64,000 nucleotides of DNA from Lacimicrobium sp. SS2-24 (GTDB lineage Bacteria; Pseudomonadota; Gammaproteobacteria; Enterobacterales; Alteromonadaceae): assembly GCF_002201535.1 (NCBI RefSeq), contig NZ_NIWW01000006.1, forward strand, positions 124,001-188,000, given 5' to 3'. A program made the position numbers and the translations under genes. Below the pieces are notes generated by a model that saw only the letters and a program-made list of their open reading frames with translations, made no database searches and had not been told where the DNA came from. Position 1 is the first letter of the stretch. Every line of letters starts with the position of its first letter. Below are positions 1-64,000 of the stretch, one piece after another.

Positions 1-1032
1 AAGTTTGATCGCCTGCCGGAACCCCGTGCGGAAGGGCCAACAGCGTTTGTGTCGATCATGGAAGGCTGCTCAAAATACTGTAGCTTCTGTGTGGTGCCTT
101 ACACCCGCGGTGAGGAAGTCAGTCGTCCCGTGGATGACGTGATCTTTGAGATTGCACAGCTAGCACAACAAGGGGTGCGTGAAGTCAACCTGCTCGGTCA
201 GAATGTCAATGCCTATCGCGGCGATCATTACGATGGCAGTGTTTGCACCTTCGCCGAATTGTTGCATCTGGTTGCCGCCATTGATGGTATTGATCGTATC
301 CGCTATACCACCTCACATCCTGTTGAGTTCACTGACGATATTATTCAGGCCTATAGCGACATTCCCGAGTTGGTCGATCACCTGCATTTACCGGTGCAAA
401 GTGGTTCAGATCGTATTCTGGCGCTGATGAAGCGTGGGCATACTGCCATCGAATACAAGTCTAAGATTCGTAAGCTGAAAAAAATACGTCCCAATCTGAG
501 TATGTCCTCTGATTTTATTATTGGCTTTCCCGGGGAGAGCGACAGCGACTTTGAGGCCACCATGGACCTTATCCAAGCCATGGATTTTGACCTTAGCTTC
601 AGCTTTATCTACAGTGCTCGCCCCGGCACGCCGGCTGCCGATGTACCCGATGACGTCAGCGAAGAAGTGAAAAAGCAGCGTTTACACCTTCTGCAACAGC
701 GGATCACCCAGCAGGCCATGCGTATCGCCCGCAATATGCTGGGCACAGAGCAGCGTATCCTCGTTGAGGGCCCATCGAAGAAAAACCCCATGGAATTGTC
801 CGGTCGTACCGAAAACAACCGGGTCGTTAATTTCGAGGGCACACCAGACATGATTGGGGAATTTGTTGACGTGAATATTGTCGATGTCTTTGCCAATTCC
901 CTGCGCGGGGAAGTAGTCAGACGCGAACAAGACATGGGGCTGCGCATCAGTATTGCTCCCCAGACCATCATTCAGAAACAGGCCGCCACCCAGCCTGACG
1001 AGCTGGGTGTAGGTCAACATTTACCAATTTAG
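1..1032 (+). CDS. miaB: tRNA-2-methylthio-N6-dimethylallyladenosine synthase MiaB, 3' part
   Basis: This is the C-terminal portion (about 343 residues) of the radical SAM methylthiotransferase that adds the 2-methylthio group to isopentenyl-A37 of tRNAs. The frame is open from base 1, so the gene starts upstream of the window and the N-terminal cluster domain is missing. The radical SAM cysteines CSKYCSFC are visible near 67-90, followed by LLGQNVNAY and the [10 protein letters not shown] segment typical of the family. The last 70 or so residues form the TRAM RNA-binding domain. It is followed 9 bases later by the phoH-like gene, the usual gammaproteobacterial order, so co-transcription is likely. 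Confidence 0.97.
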
Positions 1033-1041
1033 GAGTGATCT

Positions 1042-2094
1042 TTGTCCAATAACCTGGTCAGTAATGAAATCATACTGGAACCCAATGACCACAAGCGATT
1101 GTCCAGCCTGTGTGGTCCGTTTGATGACAATATCAAACAGATAGAACGACGCCTGGGGGTAGAAATCAGCTACCGCGACAACCAGTTCAAAGTACTGGGT
1201 AAGTCACAACAAGCGGTGGCCACCTCAGAGCTGCTTAAACTGCTGTACATCGAGACGCAACCCGTCAAAGGACAGATTCCCGATCTGGCGCCGGAAAAAG
1301 TGCATCTGGCGATCCAGGAAGCCAAATGCCTGGAGCAGGCTGAAGCCGGAAAATATGGCAAAGAAGTGCACATTAAGACCAAGCGAGGGGTGATCAAACC
1401 CCGTAATCCGCACCAGTCTCAGTATGTTCAGAACATTGTCAGCCATGACATCTGCTTTGGCGTGGGACCGGCCGGTACAGGTAAAACTTATCTGGCGGTG
1501 GCCAGTGCAGTCGATGCCCTTGAGCGTCAGGAGATACGCCGAATTCTGTTAACCCGCCCGGCCGTCGAAGCCGGTGAAAAGCTGGGCTTTTTACCCGGAG
1601 ATCTGTCTCAGAAAGTGGATCCTTATCTGCGCCCCCTGTATGACGCGCTGTTTGAAATGCTGGGCTTTGAAAAAGTCGAGAAGCTCATCGAGCGCAATGT
1701 CATCGAAGTGGCTCCCCTAGCCTATATGCGCGGACGCACCTTAAATGATGCCTTTATCATTCTGGATGAGAGTCAGAATACCACCGTGGAGCAGATGAAA
1801 ATGTTCCTGACCCGGATTGGTTTCAACTCCAAAGCAGTGATTACCGGTGACATTACCCAGGTGGATTTGCCTCGCGGCGCGCGCAGTGGTCTGCGACATG
1901 CCATCGAAGTGCTAAAAGATGTGAAGGACATTTCCTTTAACTTCTTTAATGCCAACGACGTGGTGCGTCACCCCGTGGTCACACGCATTGTCATGGCGTA
2001 TGAAGAGCATGAACGTGAACAGGAAATCGCACGGGAAAAAAAACAACAGGCACTGCAGCAAGCGAAACAATCTGATGGAAAACACCCCGAGTGA
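1042..2094 (+). CDS. ybeZ: PhoH family ATPase (YbeZ)
   Basis: This is a 350-residue PhoH-like P-loop ATPase, a family linked to RNA metabolism and encoded next to YbeY. The Walker A motif GPAGTGKT lies near residue 143 and the Walker B-like FIILDESQN near residue 236. The start is a TTG at 1042, six bases after AGGAG; no ATG fits as well. A charged, Gln/Lys-rich tail ends the protein. The last four bases overlap the GTG start of ybeY, which suggests translational coupling. The exact biochemical role of YbeZ is not settled by the sequence. Confidence 0.95.
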
Positions 2095-2552
2095 GTGTAG
2101 ACCTGGATCTGCAAATCGCCTGTGATAAAACCGGGCTGCCTGGCGCCACGGAATTTCAGCGCTGGCTTGAGACCACCTTAGACACCGTTGGCCCGGACAG
2201 TGCAGAAGTCACCGTACGTATTGTTGAGGCGGATGAAAGCCAGCAGCTGAATCAGCAATACCGCCATCGTGCCAAACCTACTAATGTACTGTCTTTTCCC
2301 TTTGAACCGCCACCCGGTATCCACATGGATCTGTTGGGTGATTTGGTGATCTGTGCCGATGTCGTGGAACGGGAAGCCAAAGCGCAGCACAAGCCCCTGT
2401 TTCACCACTGGGCGCATATGACCATTCACGGTACCTTGCATTTATTGGGCTATGACCATATAGAGGAACAGGATGCCGAAGAAATGGAAGCCACCGAAAT
2501 CGCAATCCTGGCCAAATTAGCAATTGACGATCCCTATCAGGATCGTGAATGA
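2091..2552 (+). CDS. ybeY: Endoribonuclease YbeY, 16S rRNA maturation factor
   Basis: This 153-residue metalloprotein belongs to the UPF0054 family, which takes part in 16S rRNA 3'-end maturation and ribosome quality control. The zinc motif [11 protein letters not shown] (His-x3-His-x5-His) is complete near residues 115-125. The GTG start overlaps the end of the phoH-like gene by four bases, and the length is normal for the family. It sits in the miaB-ybeZ-ybeY-corC-lnt series, so its identity is supported by both motif and context. Confidence 0.96.
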
Positions 2553-2584
2553 TACACCTTCACTGATTAATAAGACTGGAGCTC

Positions 2585-3460
2585 ATGAGCGACGACAACC
2601 CCCACTCTAGTAACGGTTCTGCCAATAAAGGCTGGCTGGAGAAAATAGTTCAGACCTTTTCGGGAGAACCGCAAAACCGTGAAGAACTGGCTGAGGTAAT
2701 TACCGAAGCAGAACAACGTGAAGTCATAGACGCCGCCACCCGGGAGATGATCGATGGGGTGCTGGAAATCAGTGAAATGCGCGTCAGAGATATTATGATT
2801 CCGCGAGCACAAATCGTTACCATCGGTATTGAGCAAAGTGTAAAAGAGTTTTTACCTGTCATGCTCGAGTCCGCCCACTCCCGCTTTCCTGTTATTAATG
2901 AAGACAAAGATCATATCGAAGGGATCCTCTTAGCCAAGGATCTACTCGCTTATGCCTTTTCTCCGGAAGTGGAGTTTAAACTCAAAGATGTATTGCGCCC
3001 GGCCATTATTGTGCCTGAAAGCAAGCGCGTGGATGTGTTGCTCAGAGAATTCCGTGAAGAGCGCTACCACATGGCTATTGTTGTGGATGAATATGGTGGT
3101 GTCTCAGGACTGGTCACGATCGAGGATATTCTCGAGCTTATCGTTGGCGAGATTGAAGACGAACACGACGTTGACGAGCAGCAGCAGGACAATATTCGAC
3201 CGCTGAATAAATACACCTATTCCGTCAAGGCCTTAACCTCCGTAGAAGACTTTAATCAGTTTTTTGAAACCAGTTTTGACGAAGAGGAAGCCGATACCAT
3301 TGGCGGTATTGTGCTCAAGGCCTTTGGACACATGCCGATGCGTGACGAAGCGGTCGAAGTACAAGGGATTGAGTTTCGAGTCACCCATGCCGACAAACGT
3401 CGTCTGATCCAACTTAAAGTGAGCTTACCCCGCCAGGATGACGACGACCAGAAAAGCTAA
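2585..3460 (+). CDS. corC: CorC/HlyC-family CBS-domain protein (YbeX)
   Basis: This is a 291-residue soluble protein with a paired CBS domain (about residues 65-185) and a C-terminal CorC_HlyC transporter-associated domain (about 200-285). Family members have been linked to magnesium/cobalt efflux and, in this operon position, to ribosome metabolism. A good ribosome binding site (GGAG) precedes the ATG at 2585. The 3' end overlaps the start of lnt by 23 bases. There is no membrane domain, which is usual for the short CorC/YbeX type. Confidence 0.95.
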
Positions 3461-4970
3461 ACGGCTAATCCCCTGTCTCCTGGCAGCCCTTACAGGAGCG
3501 GGATTAACCCTGACTTATGCTCCTTTTTCTCACTGGTACCTGACTCCCATCCTGTTGGGTGCGCTGTTCTGGTTGCTGGCCAACCGGGCTTCGTCATATC
3601 CGGCACTGTTGGGTTTTAGCTTCGGATTAGGCTGGTTTGGTGCAGGCATCAGCTGGGTGCATGTGAGTATCGCTGATTTTGGCGGATTGCCCCTGCTCGG
3701 CTCTGTTGGACTGATGGTCTTACTCTGCGCCTATCTGTCGCTGTACCCGGCGTTGGCATGCTGGTTACTGGTCAGGATAGTTCGCCCCGGTTACTGGCCG
3801 CTTGCCATCGGGTTTATCTGGCTTGTGGCTGAATGGCTGCGCAGCTGGATGTTAACCGGCTTTCCCTGGCTTTCTCTTGGTTACAGTCAGATAGACAGTC
3901 CCCTGGCAGGATGGATGCCACTGATTGGGGAAACGGGTGTTAGCGTTTTGCTGGTCACCTTAAGCTGTGCCCTGGCCAGGCTGGTACCGCGCAAACAATA
4001 CGCCTTAGTGCTATTACTCCTGTTCACCTTTTATGGCAGCGGCGCACTGATCGGTCTGTATCAGTGGACCACGGCAAAAGACGAGCTGACCGACGTAGTC
4101 ATGGTACAGGGTAATATCAAACAAGAACTGCGCTGGGTACCAGAGCAGGATTTGCCGACCATGAATTTATACCGTCAAATGACCCTTAATCATTTAGATG
4201 CGGATCTGATTATCTGGCCCGAAGCGGCCATTCCACGGCTGGAACCCCTTGCGCTGGAGTACCTTGACGAGCTCGATAGCCATATTGGGGAACAGGGCAC
4301 CGGATTAATCACCGGCATCGTCAATTATAATTTTGAAACCGGCAGCGCTTATAACCAGCTCATTGCGCTGGGAAGTCAAAATGGTGAGAAACATGGGCAC
4401 TACGCCTATCCGCACGTGAATCGTTACGCCAAGCACCATCTGTTACCCATCGGCGAATTCATCCCATTTGAAAGCTGGCTCAGGGGACTGGCGCCGATTT
4501 TTGATCTGCCCATGTCTTCGTTTACTCGCGGCGATTACCAACAAACGAATCTGACGGCTAACGGGTACAGAGTGGCCCCGGCCATTTGCTTTGAAATTGC
4601 CTTCCCCAGACAGCTCAGCGCTAATTTACATCCCTATACTGACTTTATTCTTACGGTCAGTAACGATGCCTGGTTCGGGCGCTCGCACGGTCCCCACCAG
4701 CATATGGAAATTGCCCGCGTCAGAGCCAGGGAGTTTGGTATCCCGGTACTCCGGGCCACCAATAATGGTATTACTGGTATCATCGATGCTGACGGCAGCA
4801 TACTGGCCCAGCTGCCTCAATTTACCACGCAGGTTCTGCGTGCATCCGTTCCTTTGTATGCGGGCACCACACCGTATGCGCGCTTTGGCGATCTCTGGGC
4901 CACGTTACTCAGTTTCCTGGCCGCCATACTGGCTTTATGGTTACCGCGAAGCGACAGGTTTTTATCCTGA
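3438..4970 (+). CDS. lnt: Apolipoprotein N-acyltransferase Lnt
   Basis: This is a 510-residue inner-membrane enzyme that transfers the third acyl chain onto the N-terminal cysteine of lipoproteins. The N-terminal 200 residues are a run of membrane helices, followed by a periplasmic nitrilase-like domain (about 218-480) and one final helix. The catalytic triad can be seen as Glu in IIWPEAAIP, Lys in RYAKHHLLPIGE and Cys in PAICFEIAFP. The start overlaps corC by 23 bases in another frame. It closes the operon; the next gene is 85 bases downstream. Confidence 0.97.
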   Translation: MTTTRKAKRLIPCLLAALTGAGLTLTYAPFSHWYLTPILLGALFWLLANRASSYPALLGFSFGLGWFGAGISWVHVSIADFGGLPLLGSVGLMVLLCAYLSLYPALACWLLVRIVRPGYWPLAIGFIWLVAEWLRSWMLTGFPWLSLGYSQIDSPLAGWMPLIGETGVSVLLVTLSCALARLVPRKQYALVLLLLFTFYGSGALIGLYQWTTAKDELTDVVMVQGNIKQELRWVPEQDLPTMNLYRQMTLNHLDADLIIWPEAAIPRLEPLALEYLDELDSHIGEQGTGLITGIVNYNFETGSAYNQLIALGSQNGEKHGHYAYPHVNRYAKHHLLPIGEFIPFESWLRGLAPIFDLPMSSFTRGDYQQTNLTANGYRVAPAICFEIAFPRQLSANLHPYTDFILTVSNDAWFGRSHGPHQHMEIARVRAREFGIPVLRATNNGITGIIDADGSILAQLPQFTTQVLRASVPLYAGTTPYARFGDLWATLLSFLAAILALWLPRSDRFLS

Positions 4971-5055
4971 AAATCTGACCACTGGCTGCAAGCTTGCTTG
5001 TTTCACAGGGTAATCACCTCTAAGCTAGGCGTTTTAATGCTGTCCGGAGACCCCC

Positions 5056-6321
5056 ATGCCACTAAGATTCTTTTTCGTTCTGTTGCTGATCAGTTTCAGT
5101 GTATTTTCTGAACCACTGGTGATCAAAGCGGACGCATTGCTGGATGTGCATAGCGGAGAGCTCAAATCCAAACCGATGGTTTTCATTTCACAGGGGCGGA
5201 TTACCCGAATTGCATATCAAAGTGACACAGAGTTACCTGCTGATGCTGAGATTTTGGACTTAAGTGGACAAACGCTGTTACCCGGCCTGATGGATATGCA
5301 TGTTCATCTCAACAGTGACGCAAAACTGCATGGCTATAAACGGTTGGCTCAGTCGCTTCCTCGCAAGACCCTAACCGGCGTCAGTAACGCCCGTACAACG
5401 CTGCAAAGCGGATTTACCACAGTGCGCAATGTAGGCGCACCGGGCTATGCCGATATCGCCCTGCGCGATGCCATTGCCGAGGGCGAGTTGTCCGGCCCAC
5501 GCATTTTTGCCGCCGGTATGTCTCTGGGGATCACAGGTGGCCATTGTGATAATAATCTGCTGCCTTATGAATATCAGGACAAAGCCGCTGCTGTTGCTGA
5601 TGGCCCCTGGCAGGTGCGTGAAAAAGTACGCATGAATGTGAAATATGGCGCTGACTGGATAAAGTTCTGTGCTACCGGCGGGGTACTTTCAAAGGGTACA
5701 AAAGTCGGCGCCCAGCAATACAGTCAGGAAGAAATGAACGCACTGGTGGCGGAAGCTAAGTTACTCGGGGTGGGCGTGGCCGCCCATGCTCATGGTCTCA
5801 ACGGCATCAAGGCGGCAATTCGCGCTGGTGTAACCAGTGTTGAGCATGCCAGTTTTCTGGATCAGGAGGCCATTGAGCTGGCGCTTGAACGAGGAACCTA
5901 TCTGTCGATGGACATTTATACCACCGAATATATTCTCGGCGAGGGTGAGAAAGCCGGCATTCTGCAGGAAAGCCTGGCCAAAGAACGTCTTGTAGGCAGC
6001 AAACAACGGGAAAGCTTCCAAAACGCGGTGCAGGCTGGTGTCAAAATGGTATTCGGCTCTGATGCCGGTGTGTATCCTCATGGACAAAACGCCAGACAAT
6101 TCTCTCGCATGGTCAAATATGGCATGACGCCCTTGCAGGCCATTCAGGCAGGGACCATTCATTCGGCCACCATGCTTGGCCAACGTGAACAGCTTGGCAG
6201 CCTTGATTCAGGTAAGCTGGCAGATATCATTGCCGTGCCGGGTAACCCGCTTGAGAATATTACTCTGCTGGAAAACGTGACCTGGGTCATTAAAGAAGGC
6301 GTAGTGGCTAAACACCCCTGA
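5056..6321 (+). CDS. Secreted metal-dependent amidohydrolase (imidazolonepropionase/prolidase-like)
   Basis: This 421-residue protein has an N-terminal signal peptide (hydrophobic residues 4-18) and an amidohydrolase TIM barrel. Metal-binding features are MDMHVH near residue 80, a candidate carbamylated lysine in ADWIKF, histidines in VAAHAHG and SVEHAS, and the aspartate in FGSDAG. This subgroup includes periplasmic Xaa-Pro dipeptidases and other peptidase-like amidohydrolases, so hydrolysis of a dipeptide or cyclic amide in the periplasm is plausible, but the substrate cannot be read from the sequence. It appears monocistronic and is followed by a hairpin terminator. Confidence 0.85.
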   Translation: MPLRFFFVLLLISFSVFSEPLVIKADALLDVHSGELKSKPMVFISQGRITRIAYQSDTELPADAEILDLSGQTLLPGLMDMHVHLNSDAKLHGYKRLAQSLPRKTLTGVSNARTTLQSGFTTVRNVGAPGYADIALRDAIAEGELSGPRIFAAGMSLGITGGHCDNNLLPYEYQDKAAAVADGPWQVREKVRMNVKYGADWIKFCATGGVLSKGTKVGAQQYSQEEMNALVAEAKLLGVGVAAHAHGLNGIKAAIRAGVTSVEHASFLDQEAIELALERGTYLSMDIYTTEYILGEGEKAGILQESLAKERLVGSKQRESFQNAVQAGVKMVFGSDAGVYPHGQNARQFSRMVKYGMTPLQAIQAGTIHSATMLGQREQLGSLDSGKLADIIAVPGNPLENITLLENVTWVIKEGVVAKHP

Positions 6322-6346
6322 TAGACAAACATTCCTTCCTGAGCCG

Positions 6347-6367
6347 GGGCGGCATCGCCGCCCTCTT
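6347..6367 (+). terminator. Rho-independent terminator after the amidohydrolase gene
   Basis: A perfect 7-bp stem (GGGCGGC / GCCGCCC) with a three-base loop is followed by TCTTTAT. It lies 25 bases downstream of the amidohydrolase stop codon. Confidence 0.75.
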
Positions 6368-6542
6368 TATCCTCTAATCGGCTTTTGCGGGGACTCTTTA
6401 TTTCCTTCCCTTTGGGGCTATGTCGCTACCCTGATGGCTCTGTCTGTGCTTCTTTGATGTTGCTGTCTATGCTTATAGGTCATGTAAATCCGCATCGCTA
6501 CGACGTTGTAACGGATGTGTTGCCAGGCTAAACGATGCCTGA

Positions 6543-6570
6543 TTGACCTGTACAGGAACTTCCGTATAAT
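6543..6570 (+). promoter_or_regulatory. Sigma70-type promoter of the DUF2490 gene
   Basis: TTGACC (6543-6548) and a consensus TATAAT (6565-6570) are separated by 16 bases. The predicted transcript would start near 6577, about 90 bases before the ATG at 6667. Two palindromes lie just downstream of this promoter, consistent with repression. Confidence 0.6.
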
Positions 6571-6585
6571 CCGCGGCCATGCTTT

Positions 6586-6644
6586 ATGACACTTTTGTGT
6601 CATTTATATTTCACTAAAATGACACTAATATGTCATTTTAGTGA
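6586..6644. promoter_or_regulatory. Two palindromes in the leader of the DUF2490 gene (candidate operators)
   Basis: The first palindrome is ATGACAC-TTTT-GTGTCAT (6586-6603). The second is a perfect 14-bp inverted repeat, TCACTAAAATGACA and its complement, with a 6-base spacer (6611-6644). Both share the TGACA/TGTCA half-site. They lie immediately downstream of a strong promoter, so they could be repressor sites; alternatively the second could fold as an RNA hairpin in the leader. No cognate regulator is encoded next to them. Confidence 0.5.
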
Positions 6645-6666
6645 CAAACAGCACCTTGGAAACCTT

Positions 6667-7299
6667 ATGATGCCCATATTCAGTTTAAAATCCTTACTTA
6701 CCATGCTCTTGCTCATCACCAGCCTGAACGCCAATGCCGTGGACCAGTGGTGGAATGCTCTCAGTGCCAAGACGAAGGTAGACGACTACAACCTCGGACT
6801 GGAGTCGGAACAGCGTTTTCGTGATGAGGGTTCGGCATTCTATCTGCATAATCTTAAGCTAAGTGTGGATCGCACTATCACTGGTAACCTTAAAGGCGGC
6901 CTGGAAGTGCGTTACGAAAATTCTGAAAAATTGAGCGGCTCAAATACGGAAGAGCTGCGTATCACACCCTATCTGACTCATAAACTCACCCTCAATCCGC
7001 AGTGGAGTCTGGGTAGTCGTCTCAAAGTGGAAAACCGCTGGCGTCATGGCGACCATGCTCTGCGTACACGCTTGCGTGGCAAACTAAGCCGAAAGTTCGA
7101 CAATTTTAGCCTGTTCGGTAGTTATGAATATTTTTATTACCTGGCTGACGATGCCCGTTTTGACAAAACCCGCAGTGCTATTGGTTACAGCACGTCATTG
7201 AGCAACAATATGGGACTGGAACTCTATTACCTGTATCAGAATAATACCAACAACACGGCAGAAAAAGTGATTGGCAGCAAGTTCAGCTACAAATTCTGA
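6667..7299 (+). CDS. DUF2490-type outer-membrane beta-barrel protein
   Basis: This 210-residue exported protein has a signal peptide (about residues 1-23, ending near NANA) followed by alternating aromatic beta strands and a C-terminal Phe (SYKF), the outer-membrane barrel signature. The pattern of strands resembles DUF2490 proteins; KdgM-like oligosaccharide porins are a related alternative. ATG 6667 is chosen because it directly precedes the signal peptide. An in-frame upstream extension would read through the leader palindromes and is unlikely. Function is unknown; no enzyme or transporter partner is adjacent on the same strand. Confidence 0.7.
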   Translation: MMPIFSLKSLLTMLLLITSLNANAVDQWWNALSAKTKVDDYNLGLESEQRFRDEGSAFYLHNLKLSVDRTITGNLKGGLEVRYENSEKLSGSNTEELRITPYLTHKLTLNPQWSLGSRLKVENRWRHGDHALRTRLRGKLSRKFDNFSLFGSYEYFYYLADDARFDKTRSAIGYSTSLSNNMGLELYYLYQNNTNNTAEKVIGSKFSYKF

Positions 7300-7306
7300 T
7301 CACCTC

Positions 7307-8218
7307 TCAACCCGGCTGATAACGTAGTGTCCACCACTGGCGAATCCTCGCCAGTGGTGTCAGCACCAAGGCATTGCCGGCAAGCACTAAAGCAAACCCT
7401 CCCAGGGTATGGGTATTCCAGACAAACCCTTCAAACCAGGTACTGAGCAATACGGCCACCAACGGGAACAACACGATCACATAACTGGCTTTTTCCGGCC
7501 CGATGTTTTTCAACAATGCAAAATAACTCGCAAAGGCGATCACCGTACCAAACACCGCCAGGTACAGCAGACTCAGTATATAAGCCGGACGCCAATCGAA
7601 ACTGAACTGCGCGTCGCTGAGCCATACCACAACCATGAGTATACAGGCGCCATACAGCATGCCCCATGCATTACCTTGCAAGACTCCCACCTCGCGCCGC
7701 GAATTGCGAACACTAACCATGTTGCCAAATGACGCGATCAGCGTACCGGATAACGCCAACATCAGTCCGAGTAACGTGGTATTGGCTAATGCCATATTAT
7801 GCAGATCTTTATAAAATAACAGCGCAATACCCACGATACCCAACAAGGCTCCCACGTAGATGCGAGCGGCCACTGGCTTACCAAAGAAAAGCCGGGTATT
7901 TACGATATTCATGATCAGCATGGTCGAGAAGGCAATGGAAGCCAGCGCAGAGGTCAGGTGCGCCTGAGCCCAATAGAGCACCAGGTAATTGAAACCAAAG
8001 TTACAGGCGGCCAGTAACAAGAAAAAGCCATGCTGCACCAGGCTATAGCTCATCGGCAATTTCCGATAAAGACAATACCCCCACATCAGCAGCGCAGCCA
8101 TGGCAAAGCGGTATACCAGTGACACCTCGGGCGCAACCGTGCCAAGCTGAAATTCAATGGCCAGCCAGGTTGACCCCCAAATCAGCACAGTGATGAGATA
8201 TAGCAAGGTGTTTTTCAT
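7307..8218 (-). CDS. EamA/DMT-family transporter
   Basis: This is a 303-residue integral membrane protein with about ten hydrophobic helices and two EamA repeats, the architecture of drug/metabolite (DMT) exporters. The N-terminal segment with GSTWLAIEFQLG and the C-terminal ALVLAGNALVLT are characteristic of the family. It is transcribed divergently from a MocR-type regulator, and a palindrome lies between them, so the regulator probably controls this gene. Such pairs often export amino acids or related metabolites, but the substrate is not shown here. Confidence 0.85.
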   Translation of the reverse strand: MKNTLLYLITVLIWGSTWLAIEFQLGTVAPEVSLVYRFAMAALLMWGYCLYRKLPMSYSLVQHGFFLLLAACNFGFNYLVLYWAQAHLTSALASIAFSTMLIMNIVNTRLFFGKPVAARIYVGALLGIVGIALLFYKDLHNMALANTTLLGLMLALSGTLIASFGNMVSVRNSRREVGVLQGNAWGMLYGACILMVVVWLSDAQFSFDWRPAYILSLLYLAVFGTVIAFASYFALLKNIGPEKASYVIVLFPLVAVLLSTWFEGFVWNTHTLGGFALVLAGNALVLTPLARIRQWWTLRYQPG

Positions 8219-8265
8219 TGGTATTAATCAGAAGAACAGGAATCAGTGGCGAAAGCATAACCTTT

Positions 8266-8290
8266 ATCTGTATACTTACCATATACAGAT
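8266..8290. promoter_or_regulatory. Palindrome between EamA transporter and MocR regulator
   Basis: ATCTGTATA and TATACAGAT form a perfect 9-bp inverted repeat with a 7-base spacer, located 25 bases upstream of the regulator start and 48 bases upstream of the transporter start. GntR-type regulators bind such inverted repeats, so this is a good candidate operator for the adjacent MocR protein. Confidence 0.6.
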
Positions 8291-8314
8291 TTTAAAAAAG
8301 TAACCTACACAGTT

Positions 8315-9757
8315 ATGCAGCGACAAATTAGCCGCGAACAGAGCCGCTACTTATATCGCCAGGTGGCCGACCTCATACGGGACATGCGTGAAAATGGCAC
8401 GTTACGACCGGGCGATCGCATCCCTTCACTGCGTCATCTGGCAGAAAAACTGCAGATCAGTGTGCCTACCGTCAAGCAAGCCTATGAAGAGCTGGAGCGC
8501 ATCGGTATGCTGGAATCCAGACCAAAGTCTGGCTATTACCTTACCAGTTTCAGCCATAAATCCAGCACTCCCCGTAAAAGCCGAATGGCAAAGCACGCCA
8601 TTGCGGTGACGCGCCAGGAACTGGTAGAGCAGGTTCATACCGCCGTGCATACACCAGGCACAATACCCTTTGGGATCAGCAATCCGGTGGGTGCCTTACC
8701 CAATGACAAAGCGCTCGCCAGATGGACACGCAGAGTCATGTCCAGTGCCCGGGAACATGCCATCGGCTATGGTCCCTTCGCCGGATTTGAACCGCTGCGA
8801 CGACAGTTAGTGTTGCGCTATCTGGATATGGGGCTGAGCACACAACCCGAGCAGCTGGTTATCACCAATGGGGCACAGGAAGCGTTGGCCATTTCACTGC
8901 AACTCTTCGCCAAGCCCGGTGATGTTATTGCGGTAGAATCCCCATGTTACTTCGGCATTCTTGAGCTCATCGAAAGTCTCGGCATGCTGGCCTATGAGAT
9001 CCCACTATGTGCAGAAACCGGCATCAGCCTTGATGATGTGGCGACTGCCATAGACAAGCATCCGATAAAAGCATGCGTTTTTTCCTCTTCTATCACCAAC
9101 CCCATGGGCGCCAGCATTAGCGATGCCGATAAGCAGGCTCTGGTATTGTTACTTGAAAGCAAAGGCATTGGCCTGATTGAAGATGATGTGTATGGCGATC
9201 TCTATTTTGGTCAACAGCGAGGTAAACCAGCGCAGTGTTACTCTGAAAAAGGCTTGGTGATCACCTGTTCCTCTTTTTCGAAAACGGCCGCGCCGGGGCA
9301 CCGTGTCGGCTGGCTTCTTAGCCCTACACTGGCAGGCCCTGCAGCGAGGCTGAAGCGCGCCCTGTCATGTTCATCGGCACTGCTGAATCAATGGGTCCTG
9401 ACTGAATACCTTGCCAGTGGCGAGTATGATCGGTATCTGCGTCAATTGCGACAAGTGCTATACACCAACAAAGAACGTATGCGTGCCTGTATTCTGGAAA
9501 ACGATGACTCAGGACTGCGACTTACCAACCCGGCAGGGGGAGCCGTACTGTGGCTAGAGCTGTCGCGCAAAACAGATGGCAGTGAGCTTTTTCACCAGGC
9601 TCTGTCAGCAGGGATGAGCATCATGCCGGGCAGTCTCTTTGCACCATCTGAACGTTATCGTCATTGTATTCGCCTAAGCTACGGTCTGCCCTGGAGCGAC
9701 AAGGTCGAAGAGGCGCTGATAAAACTGCTGAGAATAATGAGTACGCTGTCTCAGTAA
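8315..9757 (+). CDS. MocR-type (GntR/aminotransferase) transcriptional regulator
   Basis: This 480-residue protein fuses an N-terminal GntR winged helix (about residues 5-75, with SVPTVKQAYEELERIGML) to a fold-type I aminotransferase-like domain (about 110-475). The PLP-binding lysine is in SFSKTAAPGHRVGW. MocR proteins sense PLP or amino-compound ligands and usually regulate a neighbouring transporter or enzyme; here the divergent EamA transporter is the obvious target. The start is the ATG at 8315, 25 bases after the intergenic palindrome. Confidence 0.9.
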   Translation: MQRQISREQSRYLYRQVADLIRDMRENGTLRPGDRIPSLRHLAEKLQISVPTVKQAYEELERIGMLESRPKSGYYLTSFSHKSSTPRKSRMAKHAIAVTRQELVEQVHTAVHTPGTIPFGISNPVGALPNDKALARWTRRVMSSAREHAIGYGPFAGFEPLRRQLVLRYLDMGLSTQPEQLVITNGAQEALAISLQLFAKPGDVIAVESPCYFGILELIESLGMLAYEIPLCAETGISLDDVATAIDKHPIKACVFSSSITNPMGASISDADKQALVLLLESKGIGLIEDDVYGDLYFGQQRGKPAQCYSEKGLVITCSSFSKTAAPGHRVGWLLSPTLAGPAARLKRALSCSSALLNQWVLTEYLASGEYDRYLRQLRQVLYTNKERMRACILENDDSGLRLTNPAGGAVLWLELSRKTDGSELFHQALSAGMSIMPGSLFAPSERYRHCIRLSYGLPWSDKVEEALIKLLRIMSTLSQ

Positions 9758-9823
9758 CCCCTTCTCATCATTACAATGCTCAGCCTCCGCTCAGTGCCCC
9801 GCTAAGAACCGACCGGCCCGCTT

Positions 9824-10492
9824 TCAGGCATAAGCATAATCGCCACCAGCCTTTAGCGCCTTTTGATAGGCCTCCCGAGCATGAATCCGCGCAACATAAG
9901 CACAAATATTGGGGTGTGACTCACCTACAATACCGCGGGCAACCGCAGCCTCAAGCGGAAAACTCATCTGAATATCAGCACCGGTGGGATGACTACCCGC
10001 GAGCCACTCTTTACCCTGCAACTGCTGCTCTACGTAGGAAAAGTTATTCTTCAGGTTAGGGCCGATGAAAGACTTCATGGCTTTATCTGCAATCTTTCTG
10101 GCAATGGGCCTGGCGAAAAACGGCATGGGACTGGTGCGCACCTTATCCATGACCAACTTGAGCAACATGGGGGGCATCAATGATCCCTCGGCAAAATGCA
10201 GCCAGTAGTGATAATCAAGATGTTGTTCGCTTTCTTGCGCAGGGATCCAGTCCTGACCACCATACTCACTGCACAGGTAGTGAATAATGGCGCCCGACTC
10301 GGCCAGCACTCGGTCTTTGTCGGTTAACACTGGGGATTTCCCCAGAGGATGGACATTCTTCAGGCTTTGTGGCGCCAACATGGTTTTGCTGTCACGTTCA
10401 TAGCGCTGAATCTGATAATCCAGTCCCAGCTCCTCCAGTAACCAGAGTATACGTTGCGAGCGGCTGTTATTGAGGTGATGTAAAGTGAGCAT
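9824..10492 (-). CDS. Glutathione S-transferase family protein
   Basis: This 222-residue protein has an N-terminal thioredoxin-like domain beginning MLTLHHLNNSRSQRILWLLEELG, including the cis-Pro region KSPVLTD and the ESGAIIHYL helix, then an all-helical C-terminal domain. The start at 10492 is chosen because upstream in-frame codons are not part of the GST fold. Its substrate is unknown. It lies downstream of recQ on the same strand with a 64-base gap, so it may be read from the recQ transcript. Confidence 0.85.
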   Translation of the reverse strand: MLTLHHLNNSRSQRILWLLEELGLDYQIQRYERDSKTMLAPQSLKNVHPLGKSPVLTDKDRVLAESGAIIHYLCSEYGGQDWIPAQESEQHLDYHYWLHFAEGSLMPPMLLKLVMDKVRTSPMPFFARPIARKIADKAMKSFIGPNLKNNFSYVEQQLQGKEWLAGSHPTGADIQMSFPLEAAVARGIVGESHPNICAYVARIHAREAYQKALKAGGDYAYA

Positions 10493-10556
10493 ACTAATCC
10501 TTATTATCCATGTGATGCCTGATACTACGCATGTCTGACGAATGCGATCAGTTTTG

Positions 10557-12491
10557 TCATAGGGCGATGAGCTTGCAGTGTCTGACATCTTTTAGCACCT
10601 GCAAAAAGGGCGCTTGCTCCATTTTCGCAAACCCCTCCATGTTGGCGGCTTTTAACAGCGTTGTATCAGGGGTTCGGATCCCACAAAGAAAACGTGCCAG
10701 CGCTTCGTTGGTAACAGGGCGTTGTGCCTGCTTAGCGGCGTTCAGATAGGGCTTACACCACCCGGTAAACGATGCAACATCAGGTGGTTGCGAGGCGCTG
10801 TGTAGGGGAAGTGTTGCCGGCTCTCCCCGACACACTGAACAATGGCCACATGAGGTCGGCGCTTGCTGATCGGCAAAGTATTCGGCCAGCTGCTGACTCA
10901 GGCAAACATTGCGCTCAAACAGAGACAACATGGCCTCAATGCGCTGAATTTCGCTTTGCTGATGTTGCAGAAACAGGTCATGTAAGGTCTGTGTCAGTTC
11001 CTCCACCCGCCAGTTGCAATCTGCGATTTCATACACCTCTGTCATTTTGCCACTTTTAAGTTCAATCCACCCCTTCTCAGCAAAGTACTCCAGGGCCTTT
11101 AATACCCGCTGTCTGTCCTGCTGATAGCGTTGCCAGAGACTATCAAAGTTAACCCGGTGCCAGGTTCTGGCTTTAGGCGAGCATTCGAACAACTGAGTGA
11201 CAAAGGCACGACGCTCCCCTTCAAAGTGTCCGACAATCTCATCGACAGGCTGATGTGTCTTGAACATATATTCGGCAAAGTAACTGAACTTCGGTGTCAA
11301 AACAGATTGCAGTTGAAGATACACCAGCAACGTCTTAAGGGGCAGCTGACGCACGTTACTCTGTGCCGACAGGGTATGTAACTGAATGGCCCAATCCCCT
11401 GATTGTTGCTGAATCTGCTCGAGAATCAGGGCAATTCCCTGATAATCCGGTGTATCGCCATAAATAAAATTTTGCAGCACATTCACACCATCTCTGTTAG
11501 CCAGCACAGTGCAATAGGCCATGTTGCCATCGCGGCCTGCCCGGCCGATTTCCTGGCTGTAATTTTCAATCGATTTGGGCAAATCAAAATGGATGACTCT
11601 GCGGATATCCGCCTTATCTATCCCCATACCAAAGGCAATCGTGGCAACAATGCAGGGCGTTTCACCGGCCATAAATGCCCGCTGGACCGACTCCCGTCTG
11701 GCGTGCTCCATCCCTGCATGATAGGCCTGTGCCGCGATACCACTGTGTTGAAGCTGCCGGGCAAGGTGCTCGGCGGTGTGCTGTAGCGTCACGTACACAA
11801 TAGTCGGTGCCTGAGGTGACTCCGACAGCTGTGTCGTTAAACGGCTCAGCTTTTCATTTTCAGGAACCCCCTGCACCGCAATGTCGAGATTGCTGCGATA
11901 AAATCCGGTCGCCACCACGTTATCCTGAGAAATGGAAAATTTAGCACACATATCCCTGACCACCGCAGCGGTCGCCGTAGCGGTTAAAAGCAACACCTGG
12001 GGTATGTTCAGCGCGTTTTTGTCATCGGGGAGTTTGAGGTAATCAGGGCGAAAATTATGTCCCCACTCGGAAATACAATGGGCTTCATCCACCACCATCA
12101 TAGAAATGGGTATCTGAGCAATGAACTGACGGAACCGCTCATTTTTCAGGCGCTCTACCGAAATCATCAGAATTTTCAGCTTACCTTTGCGGGCGTCCCC
12201 CATCACCTGACGCTGCACTTCGGGGCTCTGCTGAGAATCAATACTGGCCGCAGCAATGCCTTTTTGCTGCAAAAAGGTCAGTTGATCCTGCATCAATGCC
12301 AACAACGGCGAGATCACCAAGGTCAGGTTCGGCAAATGCAAAGCTGGTAGTTGATAACACAGTGACTTTCCCGAGCCTGTGGGGAAAATGGCCGCGGCGG
12401 ACTGACCATTGAGCAGCGATTCAATCACCTTTTGCTGTCCCGGTCTGAGTTGCGTAAATCCGAATACCTGTTCCAGGTTGTGCTGATACAT
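10557..12491 (-). CDS. recQ: RecQ-family ATP-dependent DNA helicase
   Basis: This 644-residue superfamily 2 helicase unwinds DNA during repair and recombination. Motif I is FPTGSGKS, motif II is VVDEAHCISEWGHNF, and motif VI is QEIGRAGRDG. After the helicase core there is a zinc-binding RQC region ending with CGHCSVC near residue 570. The C-terminal region is short and an HRDC domain is not obvious, so this may be a RecQ paralogue rather than the canonical full RecQ. The start codon lies 292 bases from the divergent prkA gene. Confidence 0.9.
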   Translation of the reverse strand: MYQHNLEQVFGFTQLRPGQQKVIESLLNGQSAAAIFPTGSGKSLCYQLPALHLPNLTLVISPLLALMQDQLTFLQQKGIAAASIDSQQSPEVQRQVMGDARKGKLKILMISVERLKNERFRQFIAQIPISMMVVDEAHCISEWGHNFRPDYLKLPDDKNALNIPQVLLLTATATAAVVRDMCAKFSISQDNVVATGFYRSNLDIAVQGVPENEKLSRLTTQLSESPQAPTIVYVTLQHTAEHLARQLQHSGIAAQAYHAGMEHARRESVQRAFMAGETPCIVATIAFGMGIDKADIRRVIHFDLPKSIENYSQEIGRAGRDGNMAYCTVLANRDGVNVLQNFIYGDTPDYQGIALILEQIQQQSGDWAIQLHTLSAQSNVRQLPLKTLLVYLQLQSVLTPKFSYFAEYMFKTHQPVDEIVGHFEGERRAFVTQLFECSPKARTWHRVNFDSLWQRYQQDRQRVLKALEYFAEKGWIELKSGKMTEVYEIADCNWRVEELTQTLHDLFLQHQQSEIQRIEAMLSLFERNVCLSQQLAEYFADQQAPTSCGHCSVCRGEPATLPLHSASQPPDVASFTGWCKPYLNAAKQAQRPVTNEALARFLCGIRTPDTTLLKAANMEGFAKMEQAPFLQVLKDVRHCKLIAL

Positions 12492-12707
12492 AGTGTTGAT
12501 GAGTTGTGTTGATATGATAGCCGGTTGGCTGCGCAGTATAGCGCACTCCCCGGACGACCGTTGGTTTGTGTTGGCTGAGAAAACTGATCTGTTTGCTGCT
12601 CAGGCCAATATCCATCTGAGAAGCGGTGTTTTTTTGCGCAAAATATTCTCTGCAAAGGTCCATAATTTCGACAAATTGCAACACAGAAAGCGCAAATAGG
12701 GTCTAAC

Positions 12708-12750
12708 CTGATAAGGACAACCTGTTAATTAAGGTGTCCGTTTTTATCAG
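12708..12750 (+). promoter_or_regulatory. Long imperfect stem-loop upstream of prkA
   Basis: CTGATAA (12708-12714) pairs with TTATCAG (12744-12750), and inside it GGACAACCT pairs with AGGTGTCC with one bulge. The right arm contains a run of five T. It lies 32 bases upstream of the prkA start in an otherwise featureless 290-base gap. It could be an attenuator or leader structure, or a transcription-factor palindrome. Confidence 0.4.
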
Positions 12751-12782
12751 CCTAGTTCAGTAGATTATCCCGGAGGTGGTTT

Positions 12783-14705
12783 ATGGGTATTTTCGAACAC
12801 TACCAACAACGATATGAAGCCCACAAGGAAGAAGAATACAGCATCAGCGAGTTTCTTGAGCTATGTAAGCAGGACAAAACTGCTTATGCCAACGCTGCAG
12901 AGCGGTTGTTGCTGGCGATTGGTGAACCTCAGACTCTGGATACGTCACAGGACCCGGCCCTCAGCCGGATATTTTCTAATCGCGTCATCTCCCATTACCC
13001 TGCCTTTGACGACTTTTTCGGTATGGAAGAGTCCATTGAACAAATCGTTTCATACCTCAAGCATGCCGCGCAGGGGCTGGAAGAAAAGAAACAGATTCTT
13101 TATCTGCTCGGACCGGTAGGGGGAGGTAAATCCTCGCTGGCGGAAAAACTCAAAGAGCTGATGCAGAAAGTGCCCATCTACTGCCTCAAGGGCTCACCGG
13201 TAAACGACCACCCTTTGTGTCTGTTTGATATCAACGAAGACGGGGACATTCTGGATAAAGAATACGGTATCCCTGGCCGCTATCTGAAAACCATCATGTC
13301 GCCGTGGGCCAGAAAACGACTGCACGAGTATAACGGCGACGTATCCCAGTTTCGCGTGGTCAAAATGCATCCGAGTGTGCTGGATCAGGTGGCCGTCGCG
13401 AAAACCGAGCCGGGTGATGACAATAACCAGGACATTTCGGCACTGGTGGGTAAGGTGGACATCCGTAAACTGGAGCAGTTTGCGCAAAATGACCCGGATG
13501 CCTACAGCTACTCCGGCGCCTTGTGCAAAGCCAATCAGGGGCTGATGGAATTTGTGGAGATGTTCAAGGCCCCCATCAAAGTCCTGCACCCACTTTTAAC
13601 CGCGACACAGGAGGGAAACTACAACCCCACTGAAGGCTTTTCTGCCCTCCCCTTTGACGGCATTATTCTGGCACACTCAAATGAATCGGAGTGGATGAGT
13701 TTTCGCAACAATCGCAACAACGAAGCATTTCTGGACAGGGTGTACATTGTTAAGGTGCCCTATTGTCTGCGCATGACCGAAGAGCAGAAGATTTACCGCA
13801 AACTGATTGAAAACAGTGAGCTAAGCGGCGCACCCTGTGCCCCTGGCACGCTGGAAATTCTGTCTCAGTTTACCGTACTCTCGCGCCTCAAAGAGCCAGA
13901 GAACTCCAGCATCTATTCAAAAATGCGGGTGTATGATGGCGAGAGCCTCAAAGATACCGATCCAAAAGCCAAGTCCTACCAGGAATACCGTGACTATGCC
14001 GGTGTCGATGAGGGAATGGAGGGCTTAAGCACACGCTTTGCCTTTAAGATCCTCTCCAAGGTTTTCAACTTTGATGCTCAGGAAGTTGCCGCCAATCCAG
14101 TACACCTTTTCTATGTGCTCGAGCGCCAGATAGAGCGGGAGCAATTTCCCCCTGAAACTGCCGAACGCTACAAAGAGTTTCTCAAGGGGTATCTGATCCC
14201 CAAATATGTGGAATTCATCGGTAAAGAAATTCAGACCGCTTATCTGGAATCCTATTCTGAATACGGCCAGAACCTGTTTGATCGCTATGTGACCTATGCC
14301 GACTTCTGGATCCAGGATCAGGAATACCGAGATCCGGAAACCGGGCAGTTATTTGACCGTGAAGCGCTGAACGCCGAACTGGAAAAAATCGAAAAGCCAG
14401 CCGGTATCAGCAATCCGAAAGACTTTCGTAATGAGATCGTTAACTTTGTTCTGCGAGCGCGGGCTAACAACAAGGGCAAAAACCCGGCATGGACCAGTTA
14501 CGAGAAACTACGCACCGTCATCGAAAAGAAAATGTTCTCTAATACAGAAGATTTACTGCCGGTCATCTCATTTAATGCCAAGAGCAGTGCTGAGGATCAG
14601 AAGAAGCACGACGACTTTGTTAAGCGTATGACAGAAAAGGGTTACACCCAGAAGCAGGTCCGCTTGCTGTGTGAGTGGTATCTGCGCGTACGCAAATCCT
14701 CGTAG
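12783..14705 (+). CDS. yeaG: PrkA-family serine protein kinase (YeaG)
   Basis: This 640-residue protein carries an AAA+-like P-loop domain (GPVGGGKSSLAEKL near residue 107) and a C-terminal PrkA kinase-like domain. In enterobacteria YeaG acts in nutrient-stress adaptation together with YeaH. A strong ribosome binding site (CGGAGGTGG) precedes the ATG. It ends 18 bases before yeaH, an operon conserved across many proteobacteria. The usual third partner SpoVR/YcgB is not found downstream in this window. Confidence 0.95.
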   Translation: MGIFEHYQQRYEAHKEEEYSISEFLELCKQDKTAYANAAERLLLAIGEPQTLDTSQDPALSRIFSNRVISHYPAFDDFFGMEESIEQIVSYLKHAAQGLEEKKQILYLLGPVGGGKSSLAEKLKELMQKVPIYCLKGSPVNDHPLCLFDINEDGDILDKEYGIPGRYLKTIMSPWARKRLHEYNGDVSQFRVVKMHPSVLDQVAVAKTEPGDDNNQDISALVGKVDIRKLEQFAQNDPDAYSYSGALCKANQGLMEFVEMFKAPIKVLHPLLTATQEGNYNPTEGFSALPFDGIILAHSNESEWMSFRNNRNNEAFLDRVYIVKVPYCLRMTEEQKIYRKLIENSELSGAPCAPGTLEILSQFTVLSRLKEPENSSIYSKMRVYDGESLKDTDPKAKSYQEYRDYAGVDEGMEGLSTRFAFKILSKVFNFDAQEVAANPVHLFYVLERQIEREQFPPETAERYKEFLKGYLIPKYVEFIGKEIQTAYLESYSEYGQNLFDRYVTYADFWIQDQEYRDPETGQLFDREALNAELEKIEKPAGISNPKDFRNEIVNFVLRARANNKGKNPAWTSYEKLRTVIEKKMFSNTEDLLPVISFNAKSSAEDQKKHDDFVKRMTEKGYTQKQVRLLCEWYLRVRKSS

Positions 14706-14723
14706 GGCGCACAGGAGAGCAGT

Positions 14724-15992
14724 ATGGCGCACTTTATCGACAGACGTGAGAACAGCAAAGGAAAAAGCACGGTTAACCGCCAGCGCTTTATTCGCCGCTA
14801 CAAGCAGCAAATCAAAAAGGCGGTGTCCGACGCGATCAGCAAACGCAGTGTCACCGACGTTGAGACCGGCGAGAGCGTGAATATCCCTACCCGGGATATT
14901 AAAGAGCCGCTCTTTCATACCGGCAAAGGCGGTGTGCGAGATCGGGTGCACCCGGGCAATGACCAGTTTTCGCAGGGCGATCGCATACAACGGCCCATGG
15001 GAGGTCAATCTGGTGGCAGTGGTGAAGGTGAGGCCTCTGACAGCGGTGAGGGCGAAGACGACTTCGTCTTTCAGATATCCAAGGATGAATACCTTGATCT
15101 GCTGTTTGAAGATCTCGCGCTGCCCAACCTTAAGAAAACCCAGTTAGATAAACTGGTGGAGTATAAAACCTACCGCAGCGGGTTTAAAACCGATGGCGTA
15201 CCCAGCAATCTGGATATTGTGCGCTCTTTGCGGGGCTCTATGGCGCGGCGCATCGCCCTGACCGGAGACAAACGGCGGCAGTTACAGGAACTGGAAGCTC
15301 GGTTAGAAGCCCTCAAAAAAGACAAGCATGAGCATCAGCTTGAGATTACCGAGCTTGAAGAGGAAATTGCAGCACTAAAAGCACGCATCGCCAGTGTGCC
15401 ATTTCTGGACACCATTGATTTGCGCTTTCGCAATTTTGAAAAACGGCCCTTGCCCACCAGTAAGGCGGTGATGTTTTGTCTCATGGATGTTTCGGGCTCC
15501 ATGGACCAGGCCACCAAAGACATGGCAAAGCGCTTTTATATTTTGCTCTATCTGTTTCTGACCCGCACCTATAAGAACGTCGAAGTGGTCTACATTCGCC
15601 ACCACACCCAGGCCAAAGAAGTGGACGAACACGAGTTTTTTTACTCTCAGGAAACCGGCGGTACCATTGTGTCCAGTGCGCTGAAACTGATGGACGAGAT
15701 CATTCAGGCCCGCTATCCCAGTAACGAATGGAATATATACGCCGCACAAGCCTCAGACGGTGATAACTGGGCTGACGACTCGCCTCAATGTGCAGATCTT
15801 CTGATAAACCGCTTACTGCCGATTGTGCGCTATTATGCCTATATTGAAATCACCCAGCGTCAGCACCAGAGTCTGTGGCGTCAGTACGAACAGGTGTCCG
15901 CTGTGTTTGACAATTTTGCCATTAAGCATATTCGTCAGGTAGAAGATATCTATCCGGTGTTCAGAGAGCTATTTAAAAAACAAGCGGCCTGA
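14724..15992 (+). CDS. yeaH: YeaH/DUF444 family protein with VWA-like MIDAS
   Basis: This 422-residue partner of PrkA has a basic N-terminal region, a Ser/Gly/Glu-rich linker (about residues 92-112), a coiled coil rich in Glu and Lys (about 185-230) and a VWA-like fold with the MIDAS motif DVSGSMD near residue 253. It is thought to bind the kinase or its client proteins. The SD sequence AGGAG precedes the ATG at 14724. A bidirectional terminator follows the gene. Confidence 0.93.
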
Positions 15993-16017
15993 CAAGGCAT
16001 TGGCACCAAAAACAAAA

Positions 16018-16045
16018 AACCAGGCACATAGGCCTGGTTTTCTTA
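16018..16045. terminator. Bidirectional terminator between yeaH and the PEP-CTERM gene
   Basis: AACCAGGC and GCCTGGTT form an 8-bp stem with a 6-base loop, flanked by A-rich and T-rich runs on the two sides. It can therefore serve both convergent genes. Confidence 0.8.
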
Positions 16046-16064
16046 TGATTCACACGGACTTGCC

Positions 16065-16679
16065 TTAGCGATTACGGGCGTGCGCCTTTGTGCGCGCCAC
16101 TGCCATACCAAGCAGTCCTAATGCCAACAGCGCCAATGGCATTGGCTCTGGTACATCGGTCGCATCCCCTTCACCAATCTGGATTTGGAACGTGGCGCTG
16201 CCACCGGTAAAGTTAAACGTATCTGGCTGATAGTCATAGCTGATATGCAGGCTATTGGCGGTATATGACAAAGCCGCAACCACACCCACATCGGTCAAAT
16301 CATCATTGATCAGGCTGATACCGGTAATGCTCTGACCAGGCTGGGCAAACACGATATTGCTGAGCCAGGCGTCAAAGGTTTTAAAATCCAAGTCATCCTG
16401 TGAGTCCAGGGTCAGAATATTGGTGCTGGTATCATAATCCATCCATACCACGCCGCCGTTCCAGCTGTCTGGATTTTCGACAAAATCATCGTCATTGAGC
16501 TCATATCCAGCCCCCACAGATTGGCCTATGGATTCGTATATAAGGGGGAGCCCATTACGAACATCGGGAAGGTTCGCTTCAGTGCGAAAATCAGCGGTGA
16601 TCAACGTGGCATTTACGGCGAAGGGCAACATCAACGCAAAACCCAAAAATCCCATACGACACAGCTTGGTTACAAACAT
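16065..16679 (-). CDS. PEP-CTERM sorting-domain protein
   Basis: This 204-residue secreted protein begins with a signal peptide (cleavage expected after VNA) and ends with the PEP-CTERM signal: VPEP, a hydrophobic helix (LALLALGLLGMAVA) and a basic tail (RTKAHARNR). Such proteins are processed by the exosortase EpsH/XrtA-type system and are often linked to exopolysaccharide. The middle part is rich in Asp and beta strands, without a recognised catalytic motif. No exosortase gene is in this window. Confidence 0.88.
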   Translation of the reverse strand: MFVTKLCRMGFLGFALMLPFAVNATLITADFRTEANLPDVRNGLPLIYESIGQSVGAGYELNDDDFVENPDSWNGGVVWMDYDTSTNILTLDSQDDLDFKTFDAWLSNIVFAQPGQSITGISLINDDLTDVGVVAALSYTANSLHISYDYQPDTFNFTGGSATFQIQIGEGDATDVPEPMPLALLALGLLGMAVARTKAHARNR

Positions 16680-17027
16680 TTTGAGTACCTCATTACGACT
16701 TGATACAGACTACTAGCTAATAAAAAGCAAGCATCAAGCCAACTTTTTTATTCTTATTTATCAATATGTTGAAAGCATCCAAGTCACGATGTGTAAACGA
16801 AACCGACACACGATACACCCTTCACCTTAGCATAATGCCTATCACTAATCTGCCTCCAACAGATAAACAACAACAGTCAGCATGACTGCAGGTGATGCTG
16901 AGCGCATCCACCCCACTGGCTTAGATGCCGCTAAACACCACGATTGGTTTATTTACCGTTTCACCATTGCAATTCTTTACGCCTGCAACCATATTGAAGT
17001 GATACATGTGATTTTTATCGGCGCTAT

Positions 17028-17352
17028 GATTCAAGCCTCTACCCCAACATCTCGTCTCAGTCACTGGCTGCTCTTCAGCTTGGGTATCTGGGCGAGTCTG
17101 CTGTTAGCAGATAGCGTCTTTGACAATAGCCTCACCGATGATCATCACCTTGTTGTCCAACAAGACACACAACAAAGCCTTTACATACTGGCTGAGGATG
17201 GCGCTGACTGTGACGATGCCAATCTTTGCAGTTTCAATAACAACCTCCAGCCAGTCCCTTCAGCCCCTTTGCGATGTGCTGTCAGATCACATCGATCATC
17301 CTACCACGTACTTTATCATCCTCGCGCACCACCACAACGTCTCCAAAGCTAA
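17028..17352 (+). CDS. Possible small exported protein, uncertain
   Basis: The 850-base stretch between the PEP-CTERM gene and the CBS-protein gene has no confident gene. One open frame here would give a 108-residue product with a hydrophobic N-terminal segment (SHWLLFSLGIWASLLLA) and an acidic middle with two cysteines. There is no clear ribosome binding site, and an overlapping frame (17120-17362) is equally plausible at the C-terminal end. This could be a decayed or frameshifted gene. Confidence 0.2.
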
Positions 17353-17530
17353 GGTTCTTTGAGCTGAGAATACGGCTTTTTGCCATAGCGCTTTACGCCG
17401 TATTAACAGATCACACGATATATCAATGCAAAACGGTACCAGCCTGCGCAACAGGCAGACACGCAGCTTTCTATGTTGCTGCGCTGATACCGCCCGTATT
17501 TGAGAATGAATGATTTTCTGGAGACAATCC

Positions 17531-18115
17531 ATGTTGTATAAAACACTGAAAACAATGCGCCTTGACGACATCAGCGCTTATCAAACTCAGGGCTCGCCGA
17601 TGAACGTGACTTTGCAGACCCCCGTCTCTGCAATTCTGGATGTGTTCTTAAGTACCCCACCGTTACTCATTGAAAAACATGCCAGCATCGATGACGCCAT
17701 GCTGCGACTGCAAAAAACTCGCAGCAAGTATGCCCTGGTGACAGATCAACACCAGCACATCATCGGCCTGCTAACCTATGCGGACTTGTGTAGCCGAAAG
17801 GTACTGATGATGTGTGAGCGAAAAGGCTTACGTCGGGATGATTTAAACGCGGAAGATCTGATGATCCCGCGTGAAAAGCTTCACGGCATTCCCATCAGGG
17901 AGCTGGAGTCGGCCCAGGTAGGCGCTTTGCTGAAAACGCTGCAACATCTGAATCAGGAGTTTGCACTTATCGTCAATAAACAAGATCAGCTTTGTGGCGT
18001 GATCAGTGCCAGAGACCTGATGCATGCGATGAATATCAGCGTAATGCCCCAGATTACCGCCCACAGCTTTAACGATATTTTCAACGTGATTCATCATCAT
18101 GAGGAACTAACCTGA
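17531..18115 (+). CDS. CBS-domain protein
   Basis: This 194-residue protein contains two CBS motifs (about residues 37-85 and 108-170), which typically bind adenine nucleotides and regulate partner proteins. The ATG at 17531 is preferred because CTGGAG lies at the right distance upstream. There is no additional catalytic or membrane domain. It ends opposite a convergent gene, with a hairpin between them. The partner is not evident from the neighbourhood. Confidence 0.8.
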   Translation: MLYKTLKTMRLDDISAYQTQGSPMNVTLQTPVSAILDVFLSTPPLLIEKHASIDDAMLRLQKTRSKYALVTDQHQHIIGLLTYADLCSRKVLMMCERKGLRRDDLNAEDLMIPREKLHGIPIRELESAQVGALLKTLQHLNQEFALIVNKQDQLCGVISARDLMHAMNISVMPQITAHSFNDIFNVIHHHEELT

Positions 18116-18126
18116 GTTAACGACCG

Positions 18127-18161
18127 TCCTCTCTGGCACACCATTATCGGTGCCAGAGAGG
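18127..18161. terminator. Strong hairpin between convergent genes
   Basis: CCTCTCTGGCAC and GTGCCAGAGAGG form a perfect 12-bp stem with an 11-base loop, 11 bases after the CBS-protein stop codon. There is no clear T tract, so termination is inferred from position and stem strength. Confidence 0.5.
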
Positions 18162-18224
18162 CATTAACACGGGAATATGAATCCCAATTCAGGCCCTGGC
18201 TCACACACGCGTTGCCGATACGGA

Positions 18225-19289
18225 TTAATCTTCAACCCATTCCAATGGGGTCACATCCGGCAAGGTCCATACAAAGTCCTCTCCCATCAGCTTTGAGGGA
18301 GTGATACTGCCTGAAGCCTTTACCTCTTCGTTTAATACCGCGCTGATAATCGCCAGTGGCGCGGTGATGGTCAGATCATACCCATTGGGACAGGTAAAGC
18401 GTGCGGTACGCTTATTGCCATCGTCATCCCAGACTTGTCCCCACAAATACGTAGGACTGGATTTACGTACCGCTTCATCAGGCCCGCTGATCTTTTTCTC
18501 AATTTGTTTTTTTGTCATATTCTGGACAAAGGACAAGCCATAGAACCAACGCCACTTCTGGATCTTGTGCATCTTCTCCACGGTTTTAGGATGTACGGGC
18601 ACATAAACCGCCACATTTTTAATTCCGGTACTGTGATAGGCCGTACTGACATCTCCCCAGGGAATGGTCATGGCCAGACGCTCCCCCTCACCAAAATCAA
18701 TCTGCCGTGTCTTTGAATAAATGCCGGTTATCTGTCCATTTTCGCGCACCTGGCACAACGACCCCATACTCTCGACGGAGGTTTTGGCTGTGCCCGGACT
18801 GAGTTGTTTCGCGGCCTTATACGCAAGTTCCAGGTGGGTGGCACTCGGCAGCGCCTGCTTCAGCTTAGCCGCCAGGCAATCTGTTGGCACCACATCAAAA
18901 CCCACTCCCGGGCACACCATCATGCCCGCTGCTTTGGCACGTTTATCGACATCTTGGGCATGAGCTTGCTCAAATACCGCAATCTCACCGGTGATATCAA
19001 AATAGTGGGTCGCGGTATCTATACAGGCTTCGCGCATCGGCTCATGGGTTGCCGAAAAAGGACCGGCGCAATGTAACACCAACGCCATCTCTTTCAGGCT
19101 TTCCCGCAGCGCCTGTCCATCGGACAGATCCACAATAACGGCCTGCAAGCCGAGTTCATTGGCCAATGCCGTCACCTTGTCTTTATTCCGGCCAGCCAGA
19201 ACGGGGGTCATGCCCCGTTGTTTCGCTTCCCGGGCAATCAACTGTGCACTGTATCCATTGGCACCATATATCATCCACTTGCTTTTCAT
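18225..19289 (-). CDS. Saccharopine dehydrogenase-like NAD(P)-binding oxidoreductase
   Basis: This 354-residue protein starts with a Rossmann motif (MIYGANGYSAQLIA) and resembles the saccharopine dehydrogenase/trans-acting enoyl reductase superfamily, as in YNR-type saccharopine dehydrogenase-like oxidoreductases. The motif HYFDITGEIAVFE near residue 98 is typical of this group. The ATG at 19289 is chosen because the Rossmann fold starts directly after it; a 21-residue upstream extension is possible but not conserved-looking. The substrate is unknown. It is divergent from bacterioferritin. Confidence 0.8.
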   Translation of the reverse strand: MKSKWMIYGANGYSAQLIAREAKQRGMTPVLAGRNKDKVTALANELGLQAVIVDLSDGQALRESLKEMALVLHCAGPFSATHEPMREACIDTATHYFDITGEIAVFEQAHAQDVDKRAKAAGMMVCPGVGFDVVPTDCLAAKLKQALPSATHLELAYKAAKQLSPGTAKTSVESMGSLCQVRENGQITGIYSKTRQIDFGEGERLAMTIPWGDVSTAYHSTGIKNVAVYVPVHPKTVEKMHKIQKWRWFYGLSFVQNMTKKQIEKKISGPDEAVRKSSPTYLWGQVWDDDGNKRTARFTCPNGYDLTITAPLAIISAVLNEEVKASGSITPSKLMGEDFVWTLPDVTPLEWVED

Positions 19290-19412
19290 AGGGGCTCCCC
19301 TGTTAGGGTTGAAGAGTGTTAACGCTATTAATTTCATAAACAACGATAACATTCAAACAATTGTATGAATTTATCTGGGATTCTTTGCAACCATCTCAAA
19401 GCGAAGTGGCAA

Positions 19413-19427
19413 CAATAATCACTATCA
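19413..19427. promoter_or_regulatory. Candidate Fur box upstream of bacterioferritin
   Basis: The minus-strand sequence TGATAGTGATTATTG resembles the 15-base Fur consensus TGATAATNATTATCA with about three mismatches. It lies about 100 bases upstream of the bacterioferritin start, in the region shared with a divergent gene. The match is imperfect. Confidence 0.35.
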
Positions 19428-19524
19428 TTTATTAATACCTTGATTTAAAAGTAAAATTTTATATTCCCTGATGATTGAGCTAAACTTGACGGCTACATAG
19501 GAACAACGGGAACTGGACGCAATA

Positions 19525-19992
19525 ATGAAAGGTAATGCAAAAATCATTGATGCACTGAACCGGCTGTTAGCCAACGAGCTTACCGCCATGGATCAGTATT
19601 TCATCCACTCGCGCATGTATCAGGACTGGGGTCTGAACAAGCTCTATGAACGTATTGATCATGAGTTCAACGATGAGAAAGATCATGCCAGTGCCTTGAT
19701 TGAACGTATTCTGTTTCTCGAAGGAACGCCGGATATGGCCACTCGGGAAAAGATTGCCGTAGGCAAAGACGTGCCAGCCATGCTTAAAAACGATCTGGAT
19801 TTGGAATACGGTGTACAAAAGCTGCTTAAAGACACCATCAAGCTGTGTGAAAAAGAGCAGGATTATGTCAGCCGCGATATGCTTACCACGCTGCTCAAAG
19901 ACACCGAAGACGATCATGCCTATTGGCTTGAACAGCAATTACGCCTGATCACCTTATTGGGCTTACCCAACTACCTGCAATCGCAACTTTAG
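19525..19992 (+). CDS. bfr: Bacterioferritin (ferroxidase type lacking the heme-ligand Met52)
   Basis: This 155-residue ferritin-like four-helix protein stores iron as a 24-subunit shell. The di-iron ferroxidase ligands Glu18, Glu51, His54, Glu in DLEYG (position 94) and EDDH (Glu127/His130 equivalents) are all present. Residue 52, the axial heme ligand Met in E. coli Bfr, is Lys here (DEKDH). Such subunits occur in two-gene bacterioferritins, where the partner subunit carries the Met. No second bfr is adjacent. A strong terminator follows. Confidence 0.93.
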   Translation: MKGNAKIIDALNRLLANELTAMDQYFIHSRMYQDWGLNKLYERIDHEFNDEKDHASALIERILFLEGTPDMATREKIAVGKDVPAMLKNDLDLEYGVQKLLKDTIKLCEKEQDYVSRDMLTTLLKDTEDDHAYWLEQQLRLITLLGLPNYLQSQL

Positions 19993-20017
19993 TGTTGCGA
20001 CCTTCGAGGTAAACATC

Positions 20018-20043
20018 AAAAGGGCTCCAGATGGAGCCCTTTT
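20018..20043. terminator. Bidirectional terminator after bacterioferritin
   Basis: AAAAGGGCTCC and GGAGCCCTTTT form a perfect 11-bp stem with a four-base loop, with A and T runs at the base. It serves bfr and the convergent DJ-1/PfpI gene. Confidence 0.9.
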
Positions 20044-20098
20044 ACGTTGCAGCTATCCGCAACCCCATAATATGTCTGACAGATGCACTGCCTGATTC

Positions 20099-20782
20099 TT
20101 ACCTACCCTGCAACTGCGCAAGCAAGGCTTTGGCCGTCTCCGCCGATGAAGCCGGGTTCTGGCCGGTGATCAGGCGCCCATCTATCTGCACAAAACTGCT
20201 CCAATCATCACCTTTTGTATAATTCGCGCCCAGTGCCTGGAGTCGGTCTTCCAGCAGAAAAGGAACCACCTCGGTCAACTGCACGGCCTCTTCTTCACTG
20301 TTAGAAAAACCGGTCACTGCCTTTCCCTTCACCAGGGCTACGCCCTGGCTGTTTTTCACTTCGCTCAATACCGCCGGGGCATGGCACACGGCTGCCAGGG
20401 GTTTGTCGCTCTGTAGGGTATTAGTGATCAGGGCAATAGAATCGGCATCATGAGTCAGATCCCACAAAGGCCCGTGCCCGCCGGGATAAAACACACCATC
20501 GAAGTCGGCAGCATTGATGTCACTAAGTTTTTGGGTGGCGGCCAGATGTTGCTGCGCCTGGCTGTCCTGGTCAAAGCGCCGGGTCGCCTCCGTCTGAAAG
20601 TCCTCGCCCTCACTGTTCGGGTCAAGCGGCGGCTGGCCGCCTTTAGGCGAGGCTAATGTGACCTCGGCTCCGGCATCCTTAAACACATAATAGGGACTGG
20701 CAAACTCTTCCAGCCAGAAGCCGGTCTTTTCACCGGTGTCACCCAGTTTGTCATGTGATGTCAGCACCATGAGTATTTTCAT
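20099..20782 (-). CDS. Type 1 glutamine amidotransferase-like protein (DJ-1/PfpI, Hsp31-like)
   Basis: This 227-residue protein has the DJ-1/PfpI fold. The nucleophile elbow cysteine is in AAVCHAPAVL near residue 132, preceded by YPGGHGPLWDL. This pattern is typical of Hsp31/YDR533C-like glyoxalase III or chaperone enzymes, which detoxify methylglyoxal. The ATG at 20782 follows AGGGAGA at a proper distance. The gene stands alone between convergent bfr and an upstream AraC-type regulator on the same strand. Confidence 0.88.
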   Translation of the reverse strand: MKILMVLTSHDKLGDTGEKTGFWLEEFASPYYVFKDAGAEVTLASPKGGQPPLDPNSEGEDFQTEATRRFDQDSQAQQHLAATQKLSDINAADFDGVFYPGGHGPLWDLTHDADSIALITNTLQSDKPLAAVCHAPAVLSEVKNSQGVALVKGKAVTGFSNSEEEAVQLTEVVPFLLEDRLQALGANYTKGDDWSSFVQIDGRLITGQNPASSAETAKALLAQLQGR

Positions 20783-20920
20783 TTTTTCTCCCTGTCGCAC
20801 GCATCAGCAGTGGTGAATCACACCCACAACACCGATACAGTTGGTGAATTGATCATTGGCTTACGTGGTGTGTATTGTCAGAAATGGGGATTTTAGATCA
20901 CACATCAAGAGGGAATGAGC

Positions 20921-21019
20921 ATGGAAAGGTACTCTAATCGTCATATTGGCGTATCGTATCGCGCCGTGAGCGGCCTGGACCATTTCACATTGGCATTGGC
21001 ACAGTGCCTGACTGTGTAA
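20921..21019 (+). CDS. Possible 32-residue small ORF, uncertain
   Basis: In the 240-base gap between the DJ-1/PfpI gene and the AraC regulator, an ATG preceded by AAGAGGG at 7-base spacing opens a 32-residue frame (MERYSNRHIGVSY...). No similarity is recognised and the frame is short enough to occur by chance. It is recorded only because its ribosome binding site is better than average. Confidence 0.15.
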   Translation: MERYSNRHIGVSYRAVSGLDHFTLALAQCLTV

Positions 21020-21026
21020 CACACTA

Positions 21027-22106
21027 TCAGGCCAACGATCCGGACTCTCCGGTTTTATCGGTATAGGTCAATCGATATTGATTCGGGGTTTGCCCATATT
21101 CGGACTTAAAGGCCCGGGTAAACGGCCCAACAGACGCGAAGCCACTTTCTAAACCAATCACCACAATCGGCCAATGTTGATTGGCCGGGTCTTCCAATAA
21201 ACCTCTGGCGTACTCGACCCGCAGACGGTTCACATAATGATTAAAGTTTTGTGCATTAAGTTGCTCACGCATCACCCGGCTTACCCGATACTCAGGTACA
21301 TCCAACAACCAGGCAAGATCGCTGACACGCAGATTAGGCTTGAGAAAATGCTGTTGCTGTTCCAGTCGACGGGTGATCTCCTGAGCTAACAGCACATCAT
21401 TTTCATCAAGGTCACTGCGATTTGTGTTCGCACTCGATTCAGGCTCTGAGGTGTGCATAGTTGAACGGCGCTGCCAGTATATTAACCACTGCGTCACTAA
21501 CATAAGTTGAATGGCGCAAATGGCAGCCATCATATTATGCAACGCCACCTCACCCTCACCTCCCTGGCCAATCAGCTTGACCACAACAGAACAGGTGATG
21601 ACCGCACCACAAAAACTGGCTAAGTACACTATCCGTTGCATTAACTCGGCGCCTTTAGACTGATGCAGTCCCCGACAGCCTTCCCAGGCACTTAACACTA
21701 TCAGTGTCGATGACGCCAGATTCATAAATTCTGACAACGCCAGCCTGAGGTCCTGTAAAAAGGCGTGGCTGATTTCCTGTTGTGACCACGACAGAGCATT
21801 AGAGAGCACGATCATCACACCGACTGCACCGGCAACAGCATAGTGTCGGGTGGTCAATCCTGCCTGCCCCCGGTGCAACGCTCTGGATACCAGCCAGTAA
21901 CCATTGCAGGTAGCAAAACCTCCCATCGCCAGCAGAAACTCATACTGCCCACCCACCTCAGCATTCAGGCGCGTCACAGCCACCATACTGATAGAGCCGC
22001 AAAACAGCGCAAATAAAAGATGAAGGGGTTGCTTATTCTTCACACCCAGCTGCGCCAGAAGTAAGCCTAAACCAATGAGTAATTGCAATGTATAAAGCTG
22101 AGTCAT
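21027..22106 (-). CDS. AraC-family regulator with N-terminal membrane domain
   Basis: This 359-residue protein has about six to seven hydrophobic helices in residues 1-215 and an AraC-type double helix-turn-helix at the C-terminus (about 245-350, with VIGLESGFASVGPFTRAFKSEYGQTPNQYR). Membrane-bound AraC regulators of this layout are common in Alteromonadales and are thought to sense membrane or periplasmic signals. It is divergent from the DUF2306 membrane protein gene, which is the most likely target. Confidence 0.85.
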   Translation of the reverse strand: MTQLYTLQLLIGLGLLLAQLGVKNKQPLHLLFALFCGSISMVAVTRLNAEVGGQYEFLLAMGGFATCNGYWLVSRALHRGQAGLTTRHYAVAGAVGVMIVLSNALSWSQQEISHAFLQDLRLALSEFMNLASSTLIVLSAWEGCRGLHQSKGAELMQRIVYLASFCGAVITCSVVVKLIGQGGEGEVALHNMMAAICAIQLMLVTQWLIYWQRRSTMHTSEPESSANTNRSDLDENDVLLAQEITRRLEQQQHFLKPNLRVSDLAWLLDVPEYRVSRVMREQLNAQNFNHYVNRLRVEYARGLLEDPANQHWPIVVIGLESGFASVGPFTRAFKSEYGQTPNQYRLTYTDKTGESGSLA

Positions 22107-22338
22107 ACGAACACGCTGTTAACCCCCGAGAGAATGAACCGAGTTTAAGCCCCCTTGTGGGTATTACGCAAAAGGTGAATGTAAGCGACTGTGTCAGATT
22201 TTCATGCGCCGAATTTCAAATCTGGCGCGATGCCGTGCGCTAAAAGCCGGATCATCTGGTTGATTTTTGGCGTTCGGAGGGAAGAGCCTTCCGGACCTGT
22301 TTTTTCATAACCCAAGCGTCACCATGAGGAACCTCGCT

Positions 22339-23160
22339 ATGCAGAACACCCTGTCACCGGCCTTATCACGCCCGATTGACTGGCTATCACTCAGTGCAAA
22401 ATGCTGGTACGTCACCACATTTATCGGACAGAGCTTATTTGTCCTCTACATTTTTGGGTATTTTGGTATCAGGTTTTTCGCCGATGGAGTAGACGGTTTC
22501 GCCGGAACCCATCTCCCCAACGGCTTTATTCAGGGCGATGGTACGGGTAATACAGCACTGGCGGCGCACATCCTGATTGCCGCATTGATCATTTCAGCGG
22601 GTCTGATACAACTGCTTCCCAATATACGTAAAGCAGCACCCCGACTGCATCGTTACAGTGGCTGGTTTTACATGCTGTCTTCGATTGTGGTCAGTCTCGC
22701 AGGTATGTACCTAGTTTGGTCAAGAGATCGCATTATCGGCTCTTTTGCCCAGGATATCGGTGTGACCGGCAGCGGCGTCCTGGTCATTGTCTTTGTGTGC
22801 GCCTCACTCTATTTCGCCATCAAGCGTAATATCGCTGCTCACCGCCGCTGGGCGCTACGTTTATTTATGGTTGTCAGTGCTGTCTGGTTCCTGCGTCTGA
22901 TGATTTTTGGCTGGCTGATTCTCACTGGCGGCGTCGGCATTGACATGCGCACCTTCTCCGGTCCTTTCCTGATCATAGTGGGATTCGCGCAGTATCTGGT
23001 GCCTCTGGCAATACTGGAGATTTATTTCCGGGCGCAACAAAGTGCTTCTTCGATTACCCGCAACAGCACAGCGGCGCTGGTGTTGCTTTCAACCCTCGCC
23101 ATGGCCGTGGGCTTGTTTGCCATTACACAGGCTGCCTGGCTGCCCCGAATCGGACAATAA
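22339..23160 (+). CDS. DUF2306 membrane protein
   Basis: This is a 273-residue integral membrane protein with about seven helices. Conserved-looking histidines occur in AHILIAALI, RLHRYSGW and AAHRRWALRLF, as in DUF2306 proteins, which suggests a heme or metal site. The ATG at 22339 is preferred because GAGGA lies eight bases upstream; an in-frame ATG at 22324 is the alternative. It is divergent from the membrane AraC regulator and is followed by a strong terminator. Function is unknown. Confidence 0.75.
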   Translation: MQNTLSPALSRPIDWLSLSAKCWYVTTFIGQSLFVLYIFGYFGIRFFADGVDGFAGTHLPNGFIQGDGTGNTALAAHILIAALIISAGLIQLLPNIRKAAPRLHRYSGWFYMLSSIVVSLAGMYLVWSRDRIIGSFAQDIGVTGSGVLVIVFVCASLYFAIKRNIAAHRRWALRLFMVVSAVWFLRLMIFGWLILTGGVGIDMRTFSGPFLIIVGFAQYLVPLAILEIYFRAQQSASSITRNSTAALVLLSTLAMAVGLFAITQAAWLPRIGQ

Positions 23161-23180
23161 TCACGCCGCCACAGGCATTA

Positions 23181-23204
23181 AAAAGGGGCCTCGGGCCCCT
23201 TTTT
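23181..23204. terminator. Terminator after the DUF2306 gene
   Basis: GGGGCC and GGCCCC pair around a TCG loop, extended by AAAA/TTTT and followed by a T tract. It also lies just beyond the stop codon of the convergent puuA-like gene. Confidence 0.9.
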
Positions 23205-23209
23205 TACCA

Positions 23210-24544
23210 TTACACTCCCAGTAACAAAAACTCTCGCTCCCAGGAACTGATCACCTCATTAAAGGCTTCATATTCGGTACGCTTCACCGCACTGAAGGCC
23301 CGCGAGAAATTCTCGCCCATTACTTCTCGTAACGGCTCACAACTGTCCAGCAGACGAAGAGATTCTTCCAGGGTACGGGATATTTCAATTTTACCGGTAT
23401 AGGCGTTGCCCTCATTCGCCGCATCGGGCTGCAGTTTTTCCTGCATCCCCAGATAACCACAGGCCAGTGTGGCCGCAAAGGCCAGATAAGGGTTAGCATC
23501 GGAGCCCGGTAGGCGGTTTTCCACACGGAATCCCTCTGGTTCACTGTCAGGCACACGCAATCCGGTTGTGCGGTTATCATAGCCCCAGTCAAAGTTAATG
23601 GGCGCCGAGATATCCGGCGCAAAGCGACGGTAAGAGTTCACATTCGGGGCGAAGAAGCACAATGCGCTGGGCCCGTATTTTTGCAATCCGGCGATATAAT
23701 TGAAGAAAAGTGGTGAATACTTGCCTTCTTTATTGGCAAACGCATTTTTACCGGTTTTCATGTCCACCAGACTCTGGTGAATATGCATGGAACTACCTGG
23801 CTCACTGCGCATGGGTTTTGCCATAAAGGTGGCATAGACCCCATTACTAAAAGCAATTTCGCGCAGCACGCGCTTAAACAAAAAGACTTCATCCGCCAGT
23901 TTCAGTGGGTCACCATGAAGAAAGTTCACTTCAAATTGCGCCGCACCCGACTCATGGATCAGGGTATCGATGCCCAGCTCCATTTTCTCGCAGTAGTCAT
24001 ACATCTGATCGACAATACGCTCAAACTCATTAACCGCATCAATACTGTAGCTCTGCCTGGCTGACTCGCGCCGACCCGAACGCCCCACGGGCGGGGTCAG
24101 CTCGTAGTCCGGATCGGTGTTCTGTGCCACCAGATAAAACTCAACTTCCGGTGCCAGCACCGGCTTGAGGTTTTTGGTTTCATACATCGAGAGTATTTTT
24201 TTCAGCACGTTACGGGTGGCCAACGGGTGAGGCTGACCACTGGCAAGGTAGCAGTCATGGATCAACAGCGCCGTGCGTTCATCGGCCCAGGGCACTTCAC
24301 GGGCAGTGGACAGATCCGGCTCCAGGAACATGTCACTGTCGGTCTCACTGACAATGTCATAGTGTTCATTGGTGTATTCACCCGTCACCGTCTGAATCAG
24401 GATGCTTTCGGGCAACCGGCTCTCCTGTTTTATAAACTTCTTCGCCGGGATAAATTTACCCCGGGCATTGCCTGTCATATCCGGCACCAGGCATTCCACT
24501 TCGGTAATGCGCCTGTTATTCAGCCACTTTTTTACGTCTTCCAT
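23210..24544 (-). CDS. puuA: Glutamine synthetase-family ligase, probable gamma-glutamylputrescine synthetase (copy 1)
   Basis: This 444-residue protein has the glutamine synthetase fold with the ATP/metal motifs around FYLVAQ, ANVNSYRRF and RVENRLPGSDANPYLA. In polyamine clusters such proteins ligate glutamate to putrescine or other amines using ATP, the first step of the Puu pathway. It is shorter than E. coli PuuA and has no adenylation site of GlnA type. It is divergent from a puuB-like gene with a palindrome between, and a second homologue lies at 31753-33102. Confidence 0.85.
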   Translation of the reverse strand: MEDVKKWLNNRRITEVECLVPDMTGNARGKFIPAKKFIKQESRLPESILIQTVTGEYTNEHYDIVSETDSDMFLEPDLSTAREVPWADERTALLIHDCYLASGQPHPLATRNVLKKILSMYETKNLKPVLAPEVEFYLVAQNTDPDYELTPPVGRSGRRESARQSYSIDAVNEFERIVDQMYDYCEKMELGIDTLIHESGAAQFEVNFLHGDPLKLADEVFLFKRVLREIAFSNGVYATFMAKPMRSEPGSSMHIHQSLVDMKTGKNAFANKEGKYSPLFFNYIAGLQKYGPSALCFFAPNVNSYRRFAPDISAPINFDWGYDNRTTGLRVPDSEPEGFRVENRLPGSDANPYLAFAATLACGYLGMQEKLQPDAANEGNAYTGKIEISRTLEESLRLLDSCEPLREVMGENFSRAFSAVKRTEYEAFNEVISSWEREFLLLGV

Positions 24545-24636
24545 ATTTCACCTGTTGTTGTATCGGCATGGCAACACTTTGCAACCTCTGTTGAAGGTTC
24601 CAAAGGGTTGCCGGACACCTGTGTTAAAATTCTATT

Positions 24637-24652
24637 TCGAATTATTATTCGA
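24637..24652. promoter_or_regulatory. Perfect palindrome between puuA copy 1 and puuB copy 1 (candidate TetR operator)
   Basis: TCGAAT-TATT-ATTCGA is a perfect 16-base palindrome in the divergent promoter region. The TetR regulator encoded directly behind puuB copy 1 is the natural candidate to bind it. Confidence 0.55.
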
Positions 24653-24765
24653 TATGCTAGAGTAAATTTAACCATTTAACAATATCTTATTAACCTGAAT
24701 TTTGCTCAAAACCTGAAGAAACAGAGCTAAACAACAGAATAAGACAAACATGCCAGGGCGCCGAT

Positions 24766-26055
24766 ATGCAAAAACACACGGACTCACAGCAGTATTACCA
24801 GCAAACCTGTAACCAGTCGCTGAGTTGTCCCACCTTCAGCGGTGAAAAAGAGGTTGACCTGTGTATTATCGGTGGCGGCCTCACCGGTATCTCCACCGCT
24901 TATCATAGTGCCAAGTCGGGGCTGGATTGCGTACTGCTGGAAGCCGAAACCATTGGATTTGGCGCATCCGGACGTAACGGCGGTCAGGTCAGTCCCGGCC
25001 AACGCCTGGATCAGGCCACCCTGGAAGCGAAAGTGGGAACAGCGCAGGCCAGACATCTGTGGCAACTGGCCCTGGACTCAGTAGATTTAGTGCGCGAGCT
25101 GATCGATACCTATCAGATCCCCTGTGATTTTACCCCCGGTATACTGCACACCGCCTTTAAGCCCAGCCATGCTCAGGAAATGCGTGAGAATGTGCAGTTA
25201 TTGCAATCCCGCTATGGCTATGAGGATTGTCGTTACATTGAGCGCGACGAACTCAGTGAAATGCTCGCCAGCTCCCGCTACCATGGCGGCGAACTGGACA
25301 TGCGGGCCGGTCACCTGCACCCGCTAAATTTCACGCTGGGACTTGCACTCCAGGCGCAAAAAGCCGGCGCCAGCCTGTATGAAAACAGCCGGGTACTGGA
25401 TATAAAGTCTGTGGGTGACAAGCTCAGCATTACAACAGCACAGGGTAAGATAACAACACGCAAGCTGGTATTAGGCTGCAATGGCTATCTGGGAAAACTG
25501 TTTCCCAAGGTGGCGGGTAAAATTATGCCCATCAATAATTTTATCGTTACCACTGCCCCCCTTGGCGAAGAACAGGCCAGGGCACTGATTCGCGATAACG
25601 TTGCGGTGGCCGATTCCAAGTTTGTGATTAACTATTTTCGCATGACGCCTGATCACCGACTGCTGTTTGGCGGCGGTGAGAATTATTCGTCGCGCTTTCC
25701 GGCCGATATTAAAAACTTTGTGCGCCCTTATATGCTGGAAATTTTCCCGCAGCTCGAGGATACCGAGCTGGAACATGGCTGGGGGGGTACACTGGCCATT
25801 ACCATGAATCGCATGCCCCATTTTCAGTGTCTTGACGAACGAATTTACGTTGCCCAGGGCTATTCGGGCCACGGCGTAGCGCTGGCGACCCTGGCGGGAA
25901 AACTCATTGACCAGTCCATCGCCGGCGATCCCAGCGGGTTCAATGCCATGGCAAGCTACCCTACCCCCACTTTTCCCGGCGGCACTCTGCTGCGCTACCC
26001 TGCACTGGTGGCAGGTATGCTGTATTATTCTCTTCGCGATAGATTCGGAAACTGA
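24766..26055 (+). CDS. puuB: FAD-dependent amine oxidoreductase, PuuB-like (copy 1)
   Basis: This 429-residue DAO-family flavoenzyme has the N-terminal FAD-binding motif CIIGGGLTGISTAYH and the GFGASGRNGGQV segment characteristic of PuuB-like gamma-glutamylputrescine oxidases. The C-terminal YSGHGVALATLAGKL is also conserved. It would oxidise the gamma-glutamylated amine made by the divergent ligase to an aldehyde, releasing ammonia and hydrogen peroxide. The TetR gene follows 7 bases later. A second copy lies at 42731-44008. Confidence 0.87.
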   Translation: MQKHTDSQQYYQQTCNQSLSCPTFSGEKEVDLCIIGGGLTGISTAYHSAKSGLDCVLLEAETIGFGASGRNGGQVSPGQRLDQATLEAKVGTAQARHLWQLALDSVDLVRELIDTYQIPCDFTPGILHTAFKPSHAQEMRENVQLLQSRYGYEDCRYIERDELSEMLASSRYHGGELDMRAGHLHPLNFTLGLALQAQKAGASLYENSRVLDIKSVGDKLSITTAQGKITTRKLVLGCNGYLGKLFPKVAGKIMPINNFIVTTAPLGEEQARALIRDNVAVADSKFVINYFRMTPDHRLLFGGGENYSSRFPADIKNFVRPYMLEIFPQLEDTELEHGWGGTLAITMNRMPHFQCLDERIYVAQGYSGHGVALATLAGKLIDQSIAGDPSGFNAMASYPTPTFPGGTLLRYPALVAGMLYYSLRDRFGN

Positions 26056-26062
26056 TGCCAGC

Positions 26063-26689
26063 ATGACAGACAAAAAAACCAGCCGAAAGCCACTGGGGCC
26101 GCGCAGCACTCCCATTCAGAAACGCTCTAAGGCACGGCGGGAGCAAATACTCGATGTGGCCGCCGGCTTGCTGGAAAAGCTCGGCAGCAACAGCCTCACC
26201 ACCATTCGCATCGCCGAAGAGGTGGGCATCTCGGTGGGTACCCTGTACCACTATTTTCCCAACAAGGAAGCCATACTCTATGCCATGGGGCAACACTGGC
26301 TGGAGCAAATGGCGGCTACGTTGCAATCCCCGGACAACCAGCCACAAGACATCGATGCCTTTGTGGAACACTTTGTAAAACAAATGCTCATGCTTTATCG
26401 CCAGCAAAAGGGGTTGCTGCATCTGGTGCAGGGCATGTTTGCCATTCCTCAGCTGATGCCACTGGATGAACAGCACGATGACCTGGTGATTGATTATGTG
26501 GCCAACACCCTGCCCGCTTTGGGTATCGATAAACCTAAAGCCGAACGACAGCGTATTGGCCGTTCGTTGCATGAAGTCAGCCATGCCTTATTGCTGGTGG
26601 TGGTCAATCAGAGCCCCAGGCGGGGCAACAATACCTTGGCCGAACTCAAGCTGTTGCTACGATCTTTGCTGAGCAGCCATCAGCGGTAA
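26063..26689 (+). CDS. TetR/AcrR-family transcriptional regulator
   Basis: This 208-residue regulator has an N-terminal TetR helix-turn-helix (about residues 24-68, including [26 protein letters not shown]). The ATG at 26063 follows the puuB copy 1 stop by 7 bases, so both are co-transcribed. The last codons (ending SSHQR) overlap, on the opposite strand, the truncated agmatinase tail at 26646-26851. This suggests tetR and an intact agmatinase gene were once convergent neighbours with overlapping ends. Confidence 0.9.
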
Positions 26690-26851
26690 GCAGATGTGGA
26701 TTGTGCTGGCACGCCAGCAGGTAGAGCCTGTCTGTCATCATGGTGGCGGCCAGTAAACTGGTGCTCTGGCTCTGATCATAGGGCGGGCTGACTTCCACCA
26801 AATCCATGCCTACCCAGTTTATTCCCTGACGCTTTCGCAACAGCGCCAGTA
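26646..26851 (-). pseudogene. Truncated 3' end of an agmatinase-family gene (relic 1)
   Basis: On the minus strand this encodes the last 68 residues of a SpeB-like protein, with [24 protein letters not shown] and an in-frame stop. It matches the tail of the intact gene at 30765-31712 without indels over about 185 bases. The upstream two-thirds is missing; homology stops at 26851 and is replaced by a junction sequence shared with relic 2. Its 3' end overlaps the tetR end, so this is probably the original chromosomal position of the agmatinase terminus. Confidence 0.85.
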
Positions 26852-26889
26852 GCATAGTGGCAAAAAAACAAGACCTGACCCCATGTTCC
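26852..26889. repeat. Junction repeat, copy 1
   Basis: The plus strand reads ATAGTGGCAAAAAAACAAG, then ACCTGACCCCATGTTCC. The same sequence, with one A fewer, occurs at 29592-29628 directly next to the other agmatinase relic. The reverse complement begins GGGGTCAGGTCTTG, which from memory resembles scars seen beside single-strand (Y1/RAYT-type) transposase elements in gammaproteobacteria; this identification is tentative. Confidence 0.6.
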
Positions 26890-27045
26890 TTCCCTGTCTG
26901 GTCGGCGAGTTTGTTAACGAACATCTAAAGGCTACTGTGACCGTTAAGTGGTTCATGACGCTTTACCCCATTTCCTGGGACTTAAAAGTGCGCTTCCTAA
27001 TAACTATCCTATATTTAGCGTATCGCTGTTATTTTGATCTGTTGT

Positions 27046-29325
27046 ATGACGCTGCCGAGAAATAAAAAAATAACGTTGTTAGCGACACTTTCAACTGGCT
27101 TCTGGTTGTCTGCTGCCCCCCTGTATGCTCAGGATAAAGATCTTTTTTCGATGTCCATCGATGAGTTAATGAATATAGAAGTGGTCTCGGCGTCAAACAT
27201 GAAAGAAAGGCTGATTGATGCACCCGCCACCATCATCGTGATCAGTAAAGAGGATATTCGGCAGCGTGGTTATCTTGAATTGTCGGAAATTTTTGATGAC
27301 TTGCCGGGCATGGATGTGACCCGCCCCTATGGAGACAACTACTTTAAGAACTTCATGAGAGGATACCGCAACACCATTGGTTCCCCCTATTTGGTCATGG
27401 TGGATGGTGTCACCATGAATACCATGTATTTCGGTATTGAGACGCCCATGGTGACTGTTCCTCTTACCAATATAGAGCAAGTCGAAGTGGTGTATGGGCC
27501 TGCCTCTTCCGTATATGGTGCGAATGCTTTTATGGGGGTGGTCAATATCATCACCCAGCGGCACAAGGGCTTAGATGGGAGTCGCTTTTCTGGAAGCGTT
27601 ACCAAAGGCACCGATGGCTTTGATATTACTGAAGCGACCTATGCCTATGGTGAAAATGACTGGCGCTTTATGCTATCTGCCAGAATTGAATCAGGCGATC
27701 TGGCTGACCGCATAGACGCCAATAGCTTTTACTGGTTAAGAGATGAGCTTTACGCCTCAACAGACTTGTGGGGAGGCTTCGCTGAGCAGTTGTCTGATGG
27801 CTTCTCCTCTTATATTGAAAATCGAGGTCTGGATCTGCGGCTGTATTACGGGAACACAGAATTTGCCTGGCAATATTGGTTGCTGGATTCGGGATACGGT
27901 AGCGTTTATCCGGGAGACAGGATCCTGAGTAACGGTGTCTGGCCAAGAGAACAGTATGGCGGTTATATCCGCCACCAAATGGCGCTCACCAGCAATATCG
28001 ATTCCACTACCTTGCTACGCTACCGTCATGACGGTGTACCCAACCATACCTTCGATATAGAAGCCTGGAACGAAACGAATGCGACTGACGATATCCTTGA
28101 GGTTGGTCGTGTTGCGTTAGCACCGGGTGAAACGGCACGTATGCTTCATTTAACCTATTGGCAGTCGCTGAATGACGGCTGGTCACTGTTTCAGGACTTC
28201 GATATTCAACTGTCGGACAGCTTTGACATAAAGACGGGACTGAAATATGAATACAAAGATTTGCAGAAAGCCTACGACTTAACCACTACCACCATCGCGC
28301 CTGAACTGGCAGACCCTGACGATCTGACTCAATATCCCGAACAGTCCGATATCACCAAAGATGACTGGAATCGCATCACCTGGCACGATGTGGGGATTTA
28401 TATGCAAACCAAATGGGCTGTTTCAGAGACGCATAGTTTAAACCTTGGGGCGCGTTATGACAGAAACAATCAATATGGAAGCGAGGTAACGATCCGCGGC
28501 GGATATATTGGCCATTTTGATCGGTTCACTGCCAAGCTACTCTACGGTGAGGCTTTCCAGGAACCTGTTCCCAGAAGTTTGTACGGTGCGTGGACAGGTT
28601 CGGGCAGTGATCCGGACCTCAAACCCGAAAAATCCAATACTATAGAGATAGCGCTAAATTACACGGGCGATGTGTTAAATCATCATTTGAATATCTATCG
28701 GGTCAATAATACCGAAACCGTCATTAACTTTACGGGCGGCGCCAGAAATGTAGGGCAAAGAACTGTCGAGGGCGCGGATTATTCGGTGACCAGTTTGGTA
28801 GATGTTAGCTGGGCACAACAGCTGAAGGTATGGGGCTACGCGTCTTTTATTTTGACACAGGAAGAGGAGAAATATGACACCGAAACCGGAGACTATCTTG
28901 GTGCGGGTATTATTGGGGATTTGGCCAGACAGAAATATTACCTGGGGCTGACCGCCGAATTTAGCAATGACGTCGACTTCACTGTCAGGAGTCGGTATAT
29001 ATCAGATAAGGAAACCGTGGATACCAACCCTGTACGCCATGTTCCGGGTTATTTTGTGCTCGATGCGAATGTCAATTTCAACAACATATGGACAGAAGGC
29101 TTGTCCTTGTCGCTGCGCTTGAACAATTTATTTGATAAAAACTATTATCACCCCGGAGTCAGGGAGGCCAACTCGGGTGATCCTGGTCAGGATCCCAGCT
29201 TACTCGACACTATTGGCTTTTCTGGTATCAATAATCGAGCGTGGAGCGGCAGTTCAGGCTGGTATAACTCACTGCTGCCTCAGCCAGAGCGGCGCTTACA
29301 GCTGACCCTGTCTTATCAATACTAG
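27046..29325 (+). CDS. TonB-dependent outer-membrane receptor
   Basis: This 759-residue protein has a signal peptide (about residues 1-28, ending PLYAQ), a plug domain (about 45-155, with PATIIVISKEDIRQRGY and VEVVYGPASSVYGANAFMGVVNIIT) and a C-terminal beta barrel ending in an aromatic strand (TLSYQY). It would import a ligand across the outer membrane using TonB energy. The ATG at 27046 is used instead of a TTG at 27034, since it directly precedes the signal peptide; no clear SD is seen. No inner-membrane transporter or TonB genes are adjacent. It sits between two agmatinase relics, so it appears inserted. Confidence 0.9.
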   Translation: MTLPRNKKITLLATLSTGFWLSAAPLYAQDKDLFSMSIDELMNIEVVSASNMKERLIDAPATIIVISKEDIRQRGYLELSEIFDDLPGMDVTRPYGDNYFKNFMRGYRNTIGSPYLVMVDGVTMNTMYFGIETPMVTVPLTNIEQVEVVYGPASSVYGANAFMGVVNIITQRHKGLDGSRFSGSVTKGTDGFDITEATYAYGENDWRFMLSARIESGDLADRIDANSFYWLRDELYASTDLWGGFAEQLSDGFSSYIENRGLDLRLYYGNTEFAWQYWLLDSGYGSVYPGDRILSNGVWPREQYGGYIRHQMALTSNIDSTTLLRYRHDGVPNHTFDIEAWNETNATDDILEVGRVALAPGETARMLHLTYWQSLNDGWSLFQDFDIQLSDSFDIKTGLKYEYKDLQKAYDLTTTTIAPELADPDDLTQYPEQSDITKDDWNRITWHDVGIYMQTKWAVSETHSLNLGARYDRNNQYGSEVTIRGGYIGHFDRFTAKLLYGEAFQEPVPRSLYGAWTGSGSDPDLKPEKSNTIEIALNYTGDVLNHHLNIYRVNNTETVINFTGGARNVGQRTVEGADYSVTSLVDVSWAQQLKVWGYASFILTQEEEKYDTETGDYLGAGIIGDLARQKYYLGLTAEFSNDVDFTVRSRYISDKETVDTNPVRHVPGYFVLDANVNFNNIWTEGLSLSLRLNNLFDKNYYHPGVREANSGDPGQDPSLLDTIGFSGINNRAWSGSSGWYNSLLPQPERRLQLTLSYQY

Positions 29326-29359
29326 TGAGAACCTGGGGATTGCAGAGCCTGCAAACTTA

Positions 29360-29591
29360 GCGCGTTATACCCCAGCAACAGCGCATTACGCTGTCGCTAA
29401 GGTTTTTGCTGAGCAGCCATCAGGGGTAAGCAGATGTGGATTGTGCTGGCACGCCAGCAGGTAGAGCCTGTCTGTCATCATGGTGGCGGCCAGTAAACTG
29501 GTGATCTGACTCTGGTCATACAGCGGGCTGACTCCCACCAAATCCATGCCTACCCTGTTTATTCCCTGAAGCTTTCGTAACAACTTCAGTA
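29360..29591. repeat. 232-base direct repeat, copy A (partner 30739-30970)
   Basis: The repeat starts GCGCGTTATACCCCAGCAAC in both places, covers 26 bases of noncoding sequence and then the agmatinase 3' end, and has equal length in both copies with scattered substitutions. It flanks the PEP-CTERM cassette on its left side, while the partner flanks it on the right. Confidence 0.85.
29386..29591 (-). pseudogene. Truncated 3' end of an agmatinase-family gene (relic 2)
   Basis: On the minus strand this encodes the same C-terminal segment as relic 1, with changes such as [15 protein letters not shown] that suggest relaxed selection. Together with 26 bases beyond the stop codon (29360-29385) it forms a 232-base direct repeat of 30739-30970, which includes the tail of the intact gene. 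Homology stops at the same point as in relic 1 and is followed by the same junction repeat. Confidence 0.87.
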
Positions 29592-29628
29592 GGATAGTGG
29601 CAAAAAACAAGACCTGACCCCATGTTCC
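29592..29628. repeat. Junction repeat, copy 2
   Basis: This is nearly identical to 26852-26889 and abuts relic 2. A related GGATCTGACCCC and a second TGACCCC follow at 29672-29699, after which the sequence becomes strongly AT-rich. Confidence 0.6.
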
Positions 29629-29893
29629 GCTTTTGAAAAGTATCTCGAAATATATCATTTAATTTTAATTTGGATCTGACCCCTTTATTATGACCCCTTT
29701 TATTAATTAAGAAATCATGAGTAGCCCGAGCTTTAAATTATTTTTATAACTCGCATCGAGACGTATCAGTTTTTTTTACACTTTTCGTAAGGTATTGAGG
29801 TTAAGAAATATTAATTACTATAAAAACAAACGTTTAAATATTTGGTATTAATTTTGCTAGACCATTATGTATATTTAAATTTTGGAGAAGAAA

Positions 29894-30511
29894 TTGAAGA
29901 AAATTGCTTGTTTGCTTGTTTGCTTGTTTGCCGGACCGGTAAATGCAACGTTAATTGATTTTGACTCACTTCCAGGAGGGGGGGCTGTAGTTAGTGGGAC
30001 AGCAATTACAAATCAGTATTCATCCCTTGGTGTGACTTTTTCTGTTCTTGAAGATGGAATTACGCAAACAGGTGGACCATTGGCCACTACTGAGTTTGCC
30101 CCGCTAGGACAGCAAGGTAACCGACTAGGAAATTTCTATAATTTTTCAACCGGTTTTCGCGCAGATATTCTAAGGATTGAATTTAGTGCTCTTGTATCTA
30201 ACGTAAGTTTTGATTTCTTTCCTCAAGGCGACTCAGGAGGGCAGACTCGTGTGTTAGCTCTAGATAGTAGCCTAGCGCCCATATCTGATACAATGACAGG
30301 TATCTCAGGCTTTCCAGGAATTCAAAACTTTTCGGTTACTGGTAGTGGAATAAGTCGATTGGATATTTTTCAACCAAGTGATGGATGGAACTGGGGGTTG
30401 GATAACCTTTCATTTGATAGCGTTCAAGTCCCAGAGCCCTCTTCTATCGCTCTGCTTGGACTTGGGTTAGCAAGTATTGGATTTTCTAGAAGAAAGAAAC
30501 TTATAAAGTAA
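29894..30511 (+). CDS. PEP-CTERM sorting-domain protein in a putative integron cassette
   Basis: This 205-residue secreted protein starts at a TTG (29894), six bases after GGAG. The signal peptide is followed by a beta-rich domain (LIDFDSLPGGGAV...TNQYSSLGVTFSV) seen in many PEP-CTERM proteins, and it ends with VPEP, a hydrophobic helix and RRKKLIK. The gene and flanks are clearly more AT-rich than the neighbourhood. A terminator and an attC-like site follow, which suggests a mobile gene cassette. A 3x8-base tandem repeat lies inside the signal peptide. No catalytic motif is evident. Confidence 0.87.
   Translation: MKKIACLLVCLFAGPVNATLIDFDSLPGGGAVVSGTAITNQYSSLGVTFSVLEDGITQTGGPLATTEFAPLGQQGNRLGNFYNFSTGFRADILRIEFSALVSNVSFDFFPQGDSGGQTRVLALDSSLAPISDTMTGISGFPGIQNFSVTGSGISRLDIFQPSDGWNWGLDNLSFDSVQVPEPSSIALLGLGLASIGFSRRKKLIK
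29904..29927 (+). repeat. Three tandem copies of an 8-base unit in the signal-peptide coding region
   Basis: The unit TTGCTTGT occurs three times without mismatch, followed by a partial TTGC. Eight is not a multiple of three, so gain or loss of one unit would shift the frame of the PEP-CTERM gene. Confidence 0.85.
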
Positions 30512-30533
30512 CTTTTTTGACTTCAACACTAAG

Positions 30534-30556
30534 CCTCAGCTTGTCTGAGGTTTTTT
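30534..30556 (+). terminator. Terminator of the cassette PEP-CTERM gene
   Basis: CCTCAG and CTGAGG pair around a five-base loop and are followed by six T residues, 22 bases after the stop codon. Confidence 0.85.
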
Positions 30557-30606
30557 ATGCCTTCCAAGTGACTTAACCGATATGCTATTGTTTTTCTACC
30601 CACATT

Positions 30607-30693
30607 GCCTAACAAAAAAATTCACTCGGACAAATTAAAGCTTAGCTCCTATCGTCGCTAAGCTTTAATTTGCCGGTTATTTAGGCGTTAGCT
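30607..30693 (+). other. attC-like integron recombination site
   Basis: The 5' core GCCTAAC (30607-30613) fits RYYYAAC, and the 3' end TTAGGC-GTTAGCT (30681-30693) holds the GTT cleavage triplet. Six bases of the R'' core, GCCTAA, pair with TTAGGC. Inside, CGG-A (with an unpaired A, as expected for the L'' box) faces CCG, then a perfect 16-bp stem CAAATTAAAGCTTAGC (30631-30646) / 30657-30672 encloses a ten-base loop. This is the layout of a folded attC site. No integrase gene is nearby. Confidence 0.75.
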
Positions 30694-30738
30694 TTTCCTG
30701 GGTCGTGTACCGCAGGTTTAGCATCGCTGCTGTTTATT

Positions 30739-30970
30739 GCGCGTTATACCCCAGCAACAGCGCATTACGCTGTCGCTAAGGTTTTTGCTGAGCAGCCATC
30801 AGGGGTAAGCAGATGTGGATTGTGCTGGCACGCCAGCAGATAGAGCATGTCGGTCATCATGGTGGCGGCCAGTAAACTGGTGATCTGGCTCTGATCATAG
30901 GGCGGGCTGACTTCCACCAAATCCATGCCTATCCAGTTCACTCCCTGAAGCTTTCGTAACAGCTCCAGTA
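30739..30970. repeat. 232-base direct repeat, copy B (partner 29360-29591)
   Basis: This covers the 3' end of the intact agmatinase gene plus 26 bases beyond its stop codon. The left boundary matches that of copy A exactly, and both break at the same agmatinase codon on the right, where copy B continues into the intact gene. Confidence 0.85.
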
Positions 30971-31712
30971 CAAAGGGGCCGCTTAAGCCCCCTGAAACCG
31001 GTGTGCCGGTGCCTGGCGCATACACCGGGTCCAGACAATCGATATCAAAGGTCAGGTATACCGGTGCCCCTCCTACGGTGCGCTTTATCTGCTCAACAAC
31101 CTCTTCGGGGCGACAGTGCCACAGTTCATCGGCACACAATACCTTAAAGGGTGAGCTGCCCTGCTCTGTGCGAATACCAATCTGAATCACTTTGTCATCC
31201 TGCAGCAGGCCTTGCTTACGGGCGTGATAAAACACACTGCCATGGTCAAATTCACTGCCACCGGAATAATCATCGCTATGGGCATCAAAGTGCACAACGG
31301 CAACGGGCCCGTGTTTGGCATGCACAGCCTGCAGCGCCGGTAAGGTAATCAGGTGATCACCGCCCAGCATAAAAGGAACGGCTCCGCCCTCGACAACCTG
31401 GCTGACATGCTCACGCACGGCATCCATGGCACCTTTGGCATCACCATGAGAAAAGCCCAGGTCACCAATATCGGCGATATTCAGCGCATCGCGCAGCGAA
31501 AATGGCCAGGGATGTCGCTTTTTTTCCCATCCCAGGTTCACCGACGCCTGGCGTATCGCAGCCGGACCAAACCGGGCTCCAGGCCTGCCAGAGGTAGCCA
31601 GATCAAAGGGGATACCAGCTATGACCACCTGCGTATGTGCATCAATCTGCTGCTGGCGGGCGAACACATACTTATGGGTCCCCTGATAAAGTGAATAATT
31701 GGCGTCTGTCAT
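30765..31712 (-). CDS. speB: Agmatinase/ureohydrolase-family protein (SpeB-like)
   Basis: This 315-residue binuclear manganese hydrolase has all the ureohydrolase metal motifs: GGDH near residue 118, DAHSD near 143 and DIDCLDP near 225. The family includes agmatinase (agmatine to putrescine and urea), guanidinobutyrase and related enzymes. Location in a polyamine cluster favours agmatine or a guanidino/acyl derivative as substrate. It lies 40 bases behind the second puuA-like gene on the same strand, so they are co-transcribed. Its 3' end is repeated twice nearby as relics. Confidence 0.9.
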   Translation of the reverse strand: MTDANYSLYQGTHKYVFARQQQIDAHTQVVIAGIPFDLATSGRPGARFGPAAIRQASVNLGWEKKRHPWPFSLRDALNIADIGDLGFSHGDAKGAMDAVREHVSQVVEGGAVPFMLGGDHLITLPALQAVHAKHGPVAVVHFDAHSDDYSGGSEFDHGSVFYHARKQGLLQDDKVIQIGIRTEQGSSPFKVLCADELWHCRPEEVVEQIKRTVGGAPVYLTFDIDCLDPVYAPGTGTPVSGGLSGPFVLELLRKLQGVNWIGMDLVEVSPPYDQSQITSLLAATMMTDMLYLLACQHNPHLLTPDGCSAKTLATA

Positions 31713-31752
31713 AGCAAAACCTTTATGCTCCTGGTGCGGTAGTTACTACCGA

Positions 31753-33102
31753 TTACAATGTGGTGAGATAAAACTCATACTCTTTGGGGGTGACGGTTTG
31801 CTCGAACTTCTCCAGTTCATGTTCCTTGCAAGCGGTGTACACCTTGATAAAGTCTTCCCCGAAATACTGATTAAACACCTCAGATCCTCTGAGCAGCGTC
31901 AGCGCATCCGTAAGCCGCATCGGCAGACAGGGATTATCCACTTCAAAGGTGTTGCCCTGCTGAGGCTTAGGCGGTGTCAGTGCCTTATCAATACCGTCAT
32001 ACATGGCATATAAAACCGTGGCCATAGCAATATAAGGGTTAGCATCGGCGCCTGCCACGCGATGCTCGATACGCCGGCTCGCTGGCCCACCGGCGGGAAT
32101 GCGTACGGCTACCGTGCGATTATCAATGCCCCAGTTTACAAACATGGGCACATACAGATTCGGCTGCAAGCGACGATAAGAATTGATATTGGGGCATAAT
32201 AACGCAGTGCTCTCCTGCATGGTGCCGAGCAGTCCTGCCACAGAATGAAGCAGCAGTTTGTTATCTTCGGCTTCGCCTTCGGCAAACAGGTTATTGCCGT
32301 CACTGTCCACCAGGCTGGCGTGAATATGCAAACCGGAGCCAGCCTTATCGTCGTAAGGTTTGGCCATAAAGGTGGCCTGCATGCCATGCTCTTCGGCTAC
32401 CTGATGAATAATGCGTTTAAGCATCATGGCATGGTCACAGGCCAGTAACGGATCACTGCCATGGCGCAAGTTAATTTCAAACTGACCCGGCGCGTATTCC
32501 GATACGGCCGTGTCTGCGGGTACGCCCTGCTGCTGGCAGTATTTATCCACATCCAGCAGGAACTCGGCAAAGTCATCCAGATTAATCATCGAATGGCACT
32601 GGGTGCTGTCTTCGCGCTTGCCGGTCTTGGGTGAAATCGGTGGCTGAATGCCGCCTTTTTCATCGCGCTCTTTATCTACCAGATAAAATTCCAGCTCAAC
32701 GGCCACCACCGGTGTCATACCACGCTCTGTAAAACGGGACACCGCCTGGCGCACCTGATTACGGGGCTCAATCATCACGGGCTGTTTGTGTTCGTCGTAC
32801 ATGCTGAACAATACCTGCGCGGTGGGTTGAGTCTGCCAGGGACACACCACCAGGGTTTTCAGATCCGGATAACAGGTGCGATCAGGCTCACCAATGTCCA
32901 GCCCCAGTTCTGAGGCTTCCACCGTTTCACCAGAAGCATCCAGAGCCAACACAGAGAAAGGAATATGCATACCCTTCTTCACGATATTTTTAATGGCATC
33001 GCGTTTAACCCGTTTTCCTCGTGCCATGCCATTTAGGTCAGATAACACAAGATCAAACACTTCTATTTCGGGGTGATCAGCAAGAAAGGAGGCTAACTCC
33101 AT
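31753..33102 (-). CDS. puuA: Glutamine synthetase-family ligase, probable gamma-glutamylpolyamine synthetase (copy 2)
   Basis: This 449-residue protein shows the same glutamine synthetase core as copy 1 (FYLVDKERDE, CPNINSYRRLQPN, RRIEHRVAGADANPYIA) but is clearly divergent in sequence, so it is a paralogue and not a recent duplicate. It may act on a different amine, such as spermidine or ethanolamine-like substrates, or on putrescine. The start codon follows a weak SD. It is divergent from puuD and upstream of speB. Confidence 0.85.
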   Translation of the reverse strand: MELASFLADHPEIEVFDLVLSDLNGMARGKRVKRDAIKNIVKKGMHIPFSVLALDASGETVEASELGLDIGEPDRTCYPDLKTLVVCPWQTQPTAQVLFSMYDEHKQPVMIEPRNQVRQAVSRFTERGMTPVVAVELEFYLVDKERDEKGGIQPPISPKTGKREDSTQCHSMINLDDFAEFLLDVDKYCQQQGVPADTAVSEYAPGQFEINLRHGSDPLLACDHAMMLKRIIHQVAEEHGMQATFMAKPYDDKAGSGLHIHASLVDSDGNNLFAEGEAEDNKLLLHSVAGLLGTMQESTALLCPNINSYRRLQPNLYVPMFVNWGIDNRTVAVRIPAGGPASRRIEHRVAGADANPYIAMATVLYAMYDGIDKALTPPKPQQGNTFEVDNPCLPMRLTDALTLLRGSEVFNQYFGEDFIKVYTACKEHELEKFEQTVTPKEYEFYLTTL

Positions 33103-33314
33103 GATGTTCTCCAGCGTCTAGTATTTTGAACACTTAATCAGTGAAACACATCTAACCACAAAGGTAGTCCGGCTTCCAGCCGTTAAAACACCCCTTAGTT
33201 GCGGTTTTGTTAAACTAAACTTTGTTATTCAGGCCACAAAAGAGTGCCATTCCTGCTTGAAATTTACAGTTAACTCCAATAGCTTGAGCCTATCGTTTCA
33301 ATATATTGCTCACA

Positions 33315-34106
33315 ATGATGAAAGAATCGAACAGCGAAAATATTCTGGTAATTGGCATTTGTGCCGACGTTCACACCCAGGGGGTACACCAGTACCACCA
33401 GGCCGGTGATAAATATGTTCGGGCACTGACGTCACTGAGTCAGCATGTGGTTCCGGTGATCATTCCGGCGTTGTTTCATGAGCTTTCCGAGCAGGCCCAG
33501 GACACATTGCTGGCCACCCTCGACGGCGTGATGTTGACCGGCTCTTATTCCAATTTACATCCTGGCTATTACCAGTCGGCCCTGCCTGATGATGACGATG
33601 CCGCCCGGGATCCTCACCGCGATGCCAGCAACTGGAAACTAATAGAAAAAATTCTCGCTGCCGACCTGCCTTTACTTGGCATCTGCCGCGGCTTCCAGGA
33701 ACTGAATGTCTATTTTGGTGGCACCTTGCATCATCGCATCCACGAAGTGCCCGGGCTGATGGATCACCGTGAGGATAAATCCTTACCGCTGGAACAACAA
33801 TATGCCTGTGCCCACAGTATTTCGCTGACCGAGAAGGGCGTGCTTTCGCAATGGTTTGCGCCCAGACAAGAAATTAAAGTCAACTCTATTCACATGCAGG
33901 GCATCGATCGGCTAGGAAAACACCTTAAGGTGGAGGCCACCGCCCCAGATGGACTGGTAGAAGCCTTTTCCTGCCCGGATTACACCTTTTTAGTGGCCGT
34001 GCAATGGCACCCGGAGTGGCAGCCGCACAATTACCCTGACAACGCCAGCGTGATACAGGGTTTTATTCAGGCCTGCACCACATATAAAAACAGGAGCAGT
34101 CAATGA
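33315..34106 (+). CDS. puuD: Gamma-glutamyl-GABA hydrolase PuuD
   Basis: This 263-residue class I glutamine amidotransferase-like hydrolase cleaves gamma-glutamyl-GABA to glutamate and GABA, the last gamma-glutamyl step of the Puu pathway. The catalytic cysteine is in LLGICRGFQELN near residue 120 and the histidine is in VAVQWHPEW near 234. Two adjacent ATGs (33315, 33318) can start the protein. Its stop overlaps the start of the aminotransferase gene (ATGA), so the two are translationally coupled. Confidence 0.92.
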   Translation: MMKESNSENILVIGICADVHTQGVHQYHQAGDKYVRALTSLSQHVVPVIIPALFHELSEQAQDTLLATLDGVMLTGSYSNLHPGYYQSALPDDDDAARDPHRDASNWKLIEKILAADLPLLGICRGFQELNVYFGGTLHHRIHEVPGLMDHREDKSLPLEQQYACAHSISLTEKGVLSQWFAPRQEIKVNSIHMQGIDRLGKHLKVEATAPDGLVEAFSCPDYTFLVAVQWHPEWQPHNYPDNASVIQGFIQACTTYKNRSSQ

Positions 34107-35452
34107 CACAACTCAAACACTGGCAGCACAAGGATGCAGCCCATCACCTGCACCCTTTTACTAATCAGGCCGACATTAACAAAAAAGGCACCCGTGTCAT
34201 CAGCCATGCGCAAGGGGCCTATATCTATGAGGCCGATGGGCATAAGTTGCTCGACGGCATGTCCGGCCTGTGGTGTTGCAACCTCGGTTATAGCCAGCCA
34301 CGCATCAACCAGGCCATCAGTGAGCAGTTGCAGGAACTGCCCTACTACAACACCTTTTTTCAGTGTACGCACCCTCGCGCCACCGAACTGGCAGAAGCCA
34401 TCAGTCACAAAGCGCCGGCGCACATGAACCGGGTGTTTTATACCAACTCGGGGTCGGAGGCGAATGACAGCGCCATTCGCATGATTCATCGCTACTGGGA
34501 TGCCCTGGGGCAGCCGCAGCGCAAGGCCATTATCGCCAGAGAAAATGCCTATCATGGCAGTACCATTGGTGGTGCCAGCCTCGGTGGCATGGAATTCATG
34601 CACAAACAATTCACACCGCTGGAAAATATTCATCATATTGCACAGCCCTACTGGTTTGGGGCCGATGCGGACATCAGTCCTGACGAGTTTGGTATACAGG
34701 CGGCCCGTGAACTTGAGAAAAAAATTCAGGAACTGGGTGAGAAAAACGTCGCCGCCTTCTTTGCAGAACCGATTCAGGGCGCAGGCGGGGTCATTATTCC
34801 ACCGGAAACCTACTGGCCTGAGATACAGCGAATTTGTGACCAGTACGGTATTTTACTGGTTGTGGATGAAGTCATTTTCGGCTTTGGTCGCACCGGCCAT
34901 TGGTTCGCCAGTGAATGTTATAACCTGACGCCGGACTTTATCGTTTTTGCCAAAGCCGTCACCAATGGATTTCAGCCCCTCGGTGGCTTGCTGATCTCGG
35001 ATCGGGTGGGCGATGCCCTGCTTTCTCATACCGATGATCTGGCTCATGGTTTCACCTATTCAGGGCATCCGGTGGCTTGTGCAGCGGCACTGGCCACACT
35101 GGATATCCTCTCTGAAGGCTATATTGAAAAAGTACGCACTGAGCTGTCACAGGCCATGCAGGACTACTGGCTGGCACTGGGTGAGCATCCTTTAGTGGGT
35201 GAGGCCCGCTGCAAGGGGTTTGTGGGAGCGCTGGAGCTGGTCAAAGACAAGTCCAGCCGTGCACGTTTTGATAAAAATGGTAAGGCTGGCACATTGTGCC
35301 GGGATGCCTCACTGCAATCAGGTCTGGTCATGCGGGCCACCGGTGACACCATGATTATTGCGCCACCTTTTATTCTTGACCGCAGTGATGTCAAAGACTT
35401 AACTGAGAGAGCCTGGCAGGCACTGGATATTACCCTGAGCCAGCTCAGATAA
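34103..35452 (+). CDS. spuC: Class III aminotransferase, putrescine--pyruvate aminotransferase-like (SpuC)
   Basis: This 449-residue PLP enzyme has the class III aminotransferase signature with the Schiff-base lysine in FIVFAKAVTNGFQPLGG and the substrate/phosphate motifs YTNSGSEANDSA and VDEVIFGFGRTG. In Pseudomonas, SpuC converts putrescine to 4-aminobutanal without glutamylation, so the region encodes both a gamma-glutamyl route and a transaminase route. It overlaps puuD by four bases and lies 67 bases before the binding protein gene. Confidence 0.88.
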   Translation: MTQLKHWQHKDAAHHLHPFTNQADINKKGTRVISHAQGAYIYEADGHKLLDGMSGLWCCNLGYSQPRINQAISEQLQELPYYNTFFQCTHPRATELAEAISHKAPAHMNRVFYTNSGSEANDSAIRMIHRYWDALGQPQRKAIIARENAYHGSTIGGASLGGMEFMHKQFTPLENIHHIAQPYWFGADADISPDEFGIQAARELEKKIQELGEKNVAAFFAEPIQGAGGVIIPPETYWPEIQRICDQYGILLVVDEVIFGFGRTGHWFASECYNLTPDFIVFAKAVTNGFQPLGGLLISDRVGDALLSHTDDLAHGFTYSGHPVACAAALATLDILSEGYIEKVRTELSQAMQDYWLALGEHPLVGEARCKGFVGALELVKDKSSRARFDKNGKAGTLCRDASLQSGLVMRATGDTMIIAPPFILDRSDVKDLTERAWQALDITLSQLR

Positions 35453-35519
35453 TTTAAGTACAGGGTTTAACGACGTAACAACAACAAAAAGCAACGATAC
35501 GCAACAAGAGGAAACGGGA

Positions 35520-36614
35520 ATGAAAACCATAAAGAAACTGGGGCTGCTCGCCGCGTCGATGACGGCAGCTATTAGCGTCAACGCACAGGCTGACACCATC
35601 AATGTCTACAACTGGAGTGATTACATTGCAGAAGACACCATTGCCAACTTTGAACAAAAGTCAGGGCATAAAGTGGTCTACGATGTATTCGATTCCAACG
35701 AAGTACTCGAAGCCAAGCTGCTGACAGGGCAAACGGGCTTTGATGTGGTGGTTCCCTCCGCTTCTTTTCTGGGCCGGCAGATCCGTGCTGGTGTATTTAC
35801 CAAACTGGATCGTGAAAAGTTGCCTAACTGGAAACACCTTGATCCCTTGTTAATGGGCAAACTGGAAGTGGTAGACCCGGGCAATCAATATGCAGTGCCC
35901 TATCTGTGGGGTACCACCGGCATTGGCTATAACGAAGAAAAGGTCAAAGCGGCACTGGGCGAAGACTACGAAGTCAACAGCTGGGAGATGATCTTTAACC
36001 CCGATGTTGTCAGCAAGCTCGCCAGTTGCGGCGTGGTGACGCTGGATGCTGCCTCAGAAATGGTCCCGGCGGCGCTGCATTACCTTGGTATGGATCCCAA
36101 CTCTAAGGATCCTAAAGAAATCGAACAGGCCGGTGAACTGCTTAAAACCATCCGTCCGCACATTCGTTACTTCCATTCCTCTCAATATATTAATGACCTT
36201 GCCAACGGCGATATCTGCGTGGCAGTGGGCTGGAGCGGCGACGTATTCCAGGCCGCCGATCGTGCCGATGAAGCCGATAACGGGATTTCTGTAGGGTATG
36301 TGATCCCCAAAGAAGGGGCCGCCATGTGGTTTGATATGCTGGCCATACCTGCCGATGCCAAGAGCATGGATGCCGCCTATCAGTTCATTAATCACCTGCT
36401 TGAGCCTGACGTCATTGCCGGTGTCAGTGATTATGTCTGGTATCCCAATGGCAACAAAAGCGCCACAGAGCTGGTCGACCCGGAAATCACCTCCAACCCG
36501 GCTATTTATCCTCCAATGGACGTGATGGAAAAGCTGTATACCTTCGAGGTCATGCCTGCACGGGTTTCCCGTGTCACAAACCGCGTATGGACAGATGTAA
36601 AGTCTGGCAGATAA
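35520..36614 (+). CDS. potF: Polyamine ABC transporter periplasmic binding protein (PotF/SpuD-like)
   Basis: This 364-residue protein has a signal peptide (about residues 1-26, ending AQA) and the PotD/PotF fold, starting NVYNWSDYIAEDTIANFE, as in putrescine-binding proteins. WGTTGIGYNEEKV and AVGWSGDVFQA are also typical of the family. GAGGAAACGGG precedes the ATG. It delivers putrescine or spermidine to the permease encoded by the following genes. Two stem-loops separate it from the ATPase gene. Confidence 0.93.
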   Translation: MKTIKKLGLLAASMTAAISVNAQADTINVYNWSDYIAEDTIANFEQKSGHKVVYDVFDSNEVLEAKLLTGQTGFDVVVPSASFLGRQIRAGVFTKLDREKLPNWKHLDPLLMGKLEVVDPGNQYAVPYLWGTTGIGYNEEKVKAALGEDYEVNSWEMIFNPDVVSKLASCGVVTLDAASEMVPAALHYLGMDPNSKDPKEIEQAGELLKTIRPHIRYFHSSQYINDLANGDICVAVGWSGDVFQAADRADEADNGISVGYVIPKEGAAMWFDMLAIPADAKSMDAAYQFINHLLEPDVIAGVSDYVWYPNGNKSATELVDPEITSNPAIYPPMDVMEKLYTFEVMPARVSRVTNRVWTDVKSGR

Positions 36615-36625
36615 CGCTCAGCGGT

Positions 36626-36694
36626 GACGTGACCCGCTCACGTCATCGCCGTTTCGGATAAGCGATAACGAGACCGGAGCGTCTATGACGCTCC
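36626..36694 (+). promoter_or_regulatory. Two stem-loops between potF and potG
   Basis: TGACGTGA/TCACGTCA (36626-36646, five-base loop) and GGAGCGT/ACGCTCC (36676-36694, five-base loop) are perfect stems in the 102-base gap between binding protein and ATPase genes. Neither has a proper T tract. This layout is usual where the binding protein mRNA is stabilised or transcription partly attenuates so that it is made in excess. Confidence 0.6.
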
Positions 36695-36716
36695 TCTGTT
36701 CAAAAGGTTTAGCAAA

Positions 36717-37835
36717 ATGACGTTAAAACATGAGTCCAGCACTACCAGCAAGGTATTGATGGAACTGAAAAACCTGAGCAAAAGCTTCGATGGCTACCAG
36801 GCTGTCAGACATGTTGATCTGCAGTTTTACGAAGGTGAGATATTCGCCCTGCTGGGCGGCTCCGGATGCGGAAAATCCACATTGCTGCGCATGCTGTCAG
36901 GCTTTGAACTGCCCACAGAAGGCAGCATTTTGTTTAATGGCGAGGACGTCGCCAAGGTACCGCCTTATAAACGTCCCTTTAATATGATGTTCCAGTCCTA
37001 TGCCCTGTTTCCCCATATGACCGTTGAGGCCAATATTGCCTATGGTCTGAAGCAGGACAAAATGAAAAAAGCGGATATTGATGCCCGTGTCAATGAAATG
37101 CTCAAACTGGTGCACATGGAGGAATATCGTACGCGCAAACCCGATCAGCTCTCGGGCGGACAACGCCAGCGGGTGGCCCTTGCCCGTAGCCTGGCCAAGA
37201 AGCCTCGCCTGTTGCTGCTTGACGAACCCATGGGTGCACTGGATAAAAAATTACGTGGCGAAATGCAGTTAGAGCTGGTGGATATCATCAAGCAAGTGGG
37301 CGTAACCTGTGTCATGGTCACCCATGATCAGGAAGAAGCCATGACCATGGCCGACCGCATCGCGGTTATGCATGCCGGGGAAATTCTGCAAATCGGCTCG
37401 CCTCACGACATCTATGAATACCCCAACTGCCGCTTTGTGGCGGATTTTATCGGCTCAGTCAATATGTTTGACGGCACCATCGCCGATGAAGAGCCCGCCT
37501 TTGTGGTAATTGATGTCCCCAATCTCGATGCCCCGATTTACATTGACCATGGTATCAGTGGTCCCGGCGGAAACCGCCACGTCAGTGTGGCCATCAGACC
37601 CGAAAAAATGCGCATGAGTGCCGAAAAACCCGATGAAAAATATAACTGGGGTAAAGGCATCATCGACGATCTGGCATATCTCGGCCAGCACAGTATCTAT
37701 CACATATTGTTGCCCGATAATCAGTTTGTTCAGATCACTCAGACCAATGACAACCGACGGGAGCGCCCCTTTGAGCTGGAGCAGGAAATTTATCTGCACT
37801 GGACACCGGACGCTTGTGTGGTTCTGGAGGAGTGA
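36717..37835 (+). CDS. potG: Polyamine ABC transporter ATP-binding protein (PotG-like)
   Basis: This 372-residue ATPase has Walker A GGSGCGKST near residue 49, the signature LSGGQRQRVALARSLA near 145 and Walker B LLLLDEPMGALD near 166, followed by a C-terminal TOBE domain (about 290-365). It energises polyamine import by the permease pair encoded immediately downstream. The start of potH lies two bases after its stop. Confidence 0.95.
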   Translation: MTLKHESSTTSKVLMELKNLSKSFDGYQAVRHVDLQFYEGEIFALLGGSGCGKSTLLRMLSGFELPTEGSILFNGEDVAKVPPYKRPFNMMFQSYALFPHMTVEANIAYGLKQDKMKKADIDARVNEMLKLVHMEEYRTRKPDQLSGGQRQRVALARSLAKKPRLLLLDEPMGALDKKLRGEMQLELVDIIKQVGVTCVMVTHDQEEAMTMADRIAVMHAGEILQIGSPHDIYEYPNCRFVADFIGSVNMFDGTIADEEPAFVVIDVPNLDAPIYIDHGISGPGGNRHVSVAIRPEKMRMSAEKPDEKYNWGKGIIDDLAYLGQHSIYHILLPDNQFVQITQTNDNRRERPFELEQEIYLHWTPDACVVLEE

Positions 37836-37837
37836 GC

Positions 37838-38761
37838 ATGAAAGCCCTGACACCGACATGGTACAAACTCAGACAATCCGCCTGGTTGAAACCCAGAAAC
37901 GGGGTCATTGCCATTCCCTACCTGTGGCTGCTGCTGTTTTTTCTGGTTCCGTTTATCATTGTTCTGAAGATCAGCTTTGCCGAAGCGCAAATTGCGATAC
38001 CGCCCTATACCGACCTGATTACCTATGCCAATGATCAGCTCAGTATCAACCTTAATCTGGGCAACTTCGTCTGGCTGTTTAATGATGACCTGTACTTCAG
38101 TGCCTACCTGAGTTCCATTCGCATTGCGCTGGTCTCGACCCTGCTCTGCCTGTTGATAGGCTACCCCATGGCACTGGCCATCAGCCGGGCGCCTGCTTCC
38201 AGCCGCAATGTACTGTTGCTGTTGGTGATTCTGCCATCCTGGACCTCGTTCCTGATCCGTATTTATGCGTGGATTGGCATACTCAAGCCCAATGGGTATA
38301 TCAACAATGCGTTGATGGCGATGGGTATTATTGATACCCCTATCGTGATGCTGCATACGGATTTTGCGGTCTATGTGGGCATTGTGTATGCCTACCTGCC
38401 CTTTATGATTCTGCCCTTGTACGCCAACATGATGAAGCTTGACCACAGTCTGGTTGAGGCCTCGTCTGATTTGGGGGCATCCCCGGTAACCACCTTGTTC
38501 AAAGTGATTCTGCCACTGACCAAAGCCGGGATTATTGCTGGCTGTATGCTGGTGTTTATTCCGGCAGTGGGTGAGTTTGTTATTCCTGAGCTGCTTGGCG
38601 GCCCGGAAACACTGATGATCGGTAAGATTCTGTGGGAAGAATTCTTCAACAACCGCGATTGGCCAGTGGCCTCTGCGGTGGCCATTATTATGCTGGCATT
38701 GTTGATCCTGCCCATCATGTGGTTTGACCGTTACCAGAACAAACAGATGGAGCAGCAATGA
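37838..38761 (+). CDS. potH: Polyamine ABC transporter permease (PotH-like)
   Basis: This 307-residue inner-membrane protein has about six helices and the permease EAA loop (EASSDLGASPVTTLFKVILP). ATG 37838 is chosen because GGAGGA precedes it; an upstream in-frame start would lie inside potG. It pairs with PotI to form the channel. The stop overlaps the potI start by four bases. Confidence 0.94.
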   Translation: MKALTPTWYKLRQSAWLKPRNGVIAIPYLWLLLFFLVPFIIVLKISFAEAQIAIPPYTDLITYANDQLSINLNLGNFVWLFNDDLYFSAYLSSIRIALVSTLLCLLIGYPMALAISRAPASSRNVLLLLVILPSWTSFLIRIYAWIGILKPNGYINNALMAMGIIDTPIVMLHTDFAVYVGIVYAYLPFMILPLYANMMKLDHSLVEASSDLGASPVTTLFKVILPLTKAGIIAGCMLVFIPAVGEFVIPELLGGPETLMIGKILWEEFFNNRDWPVASAVAIIMLALLILPIMWFDRYQNKQMEQQ

Positions 38762-39588
38762 TGAAGTTTTCGTTCAGTAAAATGATGCTCTGGCTGGGCC
38801 TGATATTTCTCTACGCGCCCATGCTGATTCTGATTATTTACTCGTTCAACGAGTCAAAACTGGTGACCGTATGGGCTGGCTTTTCCACCAAATGGTACGG
38901 TGAGCTGATGCGCAATGACAAACTGCTGGATGCCGTGGGCAACAGTTTGCAGATTGCCTTTTTCTCGGCCTCCGGCGCCGTCATTCTGGGCACGCTGGCC
39001 GCCTATGTATTGACCCGCTTTCGCGGTTTTAAAGGCAGTACCCTGCTGCGTGGCATGATCACCGCCCCGCTGGTTATGCCGGAAGTGATTACCGGTTTGT
39101 CGTTGCTGCTGCTGTTTGTTGCCATGGCGCAACTGGTGGGCTGGCCAGAAGGTCGTGGCATGACCACCATCTGGATTGCGCACACCACCTTTTGTACCGC
39201 TTATGTGGCCGTGGTGGTGGGCTCTCGGTTGAGCGAAATGGACATGTCCATTGAAGAAGCGGCCAGAGATCTCGGCGCCTCACCGATAAAAGTGTTCTTC
39301 CAGATTACTCTGCCGATTATTGCACCGGCGCTGATATCAGGGTGGCTGCTGGCCTTTACCCTGAGTCTGGATGACCTGGTTATCGCCAGTTTCGTTTCCG
39401 GCCCCGGTTCAACCACCCTGCCCATGGTCGTGTTCTCGTCAGTGCGCCTGGGCGTCAGCCCTGAAATCAACGCACTGGCCACCATTATCATTACCCTGGT
39501 GACCACGCTGGTGTTTGCCTCGTGGTGGTATGCCAGACGCGTGGAGAAAGCGCGGATTAAAGAACGGCAAAAGGTGGCTCAGGTATGA
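38758..39588 (+). CDS. potI: Polyamine ABC transporter permease (PotI-like)
   Basis: This 276-residue membrane protein has six helices and the EAA loop EAARDLGASPIKVFFQITLP, nearly the same as in PotH. It is the second permease subunit. The gene overlaps potH by four bases at its start and puuR by four bases at its end, so transporter and regulator are translationally coupled. Confidence 0.94.
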   Translation: MMKFSFSKMMLWLGLIFLYAPMLILIIYSFNESKLVTVWAGFSTKWYGELMRNDKLLDAVGNSLQIAFFSASGAVILGTLAAYVLTRFRGFKGSTLLRGMITAPLVMPEVITGLSLLLLFVAMAQLVGWPEGRGMTTIWIAHTTFCTAYVAVVVGSRLSEMDMSIEEAARDLGASPIKVFFQITLPIIAPALISGWLLAFTLSLDDLVIASFVSGPGSTTLPMVVFSSVRLGVSPEINALATIIITLVTTLVFASWWYARRVEKARIKERQKVAQV

Positions 39589-40127
39589 AAGTGGGTCAGC
39601 GTATTAAGAAGTTGCGTCAGGTCAGAGGCCTGTCACAACGGGAGCTGGCAAAAGTGGTCAATCTGCCCAACAGCACCTTGTCCATGATAGAGCGTGACGC
39701 GGTCAGCCCGTCTATCAGTAATCTGCACAAGATACTGACCGGGCTGGATATGCCACTCAGCCACTTTTTCACCCATGACTTCGATCAGGGTGAAAAAGTG
39801 GTGTATCACGCCGACGAACTGCAGGACATTGGCAGTGGCGGGCTGCAATACCTGTTGGTAGGCGCCGACAAACAGGATCGCCAGCTGACCTTTTTGATCG
39901 AAACCTACCCGCCCCATTCCGGCACGGGGGATGAGTGGATGACCCACGAGGGGCATGAGGCGGGCACGGTGCTCGAAGGTGAGATCGTCATTTTACAAAA
40001 TGAGCAGGAATACCACCTCAAAGCCGGTGACAGTTATTACCTGAATACACAGCTACCACATCAGTTTGTAAACCGTGGAGCACAAGTTTGTCGTCTGGTC
40101 AGTGCCGTGGCACCGGCCAGTTTCTGA
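39585..40127 (+). CDS. puuR: XRE-family regulator with cupin domain, PuuR-like
   Basis: This 180-residue protein has an N-terminal helix-turn-helix of the XRE type (about residues 7-62, RGLSQRELAKVVNLPNSTLSMIERD) and a C-terminal cupin domain (about 105-175, with HEGHEAGTVLEGE). In E. coli, PuuR represses the puu genes and is relieved by putrescine. Its place between the potI and puuC genes supports the same role. It starts with a four-base overlap with potI. Confidence 0.9.
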   Translation: MKVGQRIKKLRQVRGLSQRELAKVVNLPNSTLSMIERDAVSPSISNLHKILTGLDMPLSHFFTHDFDQGEKVVYHADELQDIGSGGLQYLLVGADKQDRQLTFLIETYPPHSGTGDEWMTHEGHEAGTVLEGEIVILQNEQEYHLKAGDSYYLNTQLPHQFVNRGAQVCRLVSAVAPASF

Positions 40128-40158
40128 TAACCCAATACAACCAAGAACAGGAGGGGCA

Positions 40159-41655
40159 ATGGCACCTAACAGCCTGAATCAGTGGCAAGAATATGTAAAA
40201 AGCTTAACGATAGAGGGGCGTGCCTTTATCAATGGCGAATACGTGTCTGCCCAAAGCGGAAAAACCTTTGCCTGTATTAATCCAGCCAACAGCGAAGAGA
40301 TTGCGCAAGTCGCCGAATGTGATGAGGCCGATGCCGAATTGGCCGTGAGCGCTGCAAAGCAGTGTTTCGATCAGGGGACCTGGCGCAACCTTGCGCCGAA
40401 AAAGCGCAAACAGGTATTACTTCGCCTTGCAGAGCTGATGCTCGAACATCGCACCGAACTGGCTGCACTGGAAACCCTGGACATGGGTAAGCCCATCAGC
40501 GAAAGCTACAATGTGGATGTGCCGTCTGCGGCAGAAACCGTTAAGTGGCATGCCGAGGCCATTGATAAAATCTACGATGAGGTAGCCCCCACAGAAGCCA
40601 ATGTGCTGGCCACCATTACCCGTGAACCTATTGGCGTTGTAGCGGCTATTACGCCGTGGAATTTTCCTCTTGCTATTGCCAGCTGGAAGATCGCACCTGC
40701 GCTGGCAGCAGGAAATTCTGTTGTGCTCAAGCCCTCAGAAAAATCTTCACTGACCGCCATCAGACTGGCGCAGCTGGCAAGTGAAGCCGGCCTGCCTGAC
40801 GGCGCGCTGAACGTGGTTCCGGGTTACGGCCACACCGTGGGGAAAACCCTGGCCCTGCATATGCAGGTAGATTGCCTGGCCTTTACCGGTTCGACTCGCA
40901 TAGCCAGACAACTGATGATCTATGCCGGCGAATCGAATATGAAGCGGGTATGGCTGGAAGCCGGTGGTAAGAACCCCAATATTGTTTTTGCCGACTGTGC
41001 AGATCTGGACAAAGCCGCGCGCAGCGCCGCCAGTGGCTGTTTCTATAATCAGGGCGAAGTTTGTGTGGCGGCCACAAGGCTGCTGGTTGAGCGCAGTATT
41101 CACGATGAATTTGTACAGAAAGTTCGCGAGGCCAGCCAGCATTTTCGTCCTGGCGACCCGCTTGACCCCGATACCAACATGGGCGCACTGGTAGATAAAC
41201 AGCACCAGGGCAGCGTGCTGGAATACATTAATAAAGGCCAGCAAGGCGGCGCAAAACTGACCCTTGGTGGTAATGCTGCGCTGGATACTGACAAAGGGGC
41301 CTTCGTAGAGCCGACTATCTTTACCGGTGTGGATAACAGCATGCCCATCGCCAGAGAAGAAATTTTCGGACCGGTGATGTCTGTCATCCCCTTTGATGAT
41401 GAGCAGCATGCCATCGCCATTGCTAATGACAGTGACTATGGTCTGGGTGCGGCCCTTTGGACCAACAGCCTGTCACGGGCGCACAAGTTATCCCGTGAGC
41501 TACGCGCAGGCTCGGTATGGATCAATAACTATAACGACGGCGATATGACCGTTCCCTTTGGAGGCTTTAAGCAATCCGGGAATGGCAGAGACAAATCACT
41601 GCATGCACTGGAGAAATATACCGAGCTGAAAACCACCTGGATCGAGCTCGACTAA
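40159..41655 (+). CDS. puuC: Aldehyde dehydrogenase, gamma-glutamyl-gamma-aminobutyraldehyde dehydrogenase (PuuC-like)
   Basis: This 498-residue NAD(P)-dependent aldehyde dehydrogenase has the cofactor motif FTGSTRIARQL, the catalytic Glu in LEAGGKNPN and the catalytic Cys in NQGEVCVAAT. In this pathway it oxidises gamma-glutamyl-gamma-aminobutyraldehyde (or 4-aminobutanal) to the acid. ATG 40159 follows GGAGGGG; upstream in-frame codons fall inside puuR. It ends the puuD-to-puuC series of same-strand genes. Confidence 0.92.
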   Translation: MAPNSLNQWQEYVKSLTIEGRAFINGEYVSAQSGKTFACINPANSEEIAQVAECDEADAELAVSAAKQCFDQGTWRNLAPKKRKQVLLRLAELMLEHRTELAALETLDMGKPISESYNVDVPSAAETVKWHAEAIDKIYDEVAPTEANVLATITREPIGVVAAITPWNFPLAIASWKIAPALAAGNSVVLKPSEKSSLTAIRLAQLASEAGLPDGALNVVPGYGHTVGKTLALHMQVDCLAFTGSTRIARQLMIYAGESNMKRVWLEAGGKNPNIVFADCADLDKAARSAASGCFYNQGEVCVAATRLLVERSIHDEFVQKVREASQHFRPGDPLDPDTNMGALVDKQHQGSVLEYINKGQQGGAKLTLGGNAALDTDKGAFVEPTIFTGVDNSMPIAREEIFGPVMSVIPFDDEQHAIAIANDSDYGLGAALWTNSLSRAHKLSRELRAGSVWINNYNDGDMTVPFGGFKQSGNGRDKSLHALEKYTELKTTWIELD

Positions 41656-41824
41656 GCACGACCTCCTGACCATTAGAACGTGAATTTGGCCGCCGGCTTT
41701 ATCCGGCAGCCGGACACCGGCTTGCCCGGTGACAACGGGCACCTCGTGTAATACCCGGCGCCTGGACTCAGTAAACCGGTGATTTAAACCGGATAACAAC
41801 AATAAACCGGAGAAGGACAACATC

Positions 41825-42508
41825 ATGAAACTAAGAAATAAACTGCTGACCGCTTCACTGCTCAGCGCCATGACCCTGGGTGCTCAGGCCGATGTAAGTG
41901 GCTATGTGACCGTGACCTCGGACTACATGTTCCGTGGTGTCACCCTGAATGACAAAAGCCCTGCCCTGCAAGGCGGCATAGACTGGGAAGGTGACACAGG
42001 CTGGTACGCCGGTGGCTGGGCCTCACAAACGGACGATGGTGAAACCAGTGATGTGGAAGTGGATCTGTTTGCCGGTTACTACGGTGAAATGGAAAACGGC
42101 TTCGAATACGATCTGATGGTGATTTACTATGCTCTGCTGGATGATGCAGACTATAACTACTTCGAACTCCACGGTGCTCTGATTCGCCCGGTGAGTGACA
42201 GCCTGACCTTAAGTCTCAACCTTGACTACACCAATGACAGCATTGCCGCGAAAGGTTTTGGCGATGACTTAAGCGCCCTGCATGTCTCTGCAATTGCCGA
42301 GTACGATTTAGGCGATGATATGGGACTGGCGTTCGAGTATGGCCGTCAGGGCTGGGATGAAGACGGAGAGAACTATGGTTACAACTGGGGCCGTGTCAGC
42401 CTGACCAAAGATTACAATGACTTTTCATTTGATCTCAGCGCCTGGTACAACAACCTGGATGATGATGATTCATCCAAGTTTACTGCGTCTGTCAGCTACA
42501 ATTTTTAA
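41825..42508 (+). CDS. TorF-family putative outer-membrane porin
   Basis: This 227-residue exported protein has a signal peptide (ending GAQA near residue 22) and an acidic beta-barrel sequence beginning DVSGYVTVTSDYMFRGV and ending VSYNF, the pattern of the TIGR02001/TorF family. Its place between the polyamine genes suggests it admits polyamines or other amines through the outer membrane, which is an inference. AGAAGGA precedes the ATG. A GC-rich hairpin follows. Confidence 0.8.
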   Translation: MKLRNKLLTASLLSAMTLGAQADVSGYVTVTSDYMFRGVTLNDKSPALQGGIDWEGDTGWYAGGWASQTDDGETSDVEVDLFAGYYGEMENGFEYDLMVIYYALLDDADYNYFELHGALIRPVSDSLTLSLNLDYTNDSIAAKGFGDDLSALHVSAIAEYDLGDDMGLAFEYGRQGWDEDGENYGYNWGRVSLTKDYNDFSFDLSAWYNNLDDDDSSKFTASVSYNF

Positions 42509-42532
42509 CCGACAGGATCGCATATACGTCTG

Positions 42533-42553
42533 AGCCCGGCATCCAGCCGGGCT
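42533..42553 (+). terminator. Hairpin after the porin gene
   Basis: AGCCCGGC and GCCGGGCT pair perfectly around a five-base loop, 24 bases after the stop codon. There is no strong T tract. Confidence 0.55.
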
Positions 42554-42730
42554 GCATTCAGAATCAAAGATGCAGTGCAACAGGTATTGTTTTGATGGAT
42601 AACTCACGACCCGTGAGGTTTGGAGATGTCATACTGCCACGCTAAGGGTGCGAGTGATTCATCAAAACAACACCACCTGCACAACAAGAGCAAAGATTTA
42701 CCATCGCCACTTATTTATTCAGGAGTTTCC

Positions 42731-44008
42731 ATGAGCGACTATATCAACAGCTACTATGCCTATAATGCGGATACGTCGGTTCCCTATCCGGCATTGAACG
42801 AAGATTTACAGGCAGATGTCTGTGTGATGGGTGGTGGCTTTACCGGACTCTCTTCTGCTCTGCACCTGGCGCAGGCGGGCTACAAGGTGGTGCTGCTGGA
42901 AGCCAATCGTATTGGCTTTGGCGCGACCGGTCGCAATGGCGGACAAATCGTTAATAGCTACAGCCGGGATGTGGATACCATTGCCAAAAAATATGGTCCT
43001 GAGATGGGCAAAGCCATGGGCCAGATGATGTTTGAGGGCGGTGATATTATTCGCACCCTGATCCGCGACCATCAGATAGATTGTGATCATGTTCACGGGG
43101 GCGCTTTTGTGGCACTCAACCATAAGCAACTTAAAGGCCTGGAAGAACATCAGAAGCTCTGGCAGGCATACGGCAATGACGACATGGAGCTGCTGGATAA
43201 GAGCGCGCTGAGTAAAATCGTCAAATCCGATCGCTATACTGGCGGCCTCACAGACAACAAGAGTGGTCACATTCAACCCCTGAAGCTGGCATTGGGTGAG
43301 GCAAAAGCCATCACCTCCCTTGGCGGTCAGGTCTTTGAGCAAAGTCCGATTACCAAAGTGGAAAAGGGTAAACGGGTCACCGTACATACCGCCAAAGGTT
43401 CCGTGAGCGCCGATTACCTGGTGGTGGGAGCCAATGCTTACCTCAGTCATGTGCTGCCCGAACTGATGAAACGCTCCATGCCCTGTGGCACGCAAATCAT
43501 CACAACCGAAGTGTTAGGTGAACAAACCTGCCGGGAAATGCTGCCGGCCAACTATTGCGTGGAAGACTGTAACTATTTGCTGGATTACTATCGCACCACC
43601 GCTGACCACCGTCTCCTTTATGGCGGTGGCGTGGTATACGGTGCCCGCGATCCGGATGATATTGAGCGCCTGATTCGCCCGAAAATGGAAAAAACCTTTC
43701 CGCAACTCAAGGGCACCAAAATCGATTTTGCCTGGACCGGAAATTTCCTGCTTACCGTCTCACGGCTGCCTGAGTTTGGTCGCCTGGATAACAACATCTA
43801 CTACATGCAGGGTTACAGCGGTCATGGGGTAACCAGCACTCACCTGGCCGGAAAAGTGGTCAGTGAAGCCATTAAGGGTCAGGCCGAGCGCTTTGATGTA
43901 TTCAGTAAACTGCCTCACCTGCCGATGCTGGGCGGGCGCGCTCTGCAGATCCCCTTCACCGCCCTCGGGGCCAGTTATTACAATCTGCGGGATATGTTAG
44001 GGATATAA
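42731..44008 (+). CDS. puuB: FAD-dependent amine oxidoreductase, PuuB-like (copy 2)
   Basis: This 425-residue protein has the same DAO-family architecture as copy 1 (CVMGGGFTGLSSALH, GFGATGRNGGQIVNSY, MQGYSGHGVTSTHLAGK) but is well diverged. ATG 42731 follows AGGAG at seven-base spacing. It would oxidise gamma-glutamylputrescine or a related amine; one copy may pair with each puuA homologue. The last 12 codons reappear in a 47-base remnant at 45460-45506. Confidence 0.88.
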   Translation: MSDYINSYYAYNADTSVPYPALNEDLQADVCVMGGGFTGLSSALHLAQAGYKVVLLEANRIGFGATGRNGGQIVNSYSRDVDTIAKKYGPEMGKAMGQMMFEGGDIIRTLIRDHQIDCDHVHGGAFVALNHKQLKGLEEHQKLWQAYGNDDMELLDKSALSKIVKSDRYTGGLTDNKSGHIQPLKLALGEAKAITSLGGQVFEQSPITKVEKGKRVTVHTAKGSVSADYLVVGANAYLSHVLPELMKRSMPCGTQIITTEVLGEQTCREMLPANYCVEDCNYLLDYYRTTADHRLLYGGGVVYGARDPDDIERLIRPKMEKTFPQLKGTKIDFAWTGNFLLTVSRLPEFGRLDNNIYYMQGYSGHGVTSTHLAGKVVSEAIKGQAERFDVFSKLPHLPMLGGRALQIPFTALGASYYNLRDMLGI

Positions 44009-44018
44009 ACACCTTACA

Positions 44019-44042
44019 GGCCACACCGTTAAGCGTGTGGCC
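44019..44042 (+). terminator. Hairpin after puuB copy 2
   Basis: GGCCACAC and GTGTGGCC form a perfect 8-bp stem with an 8-base loop, ten bases after the stop codon. Confidence 0.65.
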
Positions 44043-44161
44043 ATTCCCCCCTCCCCTCGATTATCTGGGCAAAGAGGCTTTTTGAACAAATGGATAACTT
44101 TACAGGGACTACGTGGCGCCAGAAGCAGAATTTGCTACTCAGGTCGCAATCAGCTCAACGA

Positions 44162-45130
44162 TTATTCAATGACTTCTTCAAGGCGGCGACGTGGCGCTGC
44201 GTCGATTTCATCTTCCGGAAACCCCAGCCTGAGCAAAATTTGCGGAAATCCCCTTTTGCTCAATATGTTTTGAAGTTTGGGGCGCAGTGATGCAACCTGA
44301 ATAGGTTGATTTAAATAGGACGCTTGCAGACCCTGTAAGCGCGCAGATAACAACACCTTTTCCAACGCCTGACCGGCTTTTAACCAGTCGGCGACGTTGT
44401 CACTGGCGGTGCCAAGGACGGCGAGTACAGGGGATTCGTCGGCGAGCTGGTTATCCTTTGCTCCAACTCCATTGCCCATATCGAAAGTCCGAACAACAAT
44501 TTTGGCGATGGGCGCGACAATTCCAGGCACCGTAAGACCGTCTCCACGGCGGCGAGGATGCATCCATGCAGCAAGCTCCCTTCGCCAACCAGGGTTTGAC
44601 CACTGCATCGAATCGCCCTCTGCCACAAGCTCAGCCACCTTCTGACGATGCTCTTTTGATTCTATAACTTCAAGCCAGCAACCCTCTTCAGACGCCATCG
44701 TATACAATGAATCAATAATCGCAGCAGGGATATCCTCAGGTGCAAAGCGTTTTCGATAGGTTCGACGCAGCTCAATAGACTTAAAGAGTGCAGCATCCTC
44801 TCTGGATAATGCATGTGCTTTGTTGAATGAGATCACCGCTAGCAGATCATCGTCACCGGAATCCGGGGTAATATCGAAGGTCACACCAAACCCTTGTTGA
44901 GCAGCCGCCACCCGTATATTCATCAAAGCGCAGCCACAGCTTATGGTGAGTTCCCTATCGTCTGGATCGTTAACAGGAAGAGCCCGAGTTCTGTCGGCAA
45001 ACATGGACACTGTCCCATCCGTAATCTTAAATCGCCATGGCTGGGTGTTGTGACTTGAGGGAGCAAGCACGGCGTAGCGCAACAATAACTTTATCTGCTC
45101 CATAGTGATGGAGGTTTTCTCTGTTTTCAT
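44162..45130 (-). CDS. Nitroreductase-family protein (Acg-like)
   Basis: This 322-residue protein belongs to the nitroreductase superfamily, with LLRYAVLAPSSHNTQPWRF at the start and an acidic central part. The length and internal duplication-like layout resemble Acg/Rv2032-type flavin proteins, which may sequester FMN instead of reducing nitro compounds. ATG 45130 follows GGAGAG. It lies between puuB copy 2 and a puuB tail remnant, on the opposite strand, so it seems to have been inserted there. Confidence 0.8.
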   Translation of the reverse strand: MKTEKTSITMEQIKLLLRYAVLAPSSHNTQPWRFKITDGTVSMFADRTRALPVNDPDDRELTISCGCALMNIRVAAAQQGFGVTFDITPDSGDDDLLAVISFNKAHALSREDAALFKSIELRRTYRKRFAPEDIPAAIIDSLYTMASEEGCWLEVIESKEHRQKVAELVAEGDSMQWSNPGWRRELAAWMHPRRRGDGLTVPGIVAPIAKIVVRTFDMGNGVGAKDNQLADESPVLAVLGTASDNVADWLKAGQALEKVLLSARLQGLQASYLNQPIQVASLRPKLQNILSKRGFPQILLRLGFPEDEIDAAPRRRLEEVIE

Positions 45131-45459
45131 CACTGACTCTCCACTTGCTCACAGACCTAACCGTTAAATAGTGCCGCCCCTAAGAACCGTATAGTCATTA
45201 TTGTCATACTGGGATAACTCCTGGTATCCCCTGCTGTGCCTGTGCTGGCATCATGTTCTTTTTTGCGGTTCTCTAAGCAAACCATTGTTTGCATAGATAT
45301 AACTCATAATTAGCCTAGTACAGCTTTCTATAACCAAACCATACATTTAGGAGTTGGCAAAACATGGCACAGCAAAAAATACGCATGGCTGAGACCGGAC
45401 AACACCTCATTAACCGCATTTCTTTGAACAAACGGGGGCATATCCAAACTAACACCTGG

Positions 45460-45506
45460 CTCCGTGGCCAGCTATGACAACCTGCGGGATATGTCAGGGA
45501 TATAAA
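45460..45506 (+). pseudogene. Remnant of the 3' end of a puuB-like gene
   Basis: In one frame this encodes ASYDNLRDMSGI plus stop, against ASYYNLRDMLGI plus stop at the end of puuB copy 2 (43969-44008). The nucleotide match extends over about 46 bases and includes the first bases after the stop. Upstream of it no further puuB sequence is seen; a 37-codon frame (45364-45477) with an AGGAG upstream runs into it in another frame. The rest of the 490-base gap between the nitroreductase and regulator genes holds nothing else recognised. Confidence 0.75.
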
Positions 45507-45617
45507 AAGCGCCAGTGATCGAAATATTCCGGGCATTGGGCGCAAACCGCTAAGTATTGTGGCCTCAGGCCCTCTACACTGGCTATCTGAAGAGTCATTA
45601 CACAGGCGTTTTGGACT

Positions 45618-46319
45618 ATGCCCACGGAATATCAACTCAGTCACTGGCACATTGTGCCGCAACTGTGTCAGATGCGTAACACGCGAACCGGTGAGGAAAT
45701 CCACCTGCAACCCAGGGTTATGGATGTGCTGGTGTTATTATGCGAATCGCCCCAACAGCTGGTGTCCCGCGAGCACTTTTTTGCACAGGTCTGGGAAAAC
45801 AGCGTCCGGGTAGACGAAGTGCTGACCAGCGCCATTTCCCAACTGCGGAAAATTTTGGGAGACACACCAAGGTCCCCCACTTACATCAAAACCATTCATA
45901 AAAAAGGCTACATACTGTTGCAACCGGCCAGCTCCCTTAACCCCGGGCACAGTATGATGTACAAAGGTAAGACATTAACGGCATGGGCGCCGTTCTTTGC
46001 CAATACCATTCCCATGGCGCTCAACACCGGTAAACGACTTGCCACCACCTTCAGTGTGATAGCAGCCTTTACCTATTATGTCAGTATTCAGCCAGGCGAC
46101 GAGGATGCCCTTTTGCTGGCACAGGCCACCAACCCAACGCCATCGATTGAGCAGCCCATTGAGTCAGGCTGGTCTATCCACTCTGAACCGCATTCGCCGG
46201 TGGATCAGGGGCGATTTCACTATGCGACCAACCGTCAGGACTACGCCCCCTCGAAAACAGTTTCTCTTAGCAACTGTGACTCCGCTACAAAACGTCGTCA
46301 GTATTCCGCCGCCATATAA
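45618..46319 (+). CDS. Membrane-anchored winged-helix regulator (ToxR/CadC-like)
   Basis: This 233-residue protein has an N-terminal OmpR/PhoB-type winged helix (about residues 8-108, with LTSAISQLRKILGD and YIKTIHKKGYIL), a single transmembrane helix (about 143-158) and a short polar periplasmic tail. Such regulators bind DNA from the membrane and respond to periplasmic cues. Family members of this length without a folded sensor domain are common in Alteromonadales. Targets are not evident. Confidence 0.83.
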   Translation: MPTEYQLSHWHIVPQLCQMRNTRTGEEIHLQPRVMDVLVLLCESPQQLVSREHFFAQVWENSVRVDEVLTSAISQLRKILGDTPRSPTYIKTIHKKGYILLQPASSLNPGHSMMYKGKTLTAWAPFFANTIPMALNTGKRLATTFSVIAAFTYYVSIQPGDEDALLLAQATNPTPSIEQPIESGWSIHSEPHSPVDQGRFHYATNRQDYAPSKTVSLSNCDSATKRRQYSAAI

Positions 46320-46323
46320 AAAA

Positions 46324-46349
46324 GGCCAGGGCTGTATGTTGCCCTGGCC
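46324..46349. terminator. Bidirectional terminator between regulator and DUF3718 gene
   Basis: GGCCAGGGC and GCCCTGGCC form a 9-bp perfect stem with an eight-base loop, flanked by AAAAA on the left and CTTATT on the right. Confidence 0.8.
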
Positions 46350-46366
46350 CTTATTCTCGATGGTGC

Positions 46367-46726
46367 TTACTCTGCAACAGTAATAAATACCTTACCGGGT
46401 TCATTGCGGGCTACATCGCGAATTTCGACACTGCCCTTGGGCACACGGCCTTCAAACAAGCCATATACGCTGTGTGCATTGTGGGTCAGTGCAAACTTCA
46501 TCACAGACTCCCCATTGCAAACCAATCCCTGTGCCACATCCTGGTAGCGCATATGGTACTCACGAATTTTACTATCAAGACGAATGGCCCTGTCTTGCAT
46601 GGTCGCTTTACATAAGCTTACCAGCTTGTTTTCCAGATTCTGGTCAATGGCCTTGGCCGGGGTAGTAAAAAGTAAACCACTTACACCTGCAATCATAACG
46701 GCTTTAATCATTTTGTTGGCGTTCAT
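46367..46726 (-). CDS. Small exported DUF3718-like protein
   Basis: This 119-residue protein has a signal peptide (cleavage near AKA, about residue 26) and a mature part with two cysteines (SLCKAT, LVCNGES). The pattern is that of DUF3718 proteins, small periplasmic proteins of unknown function in Alteromonadales and Shewanella. Three ATGs follow one another at the start; the third is used because of its spacing to GGAG. The following 436 bases to the aminomutase gene hold only small inverted repeats and no gene I can support. Confidence 0.75.
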   Translation of the reverse strand: MNANKMIKAVMIAGVSGLLFTTPAKAIDQNLENKLVSLCKATMQDRAIRLDSKIREYHMRYQDVAQGLVCNGESVMKFALTHNAHSVYGLFEGRVPKGSVEIRDVARNEPGKVFITVAE

Positions 46727-47168
46727 CATCATATCTCCGATTTATTCGCTTTTCGTTTTCAGCTTCCGCGATACGGCTGACGGACTTGCTGTTATGTTCG
46801 CTCTTGCACCCATTGCAGGAGCTGACGATGAAATCCTAGACACACTGGGCAATAAAGTTATAAGGAAAGCCTTATTCTTTCCTTACTTATTTATTTTTCT
46901 TACATATCATGATGTTAGTGGTTATTTTTATACTGGGAATTAGGTTTCCATTAGCTTTTAATGGGCTTAACCTGAGACCTTATTCTCAGGTAAAAGGCTA
47001 AAGACATCAGAATCATTTAATTAGTATGCTAATTGATTTAAATGAGCGCTTTTCCCGTTAACCCTTATTCTGTAAACCACGGCTAACAGCTGCTTTTTGA
47101 CTGCGCTGAAACTTCCCATGTTTTTTGTTAGAGTACGCCGCATTTTGTATGGCTACTAAAGGAAACCT

Positions 47169-48518
47169 ATGCAGCAAGTCGTTCAGATTCAGCCCGCACA
47201 GAGTTATAGATCACCAGGCTTTAAGGCCTATCAACACAGACAAATCGATAAGATTGAGCAGCTGAAACAGCTGCCTGAGCATTTGCGCTTCCAGATGAAA
47301 GTGGTGGCCAGTGTTTTTCCTTTCAGGGTCAATAACTTTGTTATCAATGAACTGATTGACTGGGACAAGGTGCCGAACGATCCACTTTTCCAGCTCACCT
47401 TTCCTCAGCGCGGCATGCTGGATGATGAATCCTATGCACGCATGGCGTCACTGCTGCGTACCGAACCCAGTGCAGAAGAGGTGATGGCGCTTGCCGAAGA
47501 TATTCGCGCCAAACTCAATCCGCACCCGGCAGGTCAAACGGAGCACAACGTGCCGGAGCTGGATGGTGAGCAGGTCTGGGGAATGCAGCACAAATACCGT
47601 GAAACAGTATTATTCTTCCCTGCACAGGGCCAGTACTGCCACTCCTACTGCACCTTCTGCTTCCGCTGGGCACAATTTGTGGGTAAGGCGACCCGTTTCA
47701 ACAATAATGATGCGGATCAATTGCACCAGTATTTGCGCGAGCACAAAGAAGTCACCGACCTCCTGGTGACCGGTGGCGACCCTATGGTGATGCGTACGGT
47801 CAAGCTTGAAGCCTACCTTGAAGCCCTGGCGCAACCTGAATTTGATCACATAAGAACAATTCGCATCGGCACCAAATCACTGACATTCTGGCCGTTTCGT
47901 TATGTCACCGACCCCGATGCTGAGGCCCTGTTGGATCTGATCAGCAGACTGGTTCAGGCAGGTAAACACGTGTCCTTTATGGCCCATATTAATCATGTGC
48001 AGGAACTGCGCACCGACATCACCCGTGAAGCTATCCGTCGCATTCGGGCAACGGGCGCACAGATTCGCTCGCAGGCGCCGCTTTTGAACAACATTAATAA
48101 CGATGCCGACATGTGGGCGCACATGTGGAAAGAGCAAACTCAGCTTGGCATTGTGCCCTACTACATGTTTATTGAGCGCGACACCGGTGCCAAACGTTAC
48201 TTCGAAATCCCACTTTACAAAACCTGGGAAATCTTCCGCCAGGCCTACAAGCAGGTTTCCGGGGTCAGTCGTACTGTGCGCGGTCCGTCAATGAGTGCCG
48301 GGCCCGGTAAAGTGGAGATCTCCGGTGTGGCCGAAATCAAAGGTGAAAAGGTCTTTGTACTGCGCTTTATACAGGCCCGTAACCCTGACTGGGTACAACT
48401 GCCCTTTTTTGCCAAATATGACGAAACCGCCACCTGGCTGGACGACCTGGTACCGGCCTTTGGCGAAGAAAAATTCTTCTGGCAGGAGGAATACGAGGCC
48501 ATGCTCGCGGCTGAGTAA
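47169..48518 (+). CDS. KamA/lysine-2,3-aminomutase-family radical SAM enzyme
   Basis: This 449-residue protein has the radical SAM cluster CHSYCTFCFRW near residue 157 and the LVTGGDPMVM segment of lysine-2,3-aminomutase relatives. SAGPGKVEISG near residue 376 fits the PLP-lysine position. It is longer than EpmB (which acts on EF-P), and there is no acetyltransferase (AblB) partner. Amino group migration on lysine or another amino acid is therefore likely but the substrate is open. A terminator follows, so it is monocistronic. Confidence 0.85.
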   Translation: MQQVVQIQPAQSYRSPGFKAYQHRQIDKIEQLKQLPEHLRFQMKVVASVFPFRVNNFVINELIDWDKVPNDPLFQLTFPQRGMLDDESYARMASLLRTEPSAEEVMALAEDIRAKLNPHPAGQTEHNVPELDGEQVWGMQHKYRETVLFFPAQGQYCHSYCTFCFRWAQFVGKATRFNNNDADQLHQYLREHKEVTDLLVTGGDPMVMRTVKLEAYLEALAQPEFDHIRTIRIGTKSLTFWPFRYVTDPDAEALLDLISRLVQAGKHVSFMAHINHVQELRTDITREAIRRIRATGAQIRSQAPLLNNINNDADMWAHMWKEQTQLGIVPYYMFIERDTGAKRYFEIPLYKTWEIFRQAYKQVSGVSRTVRGPSMSAGPGKVEISGVAEIKGEKVFVLRFIQARNPDWVQLPFFAKYDETATWLDDLVPAFGEEKFFWQEEYEAMLAAE

Positions 48519-48527
48519 ACCGGATAG

Positions 48528-48554
48528 GCATGCCCGAAGTTGTATCGGGCATGC
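48528..48554. terminator. Terminator after the aminomutase gene
   Basis: GCATGCCCGA and TCGGGCATGC form a perfect 10-bp stem with a seven-base loop; TTTTT occurs a few bases later. Confidence 0.75.
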
Positions 48555-48590
48555 TTAGCTTTTTCGGCTTAACGTCTTTTACTGCGCTGT

Positions 48591-50072
48591 TTACAGCTGA
48601 CCAAAGGCCGTGGAGTGCCCGGTCTGCTTAAGCCAGCGCTGGGTCACGGTTTTACGCTTGGTGTAAAAACGAACCCCATCAGGCCCGTAGGCATGTAAGT
48701 CACCAAAGAGTGACTGTTTCCAGCCTCCGAAACTATGAAACGCCATTGGTACTGGCAACGGCACATTCACGCCCACCATGCCCGCTTCCACGGTATTGCT
48801 GAAGCGATTTGCCGCCGCACCACTTTCAGTGAAAATACAGGCACCGTTACCATACATATGGGCATTGGTGAGGGCGATGGCGTCATCCAGCTCTTTGACT
48901 CTGACCAAACTCAGCACCGGACCAAAGATTTCCTGTTCATAGCAACTCATCGACGCACTGACCTTATCCACCAGACTCGGTCCGACAAAACAGCCCTTGT
49001 CAGGTAATGCGGCATACTGGCGTCCATCACACACCAATTCCGCCCCTTGCTCCTTGGCCTGAGAAAGTATGCTATTAACCCGAGTCACTGCAACCTGGTC
49101 AATCAATGGCCCCATGTCCGCCTGCTGGTTTTCCTCCGCCGACAGCTTCAGTTCATCCATCTTCGGCAGTAAATGCTCAATCAGACGATCGGCCGTCTCG
49201 TCGCCCACGCACACGGCCACAGAGATCGCCATACAGCGCTGACCTGTCCCACCAAAGGCGGCACCGATAAGAGTGGAGGCAGCATTTTCCAGATCCGCAT
49301 CGGGCATGATCACCGCATGATTCTTCGCACCGCCCAAGGCCTGAACCCGTTTTCCTGCAGCCGCAGCACGCTGATAAATGGCTTTTGCCGCCGCAGTGGA
49401 TCCAACAAAGCTGACCGCTTTAATATCTTTATGGTCTATCAGCGCCTCAGCGGTATCACGACCACCGTGAACAATATTGAAGATCCCGGCGGGCAGACCC
49501 GCTTCAGCCAGTAGCTCGGCGAGCCGGGTCGCTGCCAGCGGCACCTTTTCAGAAGGTTTGAGGATAAAGGCATTTCCGCAAATCAGCGCCATAGGGATCA
49601 TCCACAGTGGTACCATGGCCGGGAAGTTAAATGGTGTGATCCCCAGTACCACGCCCAGAGGATGAAACTCTGACCAGCTGTCGATGTCACTGGCGACCAG
49701 ACGACTATGCTCACCCTTTAAAAGCTCTGGTGCTCCACAGGCATATTCCACAACCTCTAATCCGCGTTGCAATTCGCCTTTTGCATCGGCTAAGGTCTTG
49801 CCGTTATCGACACTGATGAGCTGCACCAGCTCATCATGATGCTGTTTAATTAAAGCACGCAGGTTGAACATCACCTGAGCGCGTTTATGCACCGGCTCTT
49901 TGGCCCAGCGCTGCTGTGCGTCAACAGCACAGGCTACCGCCTGATTAACGGTGTTCTGACCGGCCAGAGGCACACTGGCCAGGATCTCGCCGTTCACCGG
50001 GTTAATATCCTCAAGCGTCGGCTCGTCGGTGTTAACTGCCTGGTTATTGATCCAATGAGAAAGTCTTTGCAT
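48591..50072 (-). CDS. mmsA: CoA-acylating methylmalonate-semialdehyde dehydrogenase (MmsA)
   Basis: This 493-residue aldehyde dehydrogenase has the catalytic Cys in FGGTGQRCMAISVA and the FVGSTAAAKAIY cofactor loop. The MmsA type converts malonate or methylmalonate semialdehyde to acetyl- or propionyl-CoA with CO2 release. It follows the aminotransferase gene with a TAATG overlap. The pair suggests transamination of beta-alanine or beta-aminoisobutyrate, then oxidative decarboxylation. Confidence 0.92.
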   Translation of the reverse strand: MQRLSHWINNQAVNTDEPTLEDINPVNGEILASVPLAGQNTVNQAVACAVDAQQRWAKEPVHKRAQVMFNLRALIKQHHDELVQLISVDNGKTLADAKGELQRGLEVVEYACGAPELLKGEHSRLVASDIDSWSEFHPLGVVLGITPFNFPAMVPLWMIPMALICGNAFILKPSEKVPLAATRLAELLAEAGLPAGIFNIVHGGRDTAEALIDHKDIKAVSFVGSTAAAKAIYQRAAAAGKRVQALGGAKNHAVIMPDADLENAASTLIGAAFGGTGQRCMAISVAVCVGDETADRLIEHLLPKMDELKLSAEENQQADMGPLIDQVAVTRVNSILSQAKEQGAELVCDGRQYAALPDKGCFVGPSLVDKVSASMSCYEQEIFGPVLSLVRVKELDDAIALTNAHMYGNGACIFTESGAAANRFSNTVEAGMVGVNVPLPVPMAFHSFGGWKQSLFGDLHAYGPDGVRFYTKRKTVTQRWLKQTGHSTAFGQL

Positions 50073-51418
50073 TAATTTAATCCTTGTTGAATTGCGTATT
50101 CGGAAATGGCCTCGGCGACCCTGGCGAAAATCTCGTGAATGTCCTGTGGCTGACTGATAAAAGGCGGCGCAAAACTTAAATTATTGCCACCAAAGCGCAC
50201 GTAAACACCTTTTTCCCAGCACAAGGCACTGATATCACTGGCCCGCTTGAGAGGGTGAGCCGCATCGGCCTGAATTTGCACGGCCCCTGCCAGACCAATA
50301 TTGCGGATATCCTCCACCAGCGGCAGCCCCCTTAAGTCATGAATGGCGTTTTCAAACACCTGACTGAGGCTTTTTACGTTTTCCAGCATGGCCGGCTGAG
50401 CAATCTGCTCCAGACTCGCCAATGCTGCCGCACAGCCCAGTGGATGTGCGGAGTAGGTGTAACCATGCATAAACTCGATGCTGTACTCATCACCCGGTTG
50501 GGCCATCATGCTCTGATAAATTTCATGATTAGCAATCACTGCTCCCATGGGCACCACACCATTGGTAAGGGCCTTGGCACAAGTGAGAATGTCGGGTTGA
50601 ACACCAAAGAAATCGGCGCCAAACAGCTCCCCCATACGCCCGAAGCCGGTGATCACTTCGTCGAAAATCAATAAAATCTCATGCTTGTCGCACAGCGCCC
50701 GCAACCGTTTCAGGTATCCGGCAGAGGGCACAATCACGCCTCCCGAACCGGCCATAGGCTCGACAATAACCGCAGCGATATTACTGGCATCCTGCACCTC
50801 AAGAATATGATTCAGGGCATCAGCCAAATGGTCCCCTTCTGCCGGTAAGCCACGGCTAAAGGCATTTTCAGCCAGCCAGGTATGAGGCAAATGATAGGCA
50901 TCCAGTGTCTGGCCATAGCTCTTGCGGTTAGGGCCGATTCCCCCCACAGAAATGCCACCAAAGTTAACGCCGTGATAGCCTTTCGCCCGGCCGATAAACT
51001 TGGTTTTCTCCGGTCTGCCTTTAGCCCGCCAGTAGGCTCTGGCGAGTTTAAGCGCCGTATCGGCGGCTTCGGAGCCGGAGCTGCAATACAGCACGTGATC
51101 TAAATCACCTGGCGCCAGCGACGCAAGCTTTTCAGATAGCTCAAAGGCTTTGGGATGGCTGACATTAAACGCCGGAGCATAGTCCAGTTCTGATAATTGT
51201 GCCGTGATGGCCTCAGTGATCTGTGCATTGCCATGGCCCAGCGGCGCACACCATAATCCGGAGAGGCTGTCATACAGCTTATGACCGTCGGGGGTGTGAT
51301 AGAAAAGTCCGTCGGCCTTACTCACCAGTTTAGGCGACTGATGAAAGCGGCGGTTACTGGTAAAGGCCAGCCAGTGGTGGCGCATGGATTCGGGTGTAGG
51401 CTTGTGTTGGCTCGACAT
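50072..51418 (-). CDS. Class III omega-amino acid:pyruvate aminotransferase
   Basis: This 448-residue PLP enzyme has the Schiff-base lysine in DILTCAKALTNGVVPMGA and the motifs YCSSGSEAADTALKLA and DEVITGFGRMGE. It resembles beta-alanine--pyruvate and other omega-aminotransferases, which deaminate terminal amines of beta-amino acids or polyamine products. ATG 51418 follows AGGACA. It is translationally coupled to mmsA and divergent from a LysR regulator. Confidence 0.9.
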   Translation of the reverse strand: MSSQHKPTPESMRHHWLAFTSNRRFHQSPKLVSKADGLFYHTPDGHKLYDSLSGLWCAPLGHGNAQITEAITAQLSELDYAPAFNVSHPKAFELSEKLASLAPGDLDHVLYCSSGSEAADTALKLARAYWRAKGRPEKTKFIGRAKGYHGVNFGGISVGGIGPNRKSYGQTLDAYHLPHTWLAENAFSRGLPAEGDHLADALNHILEVQDASNIAAVIVEPMAGSGGVIVPSAGYLKRLRALCDKHEILLIFDEVITGFGRMGELFGADFFGVQPDILTCAKALTNGVVPMGAVIANHEIYQSMMAQPGDEYSIEFMHGYTYSAHPLGCAAALASLEQIAQPAMLENVKSLSQVFENAIHDLRGLPLVEDIRNIGLAGAVQIQADAAHPLKRASDISALCWEKGVYVRFGGNNLSFAPPFISQPQDIHEIFARVAEAISEYAIQQGLN

Positions 51419-51520
51419 AATGCTGTCCTGTTGTGTTTCTGCCAAAATGAGGTGTGTTGTGTCACCCTCTTTTTATCTGTGCAAGGAATGTATGATAAAA
51501 ACTTGTGCGGATAAATTCAC

Positions 51521-51533
51521 AACTGATACAGTT
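51521..51533. promoter_or_regulatory. Short palindrome in the aminotransferase/LysR divergent region
   Basis: AACTG-ATA-CAGTT is a perfect 5-bp inverted repeat in the 152-base region between divergent genes. It is the best candidate for the LysR site but is short. Confidence 0.3.
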
Positions 51534-51570
51534 CAGTTTTGATTTAATTAAACTAAAGCCAGACGCCGCC

Positions 51571-52479
51571 ATGCTCAATCAACGAAAACTACGCCAGGTC
51601 AGTAATCTGGACCTGAAACTGCTGAAAACCTTTCTTGCTGTCGTCCAGGCTGGCAGCTTTACCGGTGCAGAAAGTATTCTGGGGCTGAGCCGTTCGGCGA
51701 TTTCCATCTACATTTCCGATCTCGAGAAGCGCCTGGGCATGAAGCTGTGTTCCCGCGGGCGAGCCGGCTTCAGTCTGACACTGGAAGGACAAACCGTATA
51801 CGAAGCCGCACTCAGACTGATGAGCGCCGCCGAGCAGTTTCAGGAAGAAGTCAACAATACCTACTCGGTACTAAAAGGTGAGCTGAATATCGGCATCATT
51901 GATAACCTGGTCAGTATCCCCCACCGCACTATCAGCCAGGCTCTGGCCAGGCTCAAGCAAACCAGTAATGAAGTAAAAGTGAATATCCGCATGAGCAATC
52001 CGGCAGATATCACCCTGGCATTGCTCGAAGGTGAACTGGATGTGGGGGTCATGCCGAGCCTGACCTCTATCGATGGCCTCAAGCTCAGACCGTTGTACAG
52101 TGAAACCAGTTCCCTGTATTGCTCGGACCAACATCCGTTGTTTAACCAGCCTGACAGGCTGGATACCATTCAGCAGCACAGTGCCGTGCTACCGGTCTAC
52201 GCTGAACAGATGAACCTGCCCGATTTGTTCGACAATCTGGATGTGGCCGCCACCTCCAACAACCGTGACGGCGTCGCATTTTTGGTACTAACCCACGAGT
52301 ACATCGGCTTTTTGCCCGACCATTATGCCAGTCGTTGGGTAGACCGGGGAGAAATGCGTGCGATACTGCCACAGAAATTTAACCTGACCACAGATTTCTA
52401 TATTGCCACCCGCCAGGCCCAGCGAAACCGCCGCGTGCTGGATGTGTTTCTCGATGCTCTGGGTGTAGACAAAACGTAG
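51571..52479 (+). CDS. LysR-family transcriptional regulator
   Basis: This 302-residue regulator has the N-terminal LysR helix-turn-helix (about residues 8-66, FLAVVQAGSFTGAESILGLSRSAIS) and a substrate-binding domain (about 92-298). ATG 51571 is chosen so the helix-turn-helix begins close to the N-terminus. It is divergent from the aminotransferase-mmsA operon, which it probably activates. The ligand could be a beta-amino acid or its semialdehyde. Confidence 0.9.
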   Translation: MLNQRKLRQVSNLDLKLLKTFLAVVQAGSFTGAESILGLSRSAISIYISDLEKRLGMKLCSRGRAGFSLTLEGQTVYEAALRLMSAAEQFQEEVNNTYSVLKGELNIGIIDNLVSIPHRTISQALARLKQTSNEVKVNIRMSNPADITLALLEGELDVGVMPSLTSIDGLKLRPLYSETSSLYCSDQHPLFNQPDRLDTIQQHSAVLPVYAEQMNLPDLFDNLDVAATSNNRDGVAFLVLTHEYIGFLPDHYASRWVDRGEMRAILPQKFNLTTDFYIATRQAQRNRRVLDVFLDALGVDKT

Positions 52480-52636
52480 TCCCACTGACGCGAACGATGA
52501 CGTGACTTCGGCCTGTCATTGCAAAGACCTGTATGGTCGGACATGGAGTGTCTGCCTTGTTATCAGGTTGACCGTGACCATCATGTTGAGTGGATAAAAA
52601 CTCGCCACACCGGGGATGGTTGGCAGTAAAGTGCTG

Positions 52637-53044
52637 TTACTCCAGCCGCTTCCACACCTCATACTCCACCCGCTTCTCACCTTCCCAGCGGGCGTTATAC
52701 CAGAAATCTCCCTCTATTCTTGAGGTAAAACTAAATACGCTGCCCGGACTGACGTTAAAAGAGTTATAGCCCACTGTTTCTGCGTAGGTTCCCTGGGTAA
52801 ATTCATAGGTACCGGTGGCAGAGGCCCAGAAGGCATCACCTTTCATGGAAGTAAAACTAAAGTGCTTATCGGTAATCACCTTGATGGATTTCATCCCGAT
52901 GCGGTTGTAATTAATCAGTTCTCCCTCGGTATCGACATATTCTCCGCTAACCAGTGACCACAACCCCGCAATACCATCCGCCCTGGCAACCTGACTTAGG
53001 GTGAATAACAACGCGACAAGCACAAGATTAATGTAATTTTTCAT
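52637..53044 (-). CDS. Small exported lipocalin-like protein
   Basis: This 135-residue protein has a signal peptide (ending near ARA, residue 18) and a beta-rich mature part with GLWSLVSGEYVDTEG and repeated strand motifs (FSFTSMKGDAFW; FSFTSRIEGDFW). The layout suggests a lipocalin-like barrel. AAGGA precedes the ATG at 53044. Neighbours give no functional hint. Confidence 0.65.
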   Translation of the reverse strand: MKNYINLVLVALLFTLSQVARADGIAGLWSLVSGEYVDTEGELINYNRIGMKSIKVITDKHFSFTSMKGDAFWASATGTYEFTQGTYAETVGYNSFNVSPGSVFSFTSRIEGDFWYNARWEGEKRVEYEVWKRLE

Positions 53045-53227
53045 TGGCAATCCTTTTTCATGGCTATGACGTGACAGCAAGCTGACCGATATGTGCGCAA
53101 CTGAAGATTCGCCAACTGCGATTTGGGGAGATGACATCAGTGCGTGAAGGGTCGCAATGACTATAGTGCCCTAGAGAAGTAAAGAGTCACGCAGAACAGG
53201 GCTGACTGAGACTAAAGTTGTAAGGGG

Positions 53228-53461
53228 TCATTTTTCGGAAGGAGGCGTGTTCTCGCGTTGCATCATGATAAATGTCAGGTAGATCTTGGTGGGCAATGAC
53301 AGAATCATACCCAACGCCACACAGACTGCGCTGAGCACAATGCCCCGCACGCCCCAGGCCGCCACCGCCGCGCTGAAATGCAGCGACACGCCGATGACAA
53401 TCAGGATAAAGCCACTGATCATCACTGCCTTGAGCAGCCGGATAAGCGCGCGATCATTCAT
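53228..53461 (-). CDS. Small membrane protein, unknown
   Basis: This 77-residue protein has two hydrophobic helices (about 10-32 and 37-58) and a polar C-terminal tail. AGGACCTGT precedes the ATG. It lies downstream of the M1 peptidase gene on the same strand, with a terminator between, so it is probably transcribed on its own. No family is recognised. Confidence 0.6.
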   Translation of the reverse strand: MNDRALIRLLKAVMISGFILIVIGVSLHFSAAVAAWGVRGIVLSAVCVALGMILSLPTKIYLTFIMMQRENTPPSEK

Positions 53462-53501
53462 ACAGGTCCTCAAAAGGGTGACTGACCTGTAGAAGATAAA
53501 A

Positions 53502-53522
53502 AAAGCGCCGTTGCGGCGCTTT
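53502..53522 (-). terminator. Terminator after the M1 peptidase gene
   Basis: On the minus strand AAAGCGCCG-CAA-CGGCGCTTT is followed by TTTTATC, a typical rho-independent terminator 60 bases after the peptidase stop. Confidence 0.85.
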
Positions 53523-53582
53523 GATCCTGATCATAATATTCGTCGATGGGCCCGGCAGCGTGCCTGCACATCCGAACCCGGT

Positions 53583-55493
53583 CTAGTTAACATAACCCTC
53601 ATTGGCTTTGATGGTCAGCGGGTGATACCCCGATCTGGCCTCATCAAAGGCTTTTTTGGCGAAGGCTTTACCCTCAGGCGTTTGCGATAGTGCCTGATAC
53701 AGGGGCTTGACCAGCTTATTACGACCGATACCGGTGAGGTATTCATTTAGCCGCTCATAAGCAGGCTTATAGGTATTGTTAATTGCCATCAACAGCCAAC
53801 TGTGAGCAATCTCATTATTGCCCGCCTGAGTCAGATTAAAGGCCTCGTCAAGTTCTGACATCTGCCCGTCGCTCAGCTCCTCTGGCATATTGTTAAGAAA
53901 GTACAGCCACTGATGGGTATTCCAGTTCTCAGTATTAATATCACTGGCATTGATTTCACCGAGTAACCATTGTTGCCTGGCGTTATCGATCTTCACAAAG
54001 GCATCAGATTCGGCCGTTGGGGCGCCATCGGGAATACCCGATTCAAAAATCCACTGCTGAATGCGATCCCGCGACAGTTTATCGGCATGTTCTGCCAGCA
54101 GGGTCTCATCGAGATAACTGACAAACTGATTGGTGGTGATACTCTCAAAGGCAAAGTCTTTAAAGTACTGCATCAAAAACGCATCGAAGGCTTCCCGGCC
54201 GATTTTTTGTTCCAGTTCACGAACGAACAATGCGCCTTTTTCGTATGGAATGTCAGAAAACACTTCATCAGGGTCACGACCACGCAGATCAATCGCCAGG
54301 ATCTCATCTTCTGCCGGCAATGCCTCAATATCTGCCTGCAATGACTCCATACCCAGTACAAACTCCATCTGCTCACGCTCCTCGCCGTAAATCATCTCCA
54401 TGATTCGGTATGTCAGGTAAGTGGTGAACCCCTCATTCAGCCACAAATCACGCCAGGTGGCGTTGGTGACCGTATTACCAGACCAGGAATGGGCCAGTTC
54501 ATGGGCAATCAGTGATACCAGACTCTTATCGCCAGCAATCACCGTTGGGGTGATAAAGGACAAGCGTGGGTTTTCCATGCCACCGAAAGGGAACGAAGGC
54601 GGCAGAATTAATAAGTCATAACGGTCCCAGCTGTATTCACCAAATTTTTCTTCGGTGGCAATCAGCATGGCTTCGGTATCCTCAAACTCTTTTGCCGCGG
54701 CATCAAGAATCTCTTTTTCGGCGTACACACCGGTGCGCTCGCCCATGGCCTGGAATTCCAAATCCCCCACTGCCAGTGCAATCAGGTAGGAAGGAATCGG
54801 CTGAGGCATGGTAAATTCATAAACACCATCCTGCTCAGCGTCCGGGTCATTTGAAGCGCTCATCACCGCCCGCAGCGCTTTTGGTGTGCGCACGGTGGCA
54901 TTGTAAGTCACCCGAACCTGAGGAGAGTCCTGCAACGGAATAAAGCTACGGGCATGAATGGCCTGAGCCTGGGTAAACAAAAACGGGTGCTGTTTTCCTG
55001 CCGTTTGTGCAGGCGTCAGCCACTGTACACCCGAGGCTTCTGGCGAGGTACTGTAGTGCACGACCACCTGATGCGCCGTTTTTGGCACTTTAATCTGCAA
55101 AGGGGTACCCAGGTGCGGGTCACGCTCTCCCAAATGGTATTCCACAGGCTGATTGTCGCTGGTGACCTTGTGAATCGTTAAATCGCGGGTATCCAGTATC
55201 AAAATACTGTCGTTCACCTCATCACGTTGAAAATGCAATACCACCTCACCGGTCAGCACCTTTTCATCAAAATCCACGGTGAGATCCAGATCCAGGTGCG
55301 TCACCCGAATCTCATCAGGATTGGCGAAGGAGTGATAGTCTGTTTGCGCGTCGATGGTCTGTGCTGAATCGACCGCTTCTACCGGCGCTGGTGCGCTGGC
55401 AGCAGATGATGATGTCTGTTGTTGATTGCCTGAATCGCAGGCGCCGAGAAACAATCCGGCGGCCAATAAAAAAGCGCTGTGAATAGCTTTCAT
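53583..55493 (-). CDS. M1-family metallopeptidase lipoprotein (leukotriene A4 hydrolase-like)
   Basis: This 636-residue aminopeptidase has a lipobox (FLGAC, Cys19), a Ser/Ala-rich linker and the M1 catalytic core with GGMENP and HELAHSW, then the third zinc ligand Glu in LWLNEGFTTYL. The C-terminal helical domain is like leukotriene A4 hydrolase. It is expected to act in the periplasm as an outer-membrane lipoprotein, trimming peptides. The start is the ATG at 55493. Confidence 0.93.
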   Translation of the reverse strand: MKAIHSAFLLAAGLFLGACDSGNQQQTSSSAASAPAPVEAVDSAQTIDAQTDYHSFANPDEIRVTHLDLDLTVDFDEKVLTGEVVLHFQRDEVNDSILILDTRDLTIHKVTSDNQPVEYHLGERDPHLGTPLQIKVPKTAHQVVVHYSTSPEASGVQWLTPAQTAGKQHPFLFTQAQAIHARSFIPLQDSPQVRVTYNATVRTPKALRAVMSASNDPDAEQDGVYEFTMPQPIPSYLIALAVGDLEFQAMGERTGVYAEKEILDAAAKEFEDTEAMLIATEEKFGEYSWDRYDLLILPPSFPFGGMENPRLSFITPTVIAGDKSLVSLIAHELAHSWSGNTVTNATWRDLWLNEGFTTYLTYRIMEMIYGEEREQMEFVLGMESLQADIEALPAEDEILAIDLRGRDPDEVFSDIPYEKGALFVRELEQKIGREAFDAFLMQYFKDFAFESITTNQFVSYLDETLLAEHADKLSRDRIQQWIFESGIPDGAPTAESDAFVKIDNARQQWLLGEINASDINTENWNTHQWLYFLNNMPEELSDGQMSELDEAFNLTQAGNNEIAHSWLLMAINNTYKPAYERLNEYLTGIGRNKLVKPLYQALSQTPEGKAFAKKAFDEARSGYHPLTIKANEGYVN

Positions 55494-55548
55494 CTTTTAT
55501 CCTTATAGTTATGATGACACCCATCATTTTGCCATAGATTTTATAGTG

Positions 55549-55728
55549 ATGACGGTATTCTACATTCTGGGCCTGTTATTTTTAGCACTGGTCATTCTGA
55601 TTCCCCTGCTTGAGCGCTCGAAAGTGCGAATGTCAGAGCAGCAAATGGGTAAACTCGGACGCTGGGTGTGGCCCCTGGTCATGGTTTTGCTGATCACCCA
55701 GCTACTCTACCTGGTTTTTGCCCGATGA
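55549..55728 (+). CDS. Small two-helix membrane protein, unknown
   Basis: This 59-residue protein has two hydrophobic helices separated by a polar loop (LERSKVRMSEQQMGK). It is divergent from the M1 peptidase gene with a 55-base gap. A GTG three bases earlier is an alternative start. The hydrophobic pattern supports a real gene but no family is recognised. Confidence 0.5.
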   Translation: MTVFYILGLLFLALVILIPLLERSKVRMSEQQMGKLGRWVWPLVMVLLITQLLYLVFAR

Positions 55729-55872
55729 TCTGACATAGGCGCTGTACGGAAAAACGGGAATTTTTCGCAATGGTATAAAACTTTAATCTGGCGCAATAAA
55801 AGTGTCAGCCATGGCTGCTATCGTTCACCTCATTCCAGTTTGCTAGTTAAATTGATGTAGAAGGACAGCCTA

Positions 55873-56940
55873 ATGCCCATGAATTCCAAACACCGCGTGT
55901 ATATCCCCACAAAAGCTAAATCCAATCAGTATGTGCTGGCTGAGATTAAGCCTGACGAAAGTTTTTATCGGCATTTCGACAGCCCCGGCGCCTGCTATGA
56001 AAAGCTCAGCCAACAGTTTTTTGCACTGGCTGATGAATTTGGCCTGCATAATGTGCACATGATTGCCAATGATAAATTGCCGGTGGTGCGTTACCACCAT
56101 GAGGCCTACTGCCTGCAAACAGAAAAACAGATCCTTTTTTTCTACGACCCGCAGTACCATGAAGCACAAAACCTGTTCAGCAAAGCCGATTATCAGGCCC
56201 GCAAAATTCGTCTGGTTTTTCTGGCAACCGGTGAGGACATTCGTGCCCATGGCGCCGAATTTCACAGTAAGGTCAGTCAGCTTCTGGAGACCTTTAAAGG
56301 GCTGTTACCCGACCCGGAACTGCCCGTAAAAATTCGCGACCATCAACATTTATCCTACGATCTCTTCGCTCAGGCGAAAGGTCACAAGCAGACCTATGGC
56401 TATAAACTGCGTGCACTGTATCCCCGTTATCGGGCGCGTCAGTGCTCAGTGCCCGCCGAACACTCTGCGATCAACTATGTCACCGTTAATCTGCCGCTGA
56501 CCCGACAGCTCAAACAACGTTATCTGACACCAGGCAATCACACTTTCACGCCCTTGTACGAAGCGCTGGAGCAGGCTTTTTTGCAGGCCTGTGAAGACAA
56601 AAACCTGTATCACCTTGCCATGGTTGCCAATGGCCTGACACCGCTTGTCCGCAACCGGCAGGTGGATCACTGTGAGCACAATACGGAGCTACAGAAAATC
56701 AGCTTTGATACCGAACATGCCACCCCACAGTTTGTGCGCCACTGGCAGGGGGACAATATGGTAGAGACCGCTCACTTTATTATCGTTGCCTCGGATGAAG
56801 ACAATACTGAGTTTGGCTACGGTCACTTTATGAACCGCGTAGAGCAGGCACTGCATAATCTGGCCAGAACTTTGGGGCTCAATCCTGAGCGGGATGAGAT
56901 GATTGTTCGTTTTCATCAGCATATCAGCTATATGCTTTAA
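55873..56940 (+). CDS. DUF3083-like protein with an internal duplication
   Basis: This 355-residue cytoplasmic protein is built of two related halves. Residues 40-165 (with YEKLSQQFF, HMIANDKLPVVR, RDHQHLSYDL) match residues 227-355 (YEALEQAFL, AMVANGLTPLVR, RFHQHISYML) at a nearly constant offset of 187-191. I recall such proteins as DUF3083 in Shewanella and Alteromonadales, with no known function. AAGGA precedes the ATG. There is no catalytic motif I recognise. Confidence 0.7.
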   Translation: MPMNSKHRVYIPTKAKSNQYVLAEIKPDESFYRHFDSPGACYEKLSQQFFALADEFGLHNVHMIANDKLPVVRYHHEAYCLQTEKQILFFYDPQYHEAQNLFSKADYQARKIRLVFLATGEDIRAHGAEFHSKVSQLLETFKGLLPDPELPVKIRDHQHLSYDLFAQAKGHKQTYGYKLRALYPRYRARQCSVPAEHSAINYVTVNLPLTRQLKQRYLTPGNHTFTPLYEALEQAFLQACEDKNLYHLAMVANGLTPLVRNRQVDHCEHNTELQKISFDTEHATPQFVRHWQGDNMVETAHFIIVASDEDNTEFGYGHFMNRVEQALHNLARTLGLNPERDEMIVRFHQHISYML

Positions 56941-56990
56941 GCATGCTATCGCGGGAGTCACTCCCGCTATGCTGTGGTAAACTTACAGCC

Positions 56991-57371
56991 ATGCAATGGG
57001 TTAAACGACTGCACTGGAAGATACTGGCGGGCCTCTCGCTTTTGCTGGGGCTTATCGGCATTCCACTGCCCGGACTCCCAACAGTTCCCTTTGTGCTGCT
57101 CGCCGCCTGGTCGGGCAGCAAAGGCTGGCCGCAACTTGAAGACTGGTTGCTAACACACCCCAGATTTGGCGACGATATTGCCAGCTGGCGACGTTTTGGC
57201 GTCGTTTCCCGGCGCGCTAAGGTAATGGCCAGTTTGATGATGCTTCTCAGCCTTGGTCTGCTGTGGTTTTCCGGCTCCCCAATGTATCTGAAAGCCGGTG
57301 TCAGTCTGATTCTGATGGGGGTTGCCTTGTGGCTGTGGCGAAGACCAGAGAAAGTGCCAGCCCATCCATAA
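56991..57371 (+). CDS. YbaN/DUF454 family membrane protein
   Basis: This 126-residue inner-membrane protein has an N-terminal helix containing GLIGIPLPGLPTVPF, the DUF454 signature, and two further helices near residues 77-115. In some genomes YbaN is iron or redox regulated, but its function is unknown. ATG 56991 is preferred because it directly precedes the family domain. It follows the DUF3083-like gene by 50 bases on the same strand. Confidence 0.85.
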   Translation: MQWVKRLHWKILAGLSLLLGLIGIPLPGLPTVPFVLLAAWSGSKGWPQLEDWLLTHPRFGDDIASWRRFGVVSRRAKVMASLMMLLSLGLLWFSGSPMYLKAGVSLILMGVALWLWRRPEKVPAHP

Positions 57372-57422
57372 TCCCGGCCTCAAGAAACCAGTCTGGCACT
57401 TACTCTGGTGTTTTATAAACGG

Positions 57423-58106
57423 TTAATGGCAAGTGCCACAGCAGCTACCCTCACCTGCTGTGCGATCGACGAACAGAATATTATTCTCCAGGTGGATGTG
57501 TTCCATCAGATCCTGTTTAAGTTCATTCAAGCCCAGATAAAGCGCCGTCCAGGTGTTGCAGGCACCCGGCGGAAGCACCAGATCGTGGGCCAGCGCCTGC
57601 ATTTTCTCCAGTGCATCGCCATGTTCCAGGTGCTCCTCTTCCATCACGGAAATCGGTCCTGAAGGAAAAATATCCCTGACTAACATCGGAAACAGAATTT
57701 GCTCTTCTTTTTGCATGTGGCTTTCCAGCTCCAGATTCATTGCTTCAAGATGCTCGGCCAGACCATGAGGACAATCTGGAGAATCTCCGTGGACCTGCTC
57801 CACACGACGAGCCAAACGAATCAACTCAGGTAATTGATGTCGGTGTTTCTGATGAAAGTTTTCAAAAATATGTGCAACCAACTCAGGGTTTGACGCCTCC
57901 TGCCATTGAGGTTCTGGGGAGGCAGTGTTCATCATTTGCACCAGTTCGGCCAAAACGGGAGCAGGATCCAGATCACGCCTTTTGAGGGCTTCTCCCAGGG
58001 TTCGTTGACCTCCGCAACAAAAATCCAGTTTATAGTGATGAAAAACACGGGTCGCACCAGGCACTTGTGTTGCCAGGCTCGCCAGAGATTGCGCTAGTAG
58101 TTCCAT
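57423..58106 (-). CDS. ytfE: Iron-sulfur cluster repair protein YtfE/Ric (ScdA-like)
   Basis: This 227-residue di-iron protein repairs iron-sulfur clusters damaged by nitric oxide or oxidants. The N-terminal ScdA domain with DFCCGGQRTLGEA is followed by a hemerythrin-like part with histidines in HQKHRHQLPEL, ELESHMQKEE, EEEHLEHGDAL and MEHIHLENNILF. The upstream region (58119-58151) contains TTATC-GT-GATAA and GAAATGTATC, the latter resembling an NsrR half-site. Placement near nitrate genes fits a role in nitrosative stress. Confidence 0.93.
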   Translation of the reverse strand: MELLAQSLASLATQVPGATRVFHHYKLDFCCGGQRTLGEALKRRDLDPAPVLAELVQMMNTASPEPQWQEASNPELVAHIFENFHQKHRHQLPELIRLARRVEQVHGDSPDCPHGLAEHLEAMNLELESHMQKEEQILFPMLVRDIFPSGPISVMEEEHLEHGDALEKMQALAHDLVLPPGACNTWTALYLGLNELKQDLMEHIHLENNILFVDRTAGEGSCCGTCH

Positions 58107-58153
58107 AGGGGACTCCTGTTATCGTGATAATGTGAATAGAGAAATGTATCTGG

Positions 58154-58657
58154 TCAATATGAGCCGCCGTTCACATTCAATAATCGATGGGGCTCGTGGG
58201 CCATAATCTGACAGGCGCTGATTCCTGAAATCACTCTGCCTAAAGGTCGGGTTTGGTTGCTGAGATGATGTTCCAGATATTCTCGGGTCATCCCATCGTT
58301 ATGCAGATAAAAAGGCAGCAACGAAGTGCGAAAGTGTGCGCTGCACTGTTGCGCTTTTCCCGTCGAAACTAACCATTGCAGCATGGTCTTATCGACCTTT
58401 GGCATATCCAGCGCAAGCAATAATATGTTGTGTCCTTCAAAGTGATACGCTGCACTGTGGAGGATCGATAACAGACCCTTGCCTGGGTAGATATCGGGTA
58501 AGTTGCCTGCTAAAAACTGATTGCTGCTGATTACCACCTTTGCAGCGCCACAGTCCCGTAACAGCTGCAGTACACGGTTCGACTCAATCTCAGCCATGGC
58601 ACTGTGACGCCATGCTTCAGAACAAAGCTGCGCTGCTATTACACCGGCCAATTTCAT
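58154..58657 (-). CDS. MobA-like nucleotidyltransferase-fold protein, degenerate active site
   Basis: This 167-residue protein resembles MobA (molybdopterin guanylyltransferase) in size, in the DMP motif at residues 84-86, in the PGKGLLSIL stretch and in its place beside moeB. The N-terminal nucleotide loop (normally LxGGxSxRMGxDK) is lost: it reads LAGVIAAQLCSEAWRHSA. It may be an inactive or regulatory relative, or a decaying gene. ATG 58657 is used. It lies upstream of ytfE on the same strand. Confidence 0.6.
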   Translation of the reverse strand: MKLAGVIAAQLCSEAWRHSAMAEIESNRVLQLLRDCGAAKVVISSNQFLAGNLPDIYPGKGLLSILHSAAYHFEGHNILLLALDMPKVDKTMLQWLVSTGKAQQCSAHFRTSLLPFYLHNDGMTREYLEHHLSNQTRPLGRVISGISACQIMAHEPHRLLNVNGGSY

Positions 58658-58827
58658 CGTAACACCCAAAAAACGGTAACATGTTCTGGTACGTCGGATG
58701 ATTTAAACACCTTGCTGTGGCGGCGGCTATATACCCAAAGGGTTACATTTGGCAATTACAGGGGGTATTGCCTTCATCTGGTCTCGCGGTTAACAATAGC
58801 GGTTAAGCCGGTTCACGAGGTAAGCCA

Positions 58828-59589
58828 TTGACTAAAACACTGACATCACATCAGGCACTGCGTTATAACCGCCAAATCCTGCTTGCTGATTTTGATCTGG
58901 ATCGCCAGGAGATCCTGCTCAATGCCAGGGTGTTGATTGTTGGTGTAGGCGGTCTCGGATGTCCGGCAGCCCAGTATCTGGTGGCCTCTGGCGTAGGTGA
59001 AGTCACCCTGAATGATCTTGATCAGGTGGCACTGAGTAACCTGCAACGACAAATTCTGTTCACTGAACAGGATATTGGTCGCAATAAAGCGGAAGTCGCC
59101 GTCAACAGACTCCAACAACTCAATCGTCATTGCCAGCTTGCAGCCATCAGTACTCAGCTTAATGAGTCAGTCCTGGAAAAGCTGATTGCAGAACAGGATT
59201 TAGTACTGGATTGCACGGATAATCTGGCAACACGAAACCTTATCAACCGCGTCTGTGTTAAACAACGAAAGCCACTGGTCTGTGCGGCAGCAATTCGAAT
59301 GGAAGGCCAGCTGTTTAGTTATGTTCCTTCGCAACAGAGTGCCTGTTACCATTGCCTTTCACAATTTTTCGGCGAACAACAATTAAGTTGTGTTGAATCC
59401 GGCATACTGGCTCCGGTAGTCGGCACGATGGGGTTAATGCAGGCGCTGGAAGCCATCAAAATTCTGACCCAATGTGGTGACTACGGTAACGGAAAGTTAC
59501 AACTGTTCGATGGGAAACGTGGTCAATGGCAACAAATACAGGTGCCACGCAACCCTCGATGCGATGTGTGCCAACAACATGAGACCTGA
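58828..59589 (+). CDS. moeB: HesA/MoeB/ThiF-family adenylyltransferase (MoeB-like)
   Basis: This 253-residue E1-like enzyme adenylates the C-terminus of MoaD (or ThiS). The ATP motif GVGGLGCPAAQYL lies near residue 37, DLDQVALSNLQRQ near 62 and the zinc pairs CYHC and CDVC near 172 and 246. TTG 58828 is the start, with GAGG upstream; there is no rhodanese domain. It lies 8 bases before yjbQ. MoeB is needed for molybdenum cofactor of nitrate reductase, which fits the region. Confidence 0.88.
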   Translation: MTKTLTSHQALRYNRQILLADFDLDRQEILLNARVLIVGVGGLGCPAAQYLVASGVGEVTLNDLDQVALSNLQRQILFTEQDIGRNKAEVAVNRLQQLNRHCQLAAISTQLNESVLEKLIAEQDLVLDCTDNLATRNLINRVCVKQRKPLVCAAAIRMEGQLFSYVPSQQSACYHCLSQFFGEQQLSCVESGILAPVVGTMGLMQALEAIKILTQCGDYGNGKLQLFDGKRGQWQQIQVPRNPRCDVCQQHET

Positions 59590-59597
59590 GTAAATCC

Positions 59598-60017
59598 ATG
59601 TGGAAACAGAAAGAGATTCGGTTAAAGCCGCGTAGAAGAGGCTTTCATCTGATTACCGATGAGATACTGCAACAATTTCCCGAGATACAAGGCTGCCGTG
59701 TTGGCATGATATGGATTTTTATCAAGCACACTTCCGCCTCATTGACCATCAATGAGGACGCCGACCCCACTGTGCGTCAGGATTTTGAAAGCCATTTTAA
59801 CCAAATGGTGCCGGAGAATATGCCCTACTATAAACACGATTATGAGGGCAGTGATGATATGCCGGCCCACTTAAAGGCCAGCATATTAGGCAGCACTCTG
59901 AGCATTCCGGTAACCGATGGCCGGCTTAATATGGGCACCTGGCAGGGTATTTACCTGTGTGAGCACCGCAATCATGCGGGTCCCAGAAACCTGGTGCTGA
60001 CACTACAAGGTGACTAA
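59598..60017 (+). CDS. yjbQ: YjbQ/UPF0047 family protein
   Basis: This 139-residue protein has the full UPF0047 pattern: FIKHTSASLTINEDADPTV, then HLKASILG and a C-terminal GTWQGIYLCEHRN. Members can show weak thiamine-phosphate synthase activity, but their main role is unclear. It is co-directional with moeB and overlaps the end of the convergent TPP-dependent enzyme gene by four bases. Confidence 0.9.
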   Translation: MWKQKEIRLKPRRRGFHLITDEILQQFPEIQGCRVGMIWIFIKHTSASLTINEDADPTVRQDFESHFNQMVPENMPYYKHDYEGSDDMPAHLKASILGSTLSIPVTDGRLNMGTWQGIYLCEHRNHAGPRNLVLTLQGD

Positions 60018-61798
60018 GTTAACGCCTGCCACTGTTGCAGTGAACGGGCATCGCCGTTCTTTGCTTTGATATACATATTCAGTAAACGGATTTCCCGGCA
60101 CTGATATTGCTCATCAGGATCGGCCGGTATCTCGATCAGTTTCAAGCCACTGTTTTGCTCAACATACTGATTAAACACCTGCTTAAACTCGCCCACAGTT
60201 TGGCAATGGGCCGACTCCCCTCCGTATGCCGCGATCAGTTTATGAATATCAAAGGCGGGATCATTGCAATAATAAATGGGGCCGTCGCCACTTTTGCCCA
60301 AATGGAAAATATTATTACGCATATAGATAATAATGACGGCGGTGCGATCTTTTTGCATTTCAATCAACTCATTGGCCTGGAAATGCAGGCCACCATCGCC
60401 TGTTATCACCACCACCCGTTCATTCAGTTGCTGCTCCTGTACCAGTTTTGCACAGTGGCGGGCATAAGGTAACGTGGTGCCCATGGCTCCATACCAGGGG
60501 TTGGTCAGCCAGCCCCGCCCAGCTTCGCCGAGACGGGTTTTAAGGCTGTAGCTGGCGAAATAGCTGTTACCTACCTCCGGCAGGTATAAATAGGGATTGG
60601 CATCATGCTGCTGTAAAACATTCATCACCGACGCAAGATTATGAAAATCCAGTTTATCGGTATCGGCTAATGGTACAGACGCACCCCGTTGTTCGGGCAA
60701 TGTGCTCTCATACACGGGTAAGGTCATAGTCAGCAGCGTCTCAAACAGCTCCACCAGGTCCTGCTCCTGCAAGGCAGTTCCCTTAAGCACCGTTTTATTG
60801 GCAAACGCCTCAATAAAATGACTGCCGGTGGCAAAAGCGGTATTGGTGTCCTGCGCATAAATACTGCTGGCGACATCCATCACATAGTCGGCATGCTGTT
60901 CAATATACTCACGGCTGAAATTATCGCTGAATACACCGTTATAGGCCCCCAGGCACCTTGGTTCAAACTCATCGAACAGACCTTTGGCAAACCAACTGGT
61001 AGCAAAAGGAATATTATGCTTTTCAGAGAACGCAATAATGAGGTCTCGCAATCGTGGATTATGTTTTACCCCATCACCGATGAAAAGGACCGGCTTTTGC
61101 GCCTGACTGAGACGGCGACGGATTTCATCGGCAATCAATGAACTGCCCGCCAGCAACTGAGAGCCACAGCCCAACTGCGATGGTGAATCCGGTAGCTGTA
61201 ACGCCTGAGTCTTACTGAACACCTGATCTCTGGGTACCTCAATAAATACCGGCTGGCGGTGTTGCCAGGCATAATGCAGTAGCTGCAAAAAGCTTTCACC
61301 GGCCATATTCGGCTGACCGTCATTGCGCTGCCCCTGTAACCGTTCTGCCTTCATGCCCAGTGCCGCAAAAGCCTCCAGCGCATTGTCATATTGAGTTCGC
61401 CAGGCGGCGCGCGCATGTACAGTATGATGAATGGCCAGACTGCCCACTTCCTGTTCGCCCGGCGCACCGGATATAAACACCACCGGAAGACTTTCGGTCA
61501 TGGCCAATGCCGCCGCGGAAACACAAGGCAGACTACCGACCGTATAGGTGGTCAGACAAAAACCCATTCCTTCTGTTTCGGCCTGAGCACAGGCACTGAA
61601 GCCGGCGTGCATCTCATTACTGGAGGGACACAACTCAAGATAAGGCTCAAGGGCACCGATTAAATTTGCGGCAAAATCACCACCCACCCCATAGAGTCGT
61701 TTACCGCCAAATAAGCTGATACACCGAGCTATCGTCTGACCCAGAGTAGGTAAACGCTCAGTATATGCCTTACCAAGATTGCTTTCGTAATTAAACAC
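60014..61798 (-). CDS. Thiamine diphosphate-dependent decarboxylase-like enzyme (indolepyruvate/alpha-keto acid type)
   Basis: This 594-residue enzyme has the three-domain ThDP fold. The N-terminal part has LYGVGGDFAANL and a Glu-containing CPSSNEMHAGF; the C-terminal cofactor motif is GDGGLHFQANELIEMQ...NN. Such proteins near nitrate uptake genes in marine bacteria are annotated as indolepyruvate decarboxylase-like; the substrate is not clear. It lies downstream of narK but a terminator separates them. Its end overlaps yjbQ by four bases. Confidence 0.82.
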   Translation of the reverse strand: MFNYESNLGKAYTERLPTLGQTIARCISLFGGKRLYGVGGDFAANLIGALEPYLELCPSSNEMHAGFSACAQAETEGMGFCLTTYTVGSLPCVSAAALAMTESLPVVFISGAPGEQEVGSLAIHHTVHARAAWRTQYDNALEAFAALGMKAERLQGQRNDGQPNMAGESFLQLLHYAWQHRQPVFIEVPRDQVFSKTQALQLPDSPSQLGCGSQLLAGSSLIADEIRRRLSQAQKPVLFIGDGVKHNPRLRDLIIAFSEKHNIPFATSWFAKGLFDEFEPRCLGAYNGVFSDNFSREYIEQHADYVMDVASSIYAQDTNTAFATGSHFIEAFANKTVLKGTALQEQDLVELFETLLTMTLPVYESTLPEQRGASVPLADTDKLDFHNLASVMNVLQQHDANPYLYLPEVGNSYFASYSLKTRLGEAGRGWLTNPWYGAMGTTLPYARHCAKLVQEQQLNERVVVITGDGGLHFQANELIEMQKDRTAVIIIYMRNNIFHLGKSGDGPIYYCNDPAFDIHKLIAAYGGESAHCQTVGEFKQVFNQYVEQNSGLKLIEIPADPDEQYQCREIRLLNMYIKAKNGDARSLQQWQALT

Positions 61799-61820
61799 CG
61801 TGATACCCCCTTAGAAAAAA

Positions 61821-61845
61821 GCCGCTGGATAAAAAATCCAGCGGC
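61821..61845 (-). terminator. Terminator between narK and the TPP-dependent enzyme gene
   Basis: GCCGCTGGAT and ATCCAGCGGC form a perfect 10-bp stem with an A5 (minus: T5) loop. On the minus strand it is followed by TTTTTTCT, so it terminates or attenuates the narK transcript. Confidence 0.85.
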
Positions 61846-61869
61846 CAGGTACAGCCTCGATAAGAGAGA

Positions 61870-63483
61870 TTAAGGGTTATAATACTGACCGTTCTTGCGC
61901 AGATAGAACATCCAGTTCAGCACCAGACAAACACCATAGAAAATGGCAAAGCCAATCAGCGCCACCTCAGGCGTAGTGGCTTTAATCTGCTCACCAAAGA
62001 CCTTCGGGATATAAAACGCGCCGTAAGCCGCCACCGCAGAGGTCCAGCCCAATACTGGCCCCGCCTGCTCTTTAGGAAAGACCATGGCAATGGTTCTGAA
62101 GGTTGAACCATTACCGATGCCTGTTGCGGCAAAGAGCACCAGGAACAAGACAAAGAATGGCCAGAAGAACTGTTCAGGTGTGGCTGACTGGTAGGCCATC
62201 TGCATATAGTACGCCGCACCCAGCGAAGACAACACCATGACCAGGGCGCAGAACTGGGTCACCAGTGCTCCACCAAATTTGTCAGCTAACCAACCACCAA
62301 GGGGACGGATCAATGCGCCAATAAAAGGTGCGATCCAGGCAAACATCAATGCACTGGGCCCATTCGGATTAACCGTATCATGGGTCATCACACCGTCTAC
62401 TACCAGGTGCTGAAAACCGAAAATGACTTTAATGGCCAGTGGAAAAGCCGCCGCAAAACCGATAAATGAACCAAAGGTCATGGTGTAGATCACACTCATC
62501 ACCCAGGTATGGCGATTGCGGAAAATCTGGTACTGTCGGCTCAGGCTCTGGCCGATGGCACCGGGCAGCATTTTCAGAATAAAGACCGTTGCGGTCACGA
62601 CCAGTACCAGCACGATCTCCTTCGGCACTCCCCAGCCAGAACCGTTCGCCGCTTCCGGCAAAATCAACCATAAGCCAGCCGCAGAAGTGCACAGACCAAT
62701 GAGGAGCATGGCGCTGATCATCAGTATCGCCTTTGGCAATCCCGGTAAATCTGGTGTTACTTCCTGCGTACGGATATTGTGCATACCAAAGAACGTCGCA
62801 AAGGCCAGAGGCACCAAAAACAATAGCCATAAAAAGCCGCCGTTCTGAATCCAGGTTTCACTGCCCGCAGGGATCTTGCCGATCAGCGTGCCCGAGGTCG
62901 ACACCAGTGTTACCGGGTCACCCCCCAGCGCACCGAAAACGCCCATGGTCATAAACAGCGGAATCAGCACCTGCATGGTGGTGACACCAAAATTACCCAA
63001 ACCGGCATTTAAACCAAGGGCTAACCCTTGTTGCTTCTTGGGAAAGAAAAAGCTGATGTTTGACATTGATGAGGCAAAATTACCGCCACCAATACCAGAC
63101 AGTAGTGCCAGTAATTGATATTGCCACAGTGGCGTATCAGGATTCTGCAACGCGATACCAGTAAAAAAGGCAGGAATAATAAGCAAACTGGTGGTAAAGA
63201 AGATGGTATTGCGTCCGCCACAAAAGCGGATAAAAAAGCTACTGGGAATACGCAACGTGGCACCCGATAATCCGGCAATTGCAGTCAGGGTAAAAAGCTC
63301 ACTGGCTGCAAAATCAAAACCGGCATTCATCATCTGTACAGTGAGAATCCCCCAGTACAACCATACGGCAAATCCGCACAACAAGCTGGGAATGGAAATC
63401 CACAGGTTGCGATTTGCTATTGCTTTACCCTGGCTTTGCCAGAATCCTTCGTCTTCCGGTTCCCATCTGTCAAGATTGGCCAT
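61870..63483 (-). CDS. narK: Nitrate/nitrite MFS transporter (NarK/NasA-like)
   Basis: This 537-residue membrane protein has 12 predicted helices and both nitrate signatures: GGGNFASSMSNISFFFP...GLNAGLGNFG near residues 131-168 and ATGIGNGSTFRTIAMVFP near 451. It imports nitrate, possibly in exchange for nitrite. The N-terminus is cytoplasmic and extended, with WEPEDEGFW. Neighbouring kinase, moeB and MobA-like genes support assimilation or respiration of nitrate; the reductase itself must lie outside this window. Confidence 0.93.
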   Translation of the reverse strand: MANLDRWEPEDEGFWQSQGKAIANRNLWISIPSLLCGFAVWLYWGILTVQMMNAGFDFAASELFTLTAIAGLSGATLRIPSSFFIRFCGGRNTIFFTTSLLIIPAFFTGIALQNPDTPLWQYQLLALLSGIGGGNFASSMSNISFFFPKKQQGLALGLNAGLGNFGVTTMQVLIPLFMTMGVFGALGGDPVTLVSTSGTLIGKIPAGSETWIQNGGFLWLLFLVPLAFATFFGMHNIRTQEVTPDLPGLPKAILMISAMLLIGLCTSAAGLWLILPEAANGSGWGVPKEIVLVLVVTATVFILKMLPGAIGQSLSRQYQIFRNRHTWVMSVIYTMTFGSFIGFAAAFPLAIKVIFGFQHLVVDGVMTHDTVNPNGPSALMFAWIAPFIGALIRPLGGWLADKFGGALVTQFCALVMVLSSLGAAYYMQMAYQSATPEQFFWPFFVLFLVLFAATGIGNGSTFRTIAMVFPKEQAGPVLGWTSAVAAYGAFYIPKVFGEQIKATTPEVALIGFAIFYGVCLVLNWMFYLRKNGQYYNP

Positions 63484-63623
63484 TGGCTCACCCTCTGGTT
63501 AATAAAATTCGTCCTTGTCACTATTACCTGAAGCCGCAATGGCAACAATTCACTTGTATAGGTAGGCAGATATTTTTTTAGGGGTGACTGGCTATCTCTA
63601 AAGGAGTAGTGTCGCTAATAACA

Positions 63624-64000
63624 TCACTGCTGACTGAACAGGTAAATCACCACCAGCAAGGTGATAAACCAGAAACCGCTAATCAGCTTCCACAGCATTA
63701 ATTTACCTGCCTCTTTTGGGGGGGGCAGCTCTTTAAGTAGTTCCGGGTTGGGGTGATTAAGATCGGCCATCAACTGGTCAATGGTCTGATAGCGCAGGGT
63801 CAGATCAAAGCTCACACCCCGCTCCAGCGCCCGATCAAACCACAGCGGAATAACCGGATTATGGCGGCTGGCAGACACATAGCGCAGCTTGTCGTAGTCA
63901 GCCCAGTTGCGACAATCGGCGATTCGCTCCCCATAGGGTAACTGGCCGGTAAACAGCTCATAGCAAAGAGTTGCCAGACTGTAGACATCACCCTGAGCGC
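63624..64000 (-). CDS. Ser/Thr protein kinase, C-terminal part (probable bifunctional kinase/PP2C phosphatase)
   Basis: The frame is open to the window edge, so only the last 125 residues are present. GDVYSLATLCYELFTGQLPYG is kinase subdomain IX, and the protein ends with a proline-rich linker and one transmembrane helix (WKLISGFWFITLLVVIYLF). In related bacteria the gene before narK/nasA encodes a bifunctional PP2C phosphatase/kinase; the phosphatase part would be upstream, beyond the window. It precedes narK by 140 bases on the same strand. Confidence 0.85.
   Translation of the reverse strand, partial: AQGDVYSLATLCYELFTGQLPYGERIADCRNWADYDKLRYVSASRHNPVIPLWFDRALERGVSFDLTLRYQTIDQLMADLNHPNPELLKELPPPKEAGKLMLWKLISGFWFITLLVVIYLFSQQ

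Follow-up and report, generated by a model that had tools for sequence, protein, structure and literature searches.

Can a surface protein of the PEP-CTERM type be carried by an integron gene cassette? The question is raised by a locus of Lacimicrobium sp. SS2-24, where a short AT-rich block holds one gene for a PEP-CTERM protein and, downstream of it, a hairpin resembling the attC recombination site of a cassette. A preliminary description, made from the letters of the window alone (the window being the whole 64-kb stretch of contig NZ_NIWW01000006.1 that was analysed), had regarded this block as a lone integron-type cassette. As argued below, the locus quite probably represents a solitary, complete attC site (of the kind we take to be a SALIN, or a CALIN of one) that closes a left-eroded cassette with a PEP-CTERM surface protein as its predicted cargo.

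Organization of the PEP-CTERM Gene Block

The block extends over approximately 29592-30738 and has a GC content of 0.36-0.42, compared to 0.47-0.50 on its left and approximately 0.55 on its right. Its single gene (29894-30511, plus strand) begins with a TTG start codon at 29894 and ends with a stop codon at 30509-30511. The encoded protein carries a C-terminal tag of the form VPEPSS...RRKK, which exceeded the cut-offs of both TIGR02595 (29.5 bits; cut-off, 16) and PF07589 (32.3 bits; cut-off, 20.7), and its N-terminus, judged by eye, is signal-peptide-like. No Pfam domain was detected in the middle part of the protein; a single-sequence structure model had a mean pLDDT of 53, too weak for use, and a search of PDB sequences returned one chance-level match (E 0.35). 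Upstream of the gene is an AT-rich leader with TGACCCC repeats (29592-29893, plus strand), in which a cassette start was not recognisable; more of these repeats (GGATCTGACCCC, TATGACCCC) were seen at 29660-29710. The block yielded no promoter-like site.

Between the gene and the attC site lies an intrinsic terminator (30530-30556, plus strand) with the stem CCTCAG-CTTGT-CTGAGG (30534-30550) followed by TTTTTT. Folding of 30525-30560 gave -5.6 kcal/mol (z -2.6), and a consensus terminator scan returned the stem at 30534-30550 on the minus strand only. Gene, terminator, and attC thus follow each other in agreeing order and strand, all on the plus strand, and the arrangement originally described, an AT-rich block with one PEP-CTERM gene, then a terminator and then an attC site, was confirmed by GC content, by TIGR02595 and PF07589, and by inspection of the sequence.

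Identity of the attC Site

The attC site occupies 30607-30693 on the plus strand, and each of the structural marks that had been read from it (a GCCTAAC core, a TTAGGC-GTTAG end, CGG/CCG inner boxes with one extrahelical A, and a 16-bp stem) was found in the sequence. R'' is GCCTAAC (30607-30613), and R' is GTTAGCT (30687-30693), preceded by ...TTTAGGC; the inner boxes are CGG, with the one extrahelical A, and CCG opposite to it, while the perfect 16-bp stem (CAAATTAAAGCTTAGC / GCTAAGCTTTAATTTG) encloses a loop of 10 nt. Polarity, extrahelical A, and R boxes all agree with those of an attC site. As single-stranded DNA, the 87-nt site folds with -21.5 kcal/mol on either strand, with z-scores of -6.4 (bottom) and -5.7 (top), and none of 200 shuffles folded as well. 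The register of the R boxes in the predicted fold varies with the length folded; for the bottom-strand 87-mer, it is correct in the best structure and shifted in the centroid, and it is likewise shifted in the best structure of a 101-mer. The R''/R' pair includes one C-C mismatch and one G-T pair, as would be expected if R' derives, as it may, from the right-hand neighbor. The point of recombination is presumably located between G30687 and T30688. An Rfam scan of 26500-31800 gave no match at E<=5.

A search with an attC covariance model had been proposed as a check on this hairpin, and a model of our own, R1, was built for it in place of that of IntegronFinder. The integron integrase model TIGR02249 exceeded its cut-off in 31 of the 40 genomes searched, including that of the window, and DNA beside the integrase was fetched in part of these genomes. 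Sites were chosen by box motifs and DNA folding; 42 were brought to one orientation, of which 32 were distinct and 30 were aligned (two being dropped by eye) with a hand-drawn structure. All training sites came from the integrons of relatives and none from the genome of the window. Applied to the 64-kb window, R1 gave a significant match to 30607-30693 on the plus strand (62.7 bits, E 2e-13) as the sole match at E<=10, and the alignment spans all 100 model positions. In an unfiltered run over 4.6 kb, the runner-up reached only 11.7 bits.

The specificity of R1 was assessed with eight of the nine genomes that had no integrase over the cut-off (G035 was left out). Among 150 candidates scored in each, no match at E<=1 was found in G022, G025, and G027. 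There was at least one match in G030 (E 0.04) and in G018 (E 9.9e-6), and at least three were found in G004, eight in G019, and 25 in G012, with a best listed score of 82.9 bits; with 150 candidates scored per genome, all such whole-genome counts are lower bounds. G004 carries broken pieces of an integrase, and the matches in G018, G004, G019, and G012 were provisionally read as stray sites or as arrays without an intact integrase. In G012 and G019 in particular, the integrase of the arrays may have been lost or may be missing from the assembly.

That the hairpin would be a terminator or a chance palindrome, unrelated to integrons, is suggested by its location downstream of a gene and by its strong stem on both strands. 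This is very unlikely given the covariance score, which was obtained from a model lacking sites of this genome; moreover, the R boxes, extrahelical A, and polarity fit an attC site, and a separate terminator precedes it. Judged by sequence and structure score, the attC site at 30607-30693 is genuine.

Integrase, Other attC Sites, and Exosortase of the Genome

The preliminary description further held that no integrase was nearby and that the attC site lacked an integron. The first part stands for the window, whereas the second does not for the genome, which encodes an integron integrase on contig C12 (TIGR02249, 453 bits) and has other attC sites; the site is thus solitary without being integron-free. 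When 150 of 510 candidates of the genome were scored with R1, at least 14 matched at E<=1, and the window's attC was the best among those listed. By contig, the listed matches are distributed over C12 and C3 (three each), C21 and C1 (two each), and C15 and C19 (one each), together with C18, which has a partial match at the contig start in addition to the window's attC. The location of matches near the ends of C3, C15, C18, and C19 indicates that the assembly was probably broken in cassette arrays. Contig C18 measures 239 kb, and with its location at 154.6 kb the window's attC is no closer than 84 kb to either contig end. Stray attC sites are common in the genus, as six of the 15 matches in the single-contig genome of the congener G001 lie outside its main array. 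Inside an attC array on C3, a gene with an Imm35 immunity domain (PF15567) was also observed (L098 2610-2906).

Like other SALINs or single-attC CALINs, the locus has one significant attC with no second in 64 kb, and an integrase elsewhere in the genome (on C12); it differs from them in its missing left end, its PEP-CTERM cargo, and its location in a composite insertion with direct repeats. Similarly, it shares with PEP-CTERM/exosortase systems a tag that scores over both curated cut-offs and a genome with one EpsH-type exosortase (C16, 243.6 bits), but differs in the integron recombination site that accompanies the gene. One exosortase match each was found in this genome, in G001, and in the second congener, G002. 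If the PEP-CTERM protein is expressed, the chromosomal exosortase would be expected to sort it in trans. The folded attC, for its part, could still be acted on by the integron integrase that the genome encodes.

The Left End of the Block

An inserted cassette starts with TTNNNN, and a G plus that start is complementary to the cassette's own R''. For the R'' of the block, the expected left end is GTTAGGC, and it was not found over 28501-30606 (2.1 kb), where the best agreement was 5/7, obtained many times. When the 1.5 kb upstream of eight stray congener attC sites were scanned in the same manner, the agreement was 7/7 for three (both sites of L134 and that of L138, all in G001), 6/7 for another three, and 5/7 for two. 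With 7/7 reached at three of eight sites, the test can work and is not decisive every time. The left boundary had from the beginning been called unclear, and rightly so; the complete cassette of about 1 kb that had been envisaged is not supported, no left end above 5/7 having been found, compared to the 7/7 of the three congener sites. For want of a left end that matches, excision of the block as a unit is not demonstrable. Left-eroded is the best description of the block.

Insertion Between tetR and speB

In G001, tetR and speB converge and their gene ends overlap, which represents the empty site. By blastn, positions 23211-26861 and 30765-39775 of the window align to one continuous stretch of G001 (L055), and likewise of G002 (L056), with the tetR/speB overlap being used twice, and hence the insertion was delimited to 26862-30764 (3.9 kb). 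It is flanked by tetR (26063-26689; TetR_N and TetR_C_15 over their cut-offs) and by an intact speB for agmatinase (30765-31712, minus strand; NF002564, 376 bits; cut-off, 302). Within it are a gene for a TonB-dependent receptor (27034-29325, plus strand; PF00593, 83.8 bits, and PF07715, 70.5 bits, both over cut-off), the PEP-CTERM block, and extra 3' ends of speB. A precise absence of about 1 kb had been predicted for relatives; what G001 and G002 lack is instead the entire 3.9 kb, including the TonB receptor gene and the speB repeats. No DNA match to the TonB receptor gene was found in either congener among the five candidates scored per genome. In 58 relatives, searched to the same depth, no DNA source of this insert was detected, with weak patches of 67-87% identity in six, and a plasmid search with the 3.9-kb insert gave no match.

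The 3' end of speB was found in three diverged copies, arranged as 232-nt direct repeats on the minus strand. Copy 1 (26620-26851) overlaps tetR and is still joined to it as in the congeners, copy 2 (29360-29591) is a truncated 3' end separated from copy 1 by the TonB receptor gene, and copy 3 (30739-30970) comprises the 3' end of the intact speB and 26 bp past its stop codon. Edges are common to pairs of copies, the left one to copies 2 and 3 and the right one to copies 1 and 2. Over 206 bp, the copies differ mutually at 14-19 sites, and so the duplication is not recent; from the two congeners they differ at 33-39, and the duplication is probably younger than the split from the species of G001 and G002. 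The two inserts, TonB and PEP-CTERM, are unrelated save for approximately 36 bp following copies 1 and 2, which are 97% identical. A GGATAGTGGCAAAAA-CAAGACCTGACCCC motif is present at 26852-26888 and 29592-29628 of the window, and at approximately 4198-4231 and 6243-6277 of L037. On contig C15, approximately 2 kb apart, are two further occurrences of a 34-35-bp piece that copies 1 and 2 have at their right edge; it is perhaps the end of a dispersed element.

Integration of cassettes at chromosomal attG sites has been published (Loot et al., 2024, Nat Microbiol, as cited in PMC12901181), and a complete single cassette, its left end too divergent to be recognised, could have been inserted here by the integrase along this route. 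As with the attG-integrated cassettes represented by that citation, a cassette-like gene with its attC is located in the chromosome outside of an integron. The empty site of G001 and G002 is one for 3.9 kb with repeats. In G001, some stray cassettes do have well-matching left ends (the two in L134 and the one in L138), and five of the eight stray congener sites lack a 7/7 end. Nevertheless, we consider such an insertion unlikely. In contrast to the cassettes so described, a left junction is not demonstrable, and the DNA missing from the congeners is not of cassette length but comprises 3.9 kb with repeats; furthermore, the 45 bp that follow the attC lie outside the 232-nt repeat and resemble nothing recognised.

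The direct repeats on either side of the two inserts would be explained if a piece of a larger array had entered through the 3' end of speB, by homologous or Campbell-type recombination, and had then lost both of its ends; the pairwise edges would be expected if circles with a common segment integrated serially, or after unequal crossover. Other stray attC sites, two in this genome (L101, L102) and those at seven congener loci, were found without comparable flanking repeats; L135 and L138 of the congeners do have repeats, none of which brackets an attC. This full course of events is conceivable, if somewhat doubtful, as no source array or circle was found and the inserts have only the approximately 36 bp at their left edges in common. 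Nor is a simple origin of copy 2 by recombination between copies 1 and 3 evident, since the differences common to copies are interspersed rather than blockwise (six shared with copy 1, 11 with copy 3, and eight its own). Half-attC sites were likewise considered at the left edge of copy 2 (29351-29370) and of copy 3 (30730-30749); with a position-weight profile trained on 82 of 235 R1 matches, these edges gave background scores of 5.1 and 10.1 bits, respectively, compared to 22.4 bits for the real attC. The copy 3 edge is among the approximately ten best places of the window, but eight or nine unrelated ones score as high (<=11.8 bits), and the idea was therefore rejected.

As between the two routes, the repeats favor entry by homologous recombination of an array fragment rather than by integrase at an attG-type site. 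The cassette would have reached the speB-tetR junction some time ago within the 3.9-kb insertion, its attC remaining intact and its left end being lost. Apart from this question, the arrangement of two unrelated inserts among three agmatinase 3' ends could represent a repeat-driven slot for gene gain.

Other PEP-CTERM Genes and Relatives of the Protein

In a self-search of the genome, two pieces of the block matched contig C21, where the minus strand (L034) has, in order, an attC, a trypsin-like gene, a second attC, and a PEP-CTERM gene with a terminator and then an attC 5' arm behind it. This second PEP-CTERM gene (L034 9296-9835, minus strand) follows an attC of 27.7 bits, the G/TTAGGC junction of which fits that gene's own R''. 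As in the block, the C21 gene encodes a PEP-CTERM protein and is followed by a terminator and a similar attC 5' arm; 26 of 28 bases of the truncated C21 site agree with the window's attC, and 62 of 86 aligned positions at the start of the two genes are identical. The C21 array differs in that it has an attC upstream of the gene and the downstream one is truncated, and the two proteins are 27% identical over a gapped alignment of 226 columns, mainly at the two ends. The C21 attC (L034 9094-9244) ends after its 5' arm, and so each of the two putative PEP-CTERM cassettes lacks its former context at one end.

In this genome and the two congeners, PEP-CTERM genes are usually not linked to attC sites. 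Of the nine PEP-CTERM tags detected in the genome, two have an R1 match within 1.5 kb (the upstream attC, in the case of the C21 gene) and seven have none, and by coordinates none of the 35 tags of the congeners (15 in G001, 20 in G002) is attC-linked. The nearest pair of tag and attC is approximately 40 kb apart in G001, and in G002 the two have no contig in common. The window itself has a second, weaker PEP-CTERM gene without an attC (16065-16679, minus strand; 19.2 bits; tag at 16092-16154). An earlier motif scan of the arrays of relatives, drawn from 31 sources, was insensitive, as it missed this latter tag and gave two spurious matches, and a profile was therefore made from 36 tags of the genus (that of the block included) and applied to 2623 frames from the same sources. 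At E<=1e-4, it returned only the two genes of the window, that of L034, and one in L049, the tag of which is approximately 11 kb from the attC matches of its locus; the next, in L053 (E 0.005), is approximately 14 kb away. PEP-CTERM proteins are consequently not a usual cargo of the relatives' arrays, as no tag adjoins an attC in those fetched.

Relatives of the block's protein are few. They were found at E<=1e-8 in four of 393 other genomes of the order, with 31-49% identity, and none of the four was a cassette with an attC within 1.5 kb; in the 18-kb regions around them, attC matches occur only in L094, at least 5.6 kb from the gene. A weak match, with 31% identity over residues 71-162, comes from a metagenome-assembled genome of the Saprospiraceae and is also without attC, and a search of plasmids with the protein gave none at E<=1e-5.

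The scarcity of relatives, none with an attC beside it, and the absence of attC linkage among the PEP-CTERM genes of the congeners and in the relatives' arrays count against the reading of a solitary attC that closes a left-eroded cassette, as do the missing left end, the R''/R' mismatch, the varying fold register, and the lack of a promoter-like site. Even so, the PEP-CTERM gene most likely arrived as an integron cassette, be it in its own or in a donor genome, and the stray attC-linked gene, taken together with the second gene in the C21 array, points to integron cassettes as possible carriers of surface proteins of this type.

Exosortase Substrates as Integron Cargo

Much integron cargo is without known function. 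In the open literature, no paper was found that joins PEP-CTERM with integron and gene cassette, or exosortase with integron, most subscription journals lying outside of this search. By this search, what appears new is the PEP-CTERM cargo; a solitary attC and insertion at attG were known, and stray attC sites are frequent in the genus. As a tentative generalization, which we would not yet expect to hold, exosortase substrates may circulate as integron cassettes, each a unit of signal peptide, variable middle, and sorting tag with its own terminator and attC, and any incomer would be served by the resident exosortase. If this is true, bacteria with PEP-CTERM proteins would interchange surface proteins through the integron, and strays like the present block would become fixed in the chromosome. 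Two PEP-CTERM genes tied to attC sites, together with a resident exosortase, would provide a concrete route by which surface proteins may be gained or swapped singly, with one sorting enzyme in common.
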